NCBI GenBank assembly: GCA_020523885.1
Contig: JAJAPY010000004.1
Coordinates: forward strand, 166,275 to 230,274
Length of the DNA stretch: 64,000 bases
Reading direction: 5' to 3'
Origin: Candidatus Liberimonas magnetica
GTDB taxonomy: Bacteria > Elusimicrobiota > Endomicrobiia > Endomicrobiales > JAFGIL01
Under the pieces are notes generated by a model. The model saw only the letters and a program-made list of their open reading frames with translations. It was not told the DNA's origin and ran no database searches. The position numbers and the translations under genes are program-made. This document shows positions 1 through 64,000 of the stretch, piece by piece (the first letter of the stretch is position 1; the number at the start of each line of letters is the position of its first letter).

Positions 1-107
1 ATTTCACCATTATACGCGACTGCCGATGATGTAGTTATGGTGAATGCATACGACACCGCAGGTACAACAAACAAGATGCCAAGAGCTGCCAGCAATAACT
101 TTTTCAT
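1..107 (-). CDS. secreted protein, N-terminal fragment (tandem paralog of the next gene)
   Basis: Only the first 35 codons lie in the window; the rest is beyond the left edge. The start codon reads from position 107 and encodes a signal peptide (MKKLLLAALGILFVVPAVSYA) nearly identical to that of the gene at 123-911, and the residues just after it (FTITTSSAVAY) also match. It is therefore a tandem duplicate lying 15 bases downstream in the same minus-strand operon. The function is unknown; export is inferred from the signal peptide. Confidence 0.75.
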   Translation of the reverse strand, partial: MKKLLLAALGILFVVPAVSYAFTITTSSAVAYNGE

Positions 108-122
108 GCTTTTACCCTTCTT

Positions 123-911
123 TTAGTATGACATGGCTTCTATTGTTAAGGATTTTGTAGTATAAAACTGCGCCAAAGTCTTCGTTGTATCTACGCCTAA
201 GTAAATATATAAATTATTGTCACTTGCCGGGGCTGCTTTTGTAGGGTCCTCATTCCAGTAATAACCAGTAGCGTCCCAGATCCTGACATAGGTTGACGTA
301 ATATCCCAGGCTGAGCCTAGCGCACCGCCTACATTGGCCCTTCCCTTATCCTGTAGAAACTTCCACATATAGTTCGTAAATCCTGCAGTGCCTGTAACGG
401 GCCTGCTCACCATAAATACCGGCGTTGTAGGTGTAGCTGACGCTACATCCAGCACCATCCAGGATAACGCTAAACCAGATTTTGAGCCATCAGGAGATAC
501 ATTTTGCCCGACCAAGCCAAAATTATTGAACGCTGCAGTTGAACAAGCCACTGCGCGCTGCGACGGAGTTGCATCGTTATAAAATATCCTGAACCCTGCT
601 TTTGCCGCGGTATTATCTGTGTAGATAACCATTCTCCAGTTTATTAAATTAGTTACCGTAGATTGTACTAAAATATATTGGTTGGCGATCTTATAGCCCG
701 GATTAGCTACTGTAATCCCTGTCCAGGTAAATGAACTCACAGTAACGTTATCTGAACGCCTTTTAATTACCGCAAACCAGGTCTGCATGCCGCCTGACGG
801 CCTCATTTCAGCATTCCAGGCAGTTGCCGATGATGCAGTGATTGTAAATGCATACGACATAGCTGGTACAACAAACAAGATGCCGAGAACTACTAATAAT
901 AATCTTTTCAT
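123..911 (-). CDS. secreted protein of unknown function
   Basis: 262 residues. A clear Sec signal peptide (residues 1-21, MKRLLLVVLGILFVVPAMSYA) is followed by a Ser/Thr/Ala-rich, probably beta-rich domain. Positively charged residues are scarce, there are no further membrane segments, and no catalytic motif is visible. A paralog begins immediately downstream (1-107), so this is a small secreted-protein array. The start has a usable Shine-Dalgarno (AAGGAG about 6 bases upstream). I do not recognise the family; a structural or adhesin role would be a guess from composition only. Confidence 0.7.
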   Translation of the reverse strand: MKRLLLVVLGILFVVPAMSYAFTITASSATAWNAEMRPSGGMQTWFAVIKRRSDNVTVSSFTWTGITVANPGYKIANQYILVQSTVTNLINWRMVIYTDNTAAKAGFRIFYNDATPSQRAVACSTAAFNNFGLVGQNVSPDGSKSGLALSWMVLDVASATPTTPVFMVSRPVTGTAGFTNYMWKFLQDKGRANVGGALGSAWDITSTYVRIWDATGYYWNEDPTKAAPASDNNLYIYLGVDTTKTLAQFYTTKSLTIEAMSY

Positions 912-972
912 TTTATTCTCCTTGACTTACGTTTCTTTCTTTTGTTCGACGATATTGAGAGCTTGTATAATA

Positions 973-1001
973 ATATTAGCTTAAAAGTTCCAAAAAATCA
1001 A
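973..1001 (-). promoter_or_regulatory. candidate sigma-70 promoter for the secreted-protein pair
   Basis: Reading the minus strand, TTGATT is followed after 17 bases by TAATAT, about 60 bases before the start codon at 911. It fits the strong promoters elsewhere in this window (TTGAC-type box, 17-base spacer). Confidence 0.45.
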
Positions 1002-1223
1002 GGAAAATTTGAAAAATAATTGTAAATTCTATAAGATATTGGATAATTAAGCTGCACCCTGCGTCGGAAAGACCGTATAATAATTATGCTTTTGCCGGGG
1101 TCATCGGCCCGGGCAAGTATCCCTTATCTATGTAATTAAATGCTAAATCAAATGAAAATGTCTTTAAAAAAGCTATTAAAATAAACAAAAGGCAACAGGG
1201 GAAACACAGTGCCCTTTTAATTT
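1002..1223. other. intergenic spacer with a GC-rich hairpin
   Basis: This spacer separates the end of the giant gene from the promoter of the secreted-protein pair. It is A/T-rich apart from a GC-rich inverted repeat at 1094-1114 (GCCGGGG / CCCGGGC) and a smaller hairpin near 1061-1075. Neither is followed by a T run on the minus strand, so neither is a convincing intrinsic terminator. No gene is visible here. Confidence 0.4.
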
Positions 1224-4200
1224 TTATGCTGCGCTTTGGATCGCGTTGATAGCTGCTGCGTCAAAAGACGGCTTTACACGTTCAATAAGACCAGGGAACT
1301 TCCTATAATATACAAATCCCTGTAAAAGAGCCTCTGCGGTTAAACCACGGCTCTGCAATATTTTGGTAATAGGAGTAGTGGCGATTTCAGCAATAACTGC
1401 GTCCTTGAACTTAGTAACTGCTTCCAACGATATCTCTTTAGCTTCCTCTTGTACTTGTGCATTTTCAGTTTCCTTAATAAGCTTGAGCTGGCCATAAGCC
1501 ACTAAGGCCTTGTCTTCAGTAAACTCCTCGCCCCGGGTTACGACTGCTATACCTGCGCCAATTAAAAGGTTCATGATTTCCAGGTACGCTGACTCTTTAA
1601 CACTTGCATCCCCACCAGCGTCGTACCGTTCAAGAGCACGCTTTATACCATAGCTGCTGAACTGCCGGACAATTTCTACTGTTTCATTCATGCCGGCTAT
1701 TCTGGCTGCCTTATCCTGCGTAAGATAATTACTCACCGCGGCAATCAATGTTCTCGCATTCTCTATACTTGGGATTTCTTCTTTGCTAAACACCCGGGTA
1801 CCTTTTAACTGCTGATCTAAGGCAAGAGCATCACCGGAAAGTTTTGCACTGGTGAAGGCATGTTTTAGGGTATCGGCAAACTGCTGTAATGTAATACGTG
1901 ACCTTTGGTTAACCTGAACCGGAAGATCGCTGTCTGCACAGATGTTTCTCCCGCTGCCAATTGCCGTATTAAGGGCAGCTGTAACCTCATCAGCGGTTAC
2001 TTCTTTAGTCTCAGGCAGTACAAACCGCAGAGATACATCTTTATCCAAAGCATTTATGCTTCCTTCATGCCCGATTGCAACAATTGCCTGTGGTCTAATG
2101 CCTAATTCTTTCATTCGTACAACCAGCCCTTCCGTACATAAAACCTCTACAGGTAGAGACAGTGTGACAAAACCAGCCGGTATGCGTGCCTGTTCGGCCT
2201 GGGCAGCTGTCTGCTGAGCATCTTTAAATCTATTCATAAACGATGTAATATCGTCAGCACTTACTTTATAGCCAAAGGAAACCACTATGCCGGACTCTCC
2301 ATAGTCAGCTGCTTTCATGACACCCTCTACCGCTGTATTGACCTGCTCCGGGTCCGGTACCGTAAGCCCAAGTTTATATCCGCGCGCACACCACAAAGCA
2401 TAGGCTTGCTGGTCAGTTAGTGATAATCCTTTCTTAAACTCGTTGAAATTTGCCTGCTGTTGAGCATCCTCAAGTTTAGGTATAGTGCCGGCAGGCACAG
2501 CGTCCGGGTTTAAGGAAGCATCTGGTTTTATCAATCCAGCTACTATTGCATTTTTTACCTTGCCGGACCACAACTTCGAGCTTTGAGCGACAATGTCCGG
2601 CAGTTTCTCTACTGTAAGTCCCTGTTGAGCTAATTCAACAATTATATCCAGTTGAGGTTCAACTCCCGCGCCTCTGACTCTTCGTGCCTGGCCATAGGCT
2701 TGGACTAAACGCTGGGTATCTTCCGGCTGGTATACACAGTCCACGTTTTGTGAAGCTTGTATATCTGAATTATTTCCGCTTGCTGCTACCATTACCCCGG
2801 CATACCTCAGCCGGGCTTCAATGTCCTTAAGTTCAGGGAAACTCAGGCTCAAATTACCCGAGGTTACCTCCAGTTCGCTTTTTTCCGGCAGATTTACCGG
2901 ATCGCTTCCTATATTAACAACAATACCATCAAAAACATTTTCAGCGTCACGAGAGGACCCCAAAAGCCTCTGCCTGAAACTGTTCTCGCCAGCCAGCAGT
3001 GCTTCTTTACCCCTGTGTTCAACCAGAGTAAGCAAGAGGGACCACCGCGCACCGGCCGTTGCGGCAGAAGAACTATTTAACGCCTCCGCAACAGCTTGCG
3101 GCGTCAAACCTTCAGGCAATTCGTCAGGCACTGCCAACTGCAGCTCCACACGTCCATCAACCCATTTATGCGCAAATATCCGTAAAGATACTTTTTTTCC
3201 GTTTACGGTTATCACTACAAACGGCACCTGATTCTCCCCGTCTGCTGTATAATCTTCCATACCGCCGGTTTCTTTTATCTCTGTCTCTGTATAAACCTTC
3301 GGAGTTATCTCTATAACCGGCACTCCGCTCCAGTTTAACCACTCCGCGGCAACTTCGCCAAAAGCGACGCACGCTTTGCCGTCCAATGCCCCTAATAAAG
3401 TATTAGGGTAGGGTAAGTCCAATATTACCCGCACTGCCTTACTAACGGCCTCTTTGGGTCTGACCATAGCTTTCACTGCCACCAACACCACAGCCCCGGC
3501 GCTTATACCAAGCCGGCCCGAAGAGAAGGTGTTGATAGCTTGAACTTGTGTGAGGGACAAATTGAGAGGTTTAAAAGTATCATCGTATGCCCAATCAATC
3601 AACTGTGATAACATGGCCTGATATGGCTCTGCTTGATTAAGCTTCAGCCGTTCTTTCAAATTTTGTGAAGTTGGATAGACAGGTGCGGACTTACCGTCCG
3701 GGCCCGGTTTATTAAGGCCAAGGGCAAGGCCGCGAAGGCTTTCCTGGATTTCTTTTGAATTCCCATTCGACGTCAGTAAGGAAAAAAACGCATCCCAATA
3801 GGGAGTTAGCATGCTGTTGGTAATGCCGCCTTCAAACTCAATGTCGCCGCAACCAACAAACAATACCAGCCGCCAAAACTCCAGCAGTAATTCCCTGATT
3901 GGTATAACACGGCTTGTTTGGGTAGTAGTATAACTGGCCAATGACGTATTTTTAATACCGGCCTTTCTGCATAATTTCTCAAACATTTTAAAAGTACGCA
4001 GTTGAGCATATGGTGCCTGATTGATTATCACTGAAAGAGGGCGGGAAGATGCCTGGGCAAGTTTCTGTAAAATATCAATACTTTTTACCGCATTTTCAAA
4101 TGAGCTCCTTGACTGGTCTTCTATAAAACATGTTTGGGATTCTCCTGGTTGGGTTGCAAGTTTGATCTCCAATTCATATTCAAAAAGCAGTCTAATGAGT

Positions 4201-7200
4201 TTGGCCTCTGTGATACCTAATTCTTGAATCTTACTATAAAAAGGTTTAAATCCCGGTTGGGCATATTTTGTTTCAATACCAGCCGCTTCTTCCACCCATC
4301 CGGCAATCTGTGCTTCTGTGAGCTGCGTTCCGGTAAGTGAACTGAATTTTTCCTGCCCCAGACGTTTAAATACCGAAGCTATTAACTCCGGTGTACCCTT
4401 CCCAACCCCGCCGGTTATGATTAATTTCGGCTTTTTGGCCATTGAATTATATACTTCTATGGCATCGAGTATAACCTCAATATCATTATGCCCGCAAACG
4501 ACCATAACATCTGCCTGTACATTTTCTTTTGCTGCGCTTGCCTCGAGGTTCTTCCCTGCCAACAGGGCAAGAAGTTTTTCTGCCTGTGCTAATCCTGCCT
4601 GCAACGGGGACGGGTTTTCCATGTGCATCTGGAGTTCTGCCCGGACCCTTTCTGAATAGATATTTGAAGGATCAACATTTAGCCGGTTAGCAACGCTTGC
4701 CCTGCCTGCATTATCTCCCGTGGTACTTCCCCATTGGGTGTTGGGTGCATTACCCTCCCAACTCCACAGCCTTTCCCCTTTCTTATGCGAAAGGTTCCAG
4801 GCTGCATGCGCGGCTATGTTGGCAAGCTGGCTTATACTCAAACTTGACAACCCTATATCAGGAAACATCTCAAGCCCAAGCATTACGTTTTTTCGTATAA
4901 TTTCTGCAAGCTCTTCCTTAGTATCAATCCCCTGGGACCTTAAATATTCAATGCCTTCTTTGCCAAGCCATTCTTTCCCAAACTTATCTCCACTCATAAT
5001 CTGATTTGCAAGAAATTCTGCTAATATTTCTATGCCTTTAACACCTGCTAATGCAGGGACACTGCACTCTGCCAGTCTCATCAAAAAATAATCTATAGAA
5101 TACATGCCGTTAATCAGTATCTTGCGCTCTTCTGCTGTAGTTGGTCCGTGTTTATCTATAAACGCTTCTATACTTTCTCTTCCGCCTTTACGAGCTTTCT
5201 CAACCTGCTCCATCTCTGCTATGGGAGCATATATCTCGGCTGCTTCTTTATTGTATCTTTCCTTTTCTGTTTCGGGCAGGGTTTCCCATTTTGCAATTAT
5301 GTTTTCTGCCTGATCTGGGTACCTGACCTTGATATAGTTCATTACTGATTCAATGCCGGATTTAGAGACTATTTTTGGCTTAGTCTTTTCATAGCCTGGT
5401 ATAAAAGTAACCCTGGTATCAGCATTGGGACGTATCTGTACAGTGTATACCCCGTTATTATTTGCAAACCAGACCCCAAGCGGGCCAATATTATATGACC
5501 TGCCGAATTCCAAATTAGTATTTTTATCTCCTTTAGGGCTGTGTACAGAAAAAGTTATCTTCCCATCCTTAAGCGAGATCAAACCCGGCAGTAAGTTTCT
5601 TTGCTTAGGCTCAATAATGATTTGCATATCACCGCTAAATTTTTTCTCAAAGCGGTCAACGGAACCTTCAGTAAATCCATTTTCAGATATTTGCATATTC
5701 TCACGGAAGTCGGCTTTAAAACTGACAACATTTACAATTGATTTGCCGGGCCTTTTATCAGCAAGGCTTATGCGCACCCTAAAACAGCCATCGTTTATCT
5801 TGCTTATGTTCAATATAAAATGCCCAACTGTAAAACTGCGCACCTTTGTCGGTACCTGCACCTTTTTACCTTGGAAGTCTTTTCCCTGGAACACCATATA
5901 TATTTTCCCATCTTCAATATTCATGGTGACCATGGATTTCCCGGGGATAACTAGATATATCTTTTTGTCATTATCCAATATTACTTCACTACTTCCGTTT
6001 GTTTTGGACAGCTCAACTGTTGTCTTTTTTGCCTCAAAATCAAGGTTAAGCATGTTTTCTGTTTCTGCAACTATCATGTGCTGAGACTGGCTTAATGGTT
6101 GTCTCCATGAAAACGAAAAATCTTTTATTGATATGCCTCTGCCTGTCCTTTTAATATTCAATATCAACTCTATTGTATCCTGCTCAGGTTTTTCGCCTAT
6201 ACTGACAATTTGTCCGTTCCTGTCCATATATACATGAACTCTTGAGAACCAGTTTTCTGCCCCGAGAGAGTGAATGTCTATCTTCTTTAGCATTTCAACG
6301 TTTTGCTTAACGATTTTTCTCTGTTTTGCTGCAGCACTCCTACCTGCCAGAGAATATATGCTTGCCTGTACAACGCTTGTAAAATCCTTGCCCGGGAAAA
6401 GGTATTCAAGTATCTTCCTCATACTATCGTTTACTTTAAAAGTTGTTCTAGCGATTATGTGTGCAAGAGCATCATCTGATTTTTTAATCAGGTTTGATTC
6501 GTCGGCATATTCAGGTTTTGCTTCGGCTGTATGGTGTATATAGCGGTGGTATGATTCTATGAATTCGTCTGTCCCAAGCCCTGCAACTAACTGTTTTATT
6601 CTTTCCGGATCTTTAACTAAAGCATCAAACTCATCCAGCTCTTTTTGTGACTGGATATTCCTGTATTTCTCGTTCAGCCAGTAATAATTGAAATCCCTAT
6701 TGTCACCTTTTCTTGCTACAGATTCGTTTATTTCATGAATTATCGCAGTCTCTCTTTCCTTAGGATTAAAATATTCAGAAAACCCGTGCGCCACATCTAT
6801 TACTATACTGCCTTGTGCTGATTCTTCTTTATTAATAGTAGCAAAACCTACTGTAGTCTGGTCAATATAGAGAATATCGCCTTTGCATTCCCTTATTTTT
6901 ACCGGATATTCAACTCCGTTAATAATGACCTTTGTTTCATTTTGTTTTATATAAACCCTTTCTTTAGGTATTTCTGCAAGTATGGCAAATCCCATATTCC
7001 CGGCAATTTCCTGAATTTTACCTGCCAAAAGCAGTTGTGCCACTGGCCCTAACACCTGTAAAATAATACTGTACATATTTCTGCCAAGACCCTGGTTGGG
7101 AGAACTATCAACTTTTATAACTTCTTTCTTTCTTGATTCATCCAACCTGTATTTTATTGCTAATTTAAAATATTCTAAATCGTCATTTTTTTCTCCGCCA

Positions 7201-10200
7201 AGAATTCTTAAAGCATTTGCAAAAATCATTGAAACAGTAAACAGGCTTGCCAAAATTACAAGCTCTGTTATTCCTGTCCTAAATAACATATACGTACCCA
7301 GCCCAAAAACAAGTTCTCCCACCCAGCCGGCTGGAGCCAGCCAAAACAGTTCATCTAAAAATACAGGAATCGGTGAATTATACTTAACTCCAGGCTTTAC
7401 TGGCCTAAAGTTTTTTAGAACTTGAATTTCAGCATAAGGAAAACCTAAAATCCTTGCAACAAGCCAATGGAATAGTTCATGCATAAAAACATACGGCAAC
7501 GCTATATAATATGCCATATAATTTAAAGGCTTCGGAATTATTCCAAAACCTAAATTAGTACGGCCTTGAGCTGCCCCTGCGGTTTTGGTGTCAGACTTGA
7601 CTCCATTGACTAATTGGGAGAGTACAGCGGAGGTGTCAACATCTCTTGACAATTTTTGTATAGTGACGATTAACCGGGATGCGGCAGGATCCTTTTTCAT
7701 GGTTAGGCCGTCTATGCGGTTGCCCCGGACATCTATAAAATAAATCTCATCGCCGCTTTTTTGAATGTCAACCGCACGGTCTAATACGGTATGCAGATAT
7801 CCGGCATACGTGTCCACCTCTTTGATAGCCGGCATAGCACCACTTTCTGTCACCATACGAATTTCCGTGCATGATTCGCCGTCCGCAGCTTTAGTGCAAA
7901 GCACAAATGCTTTGACAGTATTAGAGAGATCTTTGCCCTGATTTAGCGGTTCTGCGCACAGATGTGAAAATCTGCCCCATACTGCCATATGCGGAAAATG
8001 CCCTTTGAAAAACTCCCAATCCGCGCTCTTTATGGTGCCGTCCGCGATAAGTTTTTCCGCTGCAGCGAGTAACTTTTCCCATCCATCGTTGTCCTTTCCA
8101 GGATTCGTCAAGAACGCTGAGACAAGCCTTCCCAGGCGTTTCTCAAACATAGGTGCAGATTCTGCTAAAGCTTTAATTTTTCCTTTAAACTCTTCAATAC
8201 TACACCCGGTTAAAGTATTCAACTTACTTGAAATTTCAAACAGATAATCAAACGGCCGCTTACGGCACCAGCCAGTACTTGCAGAATCAAACACCCAGAA
8301 AAGAGCGTTTGCTTTAAACAGCCTTTCAAATTTTGCCTGGTCAATAATGCCTTGAGGTGCGATATAAGTCCGGAATTCAGGGTCCTCAAACAACTCATAA
8401 AATGAATCGAGAGGCAATTCCCCTATCCCATGTGATCCAAACCTGAGATGGGTCTTAATAAGCCAATATATTTCGTCACGTTCCTCAACATCCAACGCAA
8501 GATTGCCGATTATATTAAATCTTCTTATGAATTCCGCGCTTGTTATTTCATGTACTTTAGTGGTTACATGTACTACTTGTTCATCGCACTTGCCTATGTC
8601 ATGGAACAAGGCAACAAAGGCCCATTTTCTAAATACGTCAGCATTTAAAATACCCTTACCCTCGCCCATCATATCTTTAAGCCTGGCAAATACTGTGTTA
8701 TCCTCCTGGCTATATAATGCCCCTATCCCCCCTGCCTGCCGGGTATCCTGGCCATCCTGCATGCGGTACATCTGAAGGAAAGCACAAAAAACACGCAATG
8801 TGTGGTTAGTAACGATATCTAATGCCGTCTTCTCGCCTTCGGTTAATTTGTCATTTTTAATCTGCACGGCAACGTCCGTAAATAGTTCTGTAAGCAAGGT
8901 TTTTAGTTCTGTTTTTTCAAGCGTTTTTGCCAACTCATCAATGTTAGCCGGTAACTCATCTAAACTATTGACTCCAAAGATATCCAATACTTTATCCGGC
9001 TCGCAGTAACCAAGTACCTGCCTGACAACACTATCCATGTCTCTTGCATCAGAGGATTTTTTGGGGTGAGCAGAGTCGAGTTTTCCGTTATCGATTGTTC
9101 CTTTTTCAGCATTATAGGTATATTCGGCTCCCACATCGCCCTGGATGGCAACGGCTATGGTGTACGTTTTTAAAGTTGCAGTTGGCAATACTGTTATGGC
9201 AATACCAGTGTCTGATGGAAAAGACTGTTTAAATAAATCATTGACCTCGGAAATCTTTCCTTTCTTAAGTAGTTCCTGAATTGCATTTATTTTTAACACT
9301 ATTTCTGCATATTCCCCGGCTGCTGTAACTTTGTCCCATTTTCCATTATGCTGTGCAAGCAAATCAGTAAGCTGTTTCAGTGCCAGGGCAGTAATGGGTT
9401 GGTGGGAAGGAATAAAGCTAGTTTTTATAGGTTCGGCTGATTCTTTGCGCAGAGCGTCTGTTTCTTTCTCCAATAACTCCTGGTATATGGTTTCTGCAGA
9501 GTCAGTGCCCTGGGTAACATTTGGAGTGATAATCACATAGGAGAGGTTGCGCTCTTTCATAAGACCGGTAAGTCCCTGGGTGTGGAAACCGCCTGTAACC
9601 AGCACCACAATTTCAGACTTGCTCAGCAGCTCTGAAATTGGGTTCTGAGTCCGAGGTTCGGTGCGTCCCTGGGCTATAAAGCGGAAGTTTGGAGTAAGTT
9701 CTACCTGTCCCCTGCCCCCTGCCCTCTTCTGTATATCGCAGTTATCAAGCAGGCATTCGTTGCGGGTAACGTTTACCTTATAGTACTCGCCAAGGAGCGC
9801 AATGTCTTTATCAAACTCTGAAAGCTTATAATTACCGACATACTTAGCCCATAAAAGCTCAAATTTAGGGAAATTTGCCAGGACATAATTATAATCGTCA
9901 AATGAGACTTTATAGCCGATGAAATCCCTTAGATACTTTACAAATCCTGCCAAAAACACTATATCGCGCTCGCTCTGCTTGAGTATAAGGCGAAAATGTA
10001 TTTCGTTTTCCAGGCGCTGCTCTTCGTTAATGAGTTCAAGAGGGTTAACCGCACCAGTTAGCGCCATGTGCTCGAAGAACCTCTTTAAATTGGGATATTC
10101 AGCTGTCAGAGAAGGGTTCTGTGCCGCTATCTTTGAGAGGTACAAATATAGTTCATTAGCTTTTGAGAAGTTAGAGGTATTGTTTAGGAGCATTTGATAG

Positions 10201-11711
10201 GTGCTGTATGGCAGTTTCTGCTTGAGCAAAGCTATGAATGCCTGGAGTTCAACACCTATCTTTTTAAAATTAAGTTCTTTGGCAACATTGAATGTTCTTG
10301 AAAAACTAGAGACATTTTTAAAGAGCGCCAGGTCTATATCAAGCTTCTGCGAGTAATCTTCTATCTTTTTATAATATTGTTGAGGCTTTATTGTGCCGTC
10401 TTTATATTTCTGAACAAGTCTTTCAAATTTCTTGTTTTTGGAGTTGTAGTACCGTTCTTTTAGGATATCGATATCGGATGAAAGGGTATCTACATGCTCC
10501 TGCAGGGATTTCTGTTTTTGAATAATAGATTGTAATCTCAAGAGGTTTTCAGTGTGTAGTTTTCTATTTTCCACGCCAACAAGCAGGTTTGGCTTGCCTG
10601 ACTGGGCTGAGTAATACTCAGGGCCTGTGAGTTTGCCGCTGTCAATAAGAGCATCCAGTATCTTGTTGCGTATATCCTGGTCCCTTACACCTGTAAGCCA
10701 GGATGTATCGAGAGCCCCGCTTGCACCCTCTACGTACACCTGTTTAAGGTTGTACTTCTGATCCAGGCTTGCAAGTATCTTTGCAATATTTTTCTGGACC
10801 TCAGGATGGCAGTGCAGGTCCTGGATGTTTATTACAACCTGTTTTGGCAGGTTGGTATCTGCGAAAGCTCCGTCCAAATTACCTGATGGCACGCTAGACT
10901 CGAAGCTAATGTCCTTGCTTTCAGCCTCTGTATGGGTTTCCGTAATCCGCCCAACTTGTGCTGGAAGTATAAAGCTGTCAAAGATCGTTTTTACATCCGG
11001 GACACTGCTCTTCCTTGGTTCAAGCGCTCCGTAAGCTGGCTGCGCTATCACCGATGTCAATATAAAACATATACAGGTAATCAAAGATATTATCTTTTTA
11101 AGGGTGCATACCCCGCATGACCTTCGGAAATCACGCGCTCTTTGAGCAATAAAAAAACCTAACCCAAAAGTATAGGTTAGGCTGATCTTCCTTATACGAG
11201 AATACATAAGAACGCTGTCAATTGCCCCGCGGGGAAGAATATAAAACAGTAATAAAAACAATAAAAAGATCAGCGGTGGGTCATGCGGAATGCGGGACAG
11301 AGTTGATTGTAATTTAACAATGCAAGTTAAACCTCGGGTTTGCAATACTAAGTTGGTTATAGTTGAAGTCAGGAGATTGAATTTGACGTTTTTTGAATTC
11401 TCAAGTCTTAGTGCAGTGCCTGCTATTCTTGGCTGGGATGAAGCAGCATGCGAACTTTTCCGTTTTGAAGATGTAGTCTTTAGGGGTATTTTAAACGGAG
11501 AGTTGCTTAAAACCATTTCAAGAAGTGCAGTTGATGCCTTGGATAGATAGTTTGTTATCTGAAAGCTTGACTTGAACACATCGCCTGCACTGTCAAAAGC
11601 GGTATTCGGGCACACATCCGGTAATGCAGCCAAAGGGCTTATCATCTGAACTATAAAACAAATAATGAGTGCTCCAATTAATATAAATTTCATAAAATAA
11701 ATATTGTCCAT
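1224..11711 (-). CDS. giant multidomain exported/membrane protein
   Basis: An uninterrupted 3495-codon frame. Hydrophobic segments lie at about 8-30, 146-160 and 205-222. Visible blocks in order: about 290-340, a QDLHCH / YVEGASG block, and about 700-715 its TGGFHTQGLT partner, together resembling the TraB/ChaN-like extracytoplasmic folds I associate with candidate-phylum giant proteins; about 950-1110, an HD domain (HDIGK near 1038); about 1400-1500, an M50-like membrane metalloprotease region (HELFHW near 1411 plus several TM segments); near 1660, a second HExxN sequence (HEINE); about 2400-2560, a DUF218/YdcF-like region (VVCGHND, then ITGGVGKG); and about 2700-3495, low-similarity alpha/beta repeats with no recognised family. 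The N-terminus is uncertain: a better signal peptide (KKIISL to QPAYGA, about 205-228) lies inside, directly after an RNA-like structure at 11113-11288. Overall function is unknown; envelope location and zinc or metal chemistry are inferred from the motifs. Confidence 0.8.
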   Translation of the reverse strand: MDNIYFMKFILIGALIICFIVQMISPLAALPDVCPNTAFDSAGDVFKSSFQITNYLSKASTALLEMVLSNSPFKIPLKTTSSKRKSSHAASSQPRIAGTALRLENSKNVKFNLLTSTITNLVLQTRGLTCIVKLQSTLSRIPHDPPLIFLLFLLLFYILPRGAIDSVLMYSRIRKISLTYTFGLGFFIAQRARDFRRSCGVCTLKKIISLITCICFILTSVIAQPAYGALEPRKSSVPDVKTIFDSFILPAQVGRITETHTEAESKDISFESSVPSGNLDGAFADTNLPKQVVINIQDLHCHPEVQKNIAKILASLDQKYNLKQVYVEGASGALDTSWLTGVRDQDIRNKILDALIDSGKLTGPEYYSAQSGKPNLLVGVENRKLHTENLLRLQSIIQKQKSLQEHVDTLSSDIDILKERYYNSKNKKFERLVQKYKDGTIKPQQYYKKIEDYSQKLDIDLALFKNVSSFSRTFNVAKELNFKKIGVELQAFIALLKQKLPYSTYQMLLNNTSNFSKANELYLYLSKIAAQNPSLTAEYPNLKRFFEHMALTGAVNPLELINEEQRLENEIHFRLILKQSERDIVFLAGFVKYLRDFIGYKVSFDDYNYVLANFPKFELLWAKYVGNYKLSEFDKDIALLGEYYKVNVTRNECLLDNCDIQKRAGGRGQVELTPNFRFIAQGRTEPRTQNPISELLSKSEIVVLVTGGFHTQGLTGLMKERNLSYVIITPNVTQGTDSAETIYQELLEKETDALRKESAEPIKTSFIPSHQPITALALKQLTDLLAQHNGKWDKVTAAGEYAEIVLKINAIQELLKKGKISEVNDLFKQSFPSDTGIAITVLPTATLKTYTIAVAIQGDVGAEYTYNAEKGTIDNGKLDSAHPKKSSDARDMDSVVRQVLGYCEPDKVLDIFGVNSLDELPANIDELAKTLEKTELKTLLTELFTDVAVQIKNDKLTEGEKTALDIVTNHTLRVFCAFLQMYRMQDGQDTRQAGGIGALYSQEDNTVFARLKDMMGEGKGILNADVFRKWAFVALFHDIGKCDEQVVHVTTKVHEITSAEFIRRFNIIGNLALDVEERDEIYWLIKTHLRFGSHGIGELPLDSFYELFEDPEFRTYIAPQGIIDQAKFERLFKANALFWVFDSASTGWCRKRPFDYLFEISSKLNTLTGCSIEEFKGKIKALAESAPMFEKRLGRLVSAFLTNPGKDNDGWEKLLAAAEKLIADGTIKSADWEFFKGHFPHMAVWGRFSHLCAEPLNQGKDLSNTVKAFVLCTKAADGESCTEIRMVTESGAMPAIKEVDTYAGYLHTVLDRAVDIQKSGDEIYFIDVRGNRIDGLTMKKDPAASRLIVTIQKLSRDVDTSAVLSQLVNGVKSDTKTAGAAQGRTNLGFGIIPKPLNYMAYYIALPYVFMHELFHWLVARILGFPYAEIQVLKNFRPVKPGVKYNSPIPVFLDELFWLAPAGWVGELVFGLGTYMLFRTGITELVILASLFTVSMIFANALRILGGEKNDDLEYFKLAIKYRLDESRKKEVIKVDSSPNQGLGRNMYSIILQVLGPVAQLLLAGKIQEIAGNMGFAILAEIPKERVYIKQNETKVIINGVEYPVKIRECKGDILYIDQTTVGFATINKEESAQGSIVIDVAHGFSEYFNPKERETAIIHEINESVARKGDNRDFNYYWLNEKYRNIQSQKELDEFDALVKDPERIKQLVAGLGTDEFIESYHRYIHHTAEAKPEYADESNLIKKSDDALAHIIARTTFKVNDSMRKILEYLFPGKDFTSVVQASIYSLAGRSAAAKQRKIVKQNVEMLKKIDIHSLGAENWFSRVHVYMDRNGQIVSIGEKPEQDTIELILNIKRTGRGISIKDFSFSWRQPLSQSQHMIVAETENMLNLDFEAKKTTVELSKTNGSSEVILDNDKKIYLVIPGKSMVTMNIEDGKIYMVFQGKDFQGKKVQVPTKVRSFTVGHFILNISKINDGCFRVRISLADKRPGKSIVNVVSFKADFRENMQISENGFTEGSVDRFEKKFSGDMQIIIEPKQRNLLPGLISLKDGKITFSVHSPKGDKNTNLEFGRSYNIGPLGVWFANNNGVYTVQIRPNADTRVTFIPGYEKTKPKIVSKSGIESVMNYIKVRYPDQAENIIAKWETLPETEKERYNKEAAEIYAPIAEMEQVEKARKGGRESIEAFIDKHGPTTAEERKILINGMYSIDYFLMRLAECSVPALAGVKGIEILAEFLANQIMSGDKFGKEWLGKEGIEYLRSQGIDTKEELAEIIRKNVMLGLEMFPDIGLSSLSISQLANIAAHAAWNLSHKKGERLWSWEGNAPNTQWGSTTGDNAGRASVANRLNVDPSNIYSERVRAELQMHMENPSPLQAGLAQAEKLLALLAGKNLEASAAKENVQADVMVVCGHNDIEVILDAIEVYNSMAKKPKLIITGGVGKGTPELIASVFKRLGQEKFSSLTGTQLTEAQIAGWVEEAAGIETKYAQPGFKPFYSKIQELGITEAKLIRLLFEYELEIKLATQPGESQTCFIEDQSRSSFENAVKSIDILQKLAQASSRPLSVIINQAPYAQLRTFKMFEKLCRKAGIKNTSLASYTTTQTSRVIPIRELLLEFWRLVLFVGCGDIEFEGGITNSMLTPYWDAFFSLLTSNGNSKEIQESLRGLALGLNKPGPDGKSAPVYPTSQNLKERLKLNQAEPYQAMLSQLIDWAYDDTFKPLNLSLTQVQAINTFSSGRLGISAGAVVLVAVKAMVRPKEAVSKAVRVILDLPYPNTLLGALDGKACVAFGEVAAEWLNWSGVPVIEITPKVYTETEIKETGGMEDYTADGENQVPFVVITVNGKKVSLRIFAHKWVDGRVELQLAVPDELPEGLTPQAVAEALNSSSAATAGARWSLLLTLVEHRGKEALLAGENSFRQRLLGSSRDAENVFDGIVVNIGSDPVNLPEKSELEVTSGNLSLSFPELKDIEARLRYAGVMVAASGNNSDIQASQNVDCVYQPEDTQRLVQAYGQARRVRGAGVEPQLDIIVELAQQGLTVEKLPDIVAQSSKLWSGKVKNAIVAGLIKPDASLNPDAVPAGTIPKLEDAQQQANFNEFKKGLSLTDQQAYALWCARGYKLGLTVPDPEQVNTAVEGVMKAADYGESGIVVSFGYKVSADDITSFMNRFKDAQQTAAQAEQARIPAGFVTLSLPVEVLCTEGLVVRMKELGIRPQAIVAIGHEGSINALDKDVSLRFVLPETKEVTADEVTAALNTAIGSGRNICADSDLPVQVNQRSRITLQQFADTLKHAFTSAKLSGDALALDQQLKGTRVFSKEEIPSIENARTLIAAVSNYLTQDKAARIAGMNETVEIVRQFSSYGIKRALERYDAGGDASVKESAYLEIMNLLIGAGIAVVTRGEEFTEDKALVAYGQLKLIKETENAQVQEEAKEISLEAVTKFKDAVIAEIATTPITKILQSRGLTAEALLQGFVYYRKFPGLIERVKPSFDAAAINAIQSAA
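11113..11288 (-). ncRNA. nested stem structure with internal intrinsic-terminator hairpin, inside the 5' part of the giant ORF
   Basis: On the minus strand CCGCATGACC (11288-11279) pairs with GGTCATGCGG (11122-11113), enclosing a second perfect pair, GCTGATCTT (11274-11266) with AAGATCAGC (11189-11181). Inside the outer stem there is also a CCCCGCGGGG palindrome (11225-11234) and a textbook terminator hairpin, CCTAACC / GGTTAGG (11181-11158), followed by seven T. A TTGACA box with a TATAAG 19 bases further on precedes the hairpin. This is the layout of a structured attenuator leader or a small palindromic element. I do not recognise an RNA family. Confidence 0.5.
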
Positions 11712-12014
11712 ACTACAGAAAAATCATTATATAATATATATATTTCATTATTGTAAAAAATTCAAGTAGAAAATGTAAAATATTTCAAAATTTTGTTAAC
11801 TACGCCCTGCGGATCAGGCAGGCTGGTTATTATTAGCACCAAAAAGGATGCCCGCCATTGGAAGACTCTAAAATAATGCAGTATTCTGTTATTATTGATT
11901 TTATGCTTTGGATGGGATTTTCTATAGGGTGGGTGAACCCCAAGCGTGCGCACGTGCCGTGCGCACAAAAACAGCACCCTTTTACAGGGTGCTGTTAAAA
12001 AATATATTTTTTGT
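11712..12014. other. intergenic region between giant gene and TonB receptor
   Basis: About 300 bases, A/T-rich near 11720-11790, with no credible gene; a 71-codon frame has no supporting ribosome-binding site. It holds the self-complementary octamer GTGCGCAC twice (11946-11953 and 11959-11966), next to the terminator at 11965-11996. The promoter for the giant gene should lie here, but I see no clear consensus. Confidence 0.4.
11965..11996 (-). terminator. intrinsic terminator after the TonB receptor gene
   Basis: A perfect 11-bp stem AACAGCACCCT / AGGGTGCTGTT (11970-11980 with 11986-11996) with a 5-base loop. Read on the minus strand it runs into TTTTTG, 19 bases after the receptor stop codon at 12015. 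Confidence 0.85.
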
Positions 12015-14033
12015 CTAAAAAGAATACTTAACTTGCCCGTAGAACAAGCGCCCTATTGCAAAACTGCTTTCATCCGGAAGATTTATGCCTCTTGGGTACT
12101 CATAGTGGGAGTTATTAAATAGATTAGATGCAGACAAAGATATGAGCGTATTTTTTGATAACTTATAGTTTAATTTCATATTCAAAACAGCATAAGGGTC
12201 AACATCCGCCAGATACTCATTGCCTGAACCGTCGCTGATATCATAGATCGCTTTATCAACCCAGTTAGCCGTAACCGCGAAAGACACAGCTTTTCCAAGG
12301 TCTGCATTTAACCCTATATTGGCTTTGTGCTTGGGCACATCCATGCGTGTAGCGTCTTTTTCGTTTATTAAAGCAGTTGCTATATCGTCTTCCGTATTTT
12401 TTATGGTTATATAGGAATAGTTTAAAACCGCAGACAAACCTTTTATAACAAGCAGGTTAAATTCAAGCTCGCTTCCGTATCCATCTGCTTTTCCAGCATT
12501 TGCATAGCTGCTAATGAGCTGTTTTGTAAGCAAACCTCCGGGTGAACCGGGAAAAAGGTCGTTGGCGTCGTAGTAAGTCGGAAGAGAAGTCACCGTGATA
12601 AATTCGTCGTACTGGTTATAAAACACATTTGCGCTCATTTTAAAGCGTTCTTTCCCGTGGTTAAGATATCCGATTTCCACAGATTTTATGCCTTCCGCTT
12701 TAAGATCGCTGTTTCCCCTAACGATAGAAGTGTAAGGTATAGACACACCAGGTATAAGAGCCACCGAATAAGTACCGTTCTGTGTCCAGTCTATGTACGA
12801 CTGCACTAAAGAGGGCTGGCGGAAGGCTTTGCTTGCAGATAATCTTAGGGTGTTGTTATTATCGAAATTATAGGCGATGCTTCCTCTTGGGGAAATAGTT
12901 TCTTTTACAAGAGGGTGCATATCATACCTGCCTCCGACAGAGATCAATAGTTTGTCCGAAGGTTTAAACTGGTCTTCCGCAAAGACTGCCCATAAGCTCT
13001 GGGACAAGGCGGGGACATACCCACCTGAAATTACACGGTTATACCTGCCGTTCACACCCCATAAAATAGAGTGTTTGCTTGCAAGATCGATGGAATGCTG
13101 GATTTCTGCATCAAGCGACGAACCTTTCCATGACTTATTTTCATTCGATCTGATATTTAATATGCTGCCAGCATTTTCTTCTTTATAATAGGTCCTGAAT
13201 TGAAGAGTTTTGTAACTCCAGTCAAACCTCATATAATCAAGATCTCCCGTAAAATTGGCTGAACCCAAATCCTCTCCCAGAAAAAACCGGTAATCTATAA
13301 CGTGCGACCTTCCGGCAGACAGAGCAAGACTTTGATTTTCACTATATTTATATTCAACAAAGGCATTCCCCTTTGAGATATCACCTGCGCTTTTTGAATC
13401 ATCCTGCCATTTGTTCATCCTGTTCCATTCTCCGGAAACCTTGTATGAAACCTTATCTCCTACCCAGGCATTCATGACCGAAGGTATAAGGATATTCCTG
13501 TTGCCCGCTATCAAAGAAACGTGCGTGCCGGCTATTTGTTCTGGTTTTTTCGTGATAATATTTATCAGCCCGCAATAGGCATTTGCACCGTACAGGGAAG
13601 AACTGGGCCCTCTTATGATTTCTATCCTGTCTATTTCTTCAAGCCCTACCTGCATGAGCGGCCAGAACACATAACCGTACGCATCCCAGTAAACCGAACG
13701 GCCGTCGATCATAACCAGCAGTTTGTTGCTTAAAACACCGTTAAACCCGCGTATGCTTACCTGCTGGTCCCTTTCATCAAAAGCCATGACTTCCATACCG
13801 GGAACCATCTTGAGCAGGTCCGGTATGGTAAGCGCACTTGAATTCTCTATATTTTCCGAAGTAATAACACTTACTGTAGCAGGCGCATCTGAGAGGCTCT
13901 GAGCTTTCTTGGAAGCGGTCATTACCGAGATGTCCATGAACATAAGCTCTTCGACTGAACGCACCTCTTCTGCAAAGGACAGGTTCGCGAAACAGAAAAC
14001 AGAACCTAAAACAACTGCAATTGTTCTTTTCAT
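12015..14033 (-). CDS. TonB-dependent outer-membrane receptor
   Basis: 672 residues from the ATG at 14033, chosen because GGAGGG lies 6-7 bases upstream and the product then begins with a signal peptide (MKRTIAVVLGSVFCFANLSFA). Residues about 25-150 form the plug domain (ASKKAQSLSDAPATVSVIT, then VPGMEV, SIRGF, IEIIRGPSSSLYGANAYCGLINIITK). The remainder is a 22-strand barrel ending in an aromatic residue (YGQVKYSF), as is normal for BAM substrates. It resembles the CirA/BtuB/FecA group; no substrate can be assigned. It has its own promoter and terminator, and no ABC importer or tonB gene is adjacent. Confidence 0.93.
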   Translation of the reverse strand: MKRTIAVVLGSVFCFANLSFAEEVRSVEELMFMDISVMTASKKAQSLSDAPATVSVITSENIENSSALTIPDLLKMVPGMEVMAFDERDQQVSIRGFNGVLSNKLLVMIDGRSVYWDAYGYVFWPLMQVGLEEIDRIEIIRGPSSSLYGANAYCGLINIITKKPEQIAGTHVSLIAGNRNILIPSVMNAWVGDKVSYKVSGEWNRMNKWQDDSKSAGDISKGNAFVEYKYSENQSLALSAGRSHVIDYRFFLGEDLGSANFTGDLDYMRFDWSYKTLQFRTYYKEENAGSILNIRSNENKSWKGSSLDAEIQHSIDLASKHSILWGVNGRYNRVISGGYVPALSQSLWAVFAEDQFKPSDKLLISVGGRYDMHPLVKETISPRGSIAYNFDNNNTLRLSASKAFRQPSLVQSYIDWTQNGTYSVALIPGVSIPYTSIVRGNSDLKAEGIKSVEIGYLNHGKERFKMSANVFYNQYDEFITVTSLPTYYDANDLFPGSPGGLLTKQLISSYANAGKADGYGSELEFNLLVIKGLSAVLNYSYITIKNTEDDIATALINEKDATRMDVPKHKANIGLNADLGKAVSFAVTANWVDKAIYDISDGSGNEYLADVDPYAVLNMKLNYKLSKNTLISLSASNLFNNSHYEYPRGINLPDESSFAIGRLFYGQVKYSF

Positions 14034-14123
14034 CTTTTTCCCTCCATTTTTGTTTTCATCTTTTTTCATCTATCTTTGGACATTATCTTTGTTTTACAAA
14101 TGTTACTTAAGAATGATAAGCTA

Positions 14124-14152
14124 AAAATAACATATTGATTAATCCTTGTCAA
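14124..14152 (-). promoter_or_regulatory. sigma-70 promoter of the TonB receptor gene
   Basis: On the minus strand a perfect TTGACA is followed after 17 bases by TATTTT, about 90 bases before the receptor start. Confidence 0.6.
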
Positions 14153-14228
14153 GTTGCCGGTGTCAGATGTTGGTGTCAGACATGCCTAACCTGCAGAAAC
14201 GTTTCCGGATAACCATAGGTTTTTATGT

Positions 14229-14264
14229 TTGACAAGTTCTCAAACTGACAAGTTCTCAAACTTG
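14229..14264. promoter_or_regulatory. tandem repeat/operator-like dyads at the hydrogenase-like operon promoter
   Basis: Two adjacent copies of GACAAGTTCTCAAACT lie immediately upstream of, and partly within, the -35 box at 14262. The second copy contains a perfect dyad, CAAGTT-N4-AACTTG (14249-14264); the first copy keeps 5 of 6 pairs. The position and symmetry suggest a repressor or activator site, but the factor is unknown. Confidence 0.45.
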
Positions 14265-14290
14265 ACTTTTTTACAAAAATTTTATATAAA
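14262..14290 (+). promoter_or_regulatory. sigma-70 promoter of the hydrogenase-like operon
   Basis: TTGACT (14262-14267), a 17-base spacer and TATAAA (14285-14290). Transcription would start near 14297, just before the riboswitch-like element at 14324. Confidence 0.65.
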
Positions 14291-14323
14291 ATAATAACAA
14301 TATTTGAACTTACTTCTATGTTC

Positions 14324-14394
14324 AGGGCGATGGAACTCACCTATTAACCGCCGTAAAGAAACCGATCTTAAAGGCTAATGGTTCCTACAAACTC
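14324..14394 (+). ncRNA. fluoride (crcB-motif) riboswitch
   Basis: The leader shows the crcB-motif signature in order: GGGCGATGG, then the pseudoknot strand CACCT followed by ATTAA, a hairpin, then CTAATGGTTCCTACA. P1 pairs GGAACT (14332-14337) with GGTTCC (14380-14385). The pseudoknot GGGCG (14325-14329) with CACCT (14338-14342) has one C-A mismatch. The second hairpin pairs about 14350-14358 with 14367-14375 with two mismatches. By eye it aligns well with the B. cereus crcB aptamer (ATGG, ATTAAC, TGATG and CCTACA blocks). The expression platform is unclear: a T run at 14419-14425 follows a weak AAGTA / TGCTT stem. Fluoride riboswitches are known mainly upstream of crcB/fluc and eriC, and also near formate-hydrogenlyase-type genes, which fits the operon here. 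Confidence 0.7.
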
Positions 14395-14441
14395 AAGTAT
14401 CTAAAATTATCGAAGTGCTTTTTTTCTTTTGGAGTCTTGAA

Positions 14442-16292
14442 ATGATTCATCAGCTGTTTTTTTCTATACCTAAACTATTTACAGCCGACCCTTTGTCTCT
14501 TTTTTTTGTTTTTGTGATCCTGCTTATATCAGCCCCTTCAGCGATCTATTCGATAAATTACTTAAAAGGCGAGTATTCCGGAAAAAAAATAATTTATGCC
14601 TGGGTGATGCTTTTTGCCTTTATAGTATCGATGCTTCTGGTAGTCACTTTCAACAACGCTTTCTTCTTCTTATTAGCCTGGGAGATCATGTCCCTGGTAT
14701 CTTTTTTCCTGGTGGTCTTTGACACCGGACAATGGAAATCCGTAAAAGCCGGAATTATATACATAATAATGACGCATCTAGGTACAGCTTTTATAACCGC
14801 AGCCTTTGTCCTGATGTACAGGCACGCTCATTCGTTCGATTTTGCGGCTATGAAACAGGCTTGCCGGATAATGCCTCAAAACACAAAGGACCTGTTGTTT
14901 TTGTTGTTCCTGGCCGGTTTTGGAACAAAAGCCGGGATAGTGCCGCTCCATATCTGGCTGCCGTACGCGCACCCGCAGGCGCCAAGCCATATATCAAGCC
15001 TTATGTCCGGCGTGATGATAAAAACAGCGATATACGGGCTCATAAGATTTGTTATCATTATTCTCGGGGTAAACACTTTCTGGTGGGGCAACCTCATACT
15101 TATAATTGCCGCTGTTTCCTGCCTTGTAGGCGTAATGTACGCACTTATGGAACACGACTTAAAACGCCTCCTTGCATACCACAGCGTAGAAAATATCGGA
15201 ATAATTCTTCTTGGGATAGGCGCATCTATGGTGTTTTTAAGTTTAAACATGCCTGTCCCTGCCATACTTGCGATGTCCGCAGGCTTGTATCATTTAATGA
15301 ACCATGCAGTATTTAAAAGCCTTCTTTTCCTATGCGCAGGAAGCGTTTATAAAAGCACTGGATCAAAGGACATGGAAAAACTCGGAGGGCTCATTAAGAC
15401 AATGCCCTGGACAGCTTTTTCTTTTCTTATAGGTTCTATGGCGATATCCGCACTGCCTCCGCTAAACGGGTTTATAAGCGAGTGGCTTACTCTTCAGGCC
15501 CTTTTTGCAGGCATCCTGCACGGAGCCTCTGGAAGTACAAGGGTCCTTATGTCCGTCTATGCATCCGCCCTTGCACTTACAGGAGGGCTTGCCGCAGCAT
15601 GCTTTGTAAAAGCGTTCGGGATAACCTTTCTTGCCGTGCCCAGAAGCGAACAGGCAAAAAATGCGAAGGAAGTCCCTTCCACAATGGTTTATGTTACGGT
15701 TTCTATGTCCGTTCTGTGCATTTCTTTGGGGATTTTTGCCGTTCCGGTCTTAAAGCTTCTTAGCGAGATCTCAGGATATATAACAGGCGCAAATACGGCA
15801 GGTTTAAGTTTTTCGCTCAACAACTTTATAATAACACCCCAAAACAACAGCGGTATATTCCTGTCCGGCCCGCTTATGGCGGCTGTGCTGGCCTTGGTCA
15901 TCATGACTGCGGGTTTTTCGGCATACCTGATACTTGGCAAAAGAAAAGTAACGGCCGCAAGCACCTGGGGCTGCGGGTATTACAACCTTGATTCAAGAAC
16001 TGAGTATACAGCCACTGCATTTTCAAAACCGTTCCGGATAGCTTTGAATTTCTTCTACAGGCCGTACAGAAAAACAGAAGAAGTAAAAGATTCTTATTAC
16101 CATATCAAATCCCGCAAATACGAAACTTCGATCACTCCGGTATTTAAAAATTATATATATAAATCCATATTAAAGAGGGTTTTCGGAACTGCAAACCTTT
16201 TAAGAAGGCTCCAGTCCGGAAGCATTCATTTTTACCTGGCGTATATTTTCATTGCCCTTGTTCTGTTGCTGGTTTTTATAAACAAATTCTAG
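14442..16292 (+). CDS. hydrogenase-4 component B-like proton-translocating membrane subunit (HyfB/NuoL family)
   Basis: 616 residues from the ATG at 14442, chosen over an upstream GTG because GGAG lies 7 bases before it. A polytopic membrane protein of the Mrp-antiporter/NuoL-M-N family with the conserved core (SLVSFFLVV, then GFGTKAGIVPLHIWLPYAHPQAPSHIS, YHSVENIGIILLG and HLMNHAVFKSLLFLCAG); the Lys and His of those motifs form the ion channel. The C-terminal part has the extra helices and WGCGY segment typical of HyfB/HycC. It is the first gene of a six-gene operon under a putative fluoride riboswitch. The predicted role is H+ or Na+ translocation coupled to the soluble arm. Confidence 0.9.
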   Translation: MIHQLFFSIPKLFTADPLSLFFVFVILLISAPSAIYSINYLKGEYSGKKIIYAWVMLFAFIVSMLLVVTFNNAFFFLLAWEIMSLVSFFLVVFDTGQWKSVKAGIIYIIMTHLGTAFITAAFVLMYRHAHSFDFAAMKQACRIMPQNTKDLLFLLFLAGFGTKAGIVPLHIWLPYAHPQAPSHISSLMSGVMIKTAIYGLIRFVIIILGVNTFWWGNLILIIAAVSCLVGVMYALMEHDLKRLLAYHSVENIGIILLGIGASMVFLSLNMPVPAILAMSAGLYHLMNHAVFKSLLFLCAGSVYKSTGSKDMEKLGGLIKTMPWTAFSFLIGSMAISALPPLNGFISEWLTLQALFAGILHGASGSTRVLMSVYASALALTGGLAAACFVKAFGITFLAVPRSEQAKNAKEVPSTMVYVTVSMSVLCISLGIFAVPVLKLLSEISGYITGANTAGLSFSLNNFIITPQNNSGIFLSGPLMAAVLALVIMTAGFSAYLILGKRKVTAASTWGCGYYNLDSRTEYTATAFSKPFRIALNFFYRPYRKTEEVKDSYYHIKSRKYETSITPVFKNYIYKSILKRVFGTANLLRRLQSGSIHFYLAYIFIALVLLLVFINKF

Positions 16293-16294
16293 TA

Positions 16295-16361
16295 TAGGAA
16301 TTTGAAAATCCTATATATGTAATCACTATAATCTCTGTATAAAATCTGTGTAATCAAGAAG
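16295..16361. repeat. dispersed intergenic repeat copy (AATTTGAAAATCC ... ATCTGTGTAATC family)
   Basis: The 75-base spacer between the first two operon genes matches repeats at about 34131-34325 and 36349-36412, and partly 24350-24560. Shared blocks are GGAATTTGAAAATCCTATA and ATAAAATCTGTGTAATC. It lies inside a transcription unit. Confidence 0.6.
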
Positions 16362-16367
16362 TTAATT

Positions 16368-17291
16368 ATGATCAAAATAACTCTTATTCTATTTCAGGTA
16401 CTGTTGTTAATCACGGTTTCTCCTCTCTTGAGCGGGGTTATAAGAAAAATTAAAAATACCCTGCGCATGAGGCAAGGCGCAGGTATCTTTCAGCCGTATT
16501 TTAATTTTTTCAAGCTTCTTTCAAAGGAAGAAGTGGTCTCAGAAAATACGTCATTTATCTTTACCTGCACTCCTTTCATAGTCTTCGGTTCGGTTACGAC
16601 CGCATTGTTCATTATCCCTACGATAGCTTCTAATATTTCATTTAATATTATGGGCGACGTGCTTGCAGTTATATTCTTACTGGCTTTGGGCAGGTTTTTT
16701 ATTGCACTTGCAGCCATAGATGCAGGCAGTGCATTCGGAGGCATGGGGTCTTCAAGGGAAATGTTCATAGCCAGTTTTACAGAACCCGTAGCCCTTCTTG
16801 CACTTTTTACCGTGTCTGTGACAAACGGTTCTACGGGCATGGACGCAATAAGCGCAAGCCACCCGGTCCATCTGTCAACGGTTATCGCGGGTGCTGCCCT
16901 TTTTATAGTAATGATCGCCGAAACTTCAAGGCTGCCGGTCGACAACCAGGAAACCCATCTGGAACTCACCATGGTCCATGAAGCCATGGTTCTGGAATAT
17001 TCAGGGAGGTCCCTTGCCCTGATAGAACTGGCAAGCCACGTAAAACAGATCATTTTTTATGCCCTTATCGCCAATATCCTTATACCTCCCGGAGCGATAG
17101 CCGGCCTTGGCCTGTTTGAAGTATTAACGAGAACAACTGTGTTCGCCTTAAAAATATTTTGTATCGGCGCAATAGCAGGTATAGTTGAAGTTTCAACTGC
17201 GAAAATGCGCCTTTTCAGAGTGATTGATTTTCTTGCTTTCGGGTTTGTCCTGTCTTTTATTTCTATGATCGCGGCAGTTGCGGGGTTTTAA
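16368..17291 (+). CDS. hydrogenase-4 component C-like membrane anchor (HyfC/HycD/NuoH family)
   Basis: 307 residues with about eight TM helices. NuoH/HycD hallmarks are visible: GAGIFQPYFNFFKLLSKE near residues 37-54, the FGGMGSSREMF loop near 124-134, and ETSRLPVDNQETHLELTMVHEAM near 186-208. That last loop carries the conserved acidic residues which, in this family, contact the catalytic arm and link redox chemistry to ion pumping. It is the second gene of the operon. Confidence 0.9.
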   Translation: MIKITLILFQVLLLITVSPLLSGVIRKIKNTLRMRQGAGIFQPYFNFFKLLSKEEVVSENTSFIFTCTPFIVFGSVTTALFIIPTIASNISFNIMGDVLAVIFLLALGRFFIALAAIDAGSAFGGMGSSREMFIASFTEPVALLALFTVSVTNGSTGMDAISASHPVHLSTVIAGAALFIVMIAETSRLPVDNQETHLELTMVHEAMVLEYSGRSLALIELASHVKQIIFYALIANILIPPGAIAGLGLFEVLTRTTVFALKIFCIGAIAGIVEVSTAKMRLFRVIDFLAFGFVLSFISMIAAVAGF

Positions 17292-17330
17292 ATGAACCCC
17301 GCCCTTCCTTTTAACATAAGGAAGAGCGGG
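17282..17330 (+). other. overlapping hairpins between operon genes 2 and 3
   Basis: CGGGGTT / AACCCCG spans the stop codon (17281-17299), and CCCGCCCTTCCTT / AAGGAAGAGCGGG (17298-17330, one mismatch) overlaps it. Only CTTTAAG follows, so it is not a strong terminator. The two stems share bases and cannot form together, suggesting a processing, stability or partial-attenuation site that could set subunit stoichiometry. Confidence 0.5.
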
Positions 17331-17367
17331 CTTTAAGTTACATAAAATATGTAGGAGGAAGGGCTGG

Positions 17368-18000
17368 GTGAATTTATTTTTAGCATTGATCATTATTTCA
17401 ACTTATACGATGGTCATTTCAAAGCGCATAAGCGCCCTTATCAACGGTTTTATGTTCCAATCTTTTTTCCTTTTTTTGTTGACTCTTTTTATAGCCGCAG
17501 GGACAAACAGCGGCGAGCTTTATTTTGTTGCCGCGCTAATTTTACTGCTTAAGGTTTCGTTAATACCGTATTTTCTGTCCTGGATAGTCAAGAAATTAAA
17601 GATCGAAGAGAACGCCGGGCTTTTTATAAACCCCCTGCTGTCACTTATCGCCGCATTGTCGTTGTCATACCTGGCATATATGTTTGCGACAGGGCTGATG
17701 GGCATGTATAACAAACCGGCTATGATCTCGTTTACAATATCTTTGTCTGTCATATTAATAGGCCTGTTCATCATGGTTTTCAGGATGAAGGCCATTACCC
17801 AGGTCCTAGGCCTTCTTGTCATAGAAAACGGGCTTTTCCTTGCAGCAGTAGCCTTATGCGGCAACATGCCTTTCTTTGTCGAGATAGCGATATTCTTTGA
17901 TATTTTTGTCTGCGTAATAATACTCGGGATTTTTGTATATAAAATAAACACCTTATTTACTCACATTGACGTGGGTAAATTAACGAAATTAAAAGGCTAG
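17368..18000 (+). CDS. hydrogenase-4 component E-like membrane subunit (HyfE, NuoK-like)
   Basis: 210 residues starting at GTG, with AGGAGG about 11 bases upstream. Six to seven TM helices. The C-terminal half (AITQVLGLLVIENGLFLAA, about residues 138-156) carries the Glu found in HyfE and NuoK-like proteins within the membrane. Sequence conservation in this family is low, so the call rests equally on position between the HyfC- and HyfF-like genes and on topology. No alternative function is suggested by the context. Confidence 0.8.
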   Translation: MNLFLALIIISTYTMVISKRISALINGFMFQSFFLFLLTLFIAAGTNSGELYFVAALILLLKVSLIPYFLSWIVKKLKIEENAGLFINPLLSLIAALSLSYLAYMFATGLMGMYNKPAMISFTISLSVILIGLFIMVFRMKAITQVLGLLVIENGLFLAAVALCGNMPFFVEIAIFFDIFVCVIILGIFVYKINTLFTHIDVGKLTKLKG

Positions 18001-18007
18001 GTTTAAA

Positions 18008-19465
18008 ATGGAAGCTATTCTTATACTCGGGATAATAGTTTTTTTAGCGATCGTCCCGTTATTTTTAAAGGATGCCAGAAAGATCGGCATTTTAAATTCC
18101 GCAGGATACTTTGCGGTTATGGTGTTTGCCTTGCACTTAAGCCTTAAACTCCTGAAAGGAACGATTTTATTTTATAATTTCTTCTATCTGGACTCACTGA
18201 GCGGTTTTTTTATCCTCTTAACATCAATAATAAGTTTTGCCTCTTCACTCTATTCTATTGAATATATAAGTGCTGACATTGATAACAACACGATATCAAA
18301 AAAAGAGTCCAGGTTGTATTATGCTTTATTTAATCTGTTCACATTTACTATGATCTTTGCCACAACGGTAAATAATGTTGGCATAGTCTGGGTTTCTATT
18401 GAAATGACAACCCTTGTTTCAGCTTTCTTAGTAGGCTTCTACGGTAAAGAAGAATCAGTTGAAGCTGCCTGGAAGTATATAATCATCTGTTCACTAGGCA
18501 TATCGCTGGCACTTTTAGGCATAATACTTTTGTATTACACGGTTTCGACTAACGGCGGAATAAGGAGCCTTAACTGGACAGATATGCTTGCTGTTGCCCA
18601 CAAACTTGACCCTAAGGTTTTAAAGATAGCGTTCATATTTATTCTTGTGGGTTACGGGACTAAAGCAGGCATTGCACCTATGCATACCTGGCTGCCCGAT
18701 GCCCACAGCCAGGCGCTTACCCCTATAAGCGCACTTTTATCCGGTGTACTTTTAAAAACCGCCCTTTATGCGATACTTAGATTTATAATGATCATAAATA
18801 GGCCTCTTGGGCCGGATTTTTCAGGCAACCTTTTGGTCTTTTTCGGGATCTTCTCCCTGGTCATAGCCGCAGGGTTTATCCTGGTGCAAAAAGATATTAA
18901 AAGGCTTCTTGCATACCACAGCGTAGAACATATAGGCATTATTTTGTTCGGCTTAGGTATCGGAGGGCCTTTAGGTTTATACGGAGCAATGTTCCACATG
19001 TTCAACCACGCTGTTACAAAAGCGCTTATGTTTTTTGGCGCAGGGAACATAGTTAAAAAATATAAAACTCATGATATGCACTTAATGAACGGAATAATAG
19101 AATCTATGCCTTTTACCGGATTTTTTGTTATCGCAGGTGCTTTTGCTCTTGCCGGAATGCCGCCTTTCTCGATATTTTTCAGCGAGATCATAATATTGAT
19201 CTCAGGTTTTATGAAAGGTTCTTATATCTCAAGTTTGATCTACCTGCTGGTTATAGCTTTGATTTTCGGCGCAATAATTTATCATATCATTAAGATTGTT
19301 TTCGGGAAAAAACCCGATAATATGAGCATAGCGAAAGAACCTCTAAGCGTAAAATCTGCTTTTATTTTTTTATTCATATTCATTGCTTTTTTCGGTATTA
19401 CAATGCCTGCATTCTTTGATAAGATCATAAATTCTACAGTTGAAGTGCTCTTAAAAGGATTTTAA
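18008..19465 (+). CDS. hydrogenase-4 component F-like proton-translocating subunit (HyfF/NuoL-M-N family)
   Basis: 485 residues and about 14 TM helices. Core motifs of the ion-translocating family are present: WVSIEMTTLVSAFLVGFYG with the essential Glu of TM5, VGYGTKAGIAPMHTWLPDAHSQALTPISALLSG, YHSVEHIGIILFGLGIG, and MFNHAVTKALMFFGAGN. This is the second antiporter-like subunit of the operon, paralogous to the HyfB-like protein. It starts 7 bases after the HyfE-like gene and ends 1 base before the large-subunit gene. Confidence 0.9.
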   Translation: MEAILILGIIVFLAIVPLFLKDARKIGILNSAGYFAVMVFALHLSLKLLKGTILFYNFFYLDSLSGFFILLTSIISFASSLYSIEYISADIDNNTISKKESRLYYALFNLFTFTMIFATTVNNVGIVWVSIEMTTLVSAFLVGFYGKEESVEAAWKYIIICSLGISLALLGIILLYYTVSTNGGIRSLNWTDMLAVAHKLDPKVLKIAFIFILVGYGTKAGIAPMHTWLPDAHSQALTPISALLSGVLLKTALYAILRFIMIINRPLGPDFSGNLLVFFGIFSLVIAAGFILVQKDIKRLLAYHSVEHIGIILFGLGIGGPLGLYGAMFHMFNHAVTKALMFFGAGNIVKKYKTHDMHLMNGIIESMPFTGFFVIAGAFALAGMPPFSIFFSEIIILISGFMKGSYISSLIYLLVIALIFGAIIYHIIKIVFGKKPDNMSIAKEPLSVKSAFIFLFIFIAFFGITMPAFFDKIINSTVEVLLKGF

Positions 19466-19466
19466 C

Positions 19467-21050
19467 ATGGACTATAAAGCTGTCTTAAACAAGATCGTGC
19501 AGGAATATAAAACCTCTTTTTTAAAAATAGAGCTTTGCCGCCAGGACGAGGCATATCTGACCGTAACTATCCAGGATTTTAATAAAGTATGCCTGGCTCT
19601 CCATAAAGAACTCCGCTCCTGTGTAATGACGTTCTTTGCAGTAGACAAAACAAAAGAGTCCGGTTCATTCCACCTTTATTGCGCATTCCAGGGAATTTCA
19701 TCCCAGACATGGTTTTTTGTTGTCACGAATATTCCTTCAAACAAGCTTGAGTACAACTCCTTATCAAAGGAAATATATTCAGCAAGCCTATTTGAGCGGG
19801 AAATAAAAGAGATGTTCGGGCTAATCCCGCTTGGAAACCCGGACCAGAGGATGCTTCACCTGCACGATGAAGTCTGGCCGGCGGGAAATTTCCCTTTAAG
19901 AAAGGAATTCGATAAAAATAATTTGAAACCTGGAAACACCGGGATCTACCCTTTCGCAAAAACAGACGGTGAAGGCATATTTGAAGTACCGGTAGGGCCT
20001 GTCCATGCAGGGATAATAGGGCCCGGTCATTTCAGGTTCAGCGCTGCAGGAGAACCCATTATAAACCTTGAGATAAGGCTCGGGTTTACGCATAGGGGGG
20101 TTGAGAAACTATTTGAAAACAGCCGTCCCGAAGACTGCCTGAAACTTGCGGAATGTATAAGCGGGGATTCGGTTTTTGCCCACACTTTAGCTTTCTGCCA
20201 TGCGGTTGAAAAGATAGGCGGATATGCCGTACCTGTTAAAGCACAATACCTCAGGTGCCTGTTCCTTGAGCTTGAAAGGATGTATAACCATGTTAATACA
20301 ATAGGAGGCATAGCTCTTGACGTGGGTTTCAGCTTTCCTTCGGCACATGCCTCGGTCATAAAAGAGTCTATACTTTCTTTAAACGATAAATTTACGCAGA
20401 GCAGGTACCTTAAAGGAGTAAATGTCATCGGAGGGGTTTCTAAAGACATCCCCAAAGACAGCTTAGGTCCTTTACTGCAATCTATCGAAGCCGTTTCAAA
20501 AGATTTTAATGAATTGAAGGAGATGCTTTTATCGAGCTCTTCTTTCATGGACAGGGTTGATACGGCAGGTATCCTGGACAAAAAAACAGCGGAAGATATA
20601 GGCATAATCGGCCTTGCGGCAAGGGCCTCAGGACTAAAAAACGATCTAAGAAAGGATTTTCCCGGAGTTTATCAATATCTTGAATTCAAACAGGCAAAGC
20701 AAACCAGGGGCGATGTCCTTTCAAGATTGAATGTAAGGATTGAGGAATTTGAAGAGTCAATAAAAATAATCGGACAGTGCGCCGCAGCTCTTAGACAAGG
20801 GGAGCTTTTCACAAAACAAGCGGCAGCAAAAAAATCAGGGTATGCTCTTGGGTATTGCGAAGGCTCTAGAGGCCCTGTGCTTTACTGGCTGATGCTTGGC
20901 GAGTCCGGCCTGATAGAAAGGTGCAAAATAACCGATCCGTCATTTCATAACTGGCAGGGGCTTAGTTATGCAGCACCGGGAAATATAATTCCTGATTTTC
21001 CGCTGTGCAACAAAAGCTTCGACCTGTCTTATCCGGGGAATGATTTATGA
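19467..21050 (+). CDS. hydrogenase-like large subunit fused to NuoC-like domain (HyfG family), lacking Ni-Fe cysteines
   Basis: 527 residues. Residues 1-140 form a NuoC/30-kDa-like domain (REIKEMFGLIPLGNPDQRMLHLHDEVWPAGNFPLRKEF); residues 170-527 form the 49-kDa/large-subunit domain (EVPVGPVHAGIIGPGHFRF). The usual L1 motif E-R-I-C-G-x-C is replaced by ECISGDS (229-235), so Ser232 and Ser235 sit where the two Ni-Fe Cys should be. The C-terminal L2 motif DPCxxC is reduced to PLCNKS (512-517), followed by only 10 more residues with no terminal His or cleavable tail. A canonical Ni-Fe site is therefore not expected. This matches the energy-converting-hydrogenase-related (Ehr) group. The real substrate is unknown; ferredoxin or quinone-like chemistry is a guess. 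Confidence 0.88.
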   Translation: MDYKAVLNKIVQEYKTSFLKIELCRQDEAYLTVTIQDFNKVCLALHKELRSCVMTFFAVDKTKESGSFHLYCAFQGISSQTWFFVVTNIPSNKLEYNSLSKEIYSASLFEREIKEMFGLIPLGNPDQRMLHLHDEVWPAGNFPLRKEFDKNNLKPGNTGIYPFAKTDGEGIFEVPVGPVHAGIIGPGHFRFSAAGEPIINLEIRLGFTHRGVEKLFENSRPEDCLKLAECISGDSVFAHTLAFCHAVEKIGGYAVPVKAQYLRCLFLELERMYNHVNTIGGIALDVGFSFPSAHASVIKESILSLNDKFTQSRYLKGVNVIGGVSKDIPKDSLGPLLQSIEAVSKDFNELKEMLLSSSSFMDRVDTAGILDKKTAEDIGIIGLAARASGLKNDLRKDFPGVYQYLEFKQAKQTRGDVLSRLNVRIEEFEESIKIIGQCAAALRQGELFTKQAAAKKSGYALGYCEGSRGPVLYWLMLGESGLIERCKITDPSFHNWQGLSYAAPGNIIPDFPLCNKSFDLSYPGNDL

Positions 21051-21553
21051 TAAATATATTCAAGAACAGTTTTAAAAAAGGCATAGTTACAAAACCTATC
21101 GTATTTTCAGATACTGAAATAGAAACATTGGGAAAAGAGCTTAAAACCCTGGTATATAATAAGTTCAAACGCTCTTTTCATATAAGGGAAGTCGACACAG
21201 GCTCATGCGGCGCCTGCGAATCAGAAATAATAGCTGCTACCAACCCTATCTATGACATTCAAAGGTTCGGCATAGATTTTGTGGCTTCCCCGCGCCATGC
21301 TGACGCACTGCTTGTGACCGGGCCTGTATCAAAGAACATGGAGCTTGCCCTTAAAAGAACTTTTGAGGCAATGCCAAAACCCAGCTTTGTCATAACGCTC
21401 GGCGACTGCGCACTGAACGGTGGCCAGTTCAGTGATTCTTATTATACCCTCGGAGGCGTAAAAAACGTTCTGCCAGTAGCTTTTCATATACCCGGCTGCC
21501 CGCCAAAACCAATAGATATCATCCGTTATTTGATCCTGTTCTTGAAGAAATAA
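21047..21553 (+). CDS. hydrogenase-like small subunit (HyfI/HycG/NuoB family)
   Basis: 168 residues, overlapping the large-subunit gene by 4 bases (ATGA). All four Cys that ligate the proximal [4Fe-4S] cluster (N2 equivalent) remain: Cys54 and Cys57 in GSCGACE, Cys121 in GDCALNGG and Cys151 in PGCPPKP. The electron-transfer arm thus looks intact while the large subunit has lost its Ni ligands. It ends the operon. No HyfA/HyfH-type ferredoxin gene, formate dehydrogenase or hyp maturation gene follows. Confidence 0.9.
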   Translation: MINIFKNSFKKGIVTKPIVFSDTEIETLGKELKTLVYNKFKRSFHIREVDTGSCGACESEIIAATNPIYDIQRFGIDFVASPRHADALLVTGPVSKNMELALKRTFEAMPKPSFVITLGDCALNGGQFSDSYYTLGGVKNVLPVAFHIPGCPPKPIDIIRYLILFLKK

Positions 21554-21656
21554 CCACTTGTAATTTCACAAAATATTTACAATTATAATTTCTATTCTTA
21601 AAAATAATATGACTTTACAATGATTTTTGTAAAATATGTTTTTTATCACAAATGTG

Positions 21657-21685
21657 TTGACAAGGCTGTAATTTAGTTATATAAT
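21657..21685 (+). promoter_or_regulatory. perfect consensus sigma-70 promoter for the PstS-like gene
   Basis: TTGACA, an exact 17-base spacer, then TATAAT, with transcription starting near 21692 and a leader of about 98 bases. No promoter in the window looks stronger. The leader contains no obvious structure. Confidence 0.85.
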
Positions 21686-21789
21686 TAAGCCATACTTCCA
21701 CTAAAACATCATTTCTTTCGTTACCTCCATTCTTACATCATTTTTGCTCACCAATAAATGCATCATAAATTTGTTTTGAAGGAGCAATT

Positions 21790-22527
21790 ATGAAGAAAAT
21801 CATCATTTGTGCTGTTCTGGTTACGGCGAGTATATTTTCTTATTGTTTCGGTGAAGAAACTATACGCTTGTACGGAGCAACGACAGTTGCTGAATTGTTA
21901 AACCCGTACAAAGACGTTGTTGAGAATAAGACAGGATGCACATTAGAAATAGTCGGGAATACCGCAGGCATGGGGCTTATCTACCTTAATGACAGAAGAT
22001 GCGATATAGCGCTCACAGCTACAAACCTTGAAAATACCATAACTGCCGCTAAAATGGGCAAAAAGAATATCAACCCTGAAGGCCTGGTGGTTACTGTTTT
22101 TAAAAACGACGAGCTGGTTTTTATTGTAAACTCATCAAACACGGTTACGTCGCTTACCGATGCTCAGCTTAAAAAAATACTTACCGGCTGGATAATCAAC
22201 TGGCAGGAAGTAGGCGGGCCTAAACTACCTGTAACCGTTGTTGCCGACAAAGTAACTGGAGCAACAAGGAACCTTATAAGAAAAGAACTATTCCCGGATA
22301 CCGACTTTACTCCGAATGTGAAAGAATTTATTTCCTGCGACCTCATTGTTTCAAAGGTAAAAGATACGCAGGGTGCAATCGCGGGCGTAAGCCTGATGCA
22401 TGTTACTCCAAAAGTTAAAATACTTAATACCCGTCATTTGTCACGGCCTTTGGGATTTATTACAAAAGGAGAACCATCGGACAAAATAAAGGAAGTTATA
22501 GATACTTTTGCAAGCTTGATCAAATAG
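21790..22527 (+). CDS. PstS-like periplasmic substrate-binding protein, orphan
   Basis: 245 residues. Signal peptide 1-20 (MKKIIICAVLVTASIFSYCF), then the PBP-like phosphate-binding fold: YGATTVAELLNPYKDVVENKTGCTLEI, NTAGMGLIYL, CDIALTATNLE, FKNDELVFIVN, LKKILTGWIINWQEVGG and GAIAGVSL. A strong GGAG lies 7 bases upstream. No PstC, PstA or PstB genes are nearby, so it may bind an oxyanion for a transporter encoded elsewhere, or act as a sensor protein. A paralog of 255 residues lies at 30098-30865. The ligand cannot be read from sequence. Confidence 0.85.
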   Translation: MKKIIICAVLVTASIFSYCFGEETIRLYGATTVAELLNPYKDVVENKTGCTLEIVGNTAGMGLIYLNDRRCDIALTATNLENTITAAKMGKKNINPEGLVVTVFKNDELVFIVNSSNTVTSLTDAQLKKILTGWIINWQEVGGPKLPVTVVADKVTGATRNLIRKELFPDTDFTPNVKEFISCDLIVSKVKDTQGAIAGVSLMHVTPKVKILNTRHLSRPLGFITKGEPSDKIKEVIDTFASLIK

Positions 22528-22590
22528 GTTTAATACACCTGCATATTTTAATACATAAAAACAAGCGTTTTATTCCTTCCGCATTAAAAC

Positions 22591-22609
22591 CTGCCGGAGG
22601 GGCTCCACT
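22591..22609 (-). repeat. fragment of dispersed palindromic repeat (GGAGCCCCTCCGGCAG family)
   Basis: The 19 bases are the exact reverse complement of 37510-37528, and related to 52666-52684. A truncated copy in the spacer between convergent genes. Confidence 0.6.
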
Positions 22610-22632
22610 CACTTTCCAGTTCATATTCCTAT

Positions 22633-23088
22633 TTATTGGTTTTCTTCTAACAGCTTTTCAAGGATTTCCGATGCGTCTTTTACGAGTTTCGGGCAGAGGG
22701 TGGAGATAAGGTTCTTTTCTTTTATGGATTTCATGCCTTCCTGGGTACTTATGTCATAGCCAAGCAGCTCTTTGCAGATAGCCGATCTGTTGCGCGCCTT
22801 AAACCTGGATACAAACTCATTTGCTACGGAAAATATCTTTTCTTTGGCATCCATGCCCGTTGCATATTTAAGACCGATAACCATGAATGCCCCGGTCACG
22901 GCTCCGCAGGTTTCGCCCATCCGCGCCATTCCGCCGCCAAAAGCCGATGCTATTTTTAATGCCGTTGAACTGTCTATTCCGAATTTTTTCCCGTAAGTAG
23001 AAAGTACTGCCTGAGTGCAATTAAAGCCTTTATTGAACACAGAAACCGCTTGTTCGTTTAAACTTTTATTTTCGGTATCGTCAAGCAT
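22633..23088 (-). CDS. C-GCAxxG-C-C family redox protein
   Basis: 151 residues. It carries the family's cysteine pattern: FNCTQAV near residue 23, then the GETCGAVTGAF segment near residues 58-68 that gives the family its name, ICKELLG near 100 and TLCPKL near 130. The family is small, widely distributed in anaerobes, and thought to be redox-active or metal-binding, but has no firmly established reaction. It begins 12 bases after the cyclophilin/DJ-1 fusion gene, so the two are probably co-transcribed; a link to redox or protein quality control is inferred from that. Confidence 0.85.
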   Translation of the reverse strand: MLDDTENKSLNEQAVSVFNKGFNCTQAVLSTYGKKFGIDSSTALKIASAFGGGMARMGETCGAVTGAFMVIGLKYATGMDAKEKIFSVANEFVSRFKARNRSAICKELLGYDISTQEGMKSIKEKNLISTLCPKLVKDASEILEKLLEENQ

Positions 23089-23100
23089 CTTTCTACCTTT

Positions 23101-24261
23101 TTACTTCAGAGCCTTTAGCAGTGCAAGCCCGAATTCATTTGCAGCTTCAGGGCCTGAACCGGTGATAATATTACCGTCCTGTTCTACAGCCCTGCCTGTA
23201 AAATTAGCGCCTGCCGCAGAAAGTTCGCCTTTTATTGAAGGAAAACCCGTTACTTTCTTTCCTTTTAAAACCCCGGCTTTGCCGAGCGTGTTCGGGGCAA
23301 GGCATATTGCGCCAAGTATCTTGTTTGCGGCAACCGAGTCTTTTGCCAGTTTCTGCGCAGCCGGATTATTCCAAAGGACTTGTGCGCCGGAACCGCCTAC
23401 AAAGATTATAGCATCATAGTCATTAGTATTTGCATCAACTATCAAAATATCGCCTTTTGTCCTTGCACCTTTCATGCCTTGAAGATCTCCCAGCATCAGG
23501 CTTGCTGTAACTGTTTTTATGCCGGCGTCGCTCAATATCTTTTTTGGTTCAAAATATTCTTCATCCCGGAAATCTCTTGGAGCAAGTACAAATAAAGCCT
23601 TTTTTGAAGGTGCGTCTACACCCTGTTTTTTATCATCTTTTGAAGACCCTTCTATTTTTTTTATTGCAATCTTTTTTATAATAACATCCTCTAAAGGTTT
23701 ATTGTTTTCCCCTGTTCGGACCCGGGCTATCGTTCTTACGATATCAAGGCCTGAGACAACCGCTCCGAATATTGTGTGATGGCCGTTCAACCATGGGGTC
23801 GCAGCATCTGTAATAAAAAACTGTGAACCGTTCGTGTTAGGCCCGGAATTTGCCATGGCAAGAAGCCCCGGTTTATCAAAAACGAGGTCTGAAACTATTT
23901 CGTCAGAGAAACGGTACCCCGGCCCGCCGGTCCCGTTGCCTAGAGGGCATCCGCCCTGTATCATAAAATCCGGTATGACCCTGTGAAATGTTAAACCGTC
24001 ATAGAATTTCTTTTTAACTCTCTGGTTTGTTTTAGGGTCTACCCATTCACGCGTGCCTTGTGCAAGCCCGGCAAAGTTTTCGACCGTTAACGGCGCCTGG
24101 CGTTCAAAAAGCTCGCATACTATCTCGCCTTTAGTCGTATCAAAAATGGCATACATCCCGGCTTTTTTCTTCCAACTATCATCTCCCTTGGACTTTGCAT
24201 AAAGATTTGTGTTTAAAATAACTCCGAAAATTGCCAGCAATGTGAATGTTTCTTTCATCAT
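23101..24261 (-). CDS. fusion: secreted cyclophilin-type peptidyl-prolyl isomerase + DJ-1/PfpI domain
   Basis: 386 residues. A signal peptide (about 1-22) precedes a cyclophilin domain (about 35-203: [13 protein letters not shown] at 92-104, GSQFFI at 145-150, [10 protein letters not shown] at 157-166), then a charged linker and a DJ-1/PfpI/ThiJ domain (about 221-386) with the nucleophile elbow GAICLAP (Cys320) and an acidic residue near 234. Each half is of normal length for its family. The linked activities would be proline isomerisation and a glyoxalase, protease or chaperone-like Cys chemistry in the periplasm. The start has GGAGGG with good spacing; the next ATG, one codon later, is equally possible. 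Confidence 0.88.
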
Positions 24262-24576
24262 TTAACCCTCCATAGTATTTTTATAATTTCTGTTTACAGA
24301 TTATAACATAAATAGAAATTTTTAGTCAACGGATTTGAGATCGTTAAAAACCAACGATCTCTTATTACCGTGATTACATGGGATGATAAGCTTTTAATCG
24401 CTGTAATCGTAATTAATAATCACCGTAATCAAGTATTGTCTCTATTTGACAATACCGCTTAAAGTTGCTAAATTTAACAAGTTAATCCCTTCGCTAACTT
24501 GTTGACCATTCGATTTCACTCATGGTGTTGAGCAAAGTCGAAACATTACACAGATTCTAAATTTTTTTAAAAAATC
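24262..24576. repeat. intergenic region built of dispersed repeat fragments
   Basis: A 315-base spacer between divergent genes with no coding frame. It contains TAATCACCGTAATCA (about 24417-24432, also near 34287), TTACACAGATTCTAAAT (about 24544-24560, related to the ACACAGATTTTA block at 34141), and a TTAACAAGTTAA...TAACTTGTTGA inverted repeat (24475-24508). These belong to the same family as the copies at 16295, 34131 and 36349. No clear promoter stands out. Confidence 0.5.
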
Positions 24577-25266
24577 ATGAAATTTGCAAGGATTCTTATA
24601 GCATTATTGCTTATACCGCTGGCACTCGCCCTGGCCGTAGAGCTCTTTAACCTGGTCTTAAACCTTGGGAAAAATGCCACTGTCAATTCGATCACGTTCT
24701 GGGCCGGCCTGGCAAGCTATTTTATTTTCCAAACGGCTTTGTTTAAACCGATAAAAACTTATGTTTTCGGGCACGAGCTTACCCATGCCCTGGTCGGTTT
24801 ATTAAGCGGGGCAAAGGTAAAAGGTTTTAATGTAGGCGCAAACGGCGGGAGCGTAAAACTGACCAAGACAAACGTATGGATAACCTTATCCCCGTATTTC
24901 ATACCTATTTATACGGTTTTACTCATATTTATATATTGGCTAGCAGGGTATTTCTGGGCTGTTAATAAATATTATTCCTATTTTCTTTTTCTGGCAGGTT
25001 TTACCCTTGCCTTCCACCTAAGCCTGACCTGGTATGCGATACTTCAGGGACAAACCGACTTTAAAGTGTTCGGGGTTTTCTTTTCAAGTATCTTTATTCT
25101 GATTATCAATTGTATTTTATTATCAGGTTTGCTAAAATTACTTTTTCCCGAAATGGTCAGCATTAAAACTTACTATTATTTAAGCTATAATAAAACAGCT
25201 GTTTTCTGGAACTATATATATGTTGAGGGCATTAAATTATGGGTTTCTTTCCGCTCGATGAAATAA
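24577..25266 (+). CDS. M50-like membrane zinc metalloprotease homolog
   Basis: 229 residues, five to six TM helices. HELTHALVG at residues 66-74 is the HExxH zinc motif of the M50 (site-2 protease) class, embedded at a membrane boundary. The usual downstream NxxPxxxxDG motif is not visible; SPYFIPIYTV (about 105-114) may occupy its place, so it could belong to a compact or divergent branch. The final 28 bases overlap the next gene, indicating coupled translation. The substrate is unknown. Confidence 0.65.
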   Translation: MKFARILIALLLIPLALALAVELFNLVLNLGKNATVNSITFWAGLASYFIFQTALFKPIKTYVFGHELTHALVGLLSGAKVKGFNVGANGGSVKLTKTNVWITLSPYFIPIYTVLLIFIYWLAGYFWAVNKYYSYFLFLAGFTLAFHLSLTWYAILQGQTDFKVFGVFFSSIFILIINCILLSGLLKLLFPEMVSIKTYYYLSYNKTAVFWNYIYVEGIKLWVSFRSMK

Positions 25267-25820
25267 AAAGAAAAACATTTCATTTTTTAACTATTATTTA
25301 TATTTTGGCTTACTGGTTTTTACCTTATAGAACAGTTATCTGGGGCATGGCTGCGCTCATTGTTATAGTCATACTCGGCGAAACATTAAGAAAATTCAGC
25401 CCAACGTTTAATGTCTGGATATTAAAAGCACTTGGCGGCGTACACAGGGAAGAGGAAATAAATAAAATAAGCGGGCTTCCATGGACGATCTCCGGTTCTT
25501 TTCTTACCATGCTTATTTTCCCGGACAAACAAATAGTTTTGGTAAGCCTTTTATACCTTGCTTTCGGCGACGCAGCCGCTGCTCTTTTTGGAAAAAAATA
25601 CGGTAAGAGGAAAGTATACAGAGAAAAGACGCTGGAAGGAAGCATATCCTGTTTTATTGTATGCCTCATCATAGGGTTGTTCTTTTTAAACTTCAAACTT
25701 GCGATCATCGGGGCTTTATTGATCACGGTAATCGAACTCTATCCCTGGCCTTTGAACGACAACTTCTGGATACCGATCATCGCAGCAAACATATTGACTT
25801 ATTTAAATAGATTCTTTTAA
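25239..25820 (+). CDS. dolichol kinase/phytol kinase-like membrane CTP-transferase family protein
   Basis: 193 residues and six to seven TM helices. The diagnostic segment LAFGDAAAALFGKKYGKRK (about 108-124, Asp111) followed by KTLEGS (130-135) places it with the dolichol kinase / phytol kinase / CTP:phosphatidate cytidylyltransferase-like superfamily, which phosphorylates polyprenols or related lipids using CTP (or another NTP). It overlaps the M50-like gene by 28 bases. In a bacterium without tocopherol genes in view, a polyprenol salvage role is an inference. Confidence 0.82.
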   Translation: MGFFPLDEIKRKTFHFLTIIYILAYWFLPYRTVIWGMAALIVIVILGETLRKFSPTFNVWILKALGGVHREEEINKISGLPWTISGSFLTMLIFPDKQIVLVSLLYLAFGDAAAALFGKKYGKRKVYREKTLEGSISCFIVCLIIGLFFLNFKLAIIGALLITVIELYPWPLNDNFWIPIIAANILTYLNRFF

Positions 25821-25932
25821 TATAAGCACAAATTTCAATAACCAAGAGACCATAGCCAATAAATAACCAAGAAACAATAACCAACATGAATTTTTGATTC
25901 TTGCAATTTGGAAAATTTTTTAGAATAAACTT

Positions 25933-26691
25933 ATGAGTAATATTGCTATCAAATCATCAAATCTTACCAAGAACTTTGGAGACATAAAAGCAGTAGACAA
26001 CTTAAACCTTGAAATTTATGAAGGCGAAATATTCGCATTTCTGGGGCCGAACGGTGCAGGAAAAACCACAACTATAAAACTTTTCACAGGGCTTCTTATC
26101 CCCACCAGCGGTTCGGTCACGATCAACGGTTATGATATCCAGAGCGATCCGCAGAAGGCAAAACAATCCATAGGCCTTATTTCAGACCAGCCGTTCGTCT
26201 ATCAGTACCTGAGCGGCTTTGAATTCATGCGTTTTGTGGGTGACTTATACAACGTTCCCGTCAATGAGCAGAAAAACAAGATACCTGAACTGCTTGAAAT
26301 GTTAGAACTAAAAGACTGGCAGGACGACCTGGTCGAATCCTATTCGCATGGAATGAAGCAAAAACTTGTTTTTGCAAGCATGCTCCTGCACAACCCGAAG
26401 GTGCTTTTACTTGATGAGCCCCTGGTGGGCCTTGACCCAAAAGGAGCAAGGCTTGTAAAAGATATTTTTAAAGAACTCTCAAACCGCGGAGTAACGATAT
26501 TTATGAGCACGCACGTACTTGAGATAGCTGAAAAACTGGCCCACAGGGTAGGCATAATTCAAAAAGGAAAGGTGACGGAAGTCTCCAGCGTTGAAGCCCT
26601 TAAAGACAAAATCAAGTCAAAAAACCTAGAAGACATATTCCTAGAACTTACCGGCGGCACCCAGTACGCCGAAATGCTTAAATACCTCTAA
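25933..26691 (+). CDS. ABC transporter ATP-binding protein (exporter type)
   Basis: 252 residues with all nucleotide-binding motifs: Walker A GPNGAGKTT (38-46), Q-loop around 85, a variant signature SYSHGMKQK (136-144) and Walker B LLLLDEP (157-163), then the H-loop STHVLE. The C-terminal extension is the one seen in ABC-2/drug- or polysaccharide-type exporters. Its permease partner (27569-29215) is on the same strand but separated by a decayed transposase gene and palindromes, so the operon has been split by an insertion. Confidence 0.93.
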   Translation: MSNIAIKSSNLTKNFGDIKAVDNLNLEIYEGEIFAFLGPNGAGKTTTIKLFTGLLIPTSGSVTINGYDIQSDPQKAKQSIGLISDQPFVYQYLSGFEFMRFVGDLYNVPVNEQKNKIPELLEMLELKDWQDDLVESYSHGMKQKLVFASMLLHNPKVLLLDEPLVGLDPKGARLVKDIFKELSNRGVTIFMSTHVLEIAEKLAHRVGIIQKGKVTEVSSVEALKDKIKSKNLEDIFLELTGGTQYAEMLKYL

Positions 26692-26792
26692 AAACAATTG
26701 TAAAATGCAAATATTGCAAAATTAAGGTATTTATTTAAATCAGCAACTATTTTATTTTGACAATAGATACATTGACGTAAAAATAGGTGTTA

Positions 26793-27257
26793 ATGAACAC
26801 ATACAAATCAAGAAAACAAACCAGATTAAAAGGATATGATTATTCTTTGGACGGGTATTATTTTGTAACAATATGTTCAAAAGACAGAAAGAATATTTTC
26901 GGTAAAATTATTGATGCCGTAGGGGCGGGCCTTGCGTCCGCCCACTATAAAATCAGATTATCAAAATTGGGCCAAATAATTGACAGCCAATGGCAAAACA
27001 TCAAAAAACAATATAATAATGTCGAATTGGGTATTATCATGCCAAATCATATCCACGGTATTATAATTGTTGACAATTCTGTATTGTTACGGGCGGACGC
27101 AAGGCCCGCCCCTACGGTATCTGATATTGTTTGTTCATTCAAATCGAAATGTTCGGTTGAATATTTAAAATATATTAAACAAAACAACCTGAATATTTCG
27201 GGTAAAATATGGCAGCGTTCTTTCAATGACCATATAAGAGAAACTTCGGGGACGTAG
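26793..27257 (+). pseudogene. decayed REP-associated Y1 (IS200-like) transposase
   Basis: A frame of about 154 codons from the ATG at 26793. It has the RAYT N-terminus (SRKQTRLKGYDYSLDGYYFVTIC) and the HUH motif (MPNHIHGIII). The C-terminus ends early: RSFNDHIRETSGT stops where intact relatives carry a catalytic Tyr (SFYDHIIR-like) and a further helix. Tyr is replaced by Asn and the tail is lost, so it should be inactive. Its frame also contains two copies of an inverted GC-rich repeat. It interrupts an ABC exporter operon. Confidence 0.75.
26916..27118. repeat. long GC-rich inverted repeat inside the decayed transposase
   Basis: The 28 bases at 26916-26943 and the 28 bases at 27091-27118 are reverse complements with a single mismatch, 147 bases apart. 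They are translated in frame as VGAGLASAH and RADARPAPT. Their GC content differs sharply from the surrounding A/T-rich gene. They look like two inserted palindromic (REP-type) units in opposite orientation. Confidence 0.75.
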
Positions 27258-27568
27258 TTAGGCAATAAGGTATTAACTATAAAGATAATTAGTCATAATA
27301 GTCTAAATCAGTTGAATTATCTGTGTTTTTGAAGTTTCCCCCTTTTGGCTGGTAATGAGTTGAGTAATTTTTCGGAGTTGTCGGCGAGGACTGTCTGAGT
27401 CCCGCCTTGGCGGGACGAGTTCCGCAGCCGCCGAAAAATTGCGAACGAATAGCCAAGGGGGCGCATTTCTTTTCGTCCATTTTATTTGGGCGCACAAAGA
27501 AAATGGACCCGGGGGTGCAGGGGCAGGATAGCCCCGCGAAGTTGCCTTTTACAAATTGTGTCACACAA
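27258..27568. repeat. palindrome-rich spacer upstream of the ABC permease
   Basis: No gene. A perfect hairpin GTCCCGCC-TT-GGCGGGAC (27391-27408) sits inside a larger inverted repeat (AATTTTTCGG near 27365 with CCGAAAAATT near 27431). The segment is GC-rich against an A/T-rich background and continues the mobile-element remnant that starts at 26793. An open frame extends into the permease from 27407, but its sequence is that of the repeat, so it is not the native start. Confidence 0.6.
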
Positions 27569-29215
27569 ATGAAACCTATGACAAACTTAATCTTACTCCA
27601 GTATCGTATCTTCAGAAACCGTATCCTCAGGCTTGATTTTTTTGACGATGTTAAGATATCCGTCATATTGCTTATTGGCCTGGGATTTCTTTCATTTATA
27701 TATTTTGGCTCCTTCAGGCTATTGGCATATTTAAACTCCGTGCAGATCGCTGGGCCTCTTTTAGTAAATAAATTTTTGGCGCTTATCTTTCTGTCTTCGT
27801 TTTTCATGGTGGCTTTCTCAAGTGTGGTAACTTCCTTTACGACTATATTTACAAGCAAAGACATCACGTGGCTTATGACAACGCCGCTCTCTGTCAAGAA
27901 AATATTTGCTTTTAAATCAACTGCTAATTTTATTAATTCATCCTGGATGGTCTTTATAGCCCTGTTCCCGGTTCTATTAGCACTTGGCAGGGTAAAACAT
28001 ACCGGGATATTTTATTATTTCCTGGTGATTCTGTTACTACTGCCGTTCCTGTTTTTGGCTTCCCTGCTCGGGCAAACGATCAATCTTTTTTTAATGCGGT
28101 TTTTGCCTCAAAGACAGGTCAGGGATTACTTTGTTTTATTGGCCATAATCATCATAACAGCCCTTTACGTGCTTTTCAGGCTTTTTGAGCCAGAACGCTT
28201 CGTTAAACCTGACGGCTTGGCTGTGATCGCCCAATACCTTTCATACCTTGACGCGCCTACAGCGGTTTACCTGCCTTCCTGGTGGGTGGCAGCAGGGATA
28301 TTCAGTATAATAGCAAAGAACACAACCAACCTGCTTTTTTATTTTATGCTGCTTTATGGATCGGTGACTTTTGTTTTAATAGCCCTTATCGGTTTTGCAA
28401 AAAAACTTTATTTTGTCGGCTGGGCAGAAGGCCAGATACTCGCAAAGCAAAAATCCCTTAAAAAGCACAGCTACGATATTCTGTCCCCCCTTTACACTTT
28501 AATAAAAAAAGATTTTATCATTTTTTTCAGGGACATCAGCCAGTGGTCGCAAATCCTTATCTTATGCTCAATAATCTTTGTCTACCTATTCAGCATATAC
28601 AAACTGCCTCTCGACACAATGGACCTTCAAAATCTTGTATCATATGCGAACATAGCGCTTATCGGCTTTATACTTTCGGCCGTTGCCCTGCGCCTGATAT
28701 TCCCCTCGATCAGCATTGAGGGCGACAGCGCCTGGCTTTTGTTTGCTTCACCCTTATCACGGCCAAAATTATTCTGGTCAAAACTTATTTTTGGAAGCAT
28801 CCCTGTAATAGCACTTGCTATGATATTAATACTGGCCTCCAACTATCTTTTAAAAACCGACAACTTCATATTTTGCGTGACATCTGTTTCAACGATAATC
28901 ATGGCCGTGGGCCTCAGCACCCTCGCGATGTCTTTTGGAACGGTTTTTCCGAGGTTTGACCTGTCAAATATAGTAGAGATAGAAGCTTCTTTCGGCGGCC
29001 TGATGTATATCATATCCGCATTTTTTTATGTAGCTCTGAATATGACATTGCTGTCGATCCCTATACAAAACCACTATCACGTAAAATTCGGTATGACTCA
29101 AATACCCTGGAGTTTCTTATGGAGGATAGGGATTGGATTTATAGTTCTAAATATGATCGTTTACATATTGCCTGTTTATATAGGGCTTAAAAAACTGCGA
29201 AGGATAGAAAAATGA
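27569..29215 (+). CDS. ABC exporter permease, large multi-spanning type
   Basis: About 548 residues from the ATG at 27569 (MKPMTNLILLQYRIFRN; the next ATG, three codons on, is equally likely). I reject the longer frame from 27407 because its first 54 codons translate a palindromic repeat. There are about 12 TM helices in two halves, with a cytoplasmic loop (GWAEGQILAKQKSLKKHSYDILSPL) between them. The architecture resembles the putative ABC exporter permease families that pair with single ATP-binding subunits such as the one at 25933-26691. The substrate is unknown. No strong Shine-Dalgarno is visible, in keeping with a disrupted leader. Confidence 0.82.
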   Translation: MKPMTNLILLQYRIFRNRILRLDFFDDVKISVILLIGLGFLSFIYFGSFRLLAYLNSVQIAGPLLVNKFLALIFLSSFFMVAFSSVVTSFTTIFTSKDITWLMTTPLSVKKIFAFKSTANFINSSWMVFIALFPVLLALGRVKHTGIFYYFLVILLLLPFLFLASLLGQTINLFLMRFLPQRQVRDYFVLLAIIIITALYVLFRLFEPERFVKPDGLAVIAQYLSYLDAPTAVYLPSWWVAAGIFSIIAKNTTNLLFYFMLLYGSVTFVLIALIGFAKKLYFVGWAEGQILAKQKSLKKHSYDILSPLYTLIKKDFIIFFRDISQWSQILILCSIIFVYLFSIYKLPLDTMDLQNLVSYANIALIGFILSAVALRLIFPSISIEGDSAWLLFASPLSRPKLFWSKLIFGSIPVIALAMILILASNYLLKTDNFIFCVTSVSTIIMAVGLSTLAMSFGTVFPRFDLSNIVEIEASFGGLMYIISAFFYVALNMTLLSIPIQNHYHVKFGMTQIPWSFLWRIGIGFIVLNMIVYILPVYIGLKKLRRIEK

Positions 29216-29295
29216 CCCATCCTTCGTCCCGCTTTGCCGGACTACGGAGGGCAAGTCCCACGGTTAGTAACAATTTTGATATAATAAGGAACATC

Positions 29296-29982
29296 ATGAG
29301 GAAAAAAATTTATTTAGCTTGTTTATTAGTTTTTCTAATATCAAACTTTGCTTTTTCTCAAAACCAGAAAGTGTTTTATGCTGACGGGCCTAAAGACAAG
29401 AAAGCGCTTTCGCTTACTTTTGACGATGGGCCTGCACCGAATACAAAAAAAGTGCTTAATATACTAAAGAAGCACAATATCAAAGCGACCTTTTTCATGG
29501 AAGGGGCAAAATTAGCGCAATACCCGGATATAGCAAAAGAAGTGCAATCCGCAGGCCATGAAATAGGAATACACCTGTACAGCCACCCGAATTTTTATGC
29601 TTATAAGAAAAGCGATTATAGGGAATTCTTGATAAACGAAATAGAAAAAACCCGGAAAGAGGCAGAGAAGGCGCTCGGTATTAAGGTAAGTTTACTTAGG
29701 ATGCCGAACGGTTATGTCAGGCAATGGGTAAAAGCTATAGCTAAAGAACAGACTTTGGTATTAATTAACTGGTCTTTCGGGACCGACTGGAAAAAAATGA
29801 CCAAGGAACAGCTGCTTAAAACATATACTGAACATATTAAACCCGGCGCTATTTTTTTACTTCATGACTCCGGGAAAAAAGATAAACCTATGCTTGAAAT
29901 GCTTTCCGATTTCATAGAGGAACTACAAAGGCAGGGGTATAGTATTGTTACAATAAGTGAACTGCTTGCAATACAAAACTAA
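29296..29982 (+). CDS. secreted polysaccharide deacetylase (NodB/CE4 family)
   Basis: 228 residues from the ATG at 29296 (AAGGA 5 bases upstream); the product then starts with a signal peptide MRKKIYLACLLVFLISNFAFS. NodB motifs: TFDDGPAPNTKKVL (motif 1), GIHLYSHPNF with the metal-binding HxxxH-type pair (motif 2), LRMPNGYV in place of the usual RPPYG (motif 3, altered), NWSFGTDWKK (motif 4) and FLLHDSG (motif 5). It probably removes acetyl groups from peptidoglycan or an exopolysaccharide. A strong terminator follows. The altered motif 3 may change specificity. Confidence 0.9.
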   Translation: MRKKIYLACLLVFLISNFAFSQNQKVFYADGPKDKKALSLTFDDGPAPNTKKVLNILKKHNIKATFFMEGAKLAQYPDIAKEVQSAGHEIGIHLYSHPNFYAYKKSDYREFLINEIEKTRKEAEKALGIKVSLLRMPNGYVRQWVKAIAKEQTLVLINWSFGTDWKKMTKEQLLKTYTEHIKPGAIFLLHDSGKKDKPMLEMLSDFIEELQRQGYSIVTISELLAIQN

Positions 29983-29987
29983 AAACT

Positions 29988-30014
29988 CCGCCAATATGAT
30001 TGGCGGCTTTTTTT
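29988..30014 (+). terminator. intrinsic terminator after the deacetylase gene
   Basis: A perfect 8-bp stem CCGCCAAT-ATG-ATTGGCGG followed by C and seven T, 5 bases after the stop codon. Confidence 0.95.
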
Positions 30015-30031
30015 GACGCGCCAACAACCTG

Positions 30032-30074
30032 CATGTCCACCATGATCGACGGGCTGCCAACCCGGGGAGACATG
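30032..30074. repeat. small dyad element
   Basis: CATGTC (30032-30037) and GACATG (30069-30074) flank an inner GGG / CCC pair. It may be a palindromic repeat relative, but the arms are short. It lies between two convergent genes. Confidence 0.3.
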
Positions 30075-30097
30075 TTGGATTAACCTTATTTCACCAA

Positions 30098-30865
30098 TTA
30101 TTGCTTTTGTTCTGCTGGTTTTTCTGTTTCAGATACAGCCTTCTTGAACTCTTCTATAACTTTTTTTACTTTTCCTTGAGAGTCGTCTTTTGTTATGAAC
30201 GCCAACGGCCTTGAAAGTTTGACAGAATCTACTATTTTCACATCAGGCGTAACATACGTCCTGCTTACTCCAGCAATTGCCCCAGGAGTAGACTCTACCT
30301 CTGCAACTAATGCATCATAAAGAGTAAATTCTTTCGTGCGGGGTGAAAAATCAGCTTCGGGAAATAATTCTTTTCTTATAAGGTTTCTGATTGCACATGT
30401 AGGTTTGCCTGCAATAACAGCTATCGTTAAATTCGGCCCGCCGACTTCTCTCCAGTTAGTTATACTGCCTATAAGGATTTTTTTAAGCTGTTCTTTTGTT
30501 AAATTTGTAACTGGATTTGACTTATTAAGGATAAATACCAGTTCATCATTTTTTAAGGACGTAAATACCAGCCCGTTACTACTTATGTCTCTTTTTCCCA
30601 TCCTTGCGGCATTCAGGGTGTTTTCAAGAGTTGTAGCTGTTAAAGCTACGTCACATTTACCCTGGTCAAGGTTCATAAGCCCTACGCCTGCGGCATTTCC
30701 TACAATTTCCAGCCTGCACTCCAGGTTTTTTTCAACTATATTTTTGTAAGGGCCCAAGAATTCGACAACGGTCGTTGCACCGTACATCCTGATAACATCC
30801 TGGACAGACTGAACTGAAAAAACCATGGCTAAACTACAAACAAAAAAAACAATTGTTTTTTTCAT
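30098..30865 (-). CDS. PstS-like periplasmic substrate-binding protein, second orphan paralog
   Basis: 255 residues with signal peptide MKKTIVFFVCSLAMVFSVQS. It aligns along its length with the protein at 21790-22527 (IRMYGATTVVEFLGPYKNIVEKNLECRLEIVGNAAG..., CDVALTATTLENT..., LKNDELVFILN, REVGGPNL, PGAIAGVS). It has a short extra Lys/Glu-rich tail (SETEKPAEQKQ). GGAGG precedes the ATG at good spacing. There is again no transporter gene beside it. The two copies may bind related ligands or respond to different signals. Confidence 0.85.
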   Translation of the reverse strand: MKKTIVFFVCSLAMVFSVQSVQDVIRMYGATTVVEFLGPYKNIVEKNLECRLEIVGNAAGVGLMNLDQGKCDVALTATTLENTLNAARMGKRDISSNGLVFTSLKNDELVFILNKSNPVTNLTKEQLKKILIGSITNWREVGGPNLTIAVIAGKPTCAIRNLIRKELFPEADFSPRTKEFTLYDALVAEVESTPGAIAGVSRTYVTPDVKIVDSVKLSRPLAFITKDDSQGKVKKVIEEFKKAVSETEKPAEQKQ

Positions 30866-30959
30866 TTTTCCTCCCCCCGTCTTATTTTGATTGTTGCCAA
30901 TGGAGTATCCAGGTTAATGCAGGTAGACTGCTGTAGAGAGATACTATTAGTATGCCTAA

Positions 30960-30988
30960 ATTATATAAATAAATTATTAATAAGTCAA
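30960..30988 (-). promoter_or_regulatory. consensus sigma-70 promoter of the second PstS-like gene
   Basis: On the minus strand TTGACT, a 17-base spacer and a perfect TATAAT, 95 bases before the start codon. It parallels the perfect promoter at 21657-21685 upstream of the paralog. Confidence 0.8.
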
Positions 30989-31089
30989 GTCTAACCTGTT
31001 TTTGGTTAGCCCTGCCGCAAGCAAGTTACATATAAAGCAGGATTTAACTTCTTAACCTGAGGTACAACTTAATGAAATTGATGCTTTTT

Positions 31090-31500
31090 TCAAGGATATG
31101 GTTTTTGTTTTTGGAGATCGGTCAATTTGCCAAACGAAGCCATCAATGCATCAATATTTATGCCTGAATCAGTATTAGTCTCAACATCTTCAATAAGTTT
31201 TTTTAAAACTTCAGAAGTCTTAGAAATCAAATCAACAATTTCGGCTGTAGCCCTGAGTTCATTTCTAAGGAGTTTATCAACAAGGTTTTCCATAGTGCGT
31301 GAAAGGTCGGTTATTTTGTTAAAATCCATTATAGCAGCCATGCCTTTCAAGGTATGTGCCGATCTAAAGACCTGATTTAAGGTTTCCTTATTTGACGGAT
31401 TTTTAACCGCTACAAGCAAAGCAGAGTTTAGTGAAACCAGGTGTTCTTTGGCTTCAGACAAAAATACTTCTTTGAATTGGGAAATGTCCATTTCATCCAT
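31090..31500 (-). CDS. stand-alone Hpt (CheA P1-like) phosphotransfer protein
   Basis: 136 residues. The Hpt four-helix motif is present with the phospho-accepting His in FRSAHTLKGMAAIM (about residues 45-58), preceded by FLSEAKEHLVSLNSALL. This is the domain found at the N-terminus of CheA, but here it ends after 136 residues. Nothing resembling the P2-P5 regions follows in the next 200 bases, so it is a free Hpt domain or a remnant. It is the last gene of the chemosensory cluster. It could relay phosphate to the CheB receiver or the CheY at 38857. Confidence 0.8.
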   Translation of the reverse strand: MDEMDISQFKEVFLSEAKEHLVSLNSALLVAVKNPSNKETLNQVFRSAHTLKGMAAIMDFNKITDLSRTMENLVDKLLRNELRATAEIVDLISKTSEVLKKLIEDVETNTDSGINIDALMASFGKLTDLQKQKPYP

Positions 31501-31561
31501 TTGATTCTAGTATTAAGGCCGTATTTTTTTTATTCTTTACAGATATTATTTCTAAAGGGGC

Positions 31562-33184
31562 TTACTTCCACCACACGCTGCAGGCAATAAAATATCCCTT
31601 GTTATCTTTGCCGGTCTCATTTTCGATCCTGGTCAAGGTCAATTTCGCCTGCTCAAAAAAATATAATGTCCAACTGTTAGTCGCATTTGCAAGTATCTCC
31701 GAATTTGATTCTGTATAACCGCCGTTCCGTTGTATGAATTTTAAATATTTTTTTTCAAGATTTAATGAAACCTTTTCCCATTGCACTTCAGGAAAAATAA
31801 TCTTGTTTATGGTTTCCAGGACAGTAATTAAATTTTCAACATCTAAAGGCACTATATCGAGGCCTTTTTTGAATAACCGGTAACAGTTCCTTGCATTTTC
31901 GTAAGCGATAGTTTCTATTATATTAGGGTTAGCTTTGCTTAAAAATTTAAAGATGTTTTCATTTAGCTCATTGTAAATGCTGCCCGGAAAATAATTATAA
32001 GAATTTATTTCGCCTGACAGGGTATTTCTTGAATTTTCTGTCATGTTTGCGAGAATATCGCTGCAAACCTTCTCCCGTTCTTTTTCTTGCAAGTAATTCA
32101 TGGTATTCTTAAGTACGCTTCCCTTAACATAAAAATTCTTTTGACCGGCTGCATCAACTTTTGAGCCAAGATATCTTTCTACTGTAGCTGCGATAGTATA
32201 AGAAGAGCTTGTCGTGTCATAAAAACCTGATGTTATAACACTTAGTGGCATCCCGTTAAACACTCCCGCGGTTGATTCGTCTTCAACTATTACCTTGCCC
32301 CCTAATTTTTTTACTTCCTCGGCGCCTTTTACTCCAGAATTGCCGAGGCCTGAAAGTATGACCAGAATGGTTTCGAACCTAAAAGCTTTTGCACAGGAAA
32401 TAATTACTTTGTCAATGTCAGGCTGTAAGCGCACTTGATAATCTATCAGGTTCACTACTTTTCCTCTTTTGGTGTTGTACAATTCCAGGGTTGAATCAGT
32501 GGGAGAGAAGAGGATATCTCTTGACCGGAGAATATCGCCCTTATTCGCATGCCTGACATGCAGGGTGGTCTTTGTCTGCAAATGAGCTATAAAGGAATCT
32601 ACAAAAACACTCGGAAGGTGCTGGGCAATAATTATCCCTGCCGACAAGTTTTCAGAGAATTTTGATATTACTTCATAAAGGGAAGGCGGGCCTCCCGCTG
32701 AGGTCGCTATTACGACAACTTGGGTAGCTTTTGAATTAGTTAAAGGTTTTTTCTTATTTAATTGCAGTGCCTTATTTTCAAGGAGCCTGACCTTGTTGAT
32801 TTTAGAAGCTGCTCTAACTTTTTCAATGAGTTCTTTTCTGATCGCAGAAGTATCTTCCTGCTTCTCCGGTTTGATGACTACGTCTACGACACCTAAAGAG
32901 AAAGCTTCCTGTACTACGTCTGAAGAAGGCAGGCTGATTGAACTGACTAAAATAACAGGAGTGGGCCGCTGCTTCATGATTTCTTCAAGCGCCCATAGAC
33001 CGTCGAAACCCGGCATGATTATATCCATAGTAATAACATCCGGCCCTAAAAGCAATGTTTTTTCAATAGCTTCTTTGCCATCACCAGCTTCATCAATTAC
33101 TTCGATCTCGGGGTCAAAGGAAAGTATTTGCTTAATTATTTTTCTTAAGAATGTTGAATCATCCACCACAAGTACTTTTATCAT
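31562..33184 (-). CDS. cheB: CheB-type protein-glutamate methylesterase with long C-terminal extension
   Basis: 540 residues against about 350 usual. Residues 1-120 are a receiver domain with acceptor Asp54 (VITMDIIMPGFDG); residues 150-345 are the methylesterase domain. Ser162 (ATSAGGP) and His189 (IIAQHLP) of the catalytic triad are present, but the Asp in the usual GMGxDG motif is replaced: LSGLGNSGVKG has Ser283. Residues 350-540 are an unrecognised, mostly helical extension ending in CSVWWK. The gene follows cheR by 21 bases. Known CheB variants lose much activity without that Asp, so the enzyme may be slow or may work mainly as a signalling scaffold; this is inference. Confidence 0.88.
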   Translation of the reverse strand: MIKVLVVDDSTFLRKIIKQILSFDPEIEVIDEAGDGKEAIEKTLLLGPDVITMDIIMPGFDGLWALEEIMKQRPTPVILVSSISLPSSDVVQEAFSLGVVDVVIKPEKQEDTSAIRKELIEKVRAASKINKVRLLENKALQLNKKKPLTNSKATQVVVIATSAGGPPSLYEVISKFSENLSAGIIIAQHLPSVFVDSFIAHLQTKTTLHVRHANKGDILRSRDILFSPTDSTLELYNTKRGKVVNLIDYQVRLQPDIDKVIISCAKAFRFETILVILSGLGNSGVKGAEEVKKLGGKVIVEDESTAGVFNGMPLSVITSGFYDTTSSSYTIAATVERYLGSKVDAAGQKNFYVKGSVLKNTMNYLQEKEREKVCSDILANMTENSRNTLSGEINSYNYFPGSIYNELNENIFKFLSKANPNIIETIAYENARNCYRLFKKGLDIVPLDVENLITVLETINKIIFPEVQWEKVSLNLEKKYLKFIQRNGGYTESNSEILANATNSWTLYFFEQAKLTLTRIENETGKDNKGYFIACSVWWK

Positions 33185-33205
33185 TTTTAGTATTTCCCGG
33201 CAGTT

Positions 33206-34111
33206 TTAACTTTTGGGCGGGTATCCGTGCCACCACCTGTTTCTTTTTTCCTGGTCAGTTTTTTCCTGCTCATTCCGTCTTTCTTTCCGGTATATCCTTT
33301 CTTTTTCGTCGTAAAAGTATAACTTATTTTTTAAATGCCTTTCAAAAAGGATTTCAGATTCGCCGATGATCAGCCAGCCGTTTTCAACAAGAGATTTATG
33401 AAAAATATTCACCAATTTTTCTTTTGCCTGGGCATTAAAATAGATCAGCATATTCCTGCAAAGCACGATATCAAAGGTATTGCAAAAAACCTCGCCCCCA
33501 AATACATCCTTGCGTTTAAAAATAACCTGATTTTTTATTTTGTCGTTTATTTTATATAAACCGATATTTTCTATTTTTGTAAAATATTTATTTATGTATT
33601 CTTTTGGGATTTCAGTCATAGATTCCGTGCTGTAGATCCCATTCCGTGCTTTTAAAAGAGAGGTTTCGTCTATATCTGTTGCTGTTATATAGATTTTATA
33701 GTTATGTTTTTCATATAGTTCGGATAATAATACCGCGATAGAATACGGTTCTTCTCCTGAAGAACATCCACAAGACCAAACAGAGATACTTTTGTTATAA
33801 GACGTATTTTTTTCTCGTATTATGATCGGCAAAACATTGTTCTGAATATATTTCCAGATCTTTATATCTCTGAAAAATTTTGTAACATTTATCGTCAACG
33901 CATCGAATAAATATCTTAATTCTTCGGGATTTTTTTCTAATATTTTAATGTAGGCGTTGTAATTGTCTAATTCAAGGTCATTGGCCGAGATCCTTGCATT
34001 TATGCGCCTTTTTATATAAGCTTCATTATATTGCCTGCAATTAATTGAAAGTCTTTTATGTATAAGATCTAAAAGTTTATTGAAATAATATTCTTCGGCA
34101 GTTGGTCCCAC
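33206..34111 (-). CDS. cheR: CheR-type chemoreceptor methyltransferase
   Basis: 301 residues. The N-terminal CheR helical domain (1-75) is followed by the signature LTINVTKFFRD (72-82) and the SAM-binding motif VWSCGCSSGEEPYSIA (111-126), then DIDE and the DVVF-like strand FDIVLCRNMLIYF. It transfers methyl groups from S-adenosylmethionine to Glu residues of the receptor encoded next to it (34339-36309). The C-terminus carries a basic tail (EKTDQEKRNRWW). Gene order CheW-MCP-CheR-CheB fits a single chemosensory unit. Confidence 0.92.
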   Translation of the reverse strand: MGPTAEEYYFNKLLDLIHKRLSINCRQYNEAYIKRRINARISANDLELDNYNAYIKILEKNPEELRYLFDALTINVTKFFRDIKIWKYIQNNVLPIIIREKNTSYNKSISVWSCGCSSGEEPYSIAVLLSELYEKHNYKIYITATDIDETSLLKARNGIYSTESMTEIPKEYINKYFTKIENIGLYKINDKIKNQVIFKRKDVFGGEVFCNTFDIVLCRNMLIYFNAQAKEKLVNIFHKSLVENGWLIIGESEILFERHLKNKLYFYDEKERIYRKERRNEQEKTDQEKRNRWWHGYPPKS

Positions 34112-34130
34112 AAGTTAATTCCTTCGGAAA

Positions 34131-34325
34131 CTTGTCGATTACACAGATTTTATACAAAGATTACAATGATTATATAAGCGGTTTTGCCAGTGGAACCCCT
34201 CAGGAGCCGGGGGATTTCATGTCGCATGTTTAATCTGTGTAATCCTTCGACTTCGCTCAAGATGGTGAGTTTGTCGAACCATCGAAGTTAATAATCACCG
34301 TAATCATGTATAGGATTTTCAAATT
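34131..34325. repeat. composite intergenic repeat between MCP and CheR genes
   Basis: This 227-base gap carries two copies of the dispersed family: GATTACACAGATTTTATACA (34137-34156) followed by a CAATGATTATATAA block, and TAATCTGTGTAATCC (about 34229-34243) through AATAATCACCGTAATCATGTATAGGATTTTCAAATTCC (two blocks, 34281-34329). It also holds the block GGGGGATTTCATGTCGCATGT (34206-34226) shared with 37600-37620, and a dyad with GACTTCGCTC. No gene. Confidence 0.6.
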
Positions 34326-34338
34326 CCAATGCAATAAA

Positions 34339-36309
34339 TTACAATTGGAACTTATTTACTTCAAGCTTTAGGTTCTTGGACTGGTCGGCCATACCTTGAG
34401 CGTTATTTGCGATTTCTGTTATGGCGGCGGATTGTTCCTGTGTCCCGGCTGTAATTTCCTCTGCCGAAGCGGCGGTCTCTTCGGCAGTTGCAACTATTTG
34501 TTCAACCTGCAGGTTCATGTCTTTGATCGTTTCGACTATTTCGTTATAGCCTGTTTGCATTTTGTCTGCAAGCTCCAAAACGACCTTAGCTTCATCAAGG
34601 GATTCCTTGGAAGACGTTACGACGTTTTCCGTATCTGTTTGTATTTCCTTTATTATGTTGGATATTTTGTCCGCAGAACTGCTGGATGATTCTGCAAGTT
34701 TTCTAACCTCATCTGCGACTACTGCAAACCCGCGGCCTGCTTCACCGGCCCTGGCCGCTTCTATAGCGGCATTCAAGGCAAGCAAGTTTGTCTGATCAGC
34801 TATTTTTGTTATTAAACCGACTATTTCAGAGATCTCGTTCGACCTTTCGTTAAGTTTGCTTATCGAACGTCCGGTTGTTTCTATCGTATTCTGGACCGAG
34901 GCGAATTTTTCTATGACTTTTGATATATTTGAGCTCCCTGTATCCACGATCTTATTTGAATTCTGTACCATGATAGAAATCCCTTGGGCGCTTTTTGCCA
35001 CCTGATTGATGGCAGATGCTATCTGCTGGATCGAAGACTGTACCTGAGACATTGTCTGGTTTGCCTGTTTTGTCGTTTGAGCCATATTATTTGCGGAATG
35101 ATGTGTTGTATTAGACAGTTGCAGCACAGTACCGACAAGATTTTTTAAATTTGTGATCATTTTTGAAAATGCATTTGCCAGCACATCTTGAGTTGAATGT
35201 ACCGTTACATTGGTCTTGAGGTTGCCGTTAGCTATAGCTTCGGCAATGTTCGCAAGGTTTTTAAGATTTGAGGTCATTTGACTGAATGCCTCTCCAAGTT
35301 CACCGAATATTTGTATATCTAAAGCAGGGTTGTTTAAATCGTCATTGGCAATTCTTCTTGCCTGTATGGTTAATTTTCTCAATTCAGTCTGCATCCTGTC
35401 AAAGGCAACGGCCAGGTCGCCCTGAGATTTGACATCACCCATAGACGATGCCTGGGAAAGGTTCATTCCTGTTTTTATTTTTTCTTCCACAATATCTGCC
35501 CCTATTATCCCGCTTGCTATTAATTCCGCTCTTTTCACAAGTTCGCTTAGGCCCCGCAGCATCTGGTTAAATATTTGTGCAAGGTGCCCGAGCTCGTCAT
35601 TTGTTTTTACTTCGATTTCTTTCTGCGATAAATTGCCGTCTGCTATTTTTTTAGCCACCGACATTACCTCGTTTAAGGGCGTGATTAATACCTTTTGCAG
35701 CATAAAATAGAACAACAGGCTTCCTGCAAGAATAGTAATGATGCCGATCAAAAACGAAATGATTATTATATTATTTACCACTTTTGATATGGGTTTGGTT
35801 GAATACCCTGTTCTTAATATCCCGACTTTTTGGCCTGAGGCGATTATAGGGGCTACGGTCTCAAATATATCCTTCTTGGACGGATTTTGAAATATCCCTA
35901 ATTGTTCTTGGGACAATGCTGCTACCTCGAATGCAGTTTTATTTAGTAATTGCCCTTTAAATTCATTTTCTGTAGAAGTAATACACTTTCCGTCCTTAGC
36001 CAGTAAAATCGCATATTCAACATCCGAATCCGTTTTCTTTAATACTTCAAGCAGGCGGTTAAGCCTGTCGACTTCTCCTTCTGATACCATAATATCTCCA
36101 TAAGATATCGCCATCACGGAATCAGCACAGGCCGATGCGATGTTTGAGGTTACAATTTTAGATTTATTCTGTACGCCCTGGATCAAATATTGTTTTGATC
36201 TTGTAATGGTTAGACCTATTATGAGCAAAGGTATGGTTATCATAATTAAAAGAAAGTATCCGATGATTTTTTGATTAATGCCTGCTTTCTTTAACATAAA
36301 CAATTCCAT
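34339..36309 (-). CDS. methyl-accepting chemotaxis protein
   Basis: 656 residues. TM1 is about 16-35; a periplasmic sensor region of about 145 residues (36-180, single-Cache size) is followed by TM2 (181-203) and HAMP (205-260). Two further HAMP-like segments appear to follow (about 280-385) before the signalling domain. The hairpin tip ([24 protein letters not shown], around 515-540) is canonical, and [15 protein letters not shown] precedes it. Several Glu/Gln methylation-type sites are visible. GGAGG with 8-base spacing supports the start. The ligand is not predictable. Confidence 0.93.
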
Positions 36310-36348
36310 AAACGAACCTCCATGTTTGATTATTTTGTTTCCTAAGTA

Positions 36349-36412
36349 TGAATTTTAAAATCCTGTACTTGATTGCAATCTTTATGTAAAATCTGTGTAG
36401 ACAAGTTTCCTA
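36349..36412. repeat. dispersed intergenic repeat copy
   Basis: GAATTTTAAAATCCTGTACTTGATTGCAATC and TAAAATCTGTGTAGACAAG parallel the copies at 16295-16361 and 34131-34325. The copy lies between the MCP and CheW genes, inside the probable operon. Confidence 0.5.
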
Positions 36413-36417
36413 AGGTA

Positions 36418-36924
36418 TTACTTTGTTTCATTTTGTTCTGTATTTACTTTTTCTTTCTTTGAAAGCTGTTCGATGGCAACTTTTTCTATCTCACTTAGAA
36501 GTTTTTCAACGTTAAGAAGTATTATCAGCCTTTTTTCCATTTTACCGACTCCTGACAGGTATTCAGCATCTATCGATGATATAGTCGGAGGCATTGGGTC
36601 TATTTTGTCTTCCGGGAGATTTATGACTTCAGAAACCCCGTCCACCACCAGGCCGACTGTCTGATCCGTTGTGGTTGCTACAATGATGCGGGTTTTATCG
36701 GTATCAGATTTGTATTGGAGCTTAAAACGTTTTCTTAAATCAATTGCGGGTATTATTTTTCCTCTTAAATTTATTACTCCTTCTATAAAATCAGGCATTC
36801 CAGGGATAAATGTAATGGCGGGTTTAAGTATTACTTCTTGTATTTGAGTTATAGTGACACCATATTCTTCGTCAGCCAGATAAAAAGCCACTAACTTGCG
36901 ATAGTTAGTTTTTGCTTGTGGCAT
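36418..36924 (-). CDS. cheW: CheW-type chemotaxis coupling protein
   Basis: 168 residues from the ATG at 36924. The longer frame starts at a TTG inside the GGAGG that serves this ATG at 5-base spacing, so I take the shorter one. Typical CheW sequence: LVAFYLADEEYGVTITQIQEVI, then PDFIEGVINLRGKIIPAIDLRKRF and VDGVSEVINL. It tethers receptors to a CheA kinase, which is not encoded here. First gene of the minus-strand chemosensory cluster. Confidence 0.92.
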   Translation of the reverse strand: MPQAKTNYRKLVAFYLADEEYGVTITQIQEVILKPAITFIPGMPDFIEGVINLRGKIIPAIDLRKRFKLQYKSDTDKTRIIVATTTDQTVGLVVDGVSEVINLPEDKIDPMPPTISSIDAEYLSGVGKMEKRLIILLNVEKLLSEIEKVAIEQLSKKEKVNTEQNETK

Positions 36925-37857
36925 AACTTCCTCCAATTACCAAAAAGAAACATATAAAATAAATATTACTTGACTGCATTAAGAATAATAATGATTCATA
37001 GCTGTCCAAATTAAGTGTCATACCCCGCGAAAGCGGGTATCCAGAAATTAAAACTTTTGTCGATAGGGATTCCTGCTCCCCGATTAAGACTTTCGAGGAC
37101 AAGTTTCGCAGGAATGACAGAAAATGTTATTTCAAATCCAAAAAGTACTTTTCGACACAGTCTGCTGGCCAATTTGGACAGACATGATAATGATTATATT
37201 ATATTTCTATCATTATTGTCAATACTTTTAGAAAAAATATTTAACTATTGCTATTTACCATATAACACCTTTAATTACTATTTTCTGTTATCTAGTGTCT
37301 ATTGTTGTTATTAATGGAAAGACAACAAAAATAATATTTTTAAATATGTATTAACTAATATCAATTGCCATATTTTGCTATTTTTTACATCAATTTAGTT
37401 TATAAAATAGTGCTTGCTTTTATTGCCGAAATTACGATATAGCCGAAAAAGAAGTAGATACCACAGTAAAATGACCCTATACGAAAGTTTAGAGTTGTTT
37501 CTCAACGTTAGTGGAGCCCCTCCGGCAGGAGACGGAGGCTCCTTTAATAACGCGACCTACTGCGACATCATCTGCATTCATCCCCCGACAGGAAGTCGGG
37601 GGATTTCATGTCGCATGTATTAACGAAAAAGAAAGAAAAAACGATGTATAATAATGCTTTTCGCCAAAACTAGGCCCACACTATACCTACTACAACACAA
37701 TTAAGTAAAATTTCTCTCTTTCTAAAAACGGAATTCTTTACTTTAGCTTGAAAGAAGTTTTAAACACCTTGACTAAAAATATTTTTTTTGATACTATACA
37801 ATCATTAAATTCTTTTATGTCATTCTTCTTGACTTTGTTTTCATAGAAGGTATTAGA
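36925..37857. repeat. 930-base intergenic region with three palindromic repeat units
   Basis: No coding gene is convincing here. Contents: 37018-37123, a repeat beginning with CCCGCGAAAGCGGG and closed by the inverted pair GATTCCTGC / GCAGGAATGAC; 37510-37554, a copy of the GGAGCCCCTCCGGCAGGAG...GGCTCCT family; 37561-37616, a two-step hairpin TGCGACAT / ATGTCGCA enclosing CCCCCGAC-AGGAA-GTCGGGGG. The remainder is very A/T-rich, with the divergent promoters for CheW and the binding protein presumably within it. Confidence 0.6.
37769..37797 (+). promoter_or_regulatory. sigma-70 promoter of the binding-protein gene
   Basis: TTGACT, a 17-base spacer and TACTAT, 60 bases before the start codon at 37858. 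Confidence 0.65.
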
Positions 37858-38769
37858 ATGAAATATTTAGCAATTGTTTTATTTATTTTTGTCTTTTTTT
37901 TCTCTACCCCGCTATATTCTGCTGAAACGGTTATTGCCTGTATTGTATCAGCTGAATTTCAAGCGTATAATGATGCTATAAACGGATTTAAACAGTCTTT
38001 ACGGGATTCAGGTATTACACCTAAATTGTCAATATATAATATAAAAGACAGAGGTAAAGAATCAGTCCTTACAGACATAAAAACCGCAAAACCAGCCCTG
38101 GTCTTAGTTTTAGGGAATGAATCATTAGAAATTGCGATCTCGGAACTCTCAAGCTTCCCGGTAGTTTTTTGTATGGTCACCAACTATGCCAGATCCAACG
38201 ACTCTGCAACCGGCGTACTAATGGATATCACGCCTGAAACAAGATTAAAAGAAATCAAAAAGATACTGCCCGGTACAAAAAATATCGGGATCTTATATAC
38301 ATCCGAATCAGCTGCATCTGTGACAAAAATAACACAGGCGGCAGATAAGCTCAATTTAACGGTTGTGGCTAAAGAAGTAAAAAATACAAATGAATTTGGA
38401 ACACAATTGAAATCATTAATTGAACAAATCAATTGTTTCCTGATACTACCGGATATTAAACTGTATAATTCTCAAATAATAAAATTCTTATTAATCAACA
38501 CTATTGCACAAAAAATACCTGTTATCGGCCTTTCAAGATTTTATACAAAATCAGGTGCTTTGTTATCAATAGAACCCGACTATACCAGTTTAGGCAAACA
38601 AACAGGCCAGCTTGCAAACCGTATTATTAAAGGCGAATCACCAAAAAACATTGATATTGAATACCCAAACAAAATAGTATTTTCTTTGAATCAAAACACG
38701 GCAAAAACGATCGGGCTTACGATCCAGGACAGTATTATAAAAGAAGCCGTTGAAGTCTTTCAACAATGA
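37858..38769 (+). CDS. periplasmic substrate-binding protein of the ABC_sub_bind (TrpX-like) family
   Basis: 303 residues; signal peptide about 1-21 (MKYLAIVLFIFVFFFSTPLYS). The two-lobed fold of the family is readable: VIACIVSAEFQAYNDAINGFKQSL, KPALVLVLGNESLEIA, FCMVTNY, LPGTKNIGILYTSE, LILPD-type segment (FLILPDIKLYNSQI), IPVIGLS and GALLSIEPDYTSLGKQTGQLANRI. No permease or ATPase gene follows. Instead CheY and receiver-containing genes follow on the same strand, so it may supply a periplasmic input to signalling. That link is inferred from position. Confidence 0.85.
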   Translation: MKYLAIVLFIFVFFFSTPLYSAETVIACIVSAEFQAYNDAINGFKQSLRDSGITPKLSIYNIKDRGKESVLTDIKTAKPALVLVLGNESLEIAISELSSFPVVFCMVTNYARSNDSATGVLMDITPETRLKEIKKILPGTKNIGILYTSESAASVTKITQAADKLNLTVVAKEVKNTNEFGTQLKSLIEQINCFLILPDIKLYNSQIIKFLLINTIAQKIPVIGLSRFYTKSGALLSIEPDYTSLGKQTGQLANRIIKGESPKNIDIEYPNKIVFSLNQNTAKTIGLTIQDSIIKEAVEVFQQ

Positions 38770-38856
38770 AAAAAACTTAATCCCTCGGTAAGGAGGCAAT
38801 GAGTTTTTCAGTGCCCCATAAATATACCCAAAAAAAACATTTACGAGGTATTTAAA

Positions 38857-39219
38857 ATGCCAAAAGTCCTAGTTGCTGATGACTCAGAAATGATGAGGAA
38901 GATAGCAAAGATGTCCATCACAAAGGCCGGGCACCTGGTTTTTGAGGCTGCAAATGGGATTGAAGCCGTAGACAGCGCATTACAAAACCTTCCTGATATA
39001 ATTTTGCTTGATGCAGAAATGCCTGAAATGGACGGATGGGAAGCCTGCAAAAACATTAGAAAAAACCCGCAAACTGCAAAAATACCGGTTGTTATGTGCA
39101 CAGGCAATGATCTTAGCGAAGAAAAAGAACTACTTACTGAAGCAGGAGCAAATGATTATATAACAAAACCATATAACCAGGTACTGTTGATCGAAAAAAT
39201 ATCGAAATTGCTTGGTTAG
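38857..39219 (+). CDS. single-domain response regulator (CheY-like)
   Basis: 120 residues: a receiver domain and nothing else. ADDSEMMRKIA holds the acidic pair (Asp8, Asp9), LLDAEMPEMDGWEAC the phospho-acceptor (about Asp52), VVMCTGND the Thr switch and YITKPY the Lys. GAGG lies 8 bases upstream. It starts 87 bases after the binding-protein gene and 20 bases before the first receiver-propeller gene. It could be the output of the CheA/Hpt system or a relay to the neighbouring receivers. Confidence 0.92.
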   Translation: MPKVLVADDSEMMRKIAKMSITKAGHLVFEAANGIEAVDSALQNLPDIILLDAEMPEMDGWEACKNIRKNPQTAKIPVVMCTGNDLSEEKELLTEAGANDYITKPYNQVLLIEKISKLLG

Positions 39220-39239
39220 TATAAGGCGGATAAAGACCT

Positions 39240-40457
39240 ATGGCAAAAATACTGGTAATGGATGATGAGTCTTCTTTAAGGGATATTTTGGCAAGTACGT
39301 TAAAGTCCATGGGGCATGAGGTCGTAACTGCAGAAGACGGCCGGCAGGCAATTGAAATAGCAAAAAGAGATCTGCCAGAGATTGCTTTGCTTGACATACA
39401 GGTGCCCGATATGGACGGGATAGAGGTTTTAAGAGAACTTAAAAAACTAAACCAGGATATCAGAGGCATAATCTTGTCCGGTTCCGCAGACGTTGATATT
39501 GCTGTATCAACCATAAAACAAGGCGCTTCAGATTTCATCAGCAAACCTTTTAAAATAGATGAGGTTAAAACCATTGTAGAAAAAGTCCTCAAATCAAAAC
39601 CCCGCCCTATGTCTTCTGCTCCGGCACCCACAGCACAGCCGGCTGCCTCCCAGGTTAAAACAACATCCGGTAAAGCAGGCTCATCCGTAACTGCAGACGC
39701 GATTTTTAAAAAACTAAAATCAAAAAAACTAATGATGCCTGGCCTGTCATTTGCAGCACTTCTGTTTATCATTCTTTTAGGCAAAGGACTTTTTAAAACA
39801 CCAACATTACAAGAATATAGTGTTCCATACTTAAACCCGACAGGCATGTGCTATATTAAGCCGAATTTATGGGTGAGCGACTGGGTAACAGGCAACATAT
39901 ATAAACATAAAATAGGTGATAAATTATCGATATTATCCGTGTATAAAACAGCAGACACCCAGCCTTCGGGGCTGGCTTTTACGGGAGACAATATTTGGTC
40001 ATGTAACTCCATCGAACAAAAGATCTATAAACATAATATCGACGATTCTCTTACTATTAAGGCAATTTATGCCAGCCCGAACAGCAGCCCTGCTGGGATG
40101 TACTTTGACGGCGTAAATTTATGGGTCTTAGACAGCAATACGACCAAGGTTTATAAATACAAGATCGATAATAACTTATCTGTAACCGGAGTTTATGACA
40201 GCCCCGCTCCAAACCCTTGCGGTATGTTCCGCAACGGAGAATATTTTTACATCGGGGATTACAAGACTGCAAGGGTATTTAAAGTTTCTGTTAAGGATTT
40301 TACCGTAAGCGATGTCTATTCTATTCAAATATTTTCCGATATGAAATACAAGCTTTCCAGTATGACTTGGGACGGGAAGAATATATGGGCAGCAGCCGAT
40401 GAAAAAGGGAAGATATTCTGTTTATCTTTTGATGCTTTGAAACCTATAAAGTTCTGA
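39240..40457 (+). CDS. receiver domain - TM helix - extracytoplasmic beta-propeller protein (copy 1)
   Basis: 405 residues. Residues 1-120 are a receiver with acceptor Asp52 (LLDIQVPDMDG), Ser/Thr switch (IILSGSAD) and SKPFK Lys; 121-160 is a Pro/Ala-rich linker; about 165-181 is a single TM helix (SFAALLFIILLGKGLF region). Residues 190-405 contain repeats of the NHL/Vgb-like propeller type (NLWVSDWVTGNIYKHKIGDKLSI, NIWSCNSIEQKIYKHNIDDSLTI, NLWVLDSNTTKVYKYKIDNNLSV). The propeller should lie outside the cytoplasmic membrane, so a cytoplasmic phosphorylation switch is joined to an external domain. I do not know a named family with this order. A paralog follows. Confidence 0.85.
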   Translation: MAKILVMDDESSLRDILASTLKSMGHEVVTAEDGRQAIEIAKRDLPEIALLDIQVPDMDGIEVLRELKKLNQDIRGIILSGSADVDIAVSTIKQGASDFISKPFKIDEVKTIVEKVLKSKPRPMSSAPAPTAQPAASQVKTTSGKAGSSVTADAIFKKLKSKKLMMPGLSFAALLFIILLGKGLFKTPTLQEYSVPYLNPTGMCYIKPNLWVSDWVTGNIYKHKIGDKLSILSVYKTADTQPSGLAFTGDNIWSCNSIEQKIYKHNIDDSLTIKAIYASPNSSPAGMYFDGVNLWVLDSNTTKVYKYKIDNNLSVTGVYDSPAPNPCGMFRNGEYFYIGDYKTARVFKVSVKDFTVSDVYSIQIFSDMKYKLSSMTWDGKNIWAAADEKGKIFCLSFDALKPIKF

Positions 40458-40559
40458 CCTGTTCAAATAAAATCCATATCATTTTACAAATTATTTGGTG
40501 TTTAAAATTATCTCTGAGTCTTTCTACCAATATTATACAGCTGTATAGGAATACAAACA

Positions 40560-41762
40560 ATGGCAAAAGTGCTGGTTATCGATGACGAACAAGGGATGCG
40601 CCAGGTAACTGCGAAAATACTCTTGCAGAAAGGACATAATGTCTTACAAGCTGAAGACGGTATGTCAGCAAAGCAAATCTTTGAAAATGAAACCCTGGAC
40701 CTGGTCCTTTTGGATATACGTTTACCGGATATGGACGGGGTTGAGGTCCTGTCCGAAATAAAACAAATAAAACCCGACCTTCCGGTCATTATGCTCTCCG
40801 GCTTTGGCGATGTTGAAACCGCAGTCGAGCTCGTACGGCAGGGCGCTTTCGATTATGTTTCAAAACCGTACAAAGTTGACAAGCTGTTAAGTTTGGTAGA
40901 AAATGCCTTAGGGCAAGGCAATACAACTGGCAGCGGCGGCAAAACCGACGTTGAAAAAAATACCCAGCAAAAACCTGCAGCAGATAAAATATCCATTAAA
41001 CAAGATATAAAAAAGACCGCAATAAAACCTCCCCTGCTATTTGCCGTTATGGCGGCATTTATCTTATTGTCGGGCGGATTTTTTTCCTTTAAATTCCTGT
41101 TTAATAGACCTGTGCCGGAAAAGGAGTTTTCCATTCCTTATTCAAACCCGTCTGCAATTTGTTTTTATGGTGAAAACCTGTGGGTCAGTGACCTGATGGA
41201 AGAATCTATCTATAAGCACTCTATGGACGATAAATTATCCATAATCGTTGCCTATAAGCTTGCCGGTATACAGGTCAACGGCATTGCCTGTGACGGCAAT
41301 TATCTATGGACATGTAATTCTTTTGATCAAAAGATCCGTAAGCATAAATTAGATTATAACCTGTCGGTCGTTTCTACTTACAATGCCACGGGACTTAGTA
41401 TTTCCGGTATTTATTTTGACGGCACGAGCCTTTGGTCCATAGATTTTCAGCAGGGAAAGATAAATAAACATAAAATAGATGATTTAAGTATAGTGAATAC
41501 TTATAGGAGCCCTGCCGCAAATCCCTGCGGCATGTTTAAAAAAGGCGGGAGTTTTTACGTTGTGGATGCGGGTTCGAACAGAATATATAAAGTGAAAGGA
41601 AGTAATTTTTCTCTGGAGGCTGTTTATACCCTTGATAAATTCAAAAACAGCAGATACCACATAACAGCGATGGCTTTTGACGGCAAATCAATCTGGCTGT
41701 GCGCAAGCGGCATTCAAACAATATTCCGTTGTCCTTTAACTAGTTTAAAGCCTGCCGATTAA
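40560..41762 (+). CDS. receiver domain - TM helix - extracytoplasmic beta-propeller protein (copy 2)
   Basis: 400 residues with the same architecture: receiver 1-118 (Asp52 in LLDIRLPDMDG, SGFGD switch, SKPYK), a linker, a TM helix about 158-179 (LLFAVMAAFILLSGGFFSFKF region), then propeller repeats (NLWVSDLMEESIYKHSMDDKLSI, YLWTCNSFDQKIRKHKLDYNLSV, SLWSIDFQQGKINKHKIDDLSI, FYVVDAGSNRIYKVKG). It lies 102 bases after copy 1; the propellers align blade by blade while linkers differ, indicating an old tandem duplication. It converges with the histidine kinase gene, with 13 bases between stop codons. Confidence 0.85.
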   Translation: MAKVLVIDDEQGMRQVTAKILLQKGHNVLQAEDGMSAKQIFENETLDLVLLDIRLPDMDGVEVLSEIKQIKPDLPVIMLSGFGDVETAVELVRQGAFDYVSKPYKVDKLLSLVENALGQGNTTGSGGKTDVEKNTQQKPAADKISIKQDIKKTAIKPPLLFAVMAAFILLSGGFFSFKFLFNRPVPEKEFSIPYSNPSAICFYGENLWVSDLMEESIYKHSMDDKLSIIVAYKLAGIQVNGIACDGNYLWTCNSFDQKIRKHKLDYNLSVVSTYNATGLSISGIYFDGTSLWSIDFQQGKINKHKIDDLSIVNTYRSPAANPCGMFKKGGSFYVVDAGSNRIYKVKGSNFSLEAVYTLDKFKNSRYHITAMAFDGKSIWLCASGIQTIFRCPLTSLKPAD

Positions 41763-41775
41763 CTATAATAGCTTT

Positions 41776-43155
41776 TCATGCCTTTTTTTCCAGCGGTAAA
41801 CTTTCCTTTTTCGGTTCTATAAATAGATTTATAACAACCGTTGTACCTTTGCCTTTAACACTTTCTATTTGAAGAGTCCCTTTGTGCAGATTAATTATTC
41901 TTTTTGCGGCGGTCAGGCTCAAGCCCTTCCTGCCTTTTTTTGTAGAAAAGTAAGGCTGGAATATTTTTTTGATATGCGTCTCTGAAATACCCGTACCGGT
42001 ATCCGCTATTTTAGCGGTTATCATTTCATTGTTCTCATCAAAATTTGTAAACAAAGTCAGCTGGCCTCCTTCAGGCATAGCCTCAAGCGAGTTCTGCAGC
42101 AAATAGCCAACAGCCTCATTAAGCAGGTTCTTATCTCCGTCAAAAACATTTATTTTTGTCCCAAATTCTTTTTTTATTGAAACATTTTGTATTTTGAATT
42201 TATTCTCAAATGACTGCAGGTTTTCTTCTAAAAGTTCATTAATATCAAGTTTCTTTATGCTCATCTCAGGTATTCTTGCAAATTTCAGGAACTCTTCTAT
42301 CGAACCGAGCATGTCCTGAACATTGGTATCGACTATTTTCAGCTGTTCTTCCATCTCGTCTTCCATTTTATAATTAGAGATACACAGCTGGATCGTACCG
42401 GACATGATGCCCAGGTAATTACGCACCCGATGGGCAAACCCTCTTGCCAGGTCTTCTAATATTACAAAATGCTCTTTTTCCCTGTCTTTTAAACTCTTGA
42501 GGCGATTATCCATAAAAGATGACATCTGGCTCAGTTCTTTTTCTACCTTTTGCCATCTTTCTTTTTCAACTGCAAGATAGATTTCTTTTTCCTGTAAAGC
42601 TTTTGCCACCTCGGCCTTTTCAGCTTCGATTTTTTCAAGGCGGGCTTTTATCTTTTCTTCGGCTTCCTTTACAGCCTCATTCTGCACCCTTATATCTATA
42701 TGCTCCTGTACAGCTTTGCCTGCAGGCAGTACGCTTATCCCTGAAACTTCGCTAAGCTGGGATTTCAGGTCTTTGTTCTCTTTTTCAAGAGATTCAAACT
42801 TTGTTTCCCACTGGAACCTTGCCTTATCAAGAGAAGTTTCTATTTCTTTGGTCTTGAGCCTGTCTTCCAGTAAAAGCTTTTCCTGTTCCCATCTATTTTC
42901 AAGGTTCTTTAATTGCCAGGAAAGTTCTTTTATAAGCATCTCATGGTTTTGAGTCTGTGTTTGGAGCGATTTCTTTTCGTCTTCCTTGGTCTCAAGCTTA
43001 CGCTGCCAGAGCATCTGCTCTTCGTCGTAACGCCTTTTCCAGAAATCTGCGACGCTGATGGCATCTACAACCTGCATCATCTCAGAATCTACTGGCATTT
43101 CTGTTTGTATTTTTTGCAGTTCTTCCTGTACCCAATCCCATGCATCTTCTACCAT
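41776..43155 (-). CDS. cytoplasmic histidine kinase with long coiled-coil N-terminus
   Basis: 459 residues and no TM segment. Residues about 35-230 are a nearly continuous coiled coil (heptads rich in Lys, Glu, Gln, Leu). The H-box FAHRVRNYLGIM (His242) starts the dimerisation domain, and about 340-450 is the ATPase: N-box LLQNSLEAM, G1 IADTGTGIS, F-box IFQPYFST, G2 KGLSLTAAKRI. No PAS, GAF or receiver domain is recognisable; the sensor, if any, is the coiled coil or a partner protein. The partners most likely on position are the receivers at 38857-41762. Confidence 0.88.
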   Translation of the reverse strand: MVEDAWDWVQEELQKIQTEMPVDSEMMQVVDAISVADFWKRRYDEEQMLWQRKLETKEDEKKSLQTQTQNHEMLIKELSWQLKNLENRWEQEKLLLEDRLKTKEIETSLDKARFQWETKFESLEKENKDLKSQLSEVSGISVLPAGKAVQEHIDIRVQNEAVKEAEEKIKARLEKIEAEKAEVAKALQEKEIYLAVEKERWQKVEKELSQMSSFMDNRLKSLKDREKEHFVILEDLARGFAHRVRNYLGIMSGTIQLCISNYKMEDEMEEQLKIVDTNVQDMLGSIEEFLKFARIPEMSIKKLDINELLEENLQSFENKFKIQNVSIKKEFGTKINVFDGDKNLLNEAVGYLLQNSLEAMPEGGQLTLFTNFDENNEMITAKIADTGTGISETHIKKIFQPYFSTKKGRKGLSLTAAKRIINLHKGTLQIESVKGKGTTVVINLFIEPKKESLPLEKKA

Positions 43156-43183
43156 ATTTTTACCTCATTATTAGAGAGCGTTC

Positions 43184-43265
43184 AGCGTAGAGCGTATAGC
43201 GGATAGTCACAAAACAAATTATAATTTTGGTTTTCCTATACGCTAAACGCTATCCGCTCTACGCT
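43184..43265. repeat. large imperfect hairpin between LysM protein and kinase genes
   Basis: AGCGTAGAGCGTATAGCGGATAG (two halves: 43184-43194, 43195-43206) is complementary to CGCTATCCGCTCTACGCT at 43248-43265 with an internal 5-base gap, and to part of 43236-43248. It could end or process the minus-strand transcript after the LysM gene. It has no T run. Confidence 0.45.
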
Positions 43266-45261
43266 ATTGTGGTATCGTTATTTCCTGTCCTGGTGCTACC
43301 TGCCCTCCGGTAACTTTGTCTTTATTTGCCTTATAAATATCTTTCCAGCGGCTGGGATCATTATAGTATTTCTGAGCTATGTTCTGCAAGTTTTCGCCCG
43401 GTTTTACGATGTGGGTCTTTGGCCCTGTGTTTTCCGCTTTGTTATTGGGACTTTTTGCACTTTCTTTCTTTAATTCCTTGGGTTTAGGAGTTTCAATTAA
43501 GACTGGCACAGGTTTGACCTCGATTAATTGGATTGGGGTATCAACGTCGACTCTTTTTACGGGCACGTTTTCAGGTATTGGCTCCTGGCCCGGGGTAGGG
43601 GGTGCTGTAGTGATGGACTGGGACAAAGAGGGTATAATAAGCACCTGGTTCGGGGTGAGAGCTCCGCCGCGGCCGATATCTTCTTTGTTTGCCTGATAAA
43701 TATTGTTCCAATATTTTTCGTCGCCATAATATTCCCTTGAAACCGACTGCAGGGTATCGCCTTTACGCACTATATGACTTCTTTGAACACTGCCTTCCTG
43801 AAGGGTTGTTTTCTTTCTTTCTTCATACCGTATCTTCTTTGCGTCTGATTCTGCCGCTTTTATCCTTTCCCTGATCCTTAAGGTCGATTCTTCTATCAGT
43901 ATCTCTTCTAATTTCTTTTTTTCCGACTGCACATCACTAAGGTTCTTTTTTAAACCTGAAACCTCATCTTTCAGGTTGGCATAGTAAAGTTCCAGGCTCC
44001 CGGGTTCAAGTTCTTCTTTCGGCTGGCCTCCGAACCTGCAGACTAAACTTAACCTGTGAGACCCGCCTATATCTTTTATCCCGACTAAAGGTATCTGGAA
44101 TGCATAATCAATCTGCGTCCCGATAAAATTCAAAGAAAAACCTACTCCGGAATTCACATAATTGTTGCCGCCCATTTTCAGCCCGCCGCGTAAGGCGAAT
44201 GTTTCACTTAACCATTTTTCTAGGCCAAAGGCTGTATACCACTTGTTTGAATTGTTTATACCATCGATAGCCCATTTAATGCTCTTTTGCCTCCAGCCGA
44301 ACCCCAGCCTGTAAGTCGCCTGCAATTGATCAGTATCCTTTAAACCCAGATCCGGCTGGTTTATATCGCTGGCCGAGAACCCGAAGAAGAAACGAGGAAG
44401 TATATTGTAAATCAATCCGGCATCTACACTGTAATTTGAGACAGTGTCCTTTTTACCGTAATCAAAAACCGGGCTTTTAACCAGATAATCGTCAATATTG
44501 TATTTTTCTGACAGGAATTTCAGGTTTATGCCGTATGCCAGCCTTTCTTTATAAGATTTTCCGAAACTAAGATAATAGGAGGACTCCTCGTAATAGTCTG
44601 TAAGCGAAAAATTCCGCCAGCCAAAAGCAAAAGTGCCGAAATGCCTGATAACGGTCTTATCTTTTGTTATATCGCTGTCTTTAGGCGCTGCTATGCCGCT
44701 TGAAGAAACTGCTGCGAAAGCTGTGCTTGAAACTGATACGCTTGATAACGTACCGTCTTTCTTAGGAGACTTATTTGTATTGAGCAGCAGCAGCAGTTTT
44801 TCTTTTGCTTTATTTTTATCGTCTATGAATACCCTGGCCTTTTTTACTTTTCTAGTTCTTATTTTTTTTGGGAATTTATTTATCGCGAGCTTTCCGGACT
44901 CCGTTATGAAAAATGGAAAAACAGCCGAGATAAAAGAAGTGCTTAGGTCAGAATTATCGTCCAAGCCTACCCATAATTTACCGTAATCGGCCCCTATCTG
45001 TGATTGCCTGATAAAACCAAGTCCTGCCGGGTTATAATAGATACAAAACGGATCGTCGGCCAGAGCAGTAAACGCATTTCCCATACCCATAGCCCGGGCA
45101 CCTGCCCCTGTATCATCATAATCAGCGACTACAGCGGTAAGCGATAAGCTGTAAGTTATAAGTGAAACAACAATAAAAATGAAAAAGCTGAAGGAATGGC
45201 GAATAAAAGTTCTCCTTGGCCTATTAAAGATATATTTCAATGATTCTAATTTCTTTTTCAT
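43264..45261 (-). CDS. PorV-like outer-membrane barrel fused to coiled coil and two LysM domains
   Basis: 665 residues. An unusually long basic N-terminal region precedes a signal/TM segment (about 22-46). Then comes a barrel start typical of PorV/UPF0164 proteins (GAGARAMGMGNAFTALADDPFCIYYNPAGLGFI, two blocks near 51-85). Barrel strands continue to about 410, a charged coiled coil follows (about 420-490), and two LysM modules finish the protein (VRKGDTLQSVSREYYGDEKYW near 500; VKPGENLQNIAQKYYNDPSRW near 615). LysM binds peptidoglycan, so the protein may anchor the outer membrane to the wall. It starts 53 bases after the FN3 gene and shares its riboswitch-controlled transcript. Confidence 0.82.
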   Translation of the reverse strand: MKKKLESLKYIFNRPRRTFIRHSFSFFIFIVVSLITYSLSLTAVVADYDDTGAGARAMGMGNAFTALADDPFCIYYNPAGLGFIRQSQIGADYGKLWVGLDDNSDLSTSFISAVFPFFITESGKLAINKFPKKIRTRKVKKARVFIDDKNKAKEKLLLLLNTNKSPKKDGTLSSVSVSSTAFAAVSSSGIAAPKDSDITKDKTVIRHFGTFAFGWRNFSLTDYYEESSYYLSFGKSYKERLAYGINLKFLSEKYNIDDYLVKSPVFDYGKKDTVSNYSVDAGLIYNILPRFFFGFSASDINQPDLGLKDTDQLQATYRLGFGWRQKSIKWAIDGINNSNKWYTAFGLEKWLSETFALRGGLKMGGNNYVNSGVGFSLNFIGTQIDYAFQIPLVGIKDIGGSHRLSLVCRFGGQPKEELEPGSLELYYANLKDEVSGLKKNLSDVQSEKKKLEEILIEESTLRIRERIKAAESDAKKIRYEERKKTTLQEGSVQRSHIVRKGDTLQSVSREYYGDEKYWNNIYQANKEDIGRGGALTPNQVLIIPSLSQSITTAPPTPGQEPIPENVPVKRVDVDTPIQLIEVKPVPVLIETPKPKELKKESAKSPNNKAENTGPKTHIVKPGENLQNIAQKYYNDPSRWKDIYKANKDKVTGGQVAPGQEITIPQ

Positions 45262-45314
45262 TTTTTAACTCTTTTTGCTTAATTCTTACCGCTTAATGCT
45301 TAGCGCTGACGTTT

Positions 45315-48300
45315 CTATCTTACCACCATGATAGTACCGTTGATCACTTTCCCTTCGGCCTCTATCTGGTAAATATAAACTCCTTTATGAGCTTCTTTAC
45401 CGTCCCATTCTAATATCACGGTAGTGTTTGTCGGGTCACTTAACGCTTTTAGGTCAGCGACAAATTCTCCCTTCAGGTCATAAACTTTGCCAAGGACCTT
45501 GTCTCCGGTCGGATTATTTATTATGAATGTCATTTTTTCGTAAGGTGAAATTCCCGGCGTAAATACCTTTTTGGGAGTCAGGCTTGCAAGGCCAAAACCA
45601 GCCGCAAGGCTTGTCTGCCTCAACTGGAATGCTCCGGGCTTAATGGCAAGCGCTATAAATTTCTTTTTTGTAGTGTTCGCATATCCGCCGACTTTTATAT
45701 ATTCCACACCGTTATCCCAGTAAAGTGCCAGGGTGTTCGGATTAAATTGTATTGAACGTGCCTTACGCGCTATGGACTGGGATATGTCAGAATAATTGAA
45801 CTCCATGCTTAAGGGTGTATCGAACTTATAATCTGAGACTTTGTTCAACTGGGCGTCGATTATATTCACGTCATAGACCCTCAGTATGGTATCGGTCTCC
45901 GAGCTTGTTTTACGCTCGATATTCAGGCTTAAATTCTTATGCAAGGCATTATTTTCTGCTAGAAGGTTTTTTGACACATCTTTAGGAACAACGACCAGAA
46001 CTTCGTTGTCGCTTGAAACGATGTTCAGCTGGTCCGGGTTAAGTGATTCAAGGATCATCGAGTTCTGGCTTTCTATACCCGAAGTATCCATTGAACGGAC
46101 AAGATAATAGAACATCCCGCCTTGAGTTGTTGTATCTGTCCACTGGTTTGTACCGCTCGATATATAGACTATTGGCGTAGTATAGTTGAAAGCCGAAAGA
46201 GAAAGAGCACGATAAATCTTATACCCCGAAAGGTCATCTATATCCGTGCCGTCTTCGTTTTTAACAGCAGTACTCCAAAACAGGGTGAAATTCTGCTGAT
46301 TATCCGACAAGTCGCCCTTTAATCCGCTTGGCGCCACCGGTATGTTTAATACCGGCACTGTAAACGTAAAACTGGAAATACATATTGTTTTTAACCCTTT
46401 CCTGTCGTTTGAAACGACCTTCCACCAGTACTGCCTGTTTTCAAGGAGCCTTTTTGGAAGTGCCAGGCTTGCCGTTGAAAGAGAAGTTGTCGAAAAATAA
46501 ATACTTGAAAAATCAGAAATACTCGATATATATAAACTATACCTTACATAATCGTTTAGATCTGTATCTACTGACTCACTCCAGCTGAAAGATGGTGTTT
46601 TTGTGGTTATTAAACCTGCGTTTGCAGGAGAAGTCAAATCAAACGTTTTCGGAGGGTTGTTGGTCATCGATATTATAAAAACACCTACAGAAGTAAATGT
46701 GTATGCTGTGTCCACCTGGTTTGGAGGAATGCTCTGGTCAAACCCGCTTACCCTCACTCTCCAATAATATGTAGACTGGTCAAGAAGAGGGCTGTCAGAA
46801 AGCGGTTGATAATATGTATCCGTCCCTATGGGTATAGTAGGAGCGCCTTCAAACGTTGGGACAACAGAATACTGCAGGAAATACCTTATTGTGTCAACGG
46901 GGTCAGCATCAGCAGCAGAGTTCCATTTGAACAAAGGCGTTAAAGTATCTGTTATTTTAATGCTGCCGGTAGGACTTATCAACTCATAACCACTCCAAAC
47001 AGGCAGTTCTTTTATTGCATCAGTATAAAACATCAGCCTTTGATTTGACGTTTTAACCATCCCGTAAGGCCCTACTGCATCGATTTGCCAATAATACTTG
47101 TGATTATCAGACGGGACAACAAGAGATGTTGTATTATTCGTAAGCCCTGTCAGGGTTTTGCTCGACACAAAATCAGAAAACAATGAATAACTTAAATTAT
47201 ATTTTACTTTTTCGTCAACTGCAGGGTCAGGCTGGGTTGTTTTATCCCACGTAAAGTTTATCAGGTTAGCAGTAAAACGGGTATTGTTGGCTGGAGATAC
47301 CAGGTTAAAAGCAACCGGTTGTTGGAGCACAGCATTTACCCTGAAATAAAATGTTGTAGAGCAAAGAGTAGTTTTTAAACCGTCTGAGGCCCAGACTCTC
47401 CAATAATATGTTGCATTTTCATCAAGCTGCGGTGTGACAAAAGACCTTGCGCTCTGCCAGCTGGATGAGCTAAAACTAATGAAATTGCTGTATATTGAGT
47501 AATCAACCCTGTAACTGATCGTATCTCCCGGATCCTTATCCGTAGACCTGCTCCAGGAAAGAGACGGTGTAGCTATATTTGTGATATTTGCATTGGACGG
47601 CGAAACCAGGTTAAACGATGAAGGAGCGCTATTGACCGCATTTATCCTTACTGCCCAGGACTGCGATGACCAGGTGCTTATACTGTCTAAATCTGAAACT
47701 TTCACTTTCCAGTAATAGGTAACATCTTCGGTCAAAGCTGTACTTGGAGTAAAGGTCAGGCTGGCCCCTGCATTGCCTTGGACAACGTTGCCTGTGACAC
47801 CGACTGTGGTGGAATAATATAATGTGTAGGAAAGAGTGTCTCCTGAGGAGGTATCACTATCTGTAGAATTGTTCCAGGAAAAAACCGGCTTACTACTGCC
47901 TACTATTAAATAATTTGTGGGCGAGGTTAGGTTAAATGCAGACGGAGGACTATTTCTGGGGCACGCGGAAGGAGTGGTTACAGAAATATTTGACCAGTTA
48001 CCCCTTTCATCAGCCGTACGAATGCTGAAATAATAAGTGGTTTTGTTGCTTAAATTTGTTGGTGTCGTATAAGAACAAACCGTACCTTTAACAACACTGG
48101 TCGATATAGTTATCACAGGAAAAGGAGAGGACATATTTGAATGCGATGAATATTTTATCTCAAATTTTCCTCCGGATATATTATTCGTGTAACCGTCATC
48201 GCCGGGGCTGACCCAGGAAAGGCTTACCTTTCTCCATCCGGGTTGTACGCTGAACTTTGTAATTGCTCCGGGCAGTGTTACGTCAACTTGCGCATAAGTT

Positions 48301-50333
48301 GTTGCTCCTTTTGATATACCGGACCAGTTATTGGCTTCATCTGCAAGCCATACCCTGAAATAGTATGTCAAGCCGCTGGTCAATCCTGTTACGGTATAAT
48401 TATTTACAACGCCTTGAGCTGTTGACGTTGTCCTGTAGACATGAGTGTAGGCATTGGGGTTTGTACTGAAAACCGGCGACGGGGTATTCGTCCAATCTAT
48501 TCGCAGTTTTCCATTTACAATGGCTCCGCTTACGACATTGTCGCCCGTGTTTGTCCATCTTAAAGAAACCTTCCCTTCAGTTGCTCCGGGGAGTGCGGTA
48601 ATTGCTGAAATTCTAGCAGGGGAGGTCGAATCAGGTGTCCGTACTAATCCACTAGTTTCTGAAAGCGTAGACTCCAGAGCATTGCCGCTAAAATGTCCCT
48701 GGGCTATGTTAATACCCTTATCACTACAGGACACTTTAAAATAATAGGAATTTTCAGCAACAAGTCCCTTATACATATAAAAAGTAGTGGGATGATTTAC
48801 TTCCTTATTATTAATATACACAAACTGCGAAAATGGAGGAATTGATGCGATGTATATTTTATATTTATCCCTGTCATCTGTGCCGGTAAAAGACGGGTTA
48901 GACCAGGCAATGTTCGCAGAATAAGAGCTTTTTACCACAGCTGTAATGTTTGTCGGCGAATTGGGCTGTTTATCCAGAGTAGCCGTAGATTTTGCAACAG
49001 ACATTATAGAATAATTGCCTACATTATCTCTTGCTTTTAAGGCAAACGAATATGTCGCTCCGGGATAAAGCCCTGCTCCTGTCAGAGTATATCGTTCATT
49101 CGCTCCTGACACACTTTGTCCTTTAGGCGCAACCAGAGACGATGCAACCGTGCCAAAATTCTGGGATGTTATCGTGTAAGTAGCCCATTTAAGAAGGTAA
49201 TCCGTGCATATCCCGTTCGTCCCGTCATTGCCTGATGAAAGCCATTCGAGCATAACATCCCCGTCAAGCGCCATGCCTGTGCTTGTGCCCAAAAGCAGCG
49301 GCTGAGACGGAGGAATGCTTAAAGTAGTTGTAGAGTAAGAAACTTTTTCTGCGATGACTTCTTCCGGGAAACCGTTATTATTCGTTGCCCATACCTTATA
49401 ATCATAACTTGCTTTTTCGGTCAAGCCGGAATCATAATGCGTGGTTGAACGGACAAGGTTCATAACTTTTGTAAAAGACGGGAACGGGCCGCCTTTGATT
49501 TGAACTGAGTACCTGGTTTGCGGGGAGTTGCTGTTCGTATCCCATTGTATGGCAAGGCTTGAAACGGTGTTAGCTGTTACGTTTATATTCGTCGGAGGAT
49601 TCGCAAAAGTAAAACTTGATGTTATTATCCCTGAATCCCTGCTTATGAGCCCGTTAAATGCCTGTAGATAAATCGAAGCTGTGCTGTTAGGTGTCAGGTT
49701 TTCCTGTATCCAGAACGTTGTGCTTGCGGATAAATCTACGGAAATGTTCGTTGAACTTGTAGCGCTTTTTACGCGGTAACCAGCCGCATTTGGAGATAGG
49801 TTCCAAACCCAGACCACCGATGTTTTATAAACAGCGAACTTATCATATCTAAAAGTTGGTGCAGCTATATTTACATAAGGATAATTAAAATTAGCTGTAT
49901 TTACCGATTCTACATCTATCGATGACTTCCAAACCCCGTACACTCCCTCATTATCGCTTGCCTTAAGAGCAAAATAATAGGTTACCCCAGGTGACAAATT
50001 ACTTATATCTCTTGTTTCTATAGTCCCACTTGAAGCTAAATTTGTCCAGCTTAATGTATCATAAGTATTACCCCACCAACTATAATTTGAATTAGTGATC
50101 GGTCTTGTAGCATATTTAAGCTCATACGCAGGATAAATCTGATATTGCGATGGAGTAGACAGGCCGTCTCTTGTATCCGGGACTGTCCAGACCAATGTGA
50201 TCTTGCCTTCAGGCACGCCACCCATAGAAAGAGCCGTAAGGTTTGAAATGCTTTCGGGAAAAGCATATCCCCTCATACTAAAAAACATTAAAATTATTGA
50301 AATTACAATTAAACTTTTAATAACAGCTTTCAT
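45315..50333 (-). CDS. large secreted FN3-repeat surface protein with FlgD/T9SS-like C-terminal domain
   Basis: 1672 residues. Signal peptide about 1-24 (MKAVIKSLIVISIILMFFSMRGYA). More than ten fibronectin type III-like repeats follow; conserved features include W at strand B, and YYFALKA / YYFRVWL / YYWRVRVS at strand F. The middle repeats (about 800-1300) start with FNLTSP / FDLTSPAN and include FSWNNSTD-like segments. The last ~75 residues (about 1595-1672: VLGKVYDLKGEFVADLKALSD, WDGKEAHKGVYIYQIEAEGKVINGTIMVVR) resemble FlgD-Ig/type IX secretion C-terminal domains. Expression is predicted to be gated by the GEMM riboswitch and terminator upstream. Adhesion or cell-surface scaffolding is likely. 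Confidence 0.9.
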   Translation of the reverse strand: MKAVIKSLIVISIILMFFSMRGYAFPESISNLTALSMGGVPEGKITLVWTVPDTRDGLSTPSQYQIYPAYELKYATRPITNSNYSWWGNTYDTLSWTNLASSGTIETRDISNLSPGVTYYFALKASDNEGVYGVWKSSIDVESVNTANFNYPYVNIAAPTFRYDKFAVYKTSVVWVWNLSPNAAGYRVKSATSSTNISVDLSASTTFWIQENLTPNSTASIYLQAFNGLISRDSGIITSSFTFANPPTNINVTANTVSSLAIQWDTNSNSPQTRYSVQIKGGPFPSFTKVMNLVRSTTHYDSGLTEKASYDYKVWATNNNGFPEEVIAEKVSYSTTTLSIPPSQPLLLGTSTGMALDGDVMLEWLSSGNDGTNGICTDYLLKWATYTITSQNFGTVASSLVAPKGQSVSGANERYTLTGAGLYPGATYSFALKARDNVGNYSIMSVAKSTATLDKQPNSPTNITAVVKSSYSANIAWSNPSFTGTDDRDKYKIYIASIPPFSQFVYINNKEVNHPTTFYMYKGLVAENSYYFKVSCSDKGINIAQGHFSGNALESTLSETSGLVRTPDSTSPARISAITALPGATEGKVSLRWTNTGDNVVSGAIVNGKLRIDWTNTPSPVFSTNPNAYTHVYRTTSTAQGVVNNYTVTGLTSGLTYYFRVWLADEANNWSGISKGATTYAQVDVTLPGAITKFSVQPGWRKVSLSWVSPGDDGYTNNISGGKFEIKYSSHSNMSSPFPVITISTSVVKGTVCSYTTPTNLSNKTTYYFSIRTADERGNWSNISVTTPSACPRNSPPSAFNLTSPTNYLIVGSSKPVFSWNNSTDSDTSSGDTLSYTLYYSTTVGVTGNVVQGNAGASLTFTPSTALTEDVTYYWKVKVSDLDSISTWSSQSWAVRINAVNSAPSSFNLVSPSNANITNIATPSLSWSRSTDKDPGDTISYRVDYSIYSNFISFSSSSWQSARSFVTPQLDENATYYWRVWASDGLKTTLCSTTFYFRVNAVLQQPVAFNLVSPANNTRFTANLINFTWDKTTQPDPAVDEKVKYNLSYSLFSDFVSSKTLTGLTNNTTSLVVPSDNHKYYWQIDAVGPYGMVKTSNQRLMFYTDAIKELPVWSGYELISPTGSIKITDTLTPLFKWNSAADADPVDTIRYFLQYSVVPTFEGAPTIPIGTDTYYQPLSDSPLLDQSTYYWRVRVSGFDQSIPPNQVDTAYTFTSVGVFIISMTNNPPKTFDLTSPANAGLITTKTPSFSWSESVDTDLNDYVRYSLYISSISDFSSIYFSTTSLSTASLALPKRLLENRQYWWKVVSNDRKGLKTICISSFTFTVPVLNIPVAPSGLKGDLSDNQQNFTLFWSTAVKNEDGTDIDDLSGYKIYRALSLSAFNYTTPIVYISSGTNQWTDTTTQGGMFYYLVRSMDTSGIESQNSMILESLNPDQLNIVSSDNEVLVVVPKDVSKNLLAENNALHKNLSLNIERKTSSETDTILRVYDVNIIDAQLNKVSDYKFDTPLSMEFNYSDISQSIARKARSIQFNPNTLALYWDNGVEYIKVGGYANTTKKKFIALAIKPGAFQLRQTSLAAGFGLASLTPKKVFTPGISPYEKMTFIINNPTGDKVLGKVYDLKGEFVADLKALSDPTNTTVILEWDGKEAHKGVYIYQIEAEGKVINGTIMVVR

Positions 50334-50430
50334 TTAGTCCCATTATTAGTTTAGGTTATTTTATTAAGTATTTCAATGTGCTTTTTCGCACATTAAAAAT
50401 ATATATATTATGTTTTTCCGGTTTAAAATA

Positions 50431-50461
50431 AAAAAACTACCGTTAACTGCTCTGCGGTAGC
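50431..50461 (-). terminator. intrinsic terminator in the FN3 leader (riboswitch expression platform)
   Basis: On the minus strand CTACCG and CGGTAG (50461-50456 and 50443-50438) close a 12-base loop and are followed by TTTTTTTATTTT. It lies 98 bases before the FN3 start codon and downstream of the aptamer at 50588-50682, so it can only act on the FN3 transcript. A second T run (TTTTTTAC, about 50472-50465) follows GGCAAC, which is complementary to the aptamer 3' strand GTTGCC. Confidence 0.75.
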
Positions 50462-50587
50462 CTGTAAAAAAGTTGCCAAAATTGATTAACACCAATTTAG
50501 AGATTTTGGTATTATTAATCTGATAAGGCCCGAGATAACGTAAATCAGCCCTTTATGCCCATAAAGGCATTATTTAATCAGATTTTT

Positions 50588-50682
50588 ATTTCGGCAACCC
50601 GGCTGGCGTGTCCCGATAATTCCCGAGATTTAGCCCCGCAGCTTTGCGTCCTCCGATTTCTCAGAGTTTGCTATTATCGTTT
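50588..50682 (-). ncRNA. GEMM-I cyclic dinucleotide riboswitch (possibly cGAMP type)
   Basis: Read on the minus strand, the signature elements appear in order: AGCAAAC, then P2 CTCTGA-GAAA-TCGGAG (perfect apart from one G-T pair, with a GAAA tetraloop), then GACGCAAAGC, then P3 (GCTG / CAGC with the GGGCTAAA receptor-like segment), and finally GCCGGGTTGCCGAA. P1 pairs about 50680-50674 (CGATAAT) with the GTTGCCG end. This closely follows the GEMM-I consensus. By my alignment the base equivalent to Vc2 G20 is A, which would favour 3',3'-cGAMP (GEMM-Ib) over c-di-GMP; that numbering was done by eye. It precedes the FN3 surface-protein gene. Confidence 0.88.
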
Positions 50683-50696
50683 TTTAAACTATTAAT

Positions 50697-50725
50697 ACTA
50701 TTGCAGAAACTTTCAATTTTGTCAA
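50697..50725 (-). promoter_or_regulatory. promoter of the riboswitch-controlled surface-protein operon
   Basis: A perfect TTGACA on the minus strand (50725-50720) is followed after 17 bases by AATAGT (or after 19 by TAGTAT). Initiation near 50688 would place the aptamer at the 5' end of the transcript. Confidence 0.6.
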
Positions 50726-50763
50726 GGCTTTTTAAAAATATTTTTATAATTTGAAACAAAGAC

Positions 50764-50787
50764 GATTTTAAAAAACGGAGATAGTGG
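50764..50787 (-). repeat. 3' fragment of tRNA-Ser plus its trailer
   Basis: These 24 bases match the 3' acceptor strand and T-rich trailer of the tRNA-Ser gene (50937-50960) with about two differences. It is a partial duplicate 161 bases downstream of the intact gene's 3' end. Confidence 0.55.
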
Positions 50788-50947
50788 CCGCTTCTCATAA
50801 TATTTAAGGGTTGCGGCACTTCCTCGTTGAAAACTCGGTCGGGATTCCTTCTCCCTCGCCCATTCCGGGGCTCATCCAAAGCCCGGCGCCCTCGCTTCTT
50901 CTGCCACAGGGCAGCGCTTCGGGTCGCCTTCGAATAGATTTAAAAAA

Positions 50948-51034
50948 CGGAGAGAGTGGGATTCGAACCCACGGTACCATCACTGATACACACACTTTCC
51001 AGGCGTGCTCCTTAAACCACTCGGACATCTCTCC
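50948..51034 (-). tRNA. tRNA-Ser, anticodon GGA
   Basis: 87 bases. Acceptor stem GGAGAGA / TCTCTCC, discriminator G as required for serine, D-arm start TGTCCGAGTGGTT, anticodon stem CACGC / GTGTG with loop CTGGAAA (anticodon GGA, reading UCC and UCU), a long variable arm typical of class II tRNAs, and T-arm GTGGG-TTCGAAT-CCCAC. No CCA is encoded; the discriminator is followed by TTTTTTA. Confidence 0.96.
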
Positions 51035-51103
51035 ATTCACTTCGTTCATTACGAGCTGCCCAGGATGTGGTTCCTGAGTGCTCACCAACTCGCACTCGTC
51101 GCA

Positions 51104-51153
51104 ATTCTCGTGCTCCTTATTCGTCGCACTGCGACCCACTCGGACATCTCTCC
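51104..51153 (-). pseudogene. degenerate 5' half of tRNA-Ser, interrupted by a palindrome
   Basis: The 18 bases at 51136-51153 are identical to the 5' end of the tRNA-Ser gene (51017-51034). They are followed on the minus strand by a 16-base insert that contains the palindrome GTCGCA-G-TGCGAC, and then by TAAGGAGCACG, which resumes the tRNA sequence. The remainder is not tRNA-like. It cannot fold as a tRNA. Confidence 0.65.
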
Positions 51154-51242
51154 TTCTTCGCCCTTCGGGCTACGAAGGACACAGTCCTTCTCAACCCTAC
51201 TAGCTTGCCCGCGTAGCTTTAGGCGAAGGCGGGATAGCTTCA
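51154..51242. repeat. hairpin cluster between tRNA fragment and thyX
   Basis: Contains GCCC-TTC-GGGC (51160-51170) and a perfect GAAGGAC-ACA-GTCCTTC (51174-51190). The latter lies just after the thyX stop and could act as a terminator stem, but no T run follows on the minus strand. Confidence 0.45.
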
Positions 51243-52175
51243 TTAATCTTGGGTTTTCCAGGGGATTGATATTCCTAAACGTACCAGTTTATCTTCGAGT
51301 TCCAGGCACTCAAGGTTTCTTTTTATGCCGCCTTCCTTCTTTTTGATAAAACCAATTTCTTCGGCAAACTTTAATGCTCCGTTAATATCATTTTTTGAGA
51401 TCAAGCTGATTATTTTCTCATCCGTTCTTGAAAGTTTAACCGGTTCAAACTGATATTCCTTAAATGCCGCCCATACCATAGGACACCATCTTTTGACGAC
51501 TTCTTCTCCGATCGTCTCGGAGTATTGCCTGATCTCAAGCTGTGCTTTATTTTCCATTCTAAGCTCTAAAAAATGAAGCAGGTTGTTTAGATCTATTTTC
51601 CAGTATGCTTCTGTATAAGTCGATAACGGGAGGTCTTTTCTAGCCTGCTCCCTTGCGACTCCAAGCTCGATCCTTCTTTTGTACTCATTTTGGAGTAACT
51701 CATGCAACTCTGCTTCTCTTTTTGAAAGCTCTCTTCCGTTTTTAATATCGATAAAACCTGCACTTCCCTGTCTGTTCCTTAAAGCCTGCATACGCCATTG
51801 GTCTTCTTTTGTTTTAGAGGTAGAATCAATAGCTATGGAATACCTGGTCGAGTATTCATTGACATTGGCTGTCCTGTGCCTTATCCATTGCCTCCAGCAA
51901 TCCATGGGAACCCGCAGGTGAAATTTTATTTCGCACATTTCAAACGGGGAAGTATGTTTATGCCTTATAAGGTACCTTATCAACGTCTCATCATCGTTCA
52001 TTGTTTTAGTACCGGCACCGTAGGAAACCCTGGCTGATTGAACGATCGAAGCATCGGTACCCATATAATCAACTACTCTGACAAAACCGTCATCTAACAC
52101 TTTAAAAGGTTTTCCCAACACCTGGTCTAACTCAGGGACGGTGATCCTCGTCAGTTTTTCGCTTTCTTTATCCAT
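51243..52175 (-). CDS. thyX: flavin-dependent thymidylate synthase
   Basis: 310 residues, longer than the usual 220-250. The ThyX signature RHRTANVNEYSTRYS sits at 99-113, preceded by KHTSPFEMCEIKFHLRVPMDCWRQW. Further family positions include NLLHFLELRMENKAQLEIRQYSETIGE near 194-220. It makes dTMP from dUMP with methylenetetrahydrofolate and reduced FAD. The first ~40 residues and the last ~60 (ending GISIPWKTQD) are extensions; the latter includes a basic stretch (KKKEGGIKR). GGGAG precedes the start. It is the only nucleotide-synthesis gene nearby. Confidence 0.95.
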   Translation of the reverse strand: MDKESEKLTRITVPELDQVLGKPFKVLDDGFVRVVDYMGTDASIVQSARVSYGAGTKTMNDDETLIRYLIRHKHTSPFEMCEIKFHLRVPMDCWRQWIRHRTANVNEYSTRYSIAIDSTSKTKEDQWRMQALRNRQGSAGFIDIKNGRELSKREAELHELLQNEYKRRIELGVAREQARKDLPLSTYTEAYWKIDLNNLLHFLELRMENKAQLEIRQYSETIGEEVVKRWCPMVWAAFKEYQFEPVKLSRTDEKIISLISKNDINGALKFAEEIGFIKKKEGGIKRNLECLELEDKLVRLGISIPWKTQD

Positions 52176-52196
52176 GTCAATCTCCCTTATGTCGCG

Positions 52197-52333
52197 TCCT
52201 GCCGTTGGCAGGACTTACCTTCGCTTCGCTCAGGATTGTTCTGGCTCGATTTGTAACTTGTTCGCCGGAACGCTCCCCATAGGGAAACCTAAGGTTTCCC
52301 TTCTGGCGTCCGCCATTGAAGCATTGGCGGACT
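52197..52333. repeat. three consecutive palindromes between ftsB-like gene and thyX
   Basis: GTCCTGCC-GTT-GGCAGGAC (52198-52216), GGGAAACC-TAAG-GTTTCCC (52280-52298) and GTCCGCCA-N8/9-TGGCGGAC (52308-52332) follow one another in a 215-base gap. All are GC-rich compared with the genes around them. They look like a cluster of mobile palindromic units, not a promoter. Confidence 0.6.
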
Positions 52334-52390
52334 GTCATCCCTTCCTAAGCGGTTATTTTGATTCCAGTCGCACTTTTACTATGTAATTGT

Positions 52391-52720
52391 TTATTCTTCC
52401 CTTTTAAGCCTGTATTCAACTTCTCCCGGGGCTATTAATCCAAGTTCTTTGCGGGTTATGCGCTCTACATAAGATGGATCATTTTGTAACAAAAATATTT
52501 CTTTTTTCAAAAGAGCATTCTCTTTTTTTAACTGCTCGAGTTCTCCTTTTAACTTGTAAATTTCCCAAAAACGCCTTACAAGCTTTCTTGAGCCAGCGTT
52601 TCCAAAAAGAAATAGGAAAATTATAGCCCCAACAATAATATAAATTATATTCTTCGGCAGTTTCAGCGGAGCCCCTCCGGCAGGAGCCTCAGGCTCCTCT
52701 AAATAACGCCTGCCATCCAT
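52391..52720 (-). CDS. FtsB/DivIC-type septum formation initiator protein
   Basis: 109 residues. One TM helix (about residues 26-42, IIYIIVGAIIFLFLFG) is followed by a leucine-zipper coiled coil (about 55-80, LKGELEQLKKENALLKKEIF) and the family's short C-terminal motif (DPSYVERITRKELGLIAPGEVEY). It would sit in the inner membrane with FtsL and FtsQ at the division site. The first ~18 residues (EEPEAPAGGAPL) are translated from a dispersed palindromic repeat, and the only start codon in frame lies just outside that repeat. It follows enolase, as ftsB does in many bacteria. Confidence 0.85.
   Translation of the reverse strand: MDGRRYLEEPEAPAGGAPLKLPKNIIYIIVGAIIFLFLFGNAGSRKLVRRFWEIYKLKGELEQLKKENALLKKEIFLLQNDPSYVERITRKELGLIAPGEVEYRLKREE
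52666..52710 (-). repeat. dispersed palindromic repeat inside the 5' end of the ftsB-like gene
   Basis: GCGGAGCCCCTCCGGCAGGAG followed by CCTCAGGCTCCTCTAAATAACGC nearly matches 37511-37554 and, in part, 22591-22609. It lies within the coding sequence of the preceding entry. Confidence 0.7.
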
Positions 52721-52778
52721 AGTCCGTCATTGTTTCGGTAGCGGACGGGGGAGGGCTTTCCAAGAAGGCGGGCAAATC

Positions 52779-54077
52779 TTAAACTTTAAAAACTTTCTTT
52801 CCTAAATATTTGGCTTTTTTGCCAAGCTCTTCTTCAATCCTTAAGAGCTGGTTATATTTACATATTCTATCGGTACGGGAAGCTGAGCCTGTTTTTATCT
52901 GGCCTGTATTTAAAGCCACGGAAAGATCGGCTATAAAAGTATCCTCTGTTTCCCCTGACCTGTGCGAGATCACAGCCGTATATCCTGCCTCAAATGCCAT
53001 CTTAACGGCAGCTACGGTCTCTGAAAGAGTGCCTATCTGGTTGACCTTAATTAATATCGAGTTTGCGATACCTTTTTTTATGCCTTCGGAAAATATATTC
53101 GTGTTTGTTACGAAGACATCGTCCCCGACAATCTGTACCTTCTTGCCTAATCTTTGCGTGAGCTCTTTCCATCCGGTCCAGTCTTTCTCGCTTAATCCAT
53201 CTTCTATGGATATTATGGGATATTTAGCGAGTAAGTCCGCATAAAAGTCAACCATTTGAGCTGAAGTTTTTGTTTTATTTGAAACTTCGCCTTCAAGGAC
53301 ATATTGATTATTTTCAAAAAGCTCGCTTGCAGCTGCATCAAGGGCGATAAGTATGTCCTCTCCCAGCTTATACCCCGCATTTGATACAGCTTCTGCTATT
53401 ACTTCCAGCGCCTCTTCATTAGATTTCAAATTTGGTGCAAAACCGCCTTCGTCACCTACGCTTGTTGCATAGCCTCTTTTCTTTAAAACGCTTTTTAAGT
53501 TATGGAAAACCTCTGCGCCGGTGCGCAATGCTTCCCTAAACGTTTTCTGAGCTACCGGCATGACCATAAACTCCTGCAGGTCAACATTGTTGTCAGCATG
53601 AGCTCCGCCGTTTAAGATATTCATCATTGGCACAGGAATTACATAGTCATTTGACTTGATTTCGTACGCTTTTCTTATATATTCATACAAGGGCAATTTG
53701 TTTTCCAGAGCTGCTGCTCTTGCACAGGCAAGAGATACTCCAAGTAAAGCATTCGCTCCGAGATTGGATTTGAAGTCTGTGCCGTCAAGTGCTATCATTT
53801 TATCATCGATTTTTTTTTGTTCGGTTATTTCCATTCCTGCAATAGCTTGTGCTATTTGTTTATTTACATTGCTAACAGCTTTTAAAACGCCTTTCCCCAG
53901 GAAACGGCTTTTATCTCCGTCTCTTAACTCAAGCGCCTCTCTTTCCCCTGTTGAAGCGCCGGACGGCACAGCGGCCCTGCCTAATACTCCGTTTTCTAAA
54001 ATAACATCTACTTCTACTGTCGGGTTTCCGCGAGAATCTATGATTTCCCGGCCGATCACCTGCTTAATCTTTGACAT
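52779..54077 (-). CDS. eno: enolase
   Basis: 432 residues, standard length. It converts 2-phosphoglycerate to phosphoenolpyruvate in glycolysis. Readable signatures: [16 protein letters not shown] (9-24), [37 protein letters not shown], the [10 protein letters not shown] active-site loop, [14 protein letters not shown], and [15 protein letters not shown] carrying the catalytic region before [11 protein letters not shown] ribosome-binding site GGGAGG lies 6 bases before the ATG. It is followed 58 bases later by the ftsB-like gene. Enolase is fluoride-sensitive, but I see no fluoride riboswitch in this leader. Confidence 0.97.
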
Positions 54078-54128
54078 ATTTCCTCCCTTGTATAATTTTC
54101 ATTCAATAGATAATTTTTTAGTTATATT

Positions 54129-54157
54129 ATAATACTACTTTTAATAAATCTTGTAAA
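54129..54157 (-). promoter_or_regulatory. candidate sigma-70 promoter of enolase
   Basis: On the minus strand TTTACA, 17 bases, TATTAT (overlapping a TATAAT two bases further on), about 50 bases before the start. Confidence 0.5.
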
Positions 54158-54170
54158 CCCCATAAAACCC

Positions 54171-55190
54171 TTAAGGCAGATTATCTAAATAGTCAAGCAA
54201 AAGCAAAGCATTTTTACTTGTATCCGTTCCTATATTAAAAATATAAACCCGGGAATTCATAAGTAAACTTAAAGAAGCGGTTAGCCTTGAAACAAGTATT
54301 TCAACTTTAGAGATGATATCTTTTATGTTGAACCTGATAAAATACTCCAGCATCTGTGCAATACCTATTCCCAAAATACAATTTTTAAATAACGGTATTA
54401 CGGCAGACAGCCTGTTTATTTTAATTATTTTTGATTCACTTGAATTTATTCTCTTGCCCACTAAAAGTACGGACACCGGTACAGATTGAGATATCTTATC
54501 TTTGAAAAACGCAATATCTATAAGTGTTTTTGGCCCGAACTTTCTGCGTATCATTTTACCCTGGAAAGCCTCAGGTATATCTGACCCGGAATCCTGGCTT
54601 AAGCCTATCCTTAACGGAAACGGCAATATTTGTCTGGAATCCGTTATAAGAGGCGTGTCATCCGATAAAAGTTTTATTTTGTCATTTTTTAATAATTCAA
54701 GGCAAAGTGTTGTTTTCCCCCCGCCTTGAGGAAGCAGGCACAGCAGGCCTTTGCCTTTATAAGAAACACCCAGGGCATGGACCCTGTGGACTCCGTGTTT
54801 GTCTAAAATCTCACCGGTTCTTGAATGTATCAAAAGATATACAAGTTCATGCAACAGGTCAAGCTCATCTGAAAATATTTCGCACTTATCATTTTTATAA
54901 TCATAAATACTCAAAGCTTTTCCGTTGTAGTCAATAAATCTTTTCTCATTTAACTCATGCCAACTTAGGTCTTCTTTTTTTATAAAGATTTTGTTCTTAG
55001 GCAAAATATCATACGGCGGTTTTTGAAGGTTTGCAATAATATCAATTTTATAAGTTTTTTGCACAACCGGTTTTGTTACAGTATTTAGAAAATATGAAAA
55101 ATCTCTTTTCAACCTGCTAATAAGTTCGAAATTAGAATCTATCTTTAGCGTTATACCGTAAATATTAATAATTAACTGTGTTTTTTCCAT
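54171..55190 (-). CDS. HPr kinase-like P-loop protein
   Basis: 339 residues. The core resembles the catalytic domain of HPr kinase/phosphorylase: a strand-turn leading to Walker A LPQGGGKTT (153-161), then KLLSDDTPLI (174-182), where the double Asp matches the HprK catalytic site. The HprK N-terminal domain and HPr are absent. Such HprK-like proteins occur in peptide- or sugar-modification cassettes (for example the SynChlorMet ScmC family) next to radical SAM genes, as here. The C-terminal ~100 residues are helical. It overlaps the GT2 gene by 19 bases and is last in the cassette. Its substrate is unknown. Confidence 0.72.
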   Translation of the reverse strand: MEKTQLIINIYGITLKIDSNFELISRLKRDFSYFLNTVTKPVVQKTYKIDIIANLQKPPYDILPKNKIFIKKEDLSWHELNEKRFIDYNGKALSIYDYKNDKCEIFSDELDLLHELVYLLIHSRTGEILDKHGVHRVHALGVSYKGKGLLCLLPQGGGKTTLCLELLKNDKIKLLSDDTPLITDSRQILPFPLRIGLSQDSGSDIPEAFQGKMIRRKFGPKTLIDIAFFKDKISQSVPVSVLLVGKRINSSESKIIKINRLSAVIPLFKNCILGIGIAQMLEYFIRFNIKDIISKVEILVSRLTASLSLLMNSRVYIFNIGTDTSKNALLLLDYLDNLP

Positions 55191-56131
55191 GCCAATCCAT
55201 TTAAAAATCCAAAGCCATATGAGATATGTGCGATGAATGATAAAATAAAAACTGTTATAAAACTAAATATATTTTCCCTATTTTTTATTGTGACCCATAT
55301 TGAATTGCTTAAATTCGCAATAATGTACACATACACGGGTACAGGCCATACAGGGCTAAAAATCAATGAAACTATGTAAATTAAAAATAGTGAAGGAATT
55401 ATATGATATAAAGACAATGTTTTCGGCATTATGAATGTCATTATCGCCCTGCCTTTTCCTGAAGCGAATATCTGCTTTGCAAAGCCAAAAGTATCTTCTC
55501 TCCTGTAGTGATAAACCGTCAGTTCAGGAGAATATAGCATTTTATATCCCTTCTCTTTTAATTTTTCTAAAAGCAGGTTTTCTTCATTATAATACAACCT
55601 TTCATCAAAACATATATTTTCTTTGTCAAATACTTCTTTTTTAATGGCCAGATTACATAGTATCAACTTTTTATCATCACAATATACATCACCTGGTGTT
55701 TTTATTTTATATCTATTACCCATTTTCCAGGCCGTAAAAGGAGATTCAAATATATATCCCGATATTCTCTGGAAATAAGAACTATTCACGGGTGTCAGGT
55801 TAGGCCCGCCTATTATTTTAACATCAGGGTATTTTTCATATTTATCTTCGAGGATTTTAATGTTGTCTTTTTCAAAAAAAACATCGTCATCCAGGAAATA
55901 TATTATATCGGCTTGGGACTTTTCTATCCCGATATTTCTTGCCTTGCTTTTGCCAATTTTGTTTTCTATTACAATATAGCTAAGCTTGTCAGTTTTAAAC
56001 TCGCTCAAATAATCCACTATTTCCTTGTCATATCCGTTAACAACAATCAAAATATCGTTATTTGCAATTCTGCCCAAGCAGGCTTTGAGTTTTTCAATCC
56101 TATGAGTTACTAAATTTATCAATATCTTCAT
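55172..56131 (-). CDS. family 2 glycosyltransferase with C-terminal membrane segments
   Basis: 319 residues. A GT-A domain occupies 1-210: the nucleotide-binding strand ILINLVTHRIEKL, KSKARNIGIEKSQADIIYFLDDDVFF with the metal-binding DDD at 81-83, and the acceptor region FDERLYYNEENLLLEKLKEKGYKMLYSPELTVYHYRRE (two blocks, about 176-214). Two or three TM helices follow (about 235-310), so it acts on the inner face of the cytoplasmic membrane, probably on a lipid-linked or surface glycan. It is the fourth gene of the overlapping cassette, one base after the SGNH/TPR gene. Confidence 0.9.
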   Translation of the reverse strand: MKILINLVTHRIEKLKACLGRIANNDILIVVNGYDKEIVDYLSEFKTDKLSYIVIENKIGKSKARNIGIEKSQADIIYFLDDDVFFEKDNIKILEDKYEKYPDVKIIGGPNLTPVNSSYFQRISGYIFESPFTAWKMGNRYKIKTPGDVYCDDKKLILCNLAIKKEVFDKENICFDERLYYNEENLLLEKLKEKGYKMLYSPELTVYHYRREDTFGFAKQIFASGKGRAIMTFIMPKTLSLYHIIPSLFLIYIVSLIFSPVWPVPVYVYIIANLSNSIWVTIKNRENIFSFITVFILSFIAHISYGFGFLNGLAWKKHS

Positions 56132-56132
56132 T

Positions 56133-57854
56133 TTATTTAATGTTTTTATTATCGTTTAAAGGCACTAAATCGTTTAACCAGCTATATTTTGCATCCTTAT
56201 TAATAACTATATTCCAATCATTTCTCGCTTTCTGGTAATCTTTAAGCATATAATAAGTCATGCCCCGGAAATAATACGCATTAATATCATCACTCTTTGT
56301 GTTTATAGAAGCATTAAAATATTCAAGAGCAGGAGCATAATCCTTCATTTGCCTGAATGCTTCTCCAATATTCCATAATACAACATTCCAATTTTTATTT
56401 AATGCTTCAGTATTATTTTGCCAGATATTTAATTTTAGATATTCAATTATATTATCCTTTAAGCCAACCTGAGCCTGCAATTTCTTATTGCATTTTGGAT
56501 ATATATACCTTAATTTTGAAACAAAAGCTTCTTTTAAGGGCACCCCTTCTTCCGCCGATAAAAAAACGTTAAAAACACCATAAAAACCTTCATTACATTC
56601 ATATAATATCGCTCTTGAAGCTTCTTCGCTAATAGCTTTTCGGTTTATTTCTCTGTTAAAGCCATCCGTATTCAGATTGAGTATCGGGCCTTTGCCACTA
56701 AACCTGCTAACCTCTTTTAGAATTTCCGGAATAATCAATTCGTCATAAGCGCTTCTCCAATGACAAGGATCAGAAAAAAAATCGAAACCAAGCAGTCCAT
56801 TTTCACTAAATTCTGTAAATATCTTTTCGATATCAACAAACATATAGCTCTTTTGCCTTCCAATTTCTCTAATTATCTCGTTTATTCTGCTATGGCGCCT
56901 TACGCCATAGTCCAGGTCAATCGCTTCATAATACATTTCTTTTGCTTTTTTATATTTTGACATATTCTCAAAACATTTAGCAGCATAAAAATATACGTAA
57001 GGATTTGCTTTGTATTCCTCCGTTTTTATTAATTTAGTAAATATTTCTATTGCAGAGTTATATTTATTTTCCTCCATTTCGAGCCTTGCAATAATAAAAT
57101 CCTTATCATCTATAGGAATACTGGGGCTGCTTGGCGGATAATCTTTCATGTTTGCCGGGACAGTAAATAAGATAAGCGGTATATTTTTAGCTTTTGAAAT
57201 TTCTAAAATCTCATTATAATTAACCCTGAAAACATAAATGCCGCCTATATTTTTCGGGTTGTTTTTTAATTTATTACGTGTAAGATTAAATATCTTCCTG
57301 CAAACCCAGTAATTTTCATAGAAGTACCTTGTATATTCATTAAGTAAATGTTGATTCATTTCAAGAAATTCTTTGGAAATATTATTACCCATTAACAATA
57401 ATATTAAATCGGGTGAATATTCAACAATTTCTTTAAAAACCAGCAAGATTCGGTTACTTTCATAGCCGCCTGTACCGCAGTTTATAATTTCATATTGATG
57501 ATCAGGAAATTGGGTATTTAAAGCCTTATTAAGTTTTTCTTTGCTTCTTTGTCCAAATATATTGGCAATAGATTCACCTATTATAAATACTCTTCTTACA
57601 TTTTTCGGTTTATCTACAAGAAATTCTTCGTTATCACATCTGCTTCTTTGCGATTTATATACTTTTTGGCTCAGGCTATTAGTTGTTTTTATGAAATACT
57701 TATTATAGATTTCATAATCGTAATAGTAATTAGGGTCATTTTTTAAGCTTTTACCGGGATTCCCCAACACCACACGGAATACACTTTCTAACAGTATCAA
57801 GCCAGAAAAACAACCAATAAATATACAAATATTTATACTTACAATTTTTCTCAT
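56133..57854 (-). CDS. membrane-anchored SGNH/GDSL-type hydrolase with TPR repeats
   Basis: 573 residues. An N-terminal hydrophobic anchor (about 5-30) precedes an SGNH-like fold: block I IGESIAN with Ser95 (GES in place of GDS), block II NCGTGGYESNR, block III LLLMGNN (Asn158) and block V SDPCHWRSAYDEL (around 364-376). A helical stretch with TPR-like repeats interrupts it (about 230-330: NPYVYFYAAKCFENMSKYKKAKEMYYEAID) and two TPRs close it (about 500-560). SGNH proteins of this type often acetylate or de-esterify surface glycans. It overlaps the SPASM gene by 4 bases. Confidence 0.78.
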   Translation of the reverse strand: MRKIVSINICIFIGCFSGLILLESVFRVVLGNPGKSLKNDPNYYYDYEIYNKYFIKTTNSLSQKVYKSQRSRCDNEEFLVDKPKNVRRVFIIGESIANIFGQRSKEKLNKALNTQFPDHQYEIINCGTGGYESNRILLVFKEIVEYSPDLILLLMGNNISKEFLEMNQHLLNEYTRYFYENYWVCRKIFNLTRNKLKNNPKNIGGIYVFRVNYNEILEISKAKNIPLILFTVPANMKDYPPSSPSIPIDDKDFIIARLEMEENKYNSAIEIFTKLIKTEEYKANPYVYFYAAKCFENMSKYKKAKEMYYEAIDLDYGVRRHSRINEIIREIGRQKSYMFVDIEKIFTEFSENGLLGFDFFSDPCHWRSAYDELIIPEILKEVSRFSGKGPILNLNTDGFNREINRKAISEEASRAILYECNEGFYGVFNVFLSAEEGVPLKEAFVSKLRYIYPKCNKKLQAQVGLKDNIIEYLKLNIWQNNTEALNKNWNVVLWNIGEAFRQMKDYAPALEYFNASINTKSDDINAYYFRGMTYYMLKDYQKARNDWNIVINKDAKYSWLNDLVPLNDNKNIK

Positions 57855-58939
57855 TTGTCAGGTGGGTTCAGCCTTATTGCATCCTCCAGCATGTAGCCGT
57901 TGGTGCATGTAAGCCAGCAATGGCATGTCTTCTTATCAAAAAAATCCCTTATTTGTCTTGATTTGCCTGATACCCAGATATCATCAAAACCATACTTCTT
58001 GAGATTACCTGCTGCCTTGTCTTTATGTACAGGGCAGAAATACAAATTACCGTACGGGTCTATCATCGCAAATTTCTGCCCGCACGGGCAATTCGGATAA
58101 AACCTTCTTTTTTCCCTGACATATTTCGGAATATAGTGCAAGCTCAGCAAATATGAAAATAATCCTTTCTGTGACAATAATGATTCTAAATTATTTATTT
58201 TGCTGTTTTCGTAAATGTCCGAAATAATCTCGTCTATTTGATTTTCAATGATCGAAATATGCTCAGGTTTCCATATAAATTGTTCCGTTTCTTTTTTTTG
58301 GACCATAATCTGGTATGAAATATGGTAATTATTTTCTTTACACCAATTATAACTTGGAAGTATCTGGCCGCAATTTTGCGGAGTTATGGTAAAATTTAGG
58401 CTAAAATATATTTGTGGAAAAATTTCTCTTACAGCTTTCATTGTACTTGTCAATGAATAAAATCCCTTTTTTATGCCTCTAATCTTATCGTGTCCGCTTT
58501 CCAGCCCGTCTAAAGAAGTACCTAAAGATAAACGTTTTGGATCGATCAAGGGTTTTATTTGTTCAAGTGTTTCGATAATTAAATCTTTGTTCAGGAAATT
58601 TGACAAGATAAGGATATTGGCATCAGGAAAGTTTATTGAAAAAAACTTAAATATCTCCAAAAAATCTTTTCTTAACAGAGCCTCTCCGCCGCTAAGGACT
58701 ACGAATTTAATATTCTTCAATAAATCCGAACCTAAAACAAGTTTTTCAAGGTCTTTTAGGGTTAATTCTTTGTCCTTTTTATTTAGATACCTTAAATTGC
58801 ACATTATGCACTTAGAATTGCATTTATATGTTAATTCAAAATGAATCTCTTCAGGCGGCAAGACCTCGGTTCTTTTTGGTATAGCTTTTTTTTCCAGTTC
58901 TATTGATTCTTTTTCTAGAAATTTCTTTATGTTATTCAT
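57851..58939 (-). CDS. radical SAM protein with SPASM/twitch-like C-terminal cysteines
   Basis: 362 residues. The radical SAM cluster motif is CNSKCIMC (Cys40, Cys44, Cys47), followed by the GGEALLRKDF loop. The C-terminus has the Cys pattern of SPASM-type auxiliary clusters: NCPCGQKFA, then DPYGNLYFCPVH, and KTCHCWLTC (about 340-350). SPASM proteins mostly modify ribosomally made peptides or act as maturases; some act on sugars. No small precursor gene is visible in the cassette. It overlaps both neighbours (8 and 4 bases), so all five cassette genes are likely translated as a unit. Confidence 0.88.
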   Translation of the reverse strand: MNNIKKFLEKESIELEKKAIPKRTEVLPPEEIHFELTYKCNSKCIMCNLRYLNKKDKELTLKDLEKLVLGSDLLKNIKFVVLSGGEALLRKDFLEIFKFFSINFPDANILILSNFLNKDLIIETLEQIKPLIDPKRLSLGTSLDGLESGHDKIRGIKKGFYSLTSTMKAVREIFPQIYFSLNFTITPQNCGQILPSYNWCKENNYHISYQIMVQKKETEQFIWKPEHISIIENQIDEIISDIYENSKINNLESLLSQKGLFSYLLSLHYIPKYVREKRRFYPNCPCGQKFAMIDPYGNLYFCPVHKDKAAGNLKKYGFDDIWVSGKSRQIRDFFDKKTCHCWLTCTNGYMLEDAIRLNPPDK

Positions 58940-60497
58940 TTATCATAGCCTTGCATTCATTTATCAGGTTTTTTGTTGTTTGGTTATTTGCTTCAAATTT
59001 CAATGCTTTTTTAAAACAAGGTATCGCTTCTTTGTATTTTCTGCAATACTTGTAATATTGCCCCAATAAAAACCATTTATCTGGTTTCACCCTTAAGACA
59101 CCGGAGGTTTCAGGTATTTTCAATTCAAGGGCTAGTTTGCAAAAAGTTTCATACCTCTTTAATCTTTCGACATAATCATTATTGCCGTTATCCGATTTCC
59201 AAAAAAGATGGTGTTCCGGGTTTTCTATTTTGAATTTCTTATAATTTTTCTTTAGATACGTTTCCTTCTCGAGTGTAAAAAAGGATTGGCTTGCAAGCAC
59301 ATTATCTATGTAAGGCCTTGCTTTCTTTAAAAAAACCAATGTTTGTTCAAAATCCTCTTTTTTTTCTGTTGGAACTCCAAACATAAAATTTATTTGTACT
59401 CTGATCCCTGATTCATGTATATCCTTTAAAACCTTTATTCCTTCATTAACAGAGTACTTTTTGTTCATTGAATTTAAAACTCTTTGTGACCCTGACTCAA
59501 CACCGACTCCGAGCCAATTACAGCCGGCCTTTGCCATCTTATGAATTAACTTCGTAGTCATATAAGAAGATATCGCCGCCTGGCCTGCCCAATGTATTTT
59601 CATATTACTTTCTATAACCAGATCACAAAACTCTTCCAATGCCTTTAAATTTCCGTTTAAAAGAAGCCCGTTAAAATAAAAATAGTTTATTTGATGAAAT
59701 TTATTTCTATAGTAGGAAATTTCTTTAAAGATCCTTTTACCGCTCATCGAGCGGTATTTTTGCCAGAATAACCTTTCATAGCAAAAATAACAGGCATTTA
59801 CGCATCCTCGGCTGTCAAGGATATCGAGCCTTTGAGGCTGGCTGTATGAATTATCATATATATCTTTCTCAAAGTCCTTATAGTCGGGGACAGGAATAGA
59901 ATCCAGGTCTTTGACTATCTCCGGGTTTCCGCGATCTACTATTTTATCGCCTTGTTTTACTAAGAATCCCTTACATAATGGCAGATTTTTTAATTTATTT
60001 GATTTTTCAAGCAGATTTAAAAGCTCAACTAGAGCTATATCAGCTTCGCCCGGGCATACATAATCAACGTTCGGGTCACTAATAAAATCATTTGCCATCT
60101 GAGCACGGGAAGCTTTATGCCCCATAAAAACAATGGTTCTACCCCTGTCTTTTTCTTTTATCATTTTTGCCAGTTCAAGGCTTACGAGGACTGACGGTGT
60201 GTGTGTATCAAAACAAATAACCTGCGAGCCTGTCTCAAGGATTTCATCCCGGTATCTTTCAAGCATTAGTTCTTCGGAAAGTTTTTTAATAAATGATTCG
60301 TTCTCCCAGATAGAATAAAAATCCCTGTCATCCCAGTACTTTTTTAGCTCTTCGGCACTTTTGTGGTACATACGGTTATTAAGGTCAAAACAAAAAGTTT
60401 CATGCCCGTTTTTTCGTAACAAGCTGGAAAAGAACGCAAGTATATACGGCGGGCAATACCTTACCCACCAGGGACATTTAACTAAAGAAACTTTCAT
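58932..60497 (-). CDS. cobalamin-binding-type radical SAM enzyme with C-terminal TPR
   Basis: 521 residues from the ATG at 60497. The longer frame adds five codons translated from the end of the neighbouring transposon, so I reject it. N-terminal ~190 residues have the B12-binding Rossmann-like layout (VSLVKCPWW, then PSVLVSLELAKMIKE, VDYVCPGEADIALVELL). The radical SAM motif CVNACYFC lies near 232-239, followed by GVGVESGSQRVLNSMNKK. One TPR closes the protein (LGQYYKYCRKYKEAIPCFKKAL). The family includes methyltransferases and ring-forming enzymes. The transposon boundary is the base before its ATG, so its ribosome-binding site must come from the element (GAGG, 9 bases upstream). Confidence 0.88.
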   Translation of the reverse strand: MKVSLVKCPWWVRYCPPYILAFFSSLLRKNGHETFCFDLNNRMYHKSAEELKKYWDDRDFYSIWENESFIKKLSEELMLERYRDEILETGSQVICFDTHTPSVLVSLELAKMIKEKDRGRTIVFMGHKASRAQMANDFISDPNVDYVCPGEADIALVELLNLLEKSNKLKNLPLCKGFLVKQGDKIVDRGNPEIVKDLDSIPVPDYKDFEKDIYDNSYSQPQRLDILDSRGCVNACYFCYERLFWQKYRSMSGKRIFKEISYYRNKFHQINYFYFNGLLLNGNLKALEEFCDLVIESNMKIHWAGQAAISSYMTTKLIHKMAKAGCNWLGVGVESGSQRVLNSMNKKYSVNEGIKVLKDIHESGIRVQINFMFGVPTEKKEDFEQTLVFLKKARPYIDNVLASQSFFTLEKETYLKKNYKKFKIENPEHHLFWKSDNGNNDYVERLKRYETFCKLALELKIPETSGVLRVKPDKWFLLGQYYKYCRKYKEAIPCFKKALKFEANNQTTKNLINECKAMINE

Positions 60498-61565
60498 GGG
60501 GTCAGACCTCAACTATTGACTTCTTAATATTTTTGATTTTTTTGTTAAAATCCATTTCTTTTTGCATTCTTTTTACTGTCTTTTTATGAACATGAGCAAC
60601 AGCACTTCCAGTTATTCCACCCAATTCTTTTCCAATTTCAGTCAAGGATTTCTTATTTAAATTCAGTTGATAACTTAATTCAATCAATATTTGTCGCGGT
60701 TCTTGGTAGCACGACCTTGCTTTTAACAATTCTTTTACATCTACACCATAATATCCAGCTACAACATTCGCTAAATCTCTAATTAATATTGGTTCACAAA
60801 ATGCATTAATATGCGGAAAATCTTTTTTATTTATGTTTTTTCCTTCAATAAATTCTTCTTCTATTCTTTTTGTGAATTCTTCTGACCCTAAGAGCATCTG
60901 TCCTTTTATTTGCTCTTTAATATTTTCATTATTAAATTCAATTCCCGATAATATATATTCATAATATTTCTTATGACTTTTTTGATTATCACCGCCTGTA
61001 TATCCTAGAACACTGCTATAATTTACAAACACATCCCTTTCATCTAAGTTTATATATCCTTTTAAACTACTCCATTTATACCTAAATAATATTCTAATTT
61101 TATCCTCAGCGGGCAATTTTTTATATCTTTCTAATTTTATTGGATTTAAATGTATGTAACGGCTTAATGTTAAAAGATATTTATCTGATTCAATTAAAAT
61201 TGCCTTATATCTTCCTTGATATAAATGTCCAATCCTTTTATTTTTGTAATTAAAATATGTGGTATAAGCAGTATTGAATCTCTGCATAAAACGATTAAGG
61301 TTTGCTTCTTTTGTATTTAATAAAAAATGGAAGTGATTGTTCATTAATACGTAACAATGCACTTCCACTTTATAAATTTTAGAACTTTCCTTTAATATAT
61401 CTAAAAACTTATACTTATCTTTATCTCCCCGAAATATATCATTTTTTTCATTGCCACGACAAGTAACATGATACCAAGCATCAGGATATTCTATTCTTAG
61501 AGGTCTAGCCATACTTCATTTTAACATTATCGGAATTAGCAAGTCAACAGTTGAGGTCTGACCCC
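60498..61565 (-). mobile_element. Y1-transposase element with 17-bp terminal inverted repeats
   Basis: The ends GGGGTCAGACCTCAACT (60498-60514) and AGTTGAGGTCTGACCCC (61549-61565) are perfect reverse complements. They bound a single transposase gene, whose last codons and stop lie inside the left repeat. No target duplication is obvious (CAT before and AAT after), in keeping with HUH elements. It lies between the secreted-protein gene and the radical SAM cassette. Confidence 0.85.
60502..61512 (-). CDS. Y1 (IS200-like/RAYT) transposase with DnaA-like C-terminal domain
   Basis: 336 residues, intact. The N-terminus MARPLRIEYPDAWYHVTCRGN and the HUH motif MNNHFHFLL are typical of REP-associated tyrosine transposases; a catalytic Tyr is available around YLLTLSRYIHLNP. 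Residues about 245-320 resemble the helix-turn-helix domain IV of DnaA (IRDLANVVAGYYGV, LTEIGKELGGITGSAVAHVHKK), which probably reads the terminal repeat. It should make single-strand nicks for a peel-and-paste type of movement. The intact reading frame and perfect termini suggest recent activity. Confidence 0.9.
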   Translation of the reverse strand: MARPLRIEYPDAWYHVTCRGNEKNDIFRGDKDKYKFLDILKESSKIYKVEVHCYVLMNNHFHFLLNTKEANLNRFMQRFNTAYTTYFNYKNKRIGHLYQGRYKAILIESDKYLLTLSRYIHLNPIKLERYKKLPAEDKIRILFRYKWSSLKGYINLDERDVFVNYSSVLGYTGGDNQKSHKKYYEYILSGIEFNNENIKEQIKGQMLLGSEEFTKRIEEEFIEGKNINKKDFPHINAFCEPILIRDLANVVAGYYGVDVKELLKARSCYQEPRQILIELSYQLNLNKKSLTEIGKELGGITGSAVAHVHKKTVKRMQKEMDFNKKIKNIKKSIVEV

Positions 61566-61571
61566 AATTTT

Positions 61572-62297
61572 TTACGGTATTGAAACAGCTGTGCGCATCT
61601 CGTTTATGTCTCCTGCCTTGATCACGGTTGCACCTCCGCTACTAATTGTAGGATTTGCCACATAGGTTATGTTTGTCCCTGTTGCAGCATTTACTGCTTG
61701 ATTAAGAGCGGTCCTGGTATCATTAAAATCTGTTGCCTGAATGATGTTTCCTGCTACAGGTGTCCGTGTATAACCGTAAGCAGCAAGCCCCCTAACAGCC
61801 CTTACAGTATCTATACGGGTTCTAAGTTCGGTAAGGTGTGCTACTTTTGCCTGTGTAGTGCCCGCTGTAACGGTCGGATTGTCTGTCCACGCCGGAAGAG
61901 CAGCTACAGTTATGGATACTGCAGCCGCGGTAGTGCATTGCCTTTGAGCCTCTGTCTGGTTAGCGCCGCTATCATAAGTATATACCGTGAAAGTGTTCGA
62001 CCCGGCAGTTAATGCACCTGACGGCCGAAAAGTTATGTTAACACCTGAACCGCACATATTTTTAAAACAGTTTATACTATCCTTATACCTATAAGTAATA
62101 CTCGTAGCGCCTGTAATAACGACTCGAGCATCGTTTATATTTCCACTACCAGCAGTAGCAGTAAACAGTATAAAAGGCCTTGAATTATAAGTCGTACCGG
62201 CACTTGTACTTACAAAACTCGGATTGCCGGATTTAGAATATAGCGCAGAATTTAATAATAACAAAAATGCCAGAGATAAACTTATTCTATTTTTCAT
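61572..62297 (-). CDS. secreted protein with repeated A-H-L-x-E-L-R type motif
   Basis: 241 residues from the ATG at 62297; this start gives a signal peptide (MKNRISLSLAFLLLLNSALYS), whereas the longer frame puts 19 codons of another gene's sequence in front. Residues about 20-125 are a beta-rich domain (FVSTSAGTTYNSRPFILFTATAG). The C-terminal third has a repeated helical motif, VAHLTELRTRIDTVRA, then IQATDFNDTRTALNQA and IKAGDINEMRTAVSIP, seen at the ends of many secreted proteins whose role is unclear. It overlaps the upstream membrane TPR gene by 11 bases and ends 6 bases from the transposon. Function unknown. Confidence 0.75.
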   Translation of the reverse strand: MKNRISLSLAFLLLLNSALYSKSGNPSFVSTSAGTTYNSRPFILFTATAGSGNINDARVVITGATSITYRYKDSINCFKNMCGSGVNITFRPSGALTAGSNTFTVYTYDSGANQTEAQRQCTTAAAVSITVAALPAWTDNPTVTAGTTQAKVAHLTELRTRIDTVRAVRGLAAYGYTRTPVAGNIIQATDFNDTRTALNQAVNAATGTNITYVANPTISSGGATVIKAGDINEMRTAVSIP

Positions 62298-64000
62298 ATA
62301 CCATACTCCCATAAATGGCATTTTTATCATATATCGGCCATTTATTTTTGGCAAATACCCCTGCCATCAAACTTGTTGTTTCTTCGGCTTTCTTTTTATT
62401 TCCTGATTCCTGATATACATCTATCAAGTTAAGCCAGGCTTCGGTATAATCAGGTTTTAGTTGAACAGCTATTTCGTAGTCATCGATCGCTTTTTTAAAA
62501 TCTTTCATTTTCGCATAAGCCGAACCAAGGTTGTTATATGCATAAGGGTCCGGTTCTATTTGTATACTTTTTTCTAATAGCCATGCCGTTCCCTTATAAT
62601 TTTTCTCTTCCCAGGAAATGCTTGCAAAATTGTCCAAAGCCTCTTTTGTAGGGTTAACAAAGATAACTTTTGTATAAAATTTTTTTGCAACTCTAAAGTT
62701 TCCAAGTTTTTGATGACAGAGTCCAATAAAATTCCAGACATCCAATGTTTTATAAAGACGGTTTAGCTTGTTAATACCCTCAAACTGAACAAGCGCTTCT
62801 CTCCATTTTTCTTGAGCATTATAAGCAAGCCCCAGGTTATATCTTGCCCTTATGTTGTCAGGGGCTTTTTGTACTGCATCAAAATACAATGAATACATAT
62901 CCTTGAAAACAGGATTTCTTCCCAGTGTAAGTACTCCATATAAAAGAACTATAAAGACTGAAGCTATAATATTTATCGGTACTTTATACCTATATGCTTC
63001 TAACGTTATATCCAACTTAAAAATCAGCGCGGAAAGGATTATGCTGATACCTATCATGGGCAGGTATAGATAACGGTCTGCCACAGTATTAGGTAAAGGT
63101 ATAATATTGCTTACCGGTAAATACATTAAAATAGAGAAACCCAAACCAAAGAACAATAATTTATTTTCTGATTTTTCGTATTTCTTTATAACAGAATAAA
63201 TGAAATATCCTATTAACAATACGCCAATAACCGGTATAAGGAATTTTAGACTCGCTGCTGATCTCGGTAATTCTATCAAATAATCAAAAGATAAATTAAA
63301 TGGCCATACTATTATAGATAAATAGTGAAAGAACGATAAAAATATTGTGCTAATATATGCAAAAACCGAAGATAGCGGTGAAGTATTGTCTTTAATATTA
63401 ACAAATATGGCTTTATTTAATATATAACTGAAACGATCGGACCAAAAATAAATCAAGAAAACCGCAGTTACCGTAACAAATATAATAATTATTGCTTTTT
63501 GAATATATGAAGTTGTTTCTTTCTGATATATGCTAATATACAATAAAAGAACAACCGGTAAAGTTATGCATATTTCTTTAGAAAAAAGCGCTAAAACAAA
63601 TGAAACAGATGATATTAAGTAAAACCACTTAGAACCATTTAAGGCTAGAATAAAAAAAACCAGAGAAACCAGATAAAATAAAGTACTTAAAACATCAGCT
63701 CTAAATGAAGCTACATTCACTGCTTCTGCCTGTACCGGATGAAGGGCAAAAATCAGGCCTGAAAAAAAAGATATCTTAAAAACCGGCAGATTAATTCCAG
63801 ATTTTTTTACAAGTAAAAATACAAGAAAAGCAACCAGCACAGAGTTAAAACAATGCAAAACCAGGTTTGTAAAATGATATCCTATTGCCCTATTCTTCCA
63901 TACATGATTGTCGAGCATCAACGAAATAACCGTTAAAGGCCTTGCTGCGGATTTGGCACCATATAACGGCAATGCTCCCACAGGCCCAAAGTAGGCTTTA
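62287..64000 (-). CDS. polytopic membrane protein with C-terminal TPR repeats (5' end beyond window)
   Basis: At least 570 residues; the frame is still open at the right edge (YFGPVGALPLYG), so the start lies outside. About nine or ten TM helices are visible, with a periplasmic N-terminal region (AARPLTVISLMLDNHVWKNRAIGYHFTNLVLHCFN, two blocks) resembling the GT-C/TMTC-like mannosyltransferase-type proteins that carry TPRs. About five TPR units end the protein (YNLGLAYNAQEKWREALVQFEG, CHQKLGNFRVAKKFYTKV, NNLGSAYAKMKDFKKAIDDYE). A lipid-linked sugar transfer role is the best guess. Its last codons overlap the secreted-protein gene. Confidence 0.82.
   Translation of the reverse strand, partial: KAYFGPVGALPLYGAKSAARPLTVISLMLDNHVWKNRAIGYHFTNLVLHCFNSVLVAFLVFLLVKKSGINLPVFKISFFSGLIFALHPVQAEAVNVASFRADVLSTLFYLVSLVFFILALNGSKWFYLISSVSFVLALFSKEICITLPVVLLLYISIYQKETTSYIQKAIIIIFVTVTAVFLIYFWSDRFSYILNKAIFVNIKDNTSPLSSVFAYISTIFLSFFHYLSIIVWPFNLSFDYLIELPRSAASLKFLIPVIGVLLIGYFIYSVIKKYEKSENKLLFFGLGFSILMYLPVSNIIPLPNTVADRYLYLPMIGISIILSALIFKLDITLEAYRYKVPINIIASVFIVLLYGVLTLGRNPVFKDMYSLYFDAVQKAPDNIRARYNLGLAYNAQEKWREALVQFEGINKLNRLYKTLDVWNFIGLCHQKLGNFRVAKKFYTKVIFVNPTKEALDNFASISWEEKNYKGTAWLLEKSIQIEPDPYAYNNLGSAYAKMKDFKKAIDDYEIAVQLKPDYTEAWLNLIDVYQESGNKKKAEETTSLMAGVFAKNKWPIYDKNAIYGSMVYEK

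Follow-up and report, generated by a model that had tools for sequence, protein, structure and literature searches.

In the genome of Candidatus Liberimonas magnetica, a class I c-di-GMP (GEMM-I) riboswitch of the transcription-termination type most likely precedes an operon that encodes a giant FN3-repeat protein, either surface-exposed or secreted, and an envelope protein of the PorV-like/LysM type. The window analyzed here is a stretch of 64,000 nucleotides from this genome, and the segment 50682-50590 of its minus strand is a genuine GEMM-I aptamer. Rfam cmscan matches it to RF01051 with 77.5 bits (gathering score, 35; E = 1.7e-13) over model positions 1 to 87 of 87, that is, as a full-length aptamer with a GAAA tetraloop, P2 and P3 arms, and a 3' CC. 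The match occupies a 5' leader that runs from a promoter-like site through predicted alternative helices to the ATG at 50333, the start of the FN3 gene. The features of the leader and operon, all on the minus strand, are as follows.

50697-50725, minus: promoter-like site, -35 TTGACA, 17-nt spacer, -10 AATAGT, with TG before the -10; a consensus match only
50590-50682, minus: GEMM-I (c-di-GMP-I) aptamer, RF01051, 77.5 bits, E = 1.7e-13
50672, minus: equivalent of ligand-contacting Vc2 G20, here A (cmscan alignment, model column 11, just 5' of the P2 GC)
50645, minus: equivalent of Vc2 A47, conserved as A (position from the RF01051 alignment)
50594, minus: equivalent of Vc2 C92, the Watson-Crick partner of the ligand, conserved as C; sequestered in the alternative helix
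50588-50599, minus: 5' arm of alternative helix T1, GGUUGCCGAAAU, overlapping the aptamer 3' strand (predicted fold)
50483-50587, minus: interposed segment, with hairpins inside the T1 helix (predicted fold)
50466-50482, minus: 3' arm of T1, AUUUUGGCAACU (50482-50471), with a U6 tract (predicted fold)
50430-50463, minus: second terminator-like hairpin T2, CTACCG/CGGTAG (50460-50437), 12-nt loop, U7, -10.3 kcal/mol
45315-50333, minus: 1672-aa FN3/Ig-repeat protein with a weak type IX sorting-domain-like C terminus (TIGR04183, 21.3 bits, below the cut-off of 23)
43264-45261, minus: PorV/PorP-like barrel that also has two LysM domains (64.2 bits to NCBIfam PorV, under the cut-off of 90)
41776-43155, minus: histidine kinase-like protein, the next same-strand gene; operon membership uncertain

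The first-pass annotation had described a complete GEMM-I aptamer with a GAAA tetraloop and with A in place of Vc2 G20, and the covariance search on the minus strand bears out both points, the score lying well above the gathering score and the alignment placing A at 50672. The base of P2 is of the consensus, Vc2-like type (G50671-C50646, then C50670-G50647), and a U precedes the A20 equivalent. The A47 equivalent, which in Vc2 stacks between the ligand bases, is retained. The surface-protein operon proposed downstream, with its FN3 gene and LysM/PorV barrel, is likewise upheld. The proposed promoter ahead of the aptamer is present as a promoter-like TTGACA-17-AATAGT sequence ending 14 bases upstream of it; we rate this site as a consensus match only, because the 651-base region scanned holds 7 promoter-like sites versus 1.8 ± 1.5 in shuffled sequences.

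Two further features of the window may be recorded here. A fluoride riboswitch (14317-14394, plus strand; RF01734, 38.2 bits, just above the cut-off of 34) lies directly 5' of the gene at 14415-16292, whose product has domains of the Mrp antiporter/complex I type, and for a 3495-aa open reading frame (1224-11711, minus strand) no Pfam match was obtained at E = 0.001.

Position 20 and the orthologous operons

The A at position 20 had been taken as the hallmark of the cGAMP-sensing GEMM-Ib subclass, a reading that is not supported by comparison with other aptamers: A20 is common in GEMM-I, an RNA with A at this position answers c-di-GMP, and orthologous operons carry G. By pattern scan, A20 GEMM-I aptamers occur in at least 117 stretches of the genome collection; among those found, most are from Firmicutes (Clostridia, Bacilli), with others from Proteobacteria, Chloroflexi, Omnitrophota, and further groups. 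The window's own CGATAATAGCAAAC recurs exactly in 17 of the 83 A20 aptamers read, and U-A is the commonest form (51 of 83 A20 aptamers from other phyla). Within the window's phylum, a hand count of pattern matches gave 13 A20 aptamers whose P2 arms are complementary versus at least 43 with G20, so that A20 makes up at most about a fifth of the pattern-recognizable GEMM-I aptamers there, an upper estimate.

In Geobacter Gmet_0970, A20 sets cGAMP selectivity and the A20G swap confers c-di-GMP selectivity (PMC6456294); because of this reversal, A20 does matter in some backgrounds. Vc2 G20 corresponds to G11 in Cd1 and Bc1, and in Cd1 the G11A change was without large effect (PMC9262584). In the Bc2 RNA of Bacillus thuringiensis, according to the section of PMC4933901 that deals with it, the G20 equivalent is A11, c-di-GMP causes read-through and turns on a collagen adhesin gene, and A11T abolishes the response to c-di-GMP; cGAMP is absent among the other ligands named for Bc2 in the passage concerned (PMC4933901). 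A at position 20 by itself is thus no mark of cGAMP sensing, which corrects a tempting shortcut.

The operon itself has relatives in three other genera. The window's PorV/LysM protein (P0002) shares 55% identity with its relative in genome G001, 53% with that in G007, and 54% with that in G004, and in each of these genomes a GEMM-I aptamer and an FN3 protein of 1680 to 1778 aa adjoin the PorV/LysM gene. G001 and G007 have a TTGACA box in the equivalent position. All three orthologous aptamers have G20, and for this reason A20 is most simply read as a change in the window's lineage, in an operon that has kept its GEMM-I control. We take it to be a lineage-specific change that is tolerated and that may tune affinity or relax selectivity, and not as evidence for cGAMP.

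Relaxed selectivity leads to the alternative that we consider a real, if minority, possibility, namely a promiscuous aptamer that would bind both c-di-GMP and cGAMP in vitro and meet only c-di-GMP in the cell. The G20A mutant of the Vc2-type c-di-GMP-I aptamer also binds cGAMP (PMC7288161; PMC6274999), and position 20 has been described as a selectivity factor and not a hard filter (PMC9262584). This alternative overlaps with the c-di-GMP riboswitch that we favor, the sole difference lying in the ligands that the RNA would bind once purified.

Expression platform and direction of the switch

The first-pass annotation had placed a terminator behind the aptamer, with a downstream segment able to pair with the aptamer's end, and both are recovered as predicted folds. 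GGUUGCCGAAAU, which includes the aptamer 3' strand, and AUUUUGGCAACU form 12 pairs followed directly by a U run, and this T1 helix is part of the minimum-free-energy fold; T2 follows as a separate hairpin (our terminator pattern scan skipped both because of their loop length). For the best pairing of the aptamer 3' strand, 27 of 500 shuffled platforms do as well, which makes it no more than moderately unusual, and the single-helix shuffle tests in the window are weak overall (27/500 and 32/500 as good). Across the window and its orthologues, individual alternative helices beat shuffles only modestly (about 5 to 9% as good), with the exception of the P3 strand in G004.

In the model that we prefer, ligand binding would make the aptamer 3' strand (with C92) and the P3 5' strand unavailable to the platform and would thereby choose between terminator and read-through folds; we infer that the RNA works as a switch. 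Its direction is finely balanced. With the T1 helix and its U6 tract, the switch would be of the ON type, like that reported for Geobacter pilM. The 5' arm of T2 is also predicted to be within reach of the aptamer's 3' strand and its P3 5' strand, and aptamer strands blocking that arm, the design of the orthologues, would make an OFF switch. For folds up to T2, the T1-containing structure (-79.1 kcal/mol) and the T2-forced structure (-78.0 kcal/mol) are nearly equal, and therefore energies do not decide the direction. We lean very slightly toward OFF because the platform design of the orthologues predicts it. In G001 and G007 the aptamer 3' strand can pair with the terminator 5' arm (23 and 44 of 500 shuffles as good, respectively), and in G004 the P3 5' strand can do so at -32.6 kcal/mol, a value equalled by 0 of 500 shuffles; these pairings predict OFF switches in all three. 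The terminator-like hairpins of G001 and G004 are related in sequence to T2, and that of G007 is a different one. The unit of GEMM-I aptamer, giant FN3 protein, and PorV/LysM protein is conserved across four genera from two families, in which the platforms differ, and the orthologous operons form a useful natural series on how one aptamer can be wired to terminators in different ways.

Two terminator-like elements in one leader also bring to mind a decayed or locked riboswitch, in which dual terminators would hold the operon off with or without ligand. This has been reported for Bc1, which carries a dual terminator and shows hardly any response in vivo (PMC11218506). The T1 fold has an advantage of about 16 kcal/mol over the aptamer fold with free junctions, which fits such a lock. 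We nevertheless consider it unlikely, given an aptamer core that is intact (77.5 bits) and a link between aptamer and operon that is kept across genera.

Second-messenger enzymes and the cGAMP alternative

The 3.39-Mb genome (97.8% complete) has 10 GGDEF domain matches. Hypr enzymes carry Ser at the selectivity position, as in GmGacA, where Ser348 and Asp374 are spaced by 26 residues (PMC6456294). In all 10 matches the residue at this position (344 position) is Asp; it lies 26 residues from the GGDEF motif in 8 and 30 in 2, and both of the latter are fused to a receiver domain as judged by eye. The search for hybrid (Hypr) GGDEF proteins suggested by the first-pass annotation thus returned none among the 10 matches, with the proviso that an enzyme may have been missed in a genome 97.8% complete. 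No SMODS-type nucleotidyltransferase was found in the genome either, which speaks against cGAMP from a CD-NTase of that kind, and so for the types searched (GGDEF, SMODS) no known kind of cGAMP synthase is visible. By their residues, the GGDEF domains appear to be of the canonical c-di-GMP-making type. We infer that c-di-GMP, made by such enzymes, would be the ligand that binds the aptamer. Four further genomes that carry A20 aptamers (two from Firmicutes, two from the window's phylum) likewise have no Hypr Ser/Thr among their motif-readable GGDEF domains; two of the four genomes have one Asn-bearing GGDEF each among these domains.

The genome has five GEMM-I aptamers, and the four besides that of the window are all G20. 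They form two tandem pairs. One (L151 4514-4793, contig G000:C11) precedes an open reading frame at least 1745 aa long, and its first aptamer scores best as the c-di-GMP-I-GGC variant (RF03167); the other (L152 5142-5582, G000:C10:22141-22581) has G20 in both aptamers, the second with a long P3 insertion. A group I intron (L151 4033-4265, G000:C11; RF00028, 74.6 bits) lies within a tRNA gene, in its anticodon loop; run with introns permitted, ARAGORN identifies the gene as tRNA-Thr(tgt) with a 230-nt intron, the exact splice site and hence the anticodon being uncertain; a link between this intron and the tandem GEMM-I aptamers was dropped on account of its place in the tRNA gene.

These findings bear most directly on the proposal that the window's aptamer is a GEMM-Ib RNA, in which A20 would select 3',3'-cGAMP for control of the adhesin-like protein and the LysM/PorV barrel. 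The aptamer does have A at the G20 equivalent with a U before it, as in the crystallized Geobacter cGAMP aptamer, whose listed ligand contacts include U13 and A14 (PMC7288161), and A20G reverses the selectivity of the Geobacter aptamer (PMC6456294). Against this, the genome yielded neither Hypr nor SMODS synthase, U-A is the form met most often among the A20 aptamers read from other phyla, and the orthologous operons have G20. The P2 base also differs, being G-C then C-G in the window and C-G (C15-G40; PMC6274999) then U-G (the lower GU pair; PMC9262584) in Geobacter, a comparison with one reference aptamer, made through papers describing its structure, that may not define the whole subclass. 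We therefore regard cGAMP control of this operon as very improbable. A ligand change at the step from G20 to A is possible but would need a source of the ligand, and none was found. Weaker still by a shade is a cGAMP-selective GEMM-I that works without a Hypr GGDEF, fed by an unrecognized synthase, in which the position 20 change would have replaced c-di-GMP control within one genus.

Comparison with known riboswitches

The window's RNA shares with Vc2-type c-di-GMP-I aptamers (RF01051) the full consensus fold, conserved equivalents of A47 and C92, a GAAA tetraloop, and the G-C/C-G base of P2; it differs in having A instead of G at position 20 and a termination platform with two U-tract elements. 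Bc2 of Bacillus thuringiensis, as described in the section of PMC4933901 devoted to it, likewise combines A at the G20 equivalent with an adhesin-type target gene and a terminator platform, but it comes from another phylum, has a single terminator, and is an ON switch. With the GEMM-Ib RNAs of Geobacter (pilM, Gmet_0970), the window's RNA has A20 in common, along with a downstream arm, followed by U, that can capture the 3' strand including the C75/C92 equivalent, much as the pilM terminator captures the ligand-pairing C (PMC9262584); it is set apart from them by its P2 base, by a genome in which no Hypr GGDEF was found, and by having no identified electron-transfer target. Bc1 of Bacillus thuringiensis (PMC11218506) has a similarly long platform with two terminators, whereas its G20 equivalent is G, and the first element in the window, unlike in Bc1, uses the aptamer's own 3' strand. 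The RNA is thus most likely an additional member of the known GEMM-I class.
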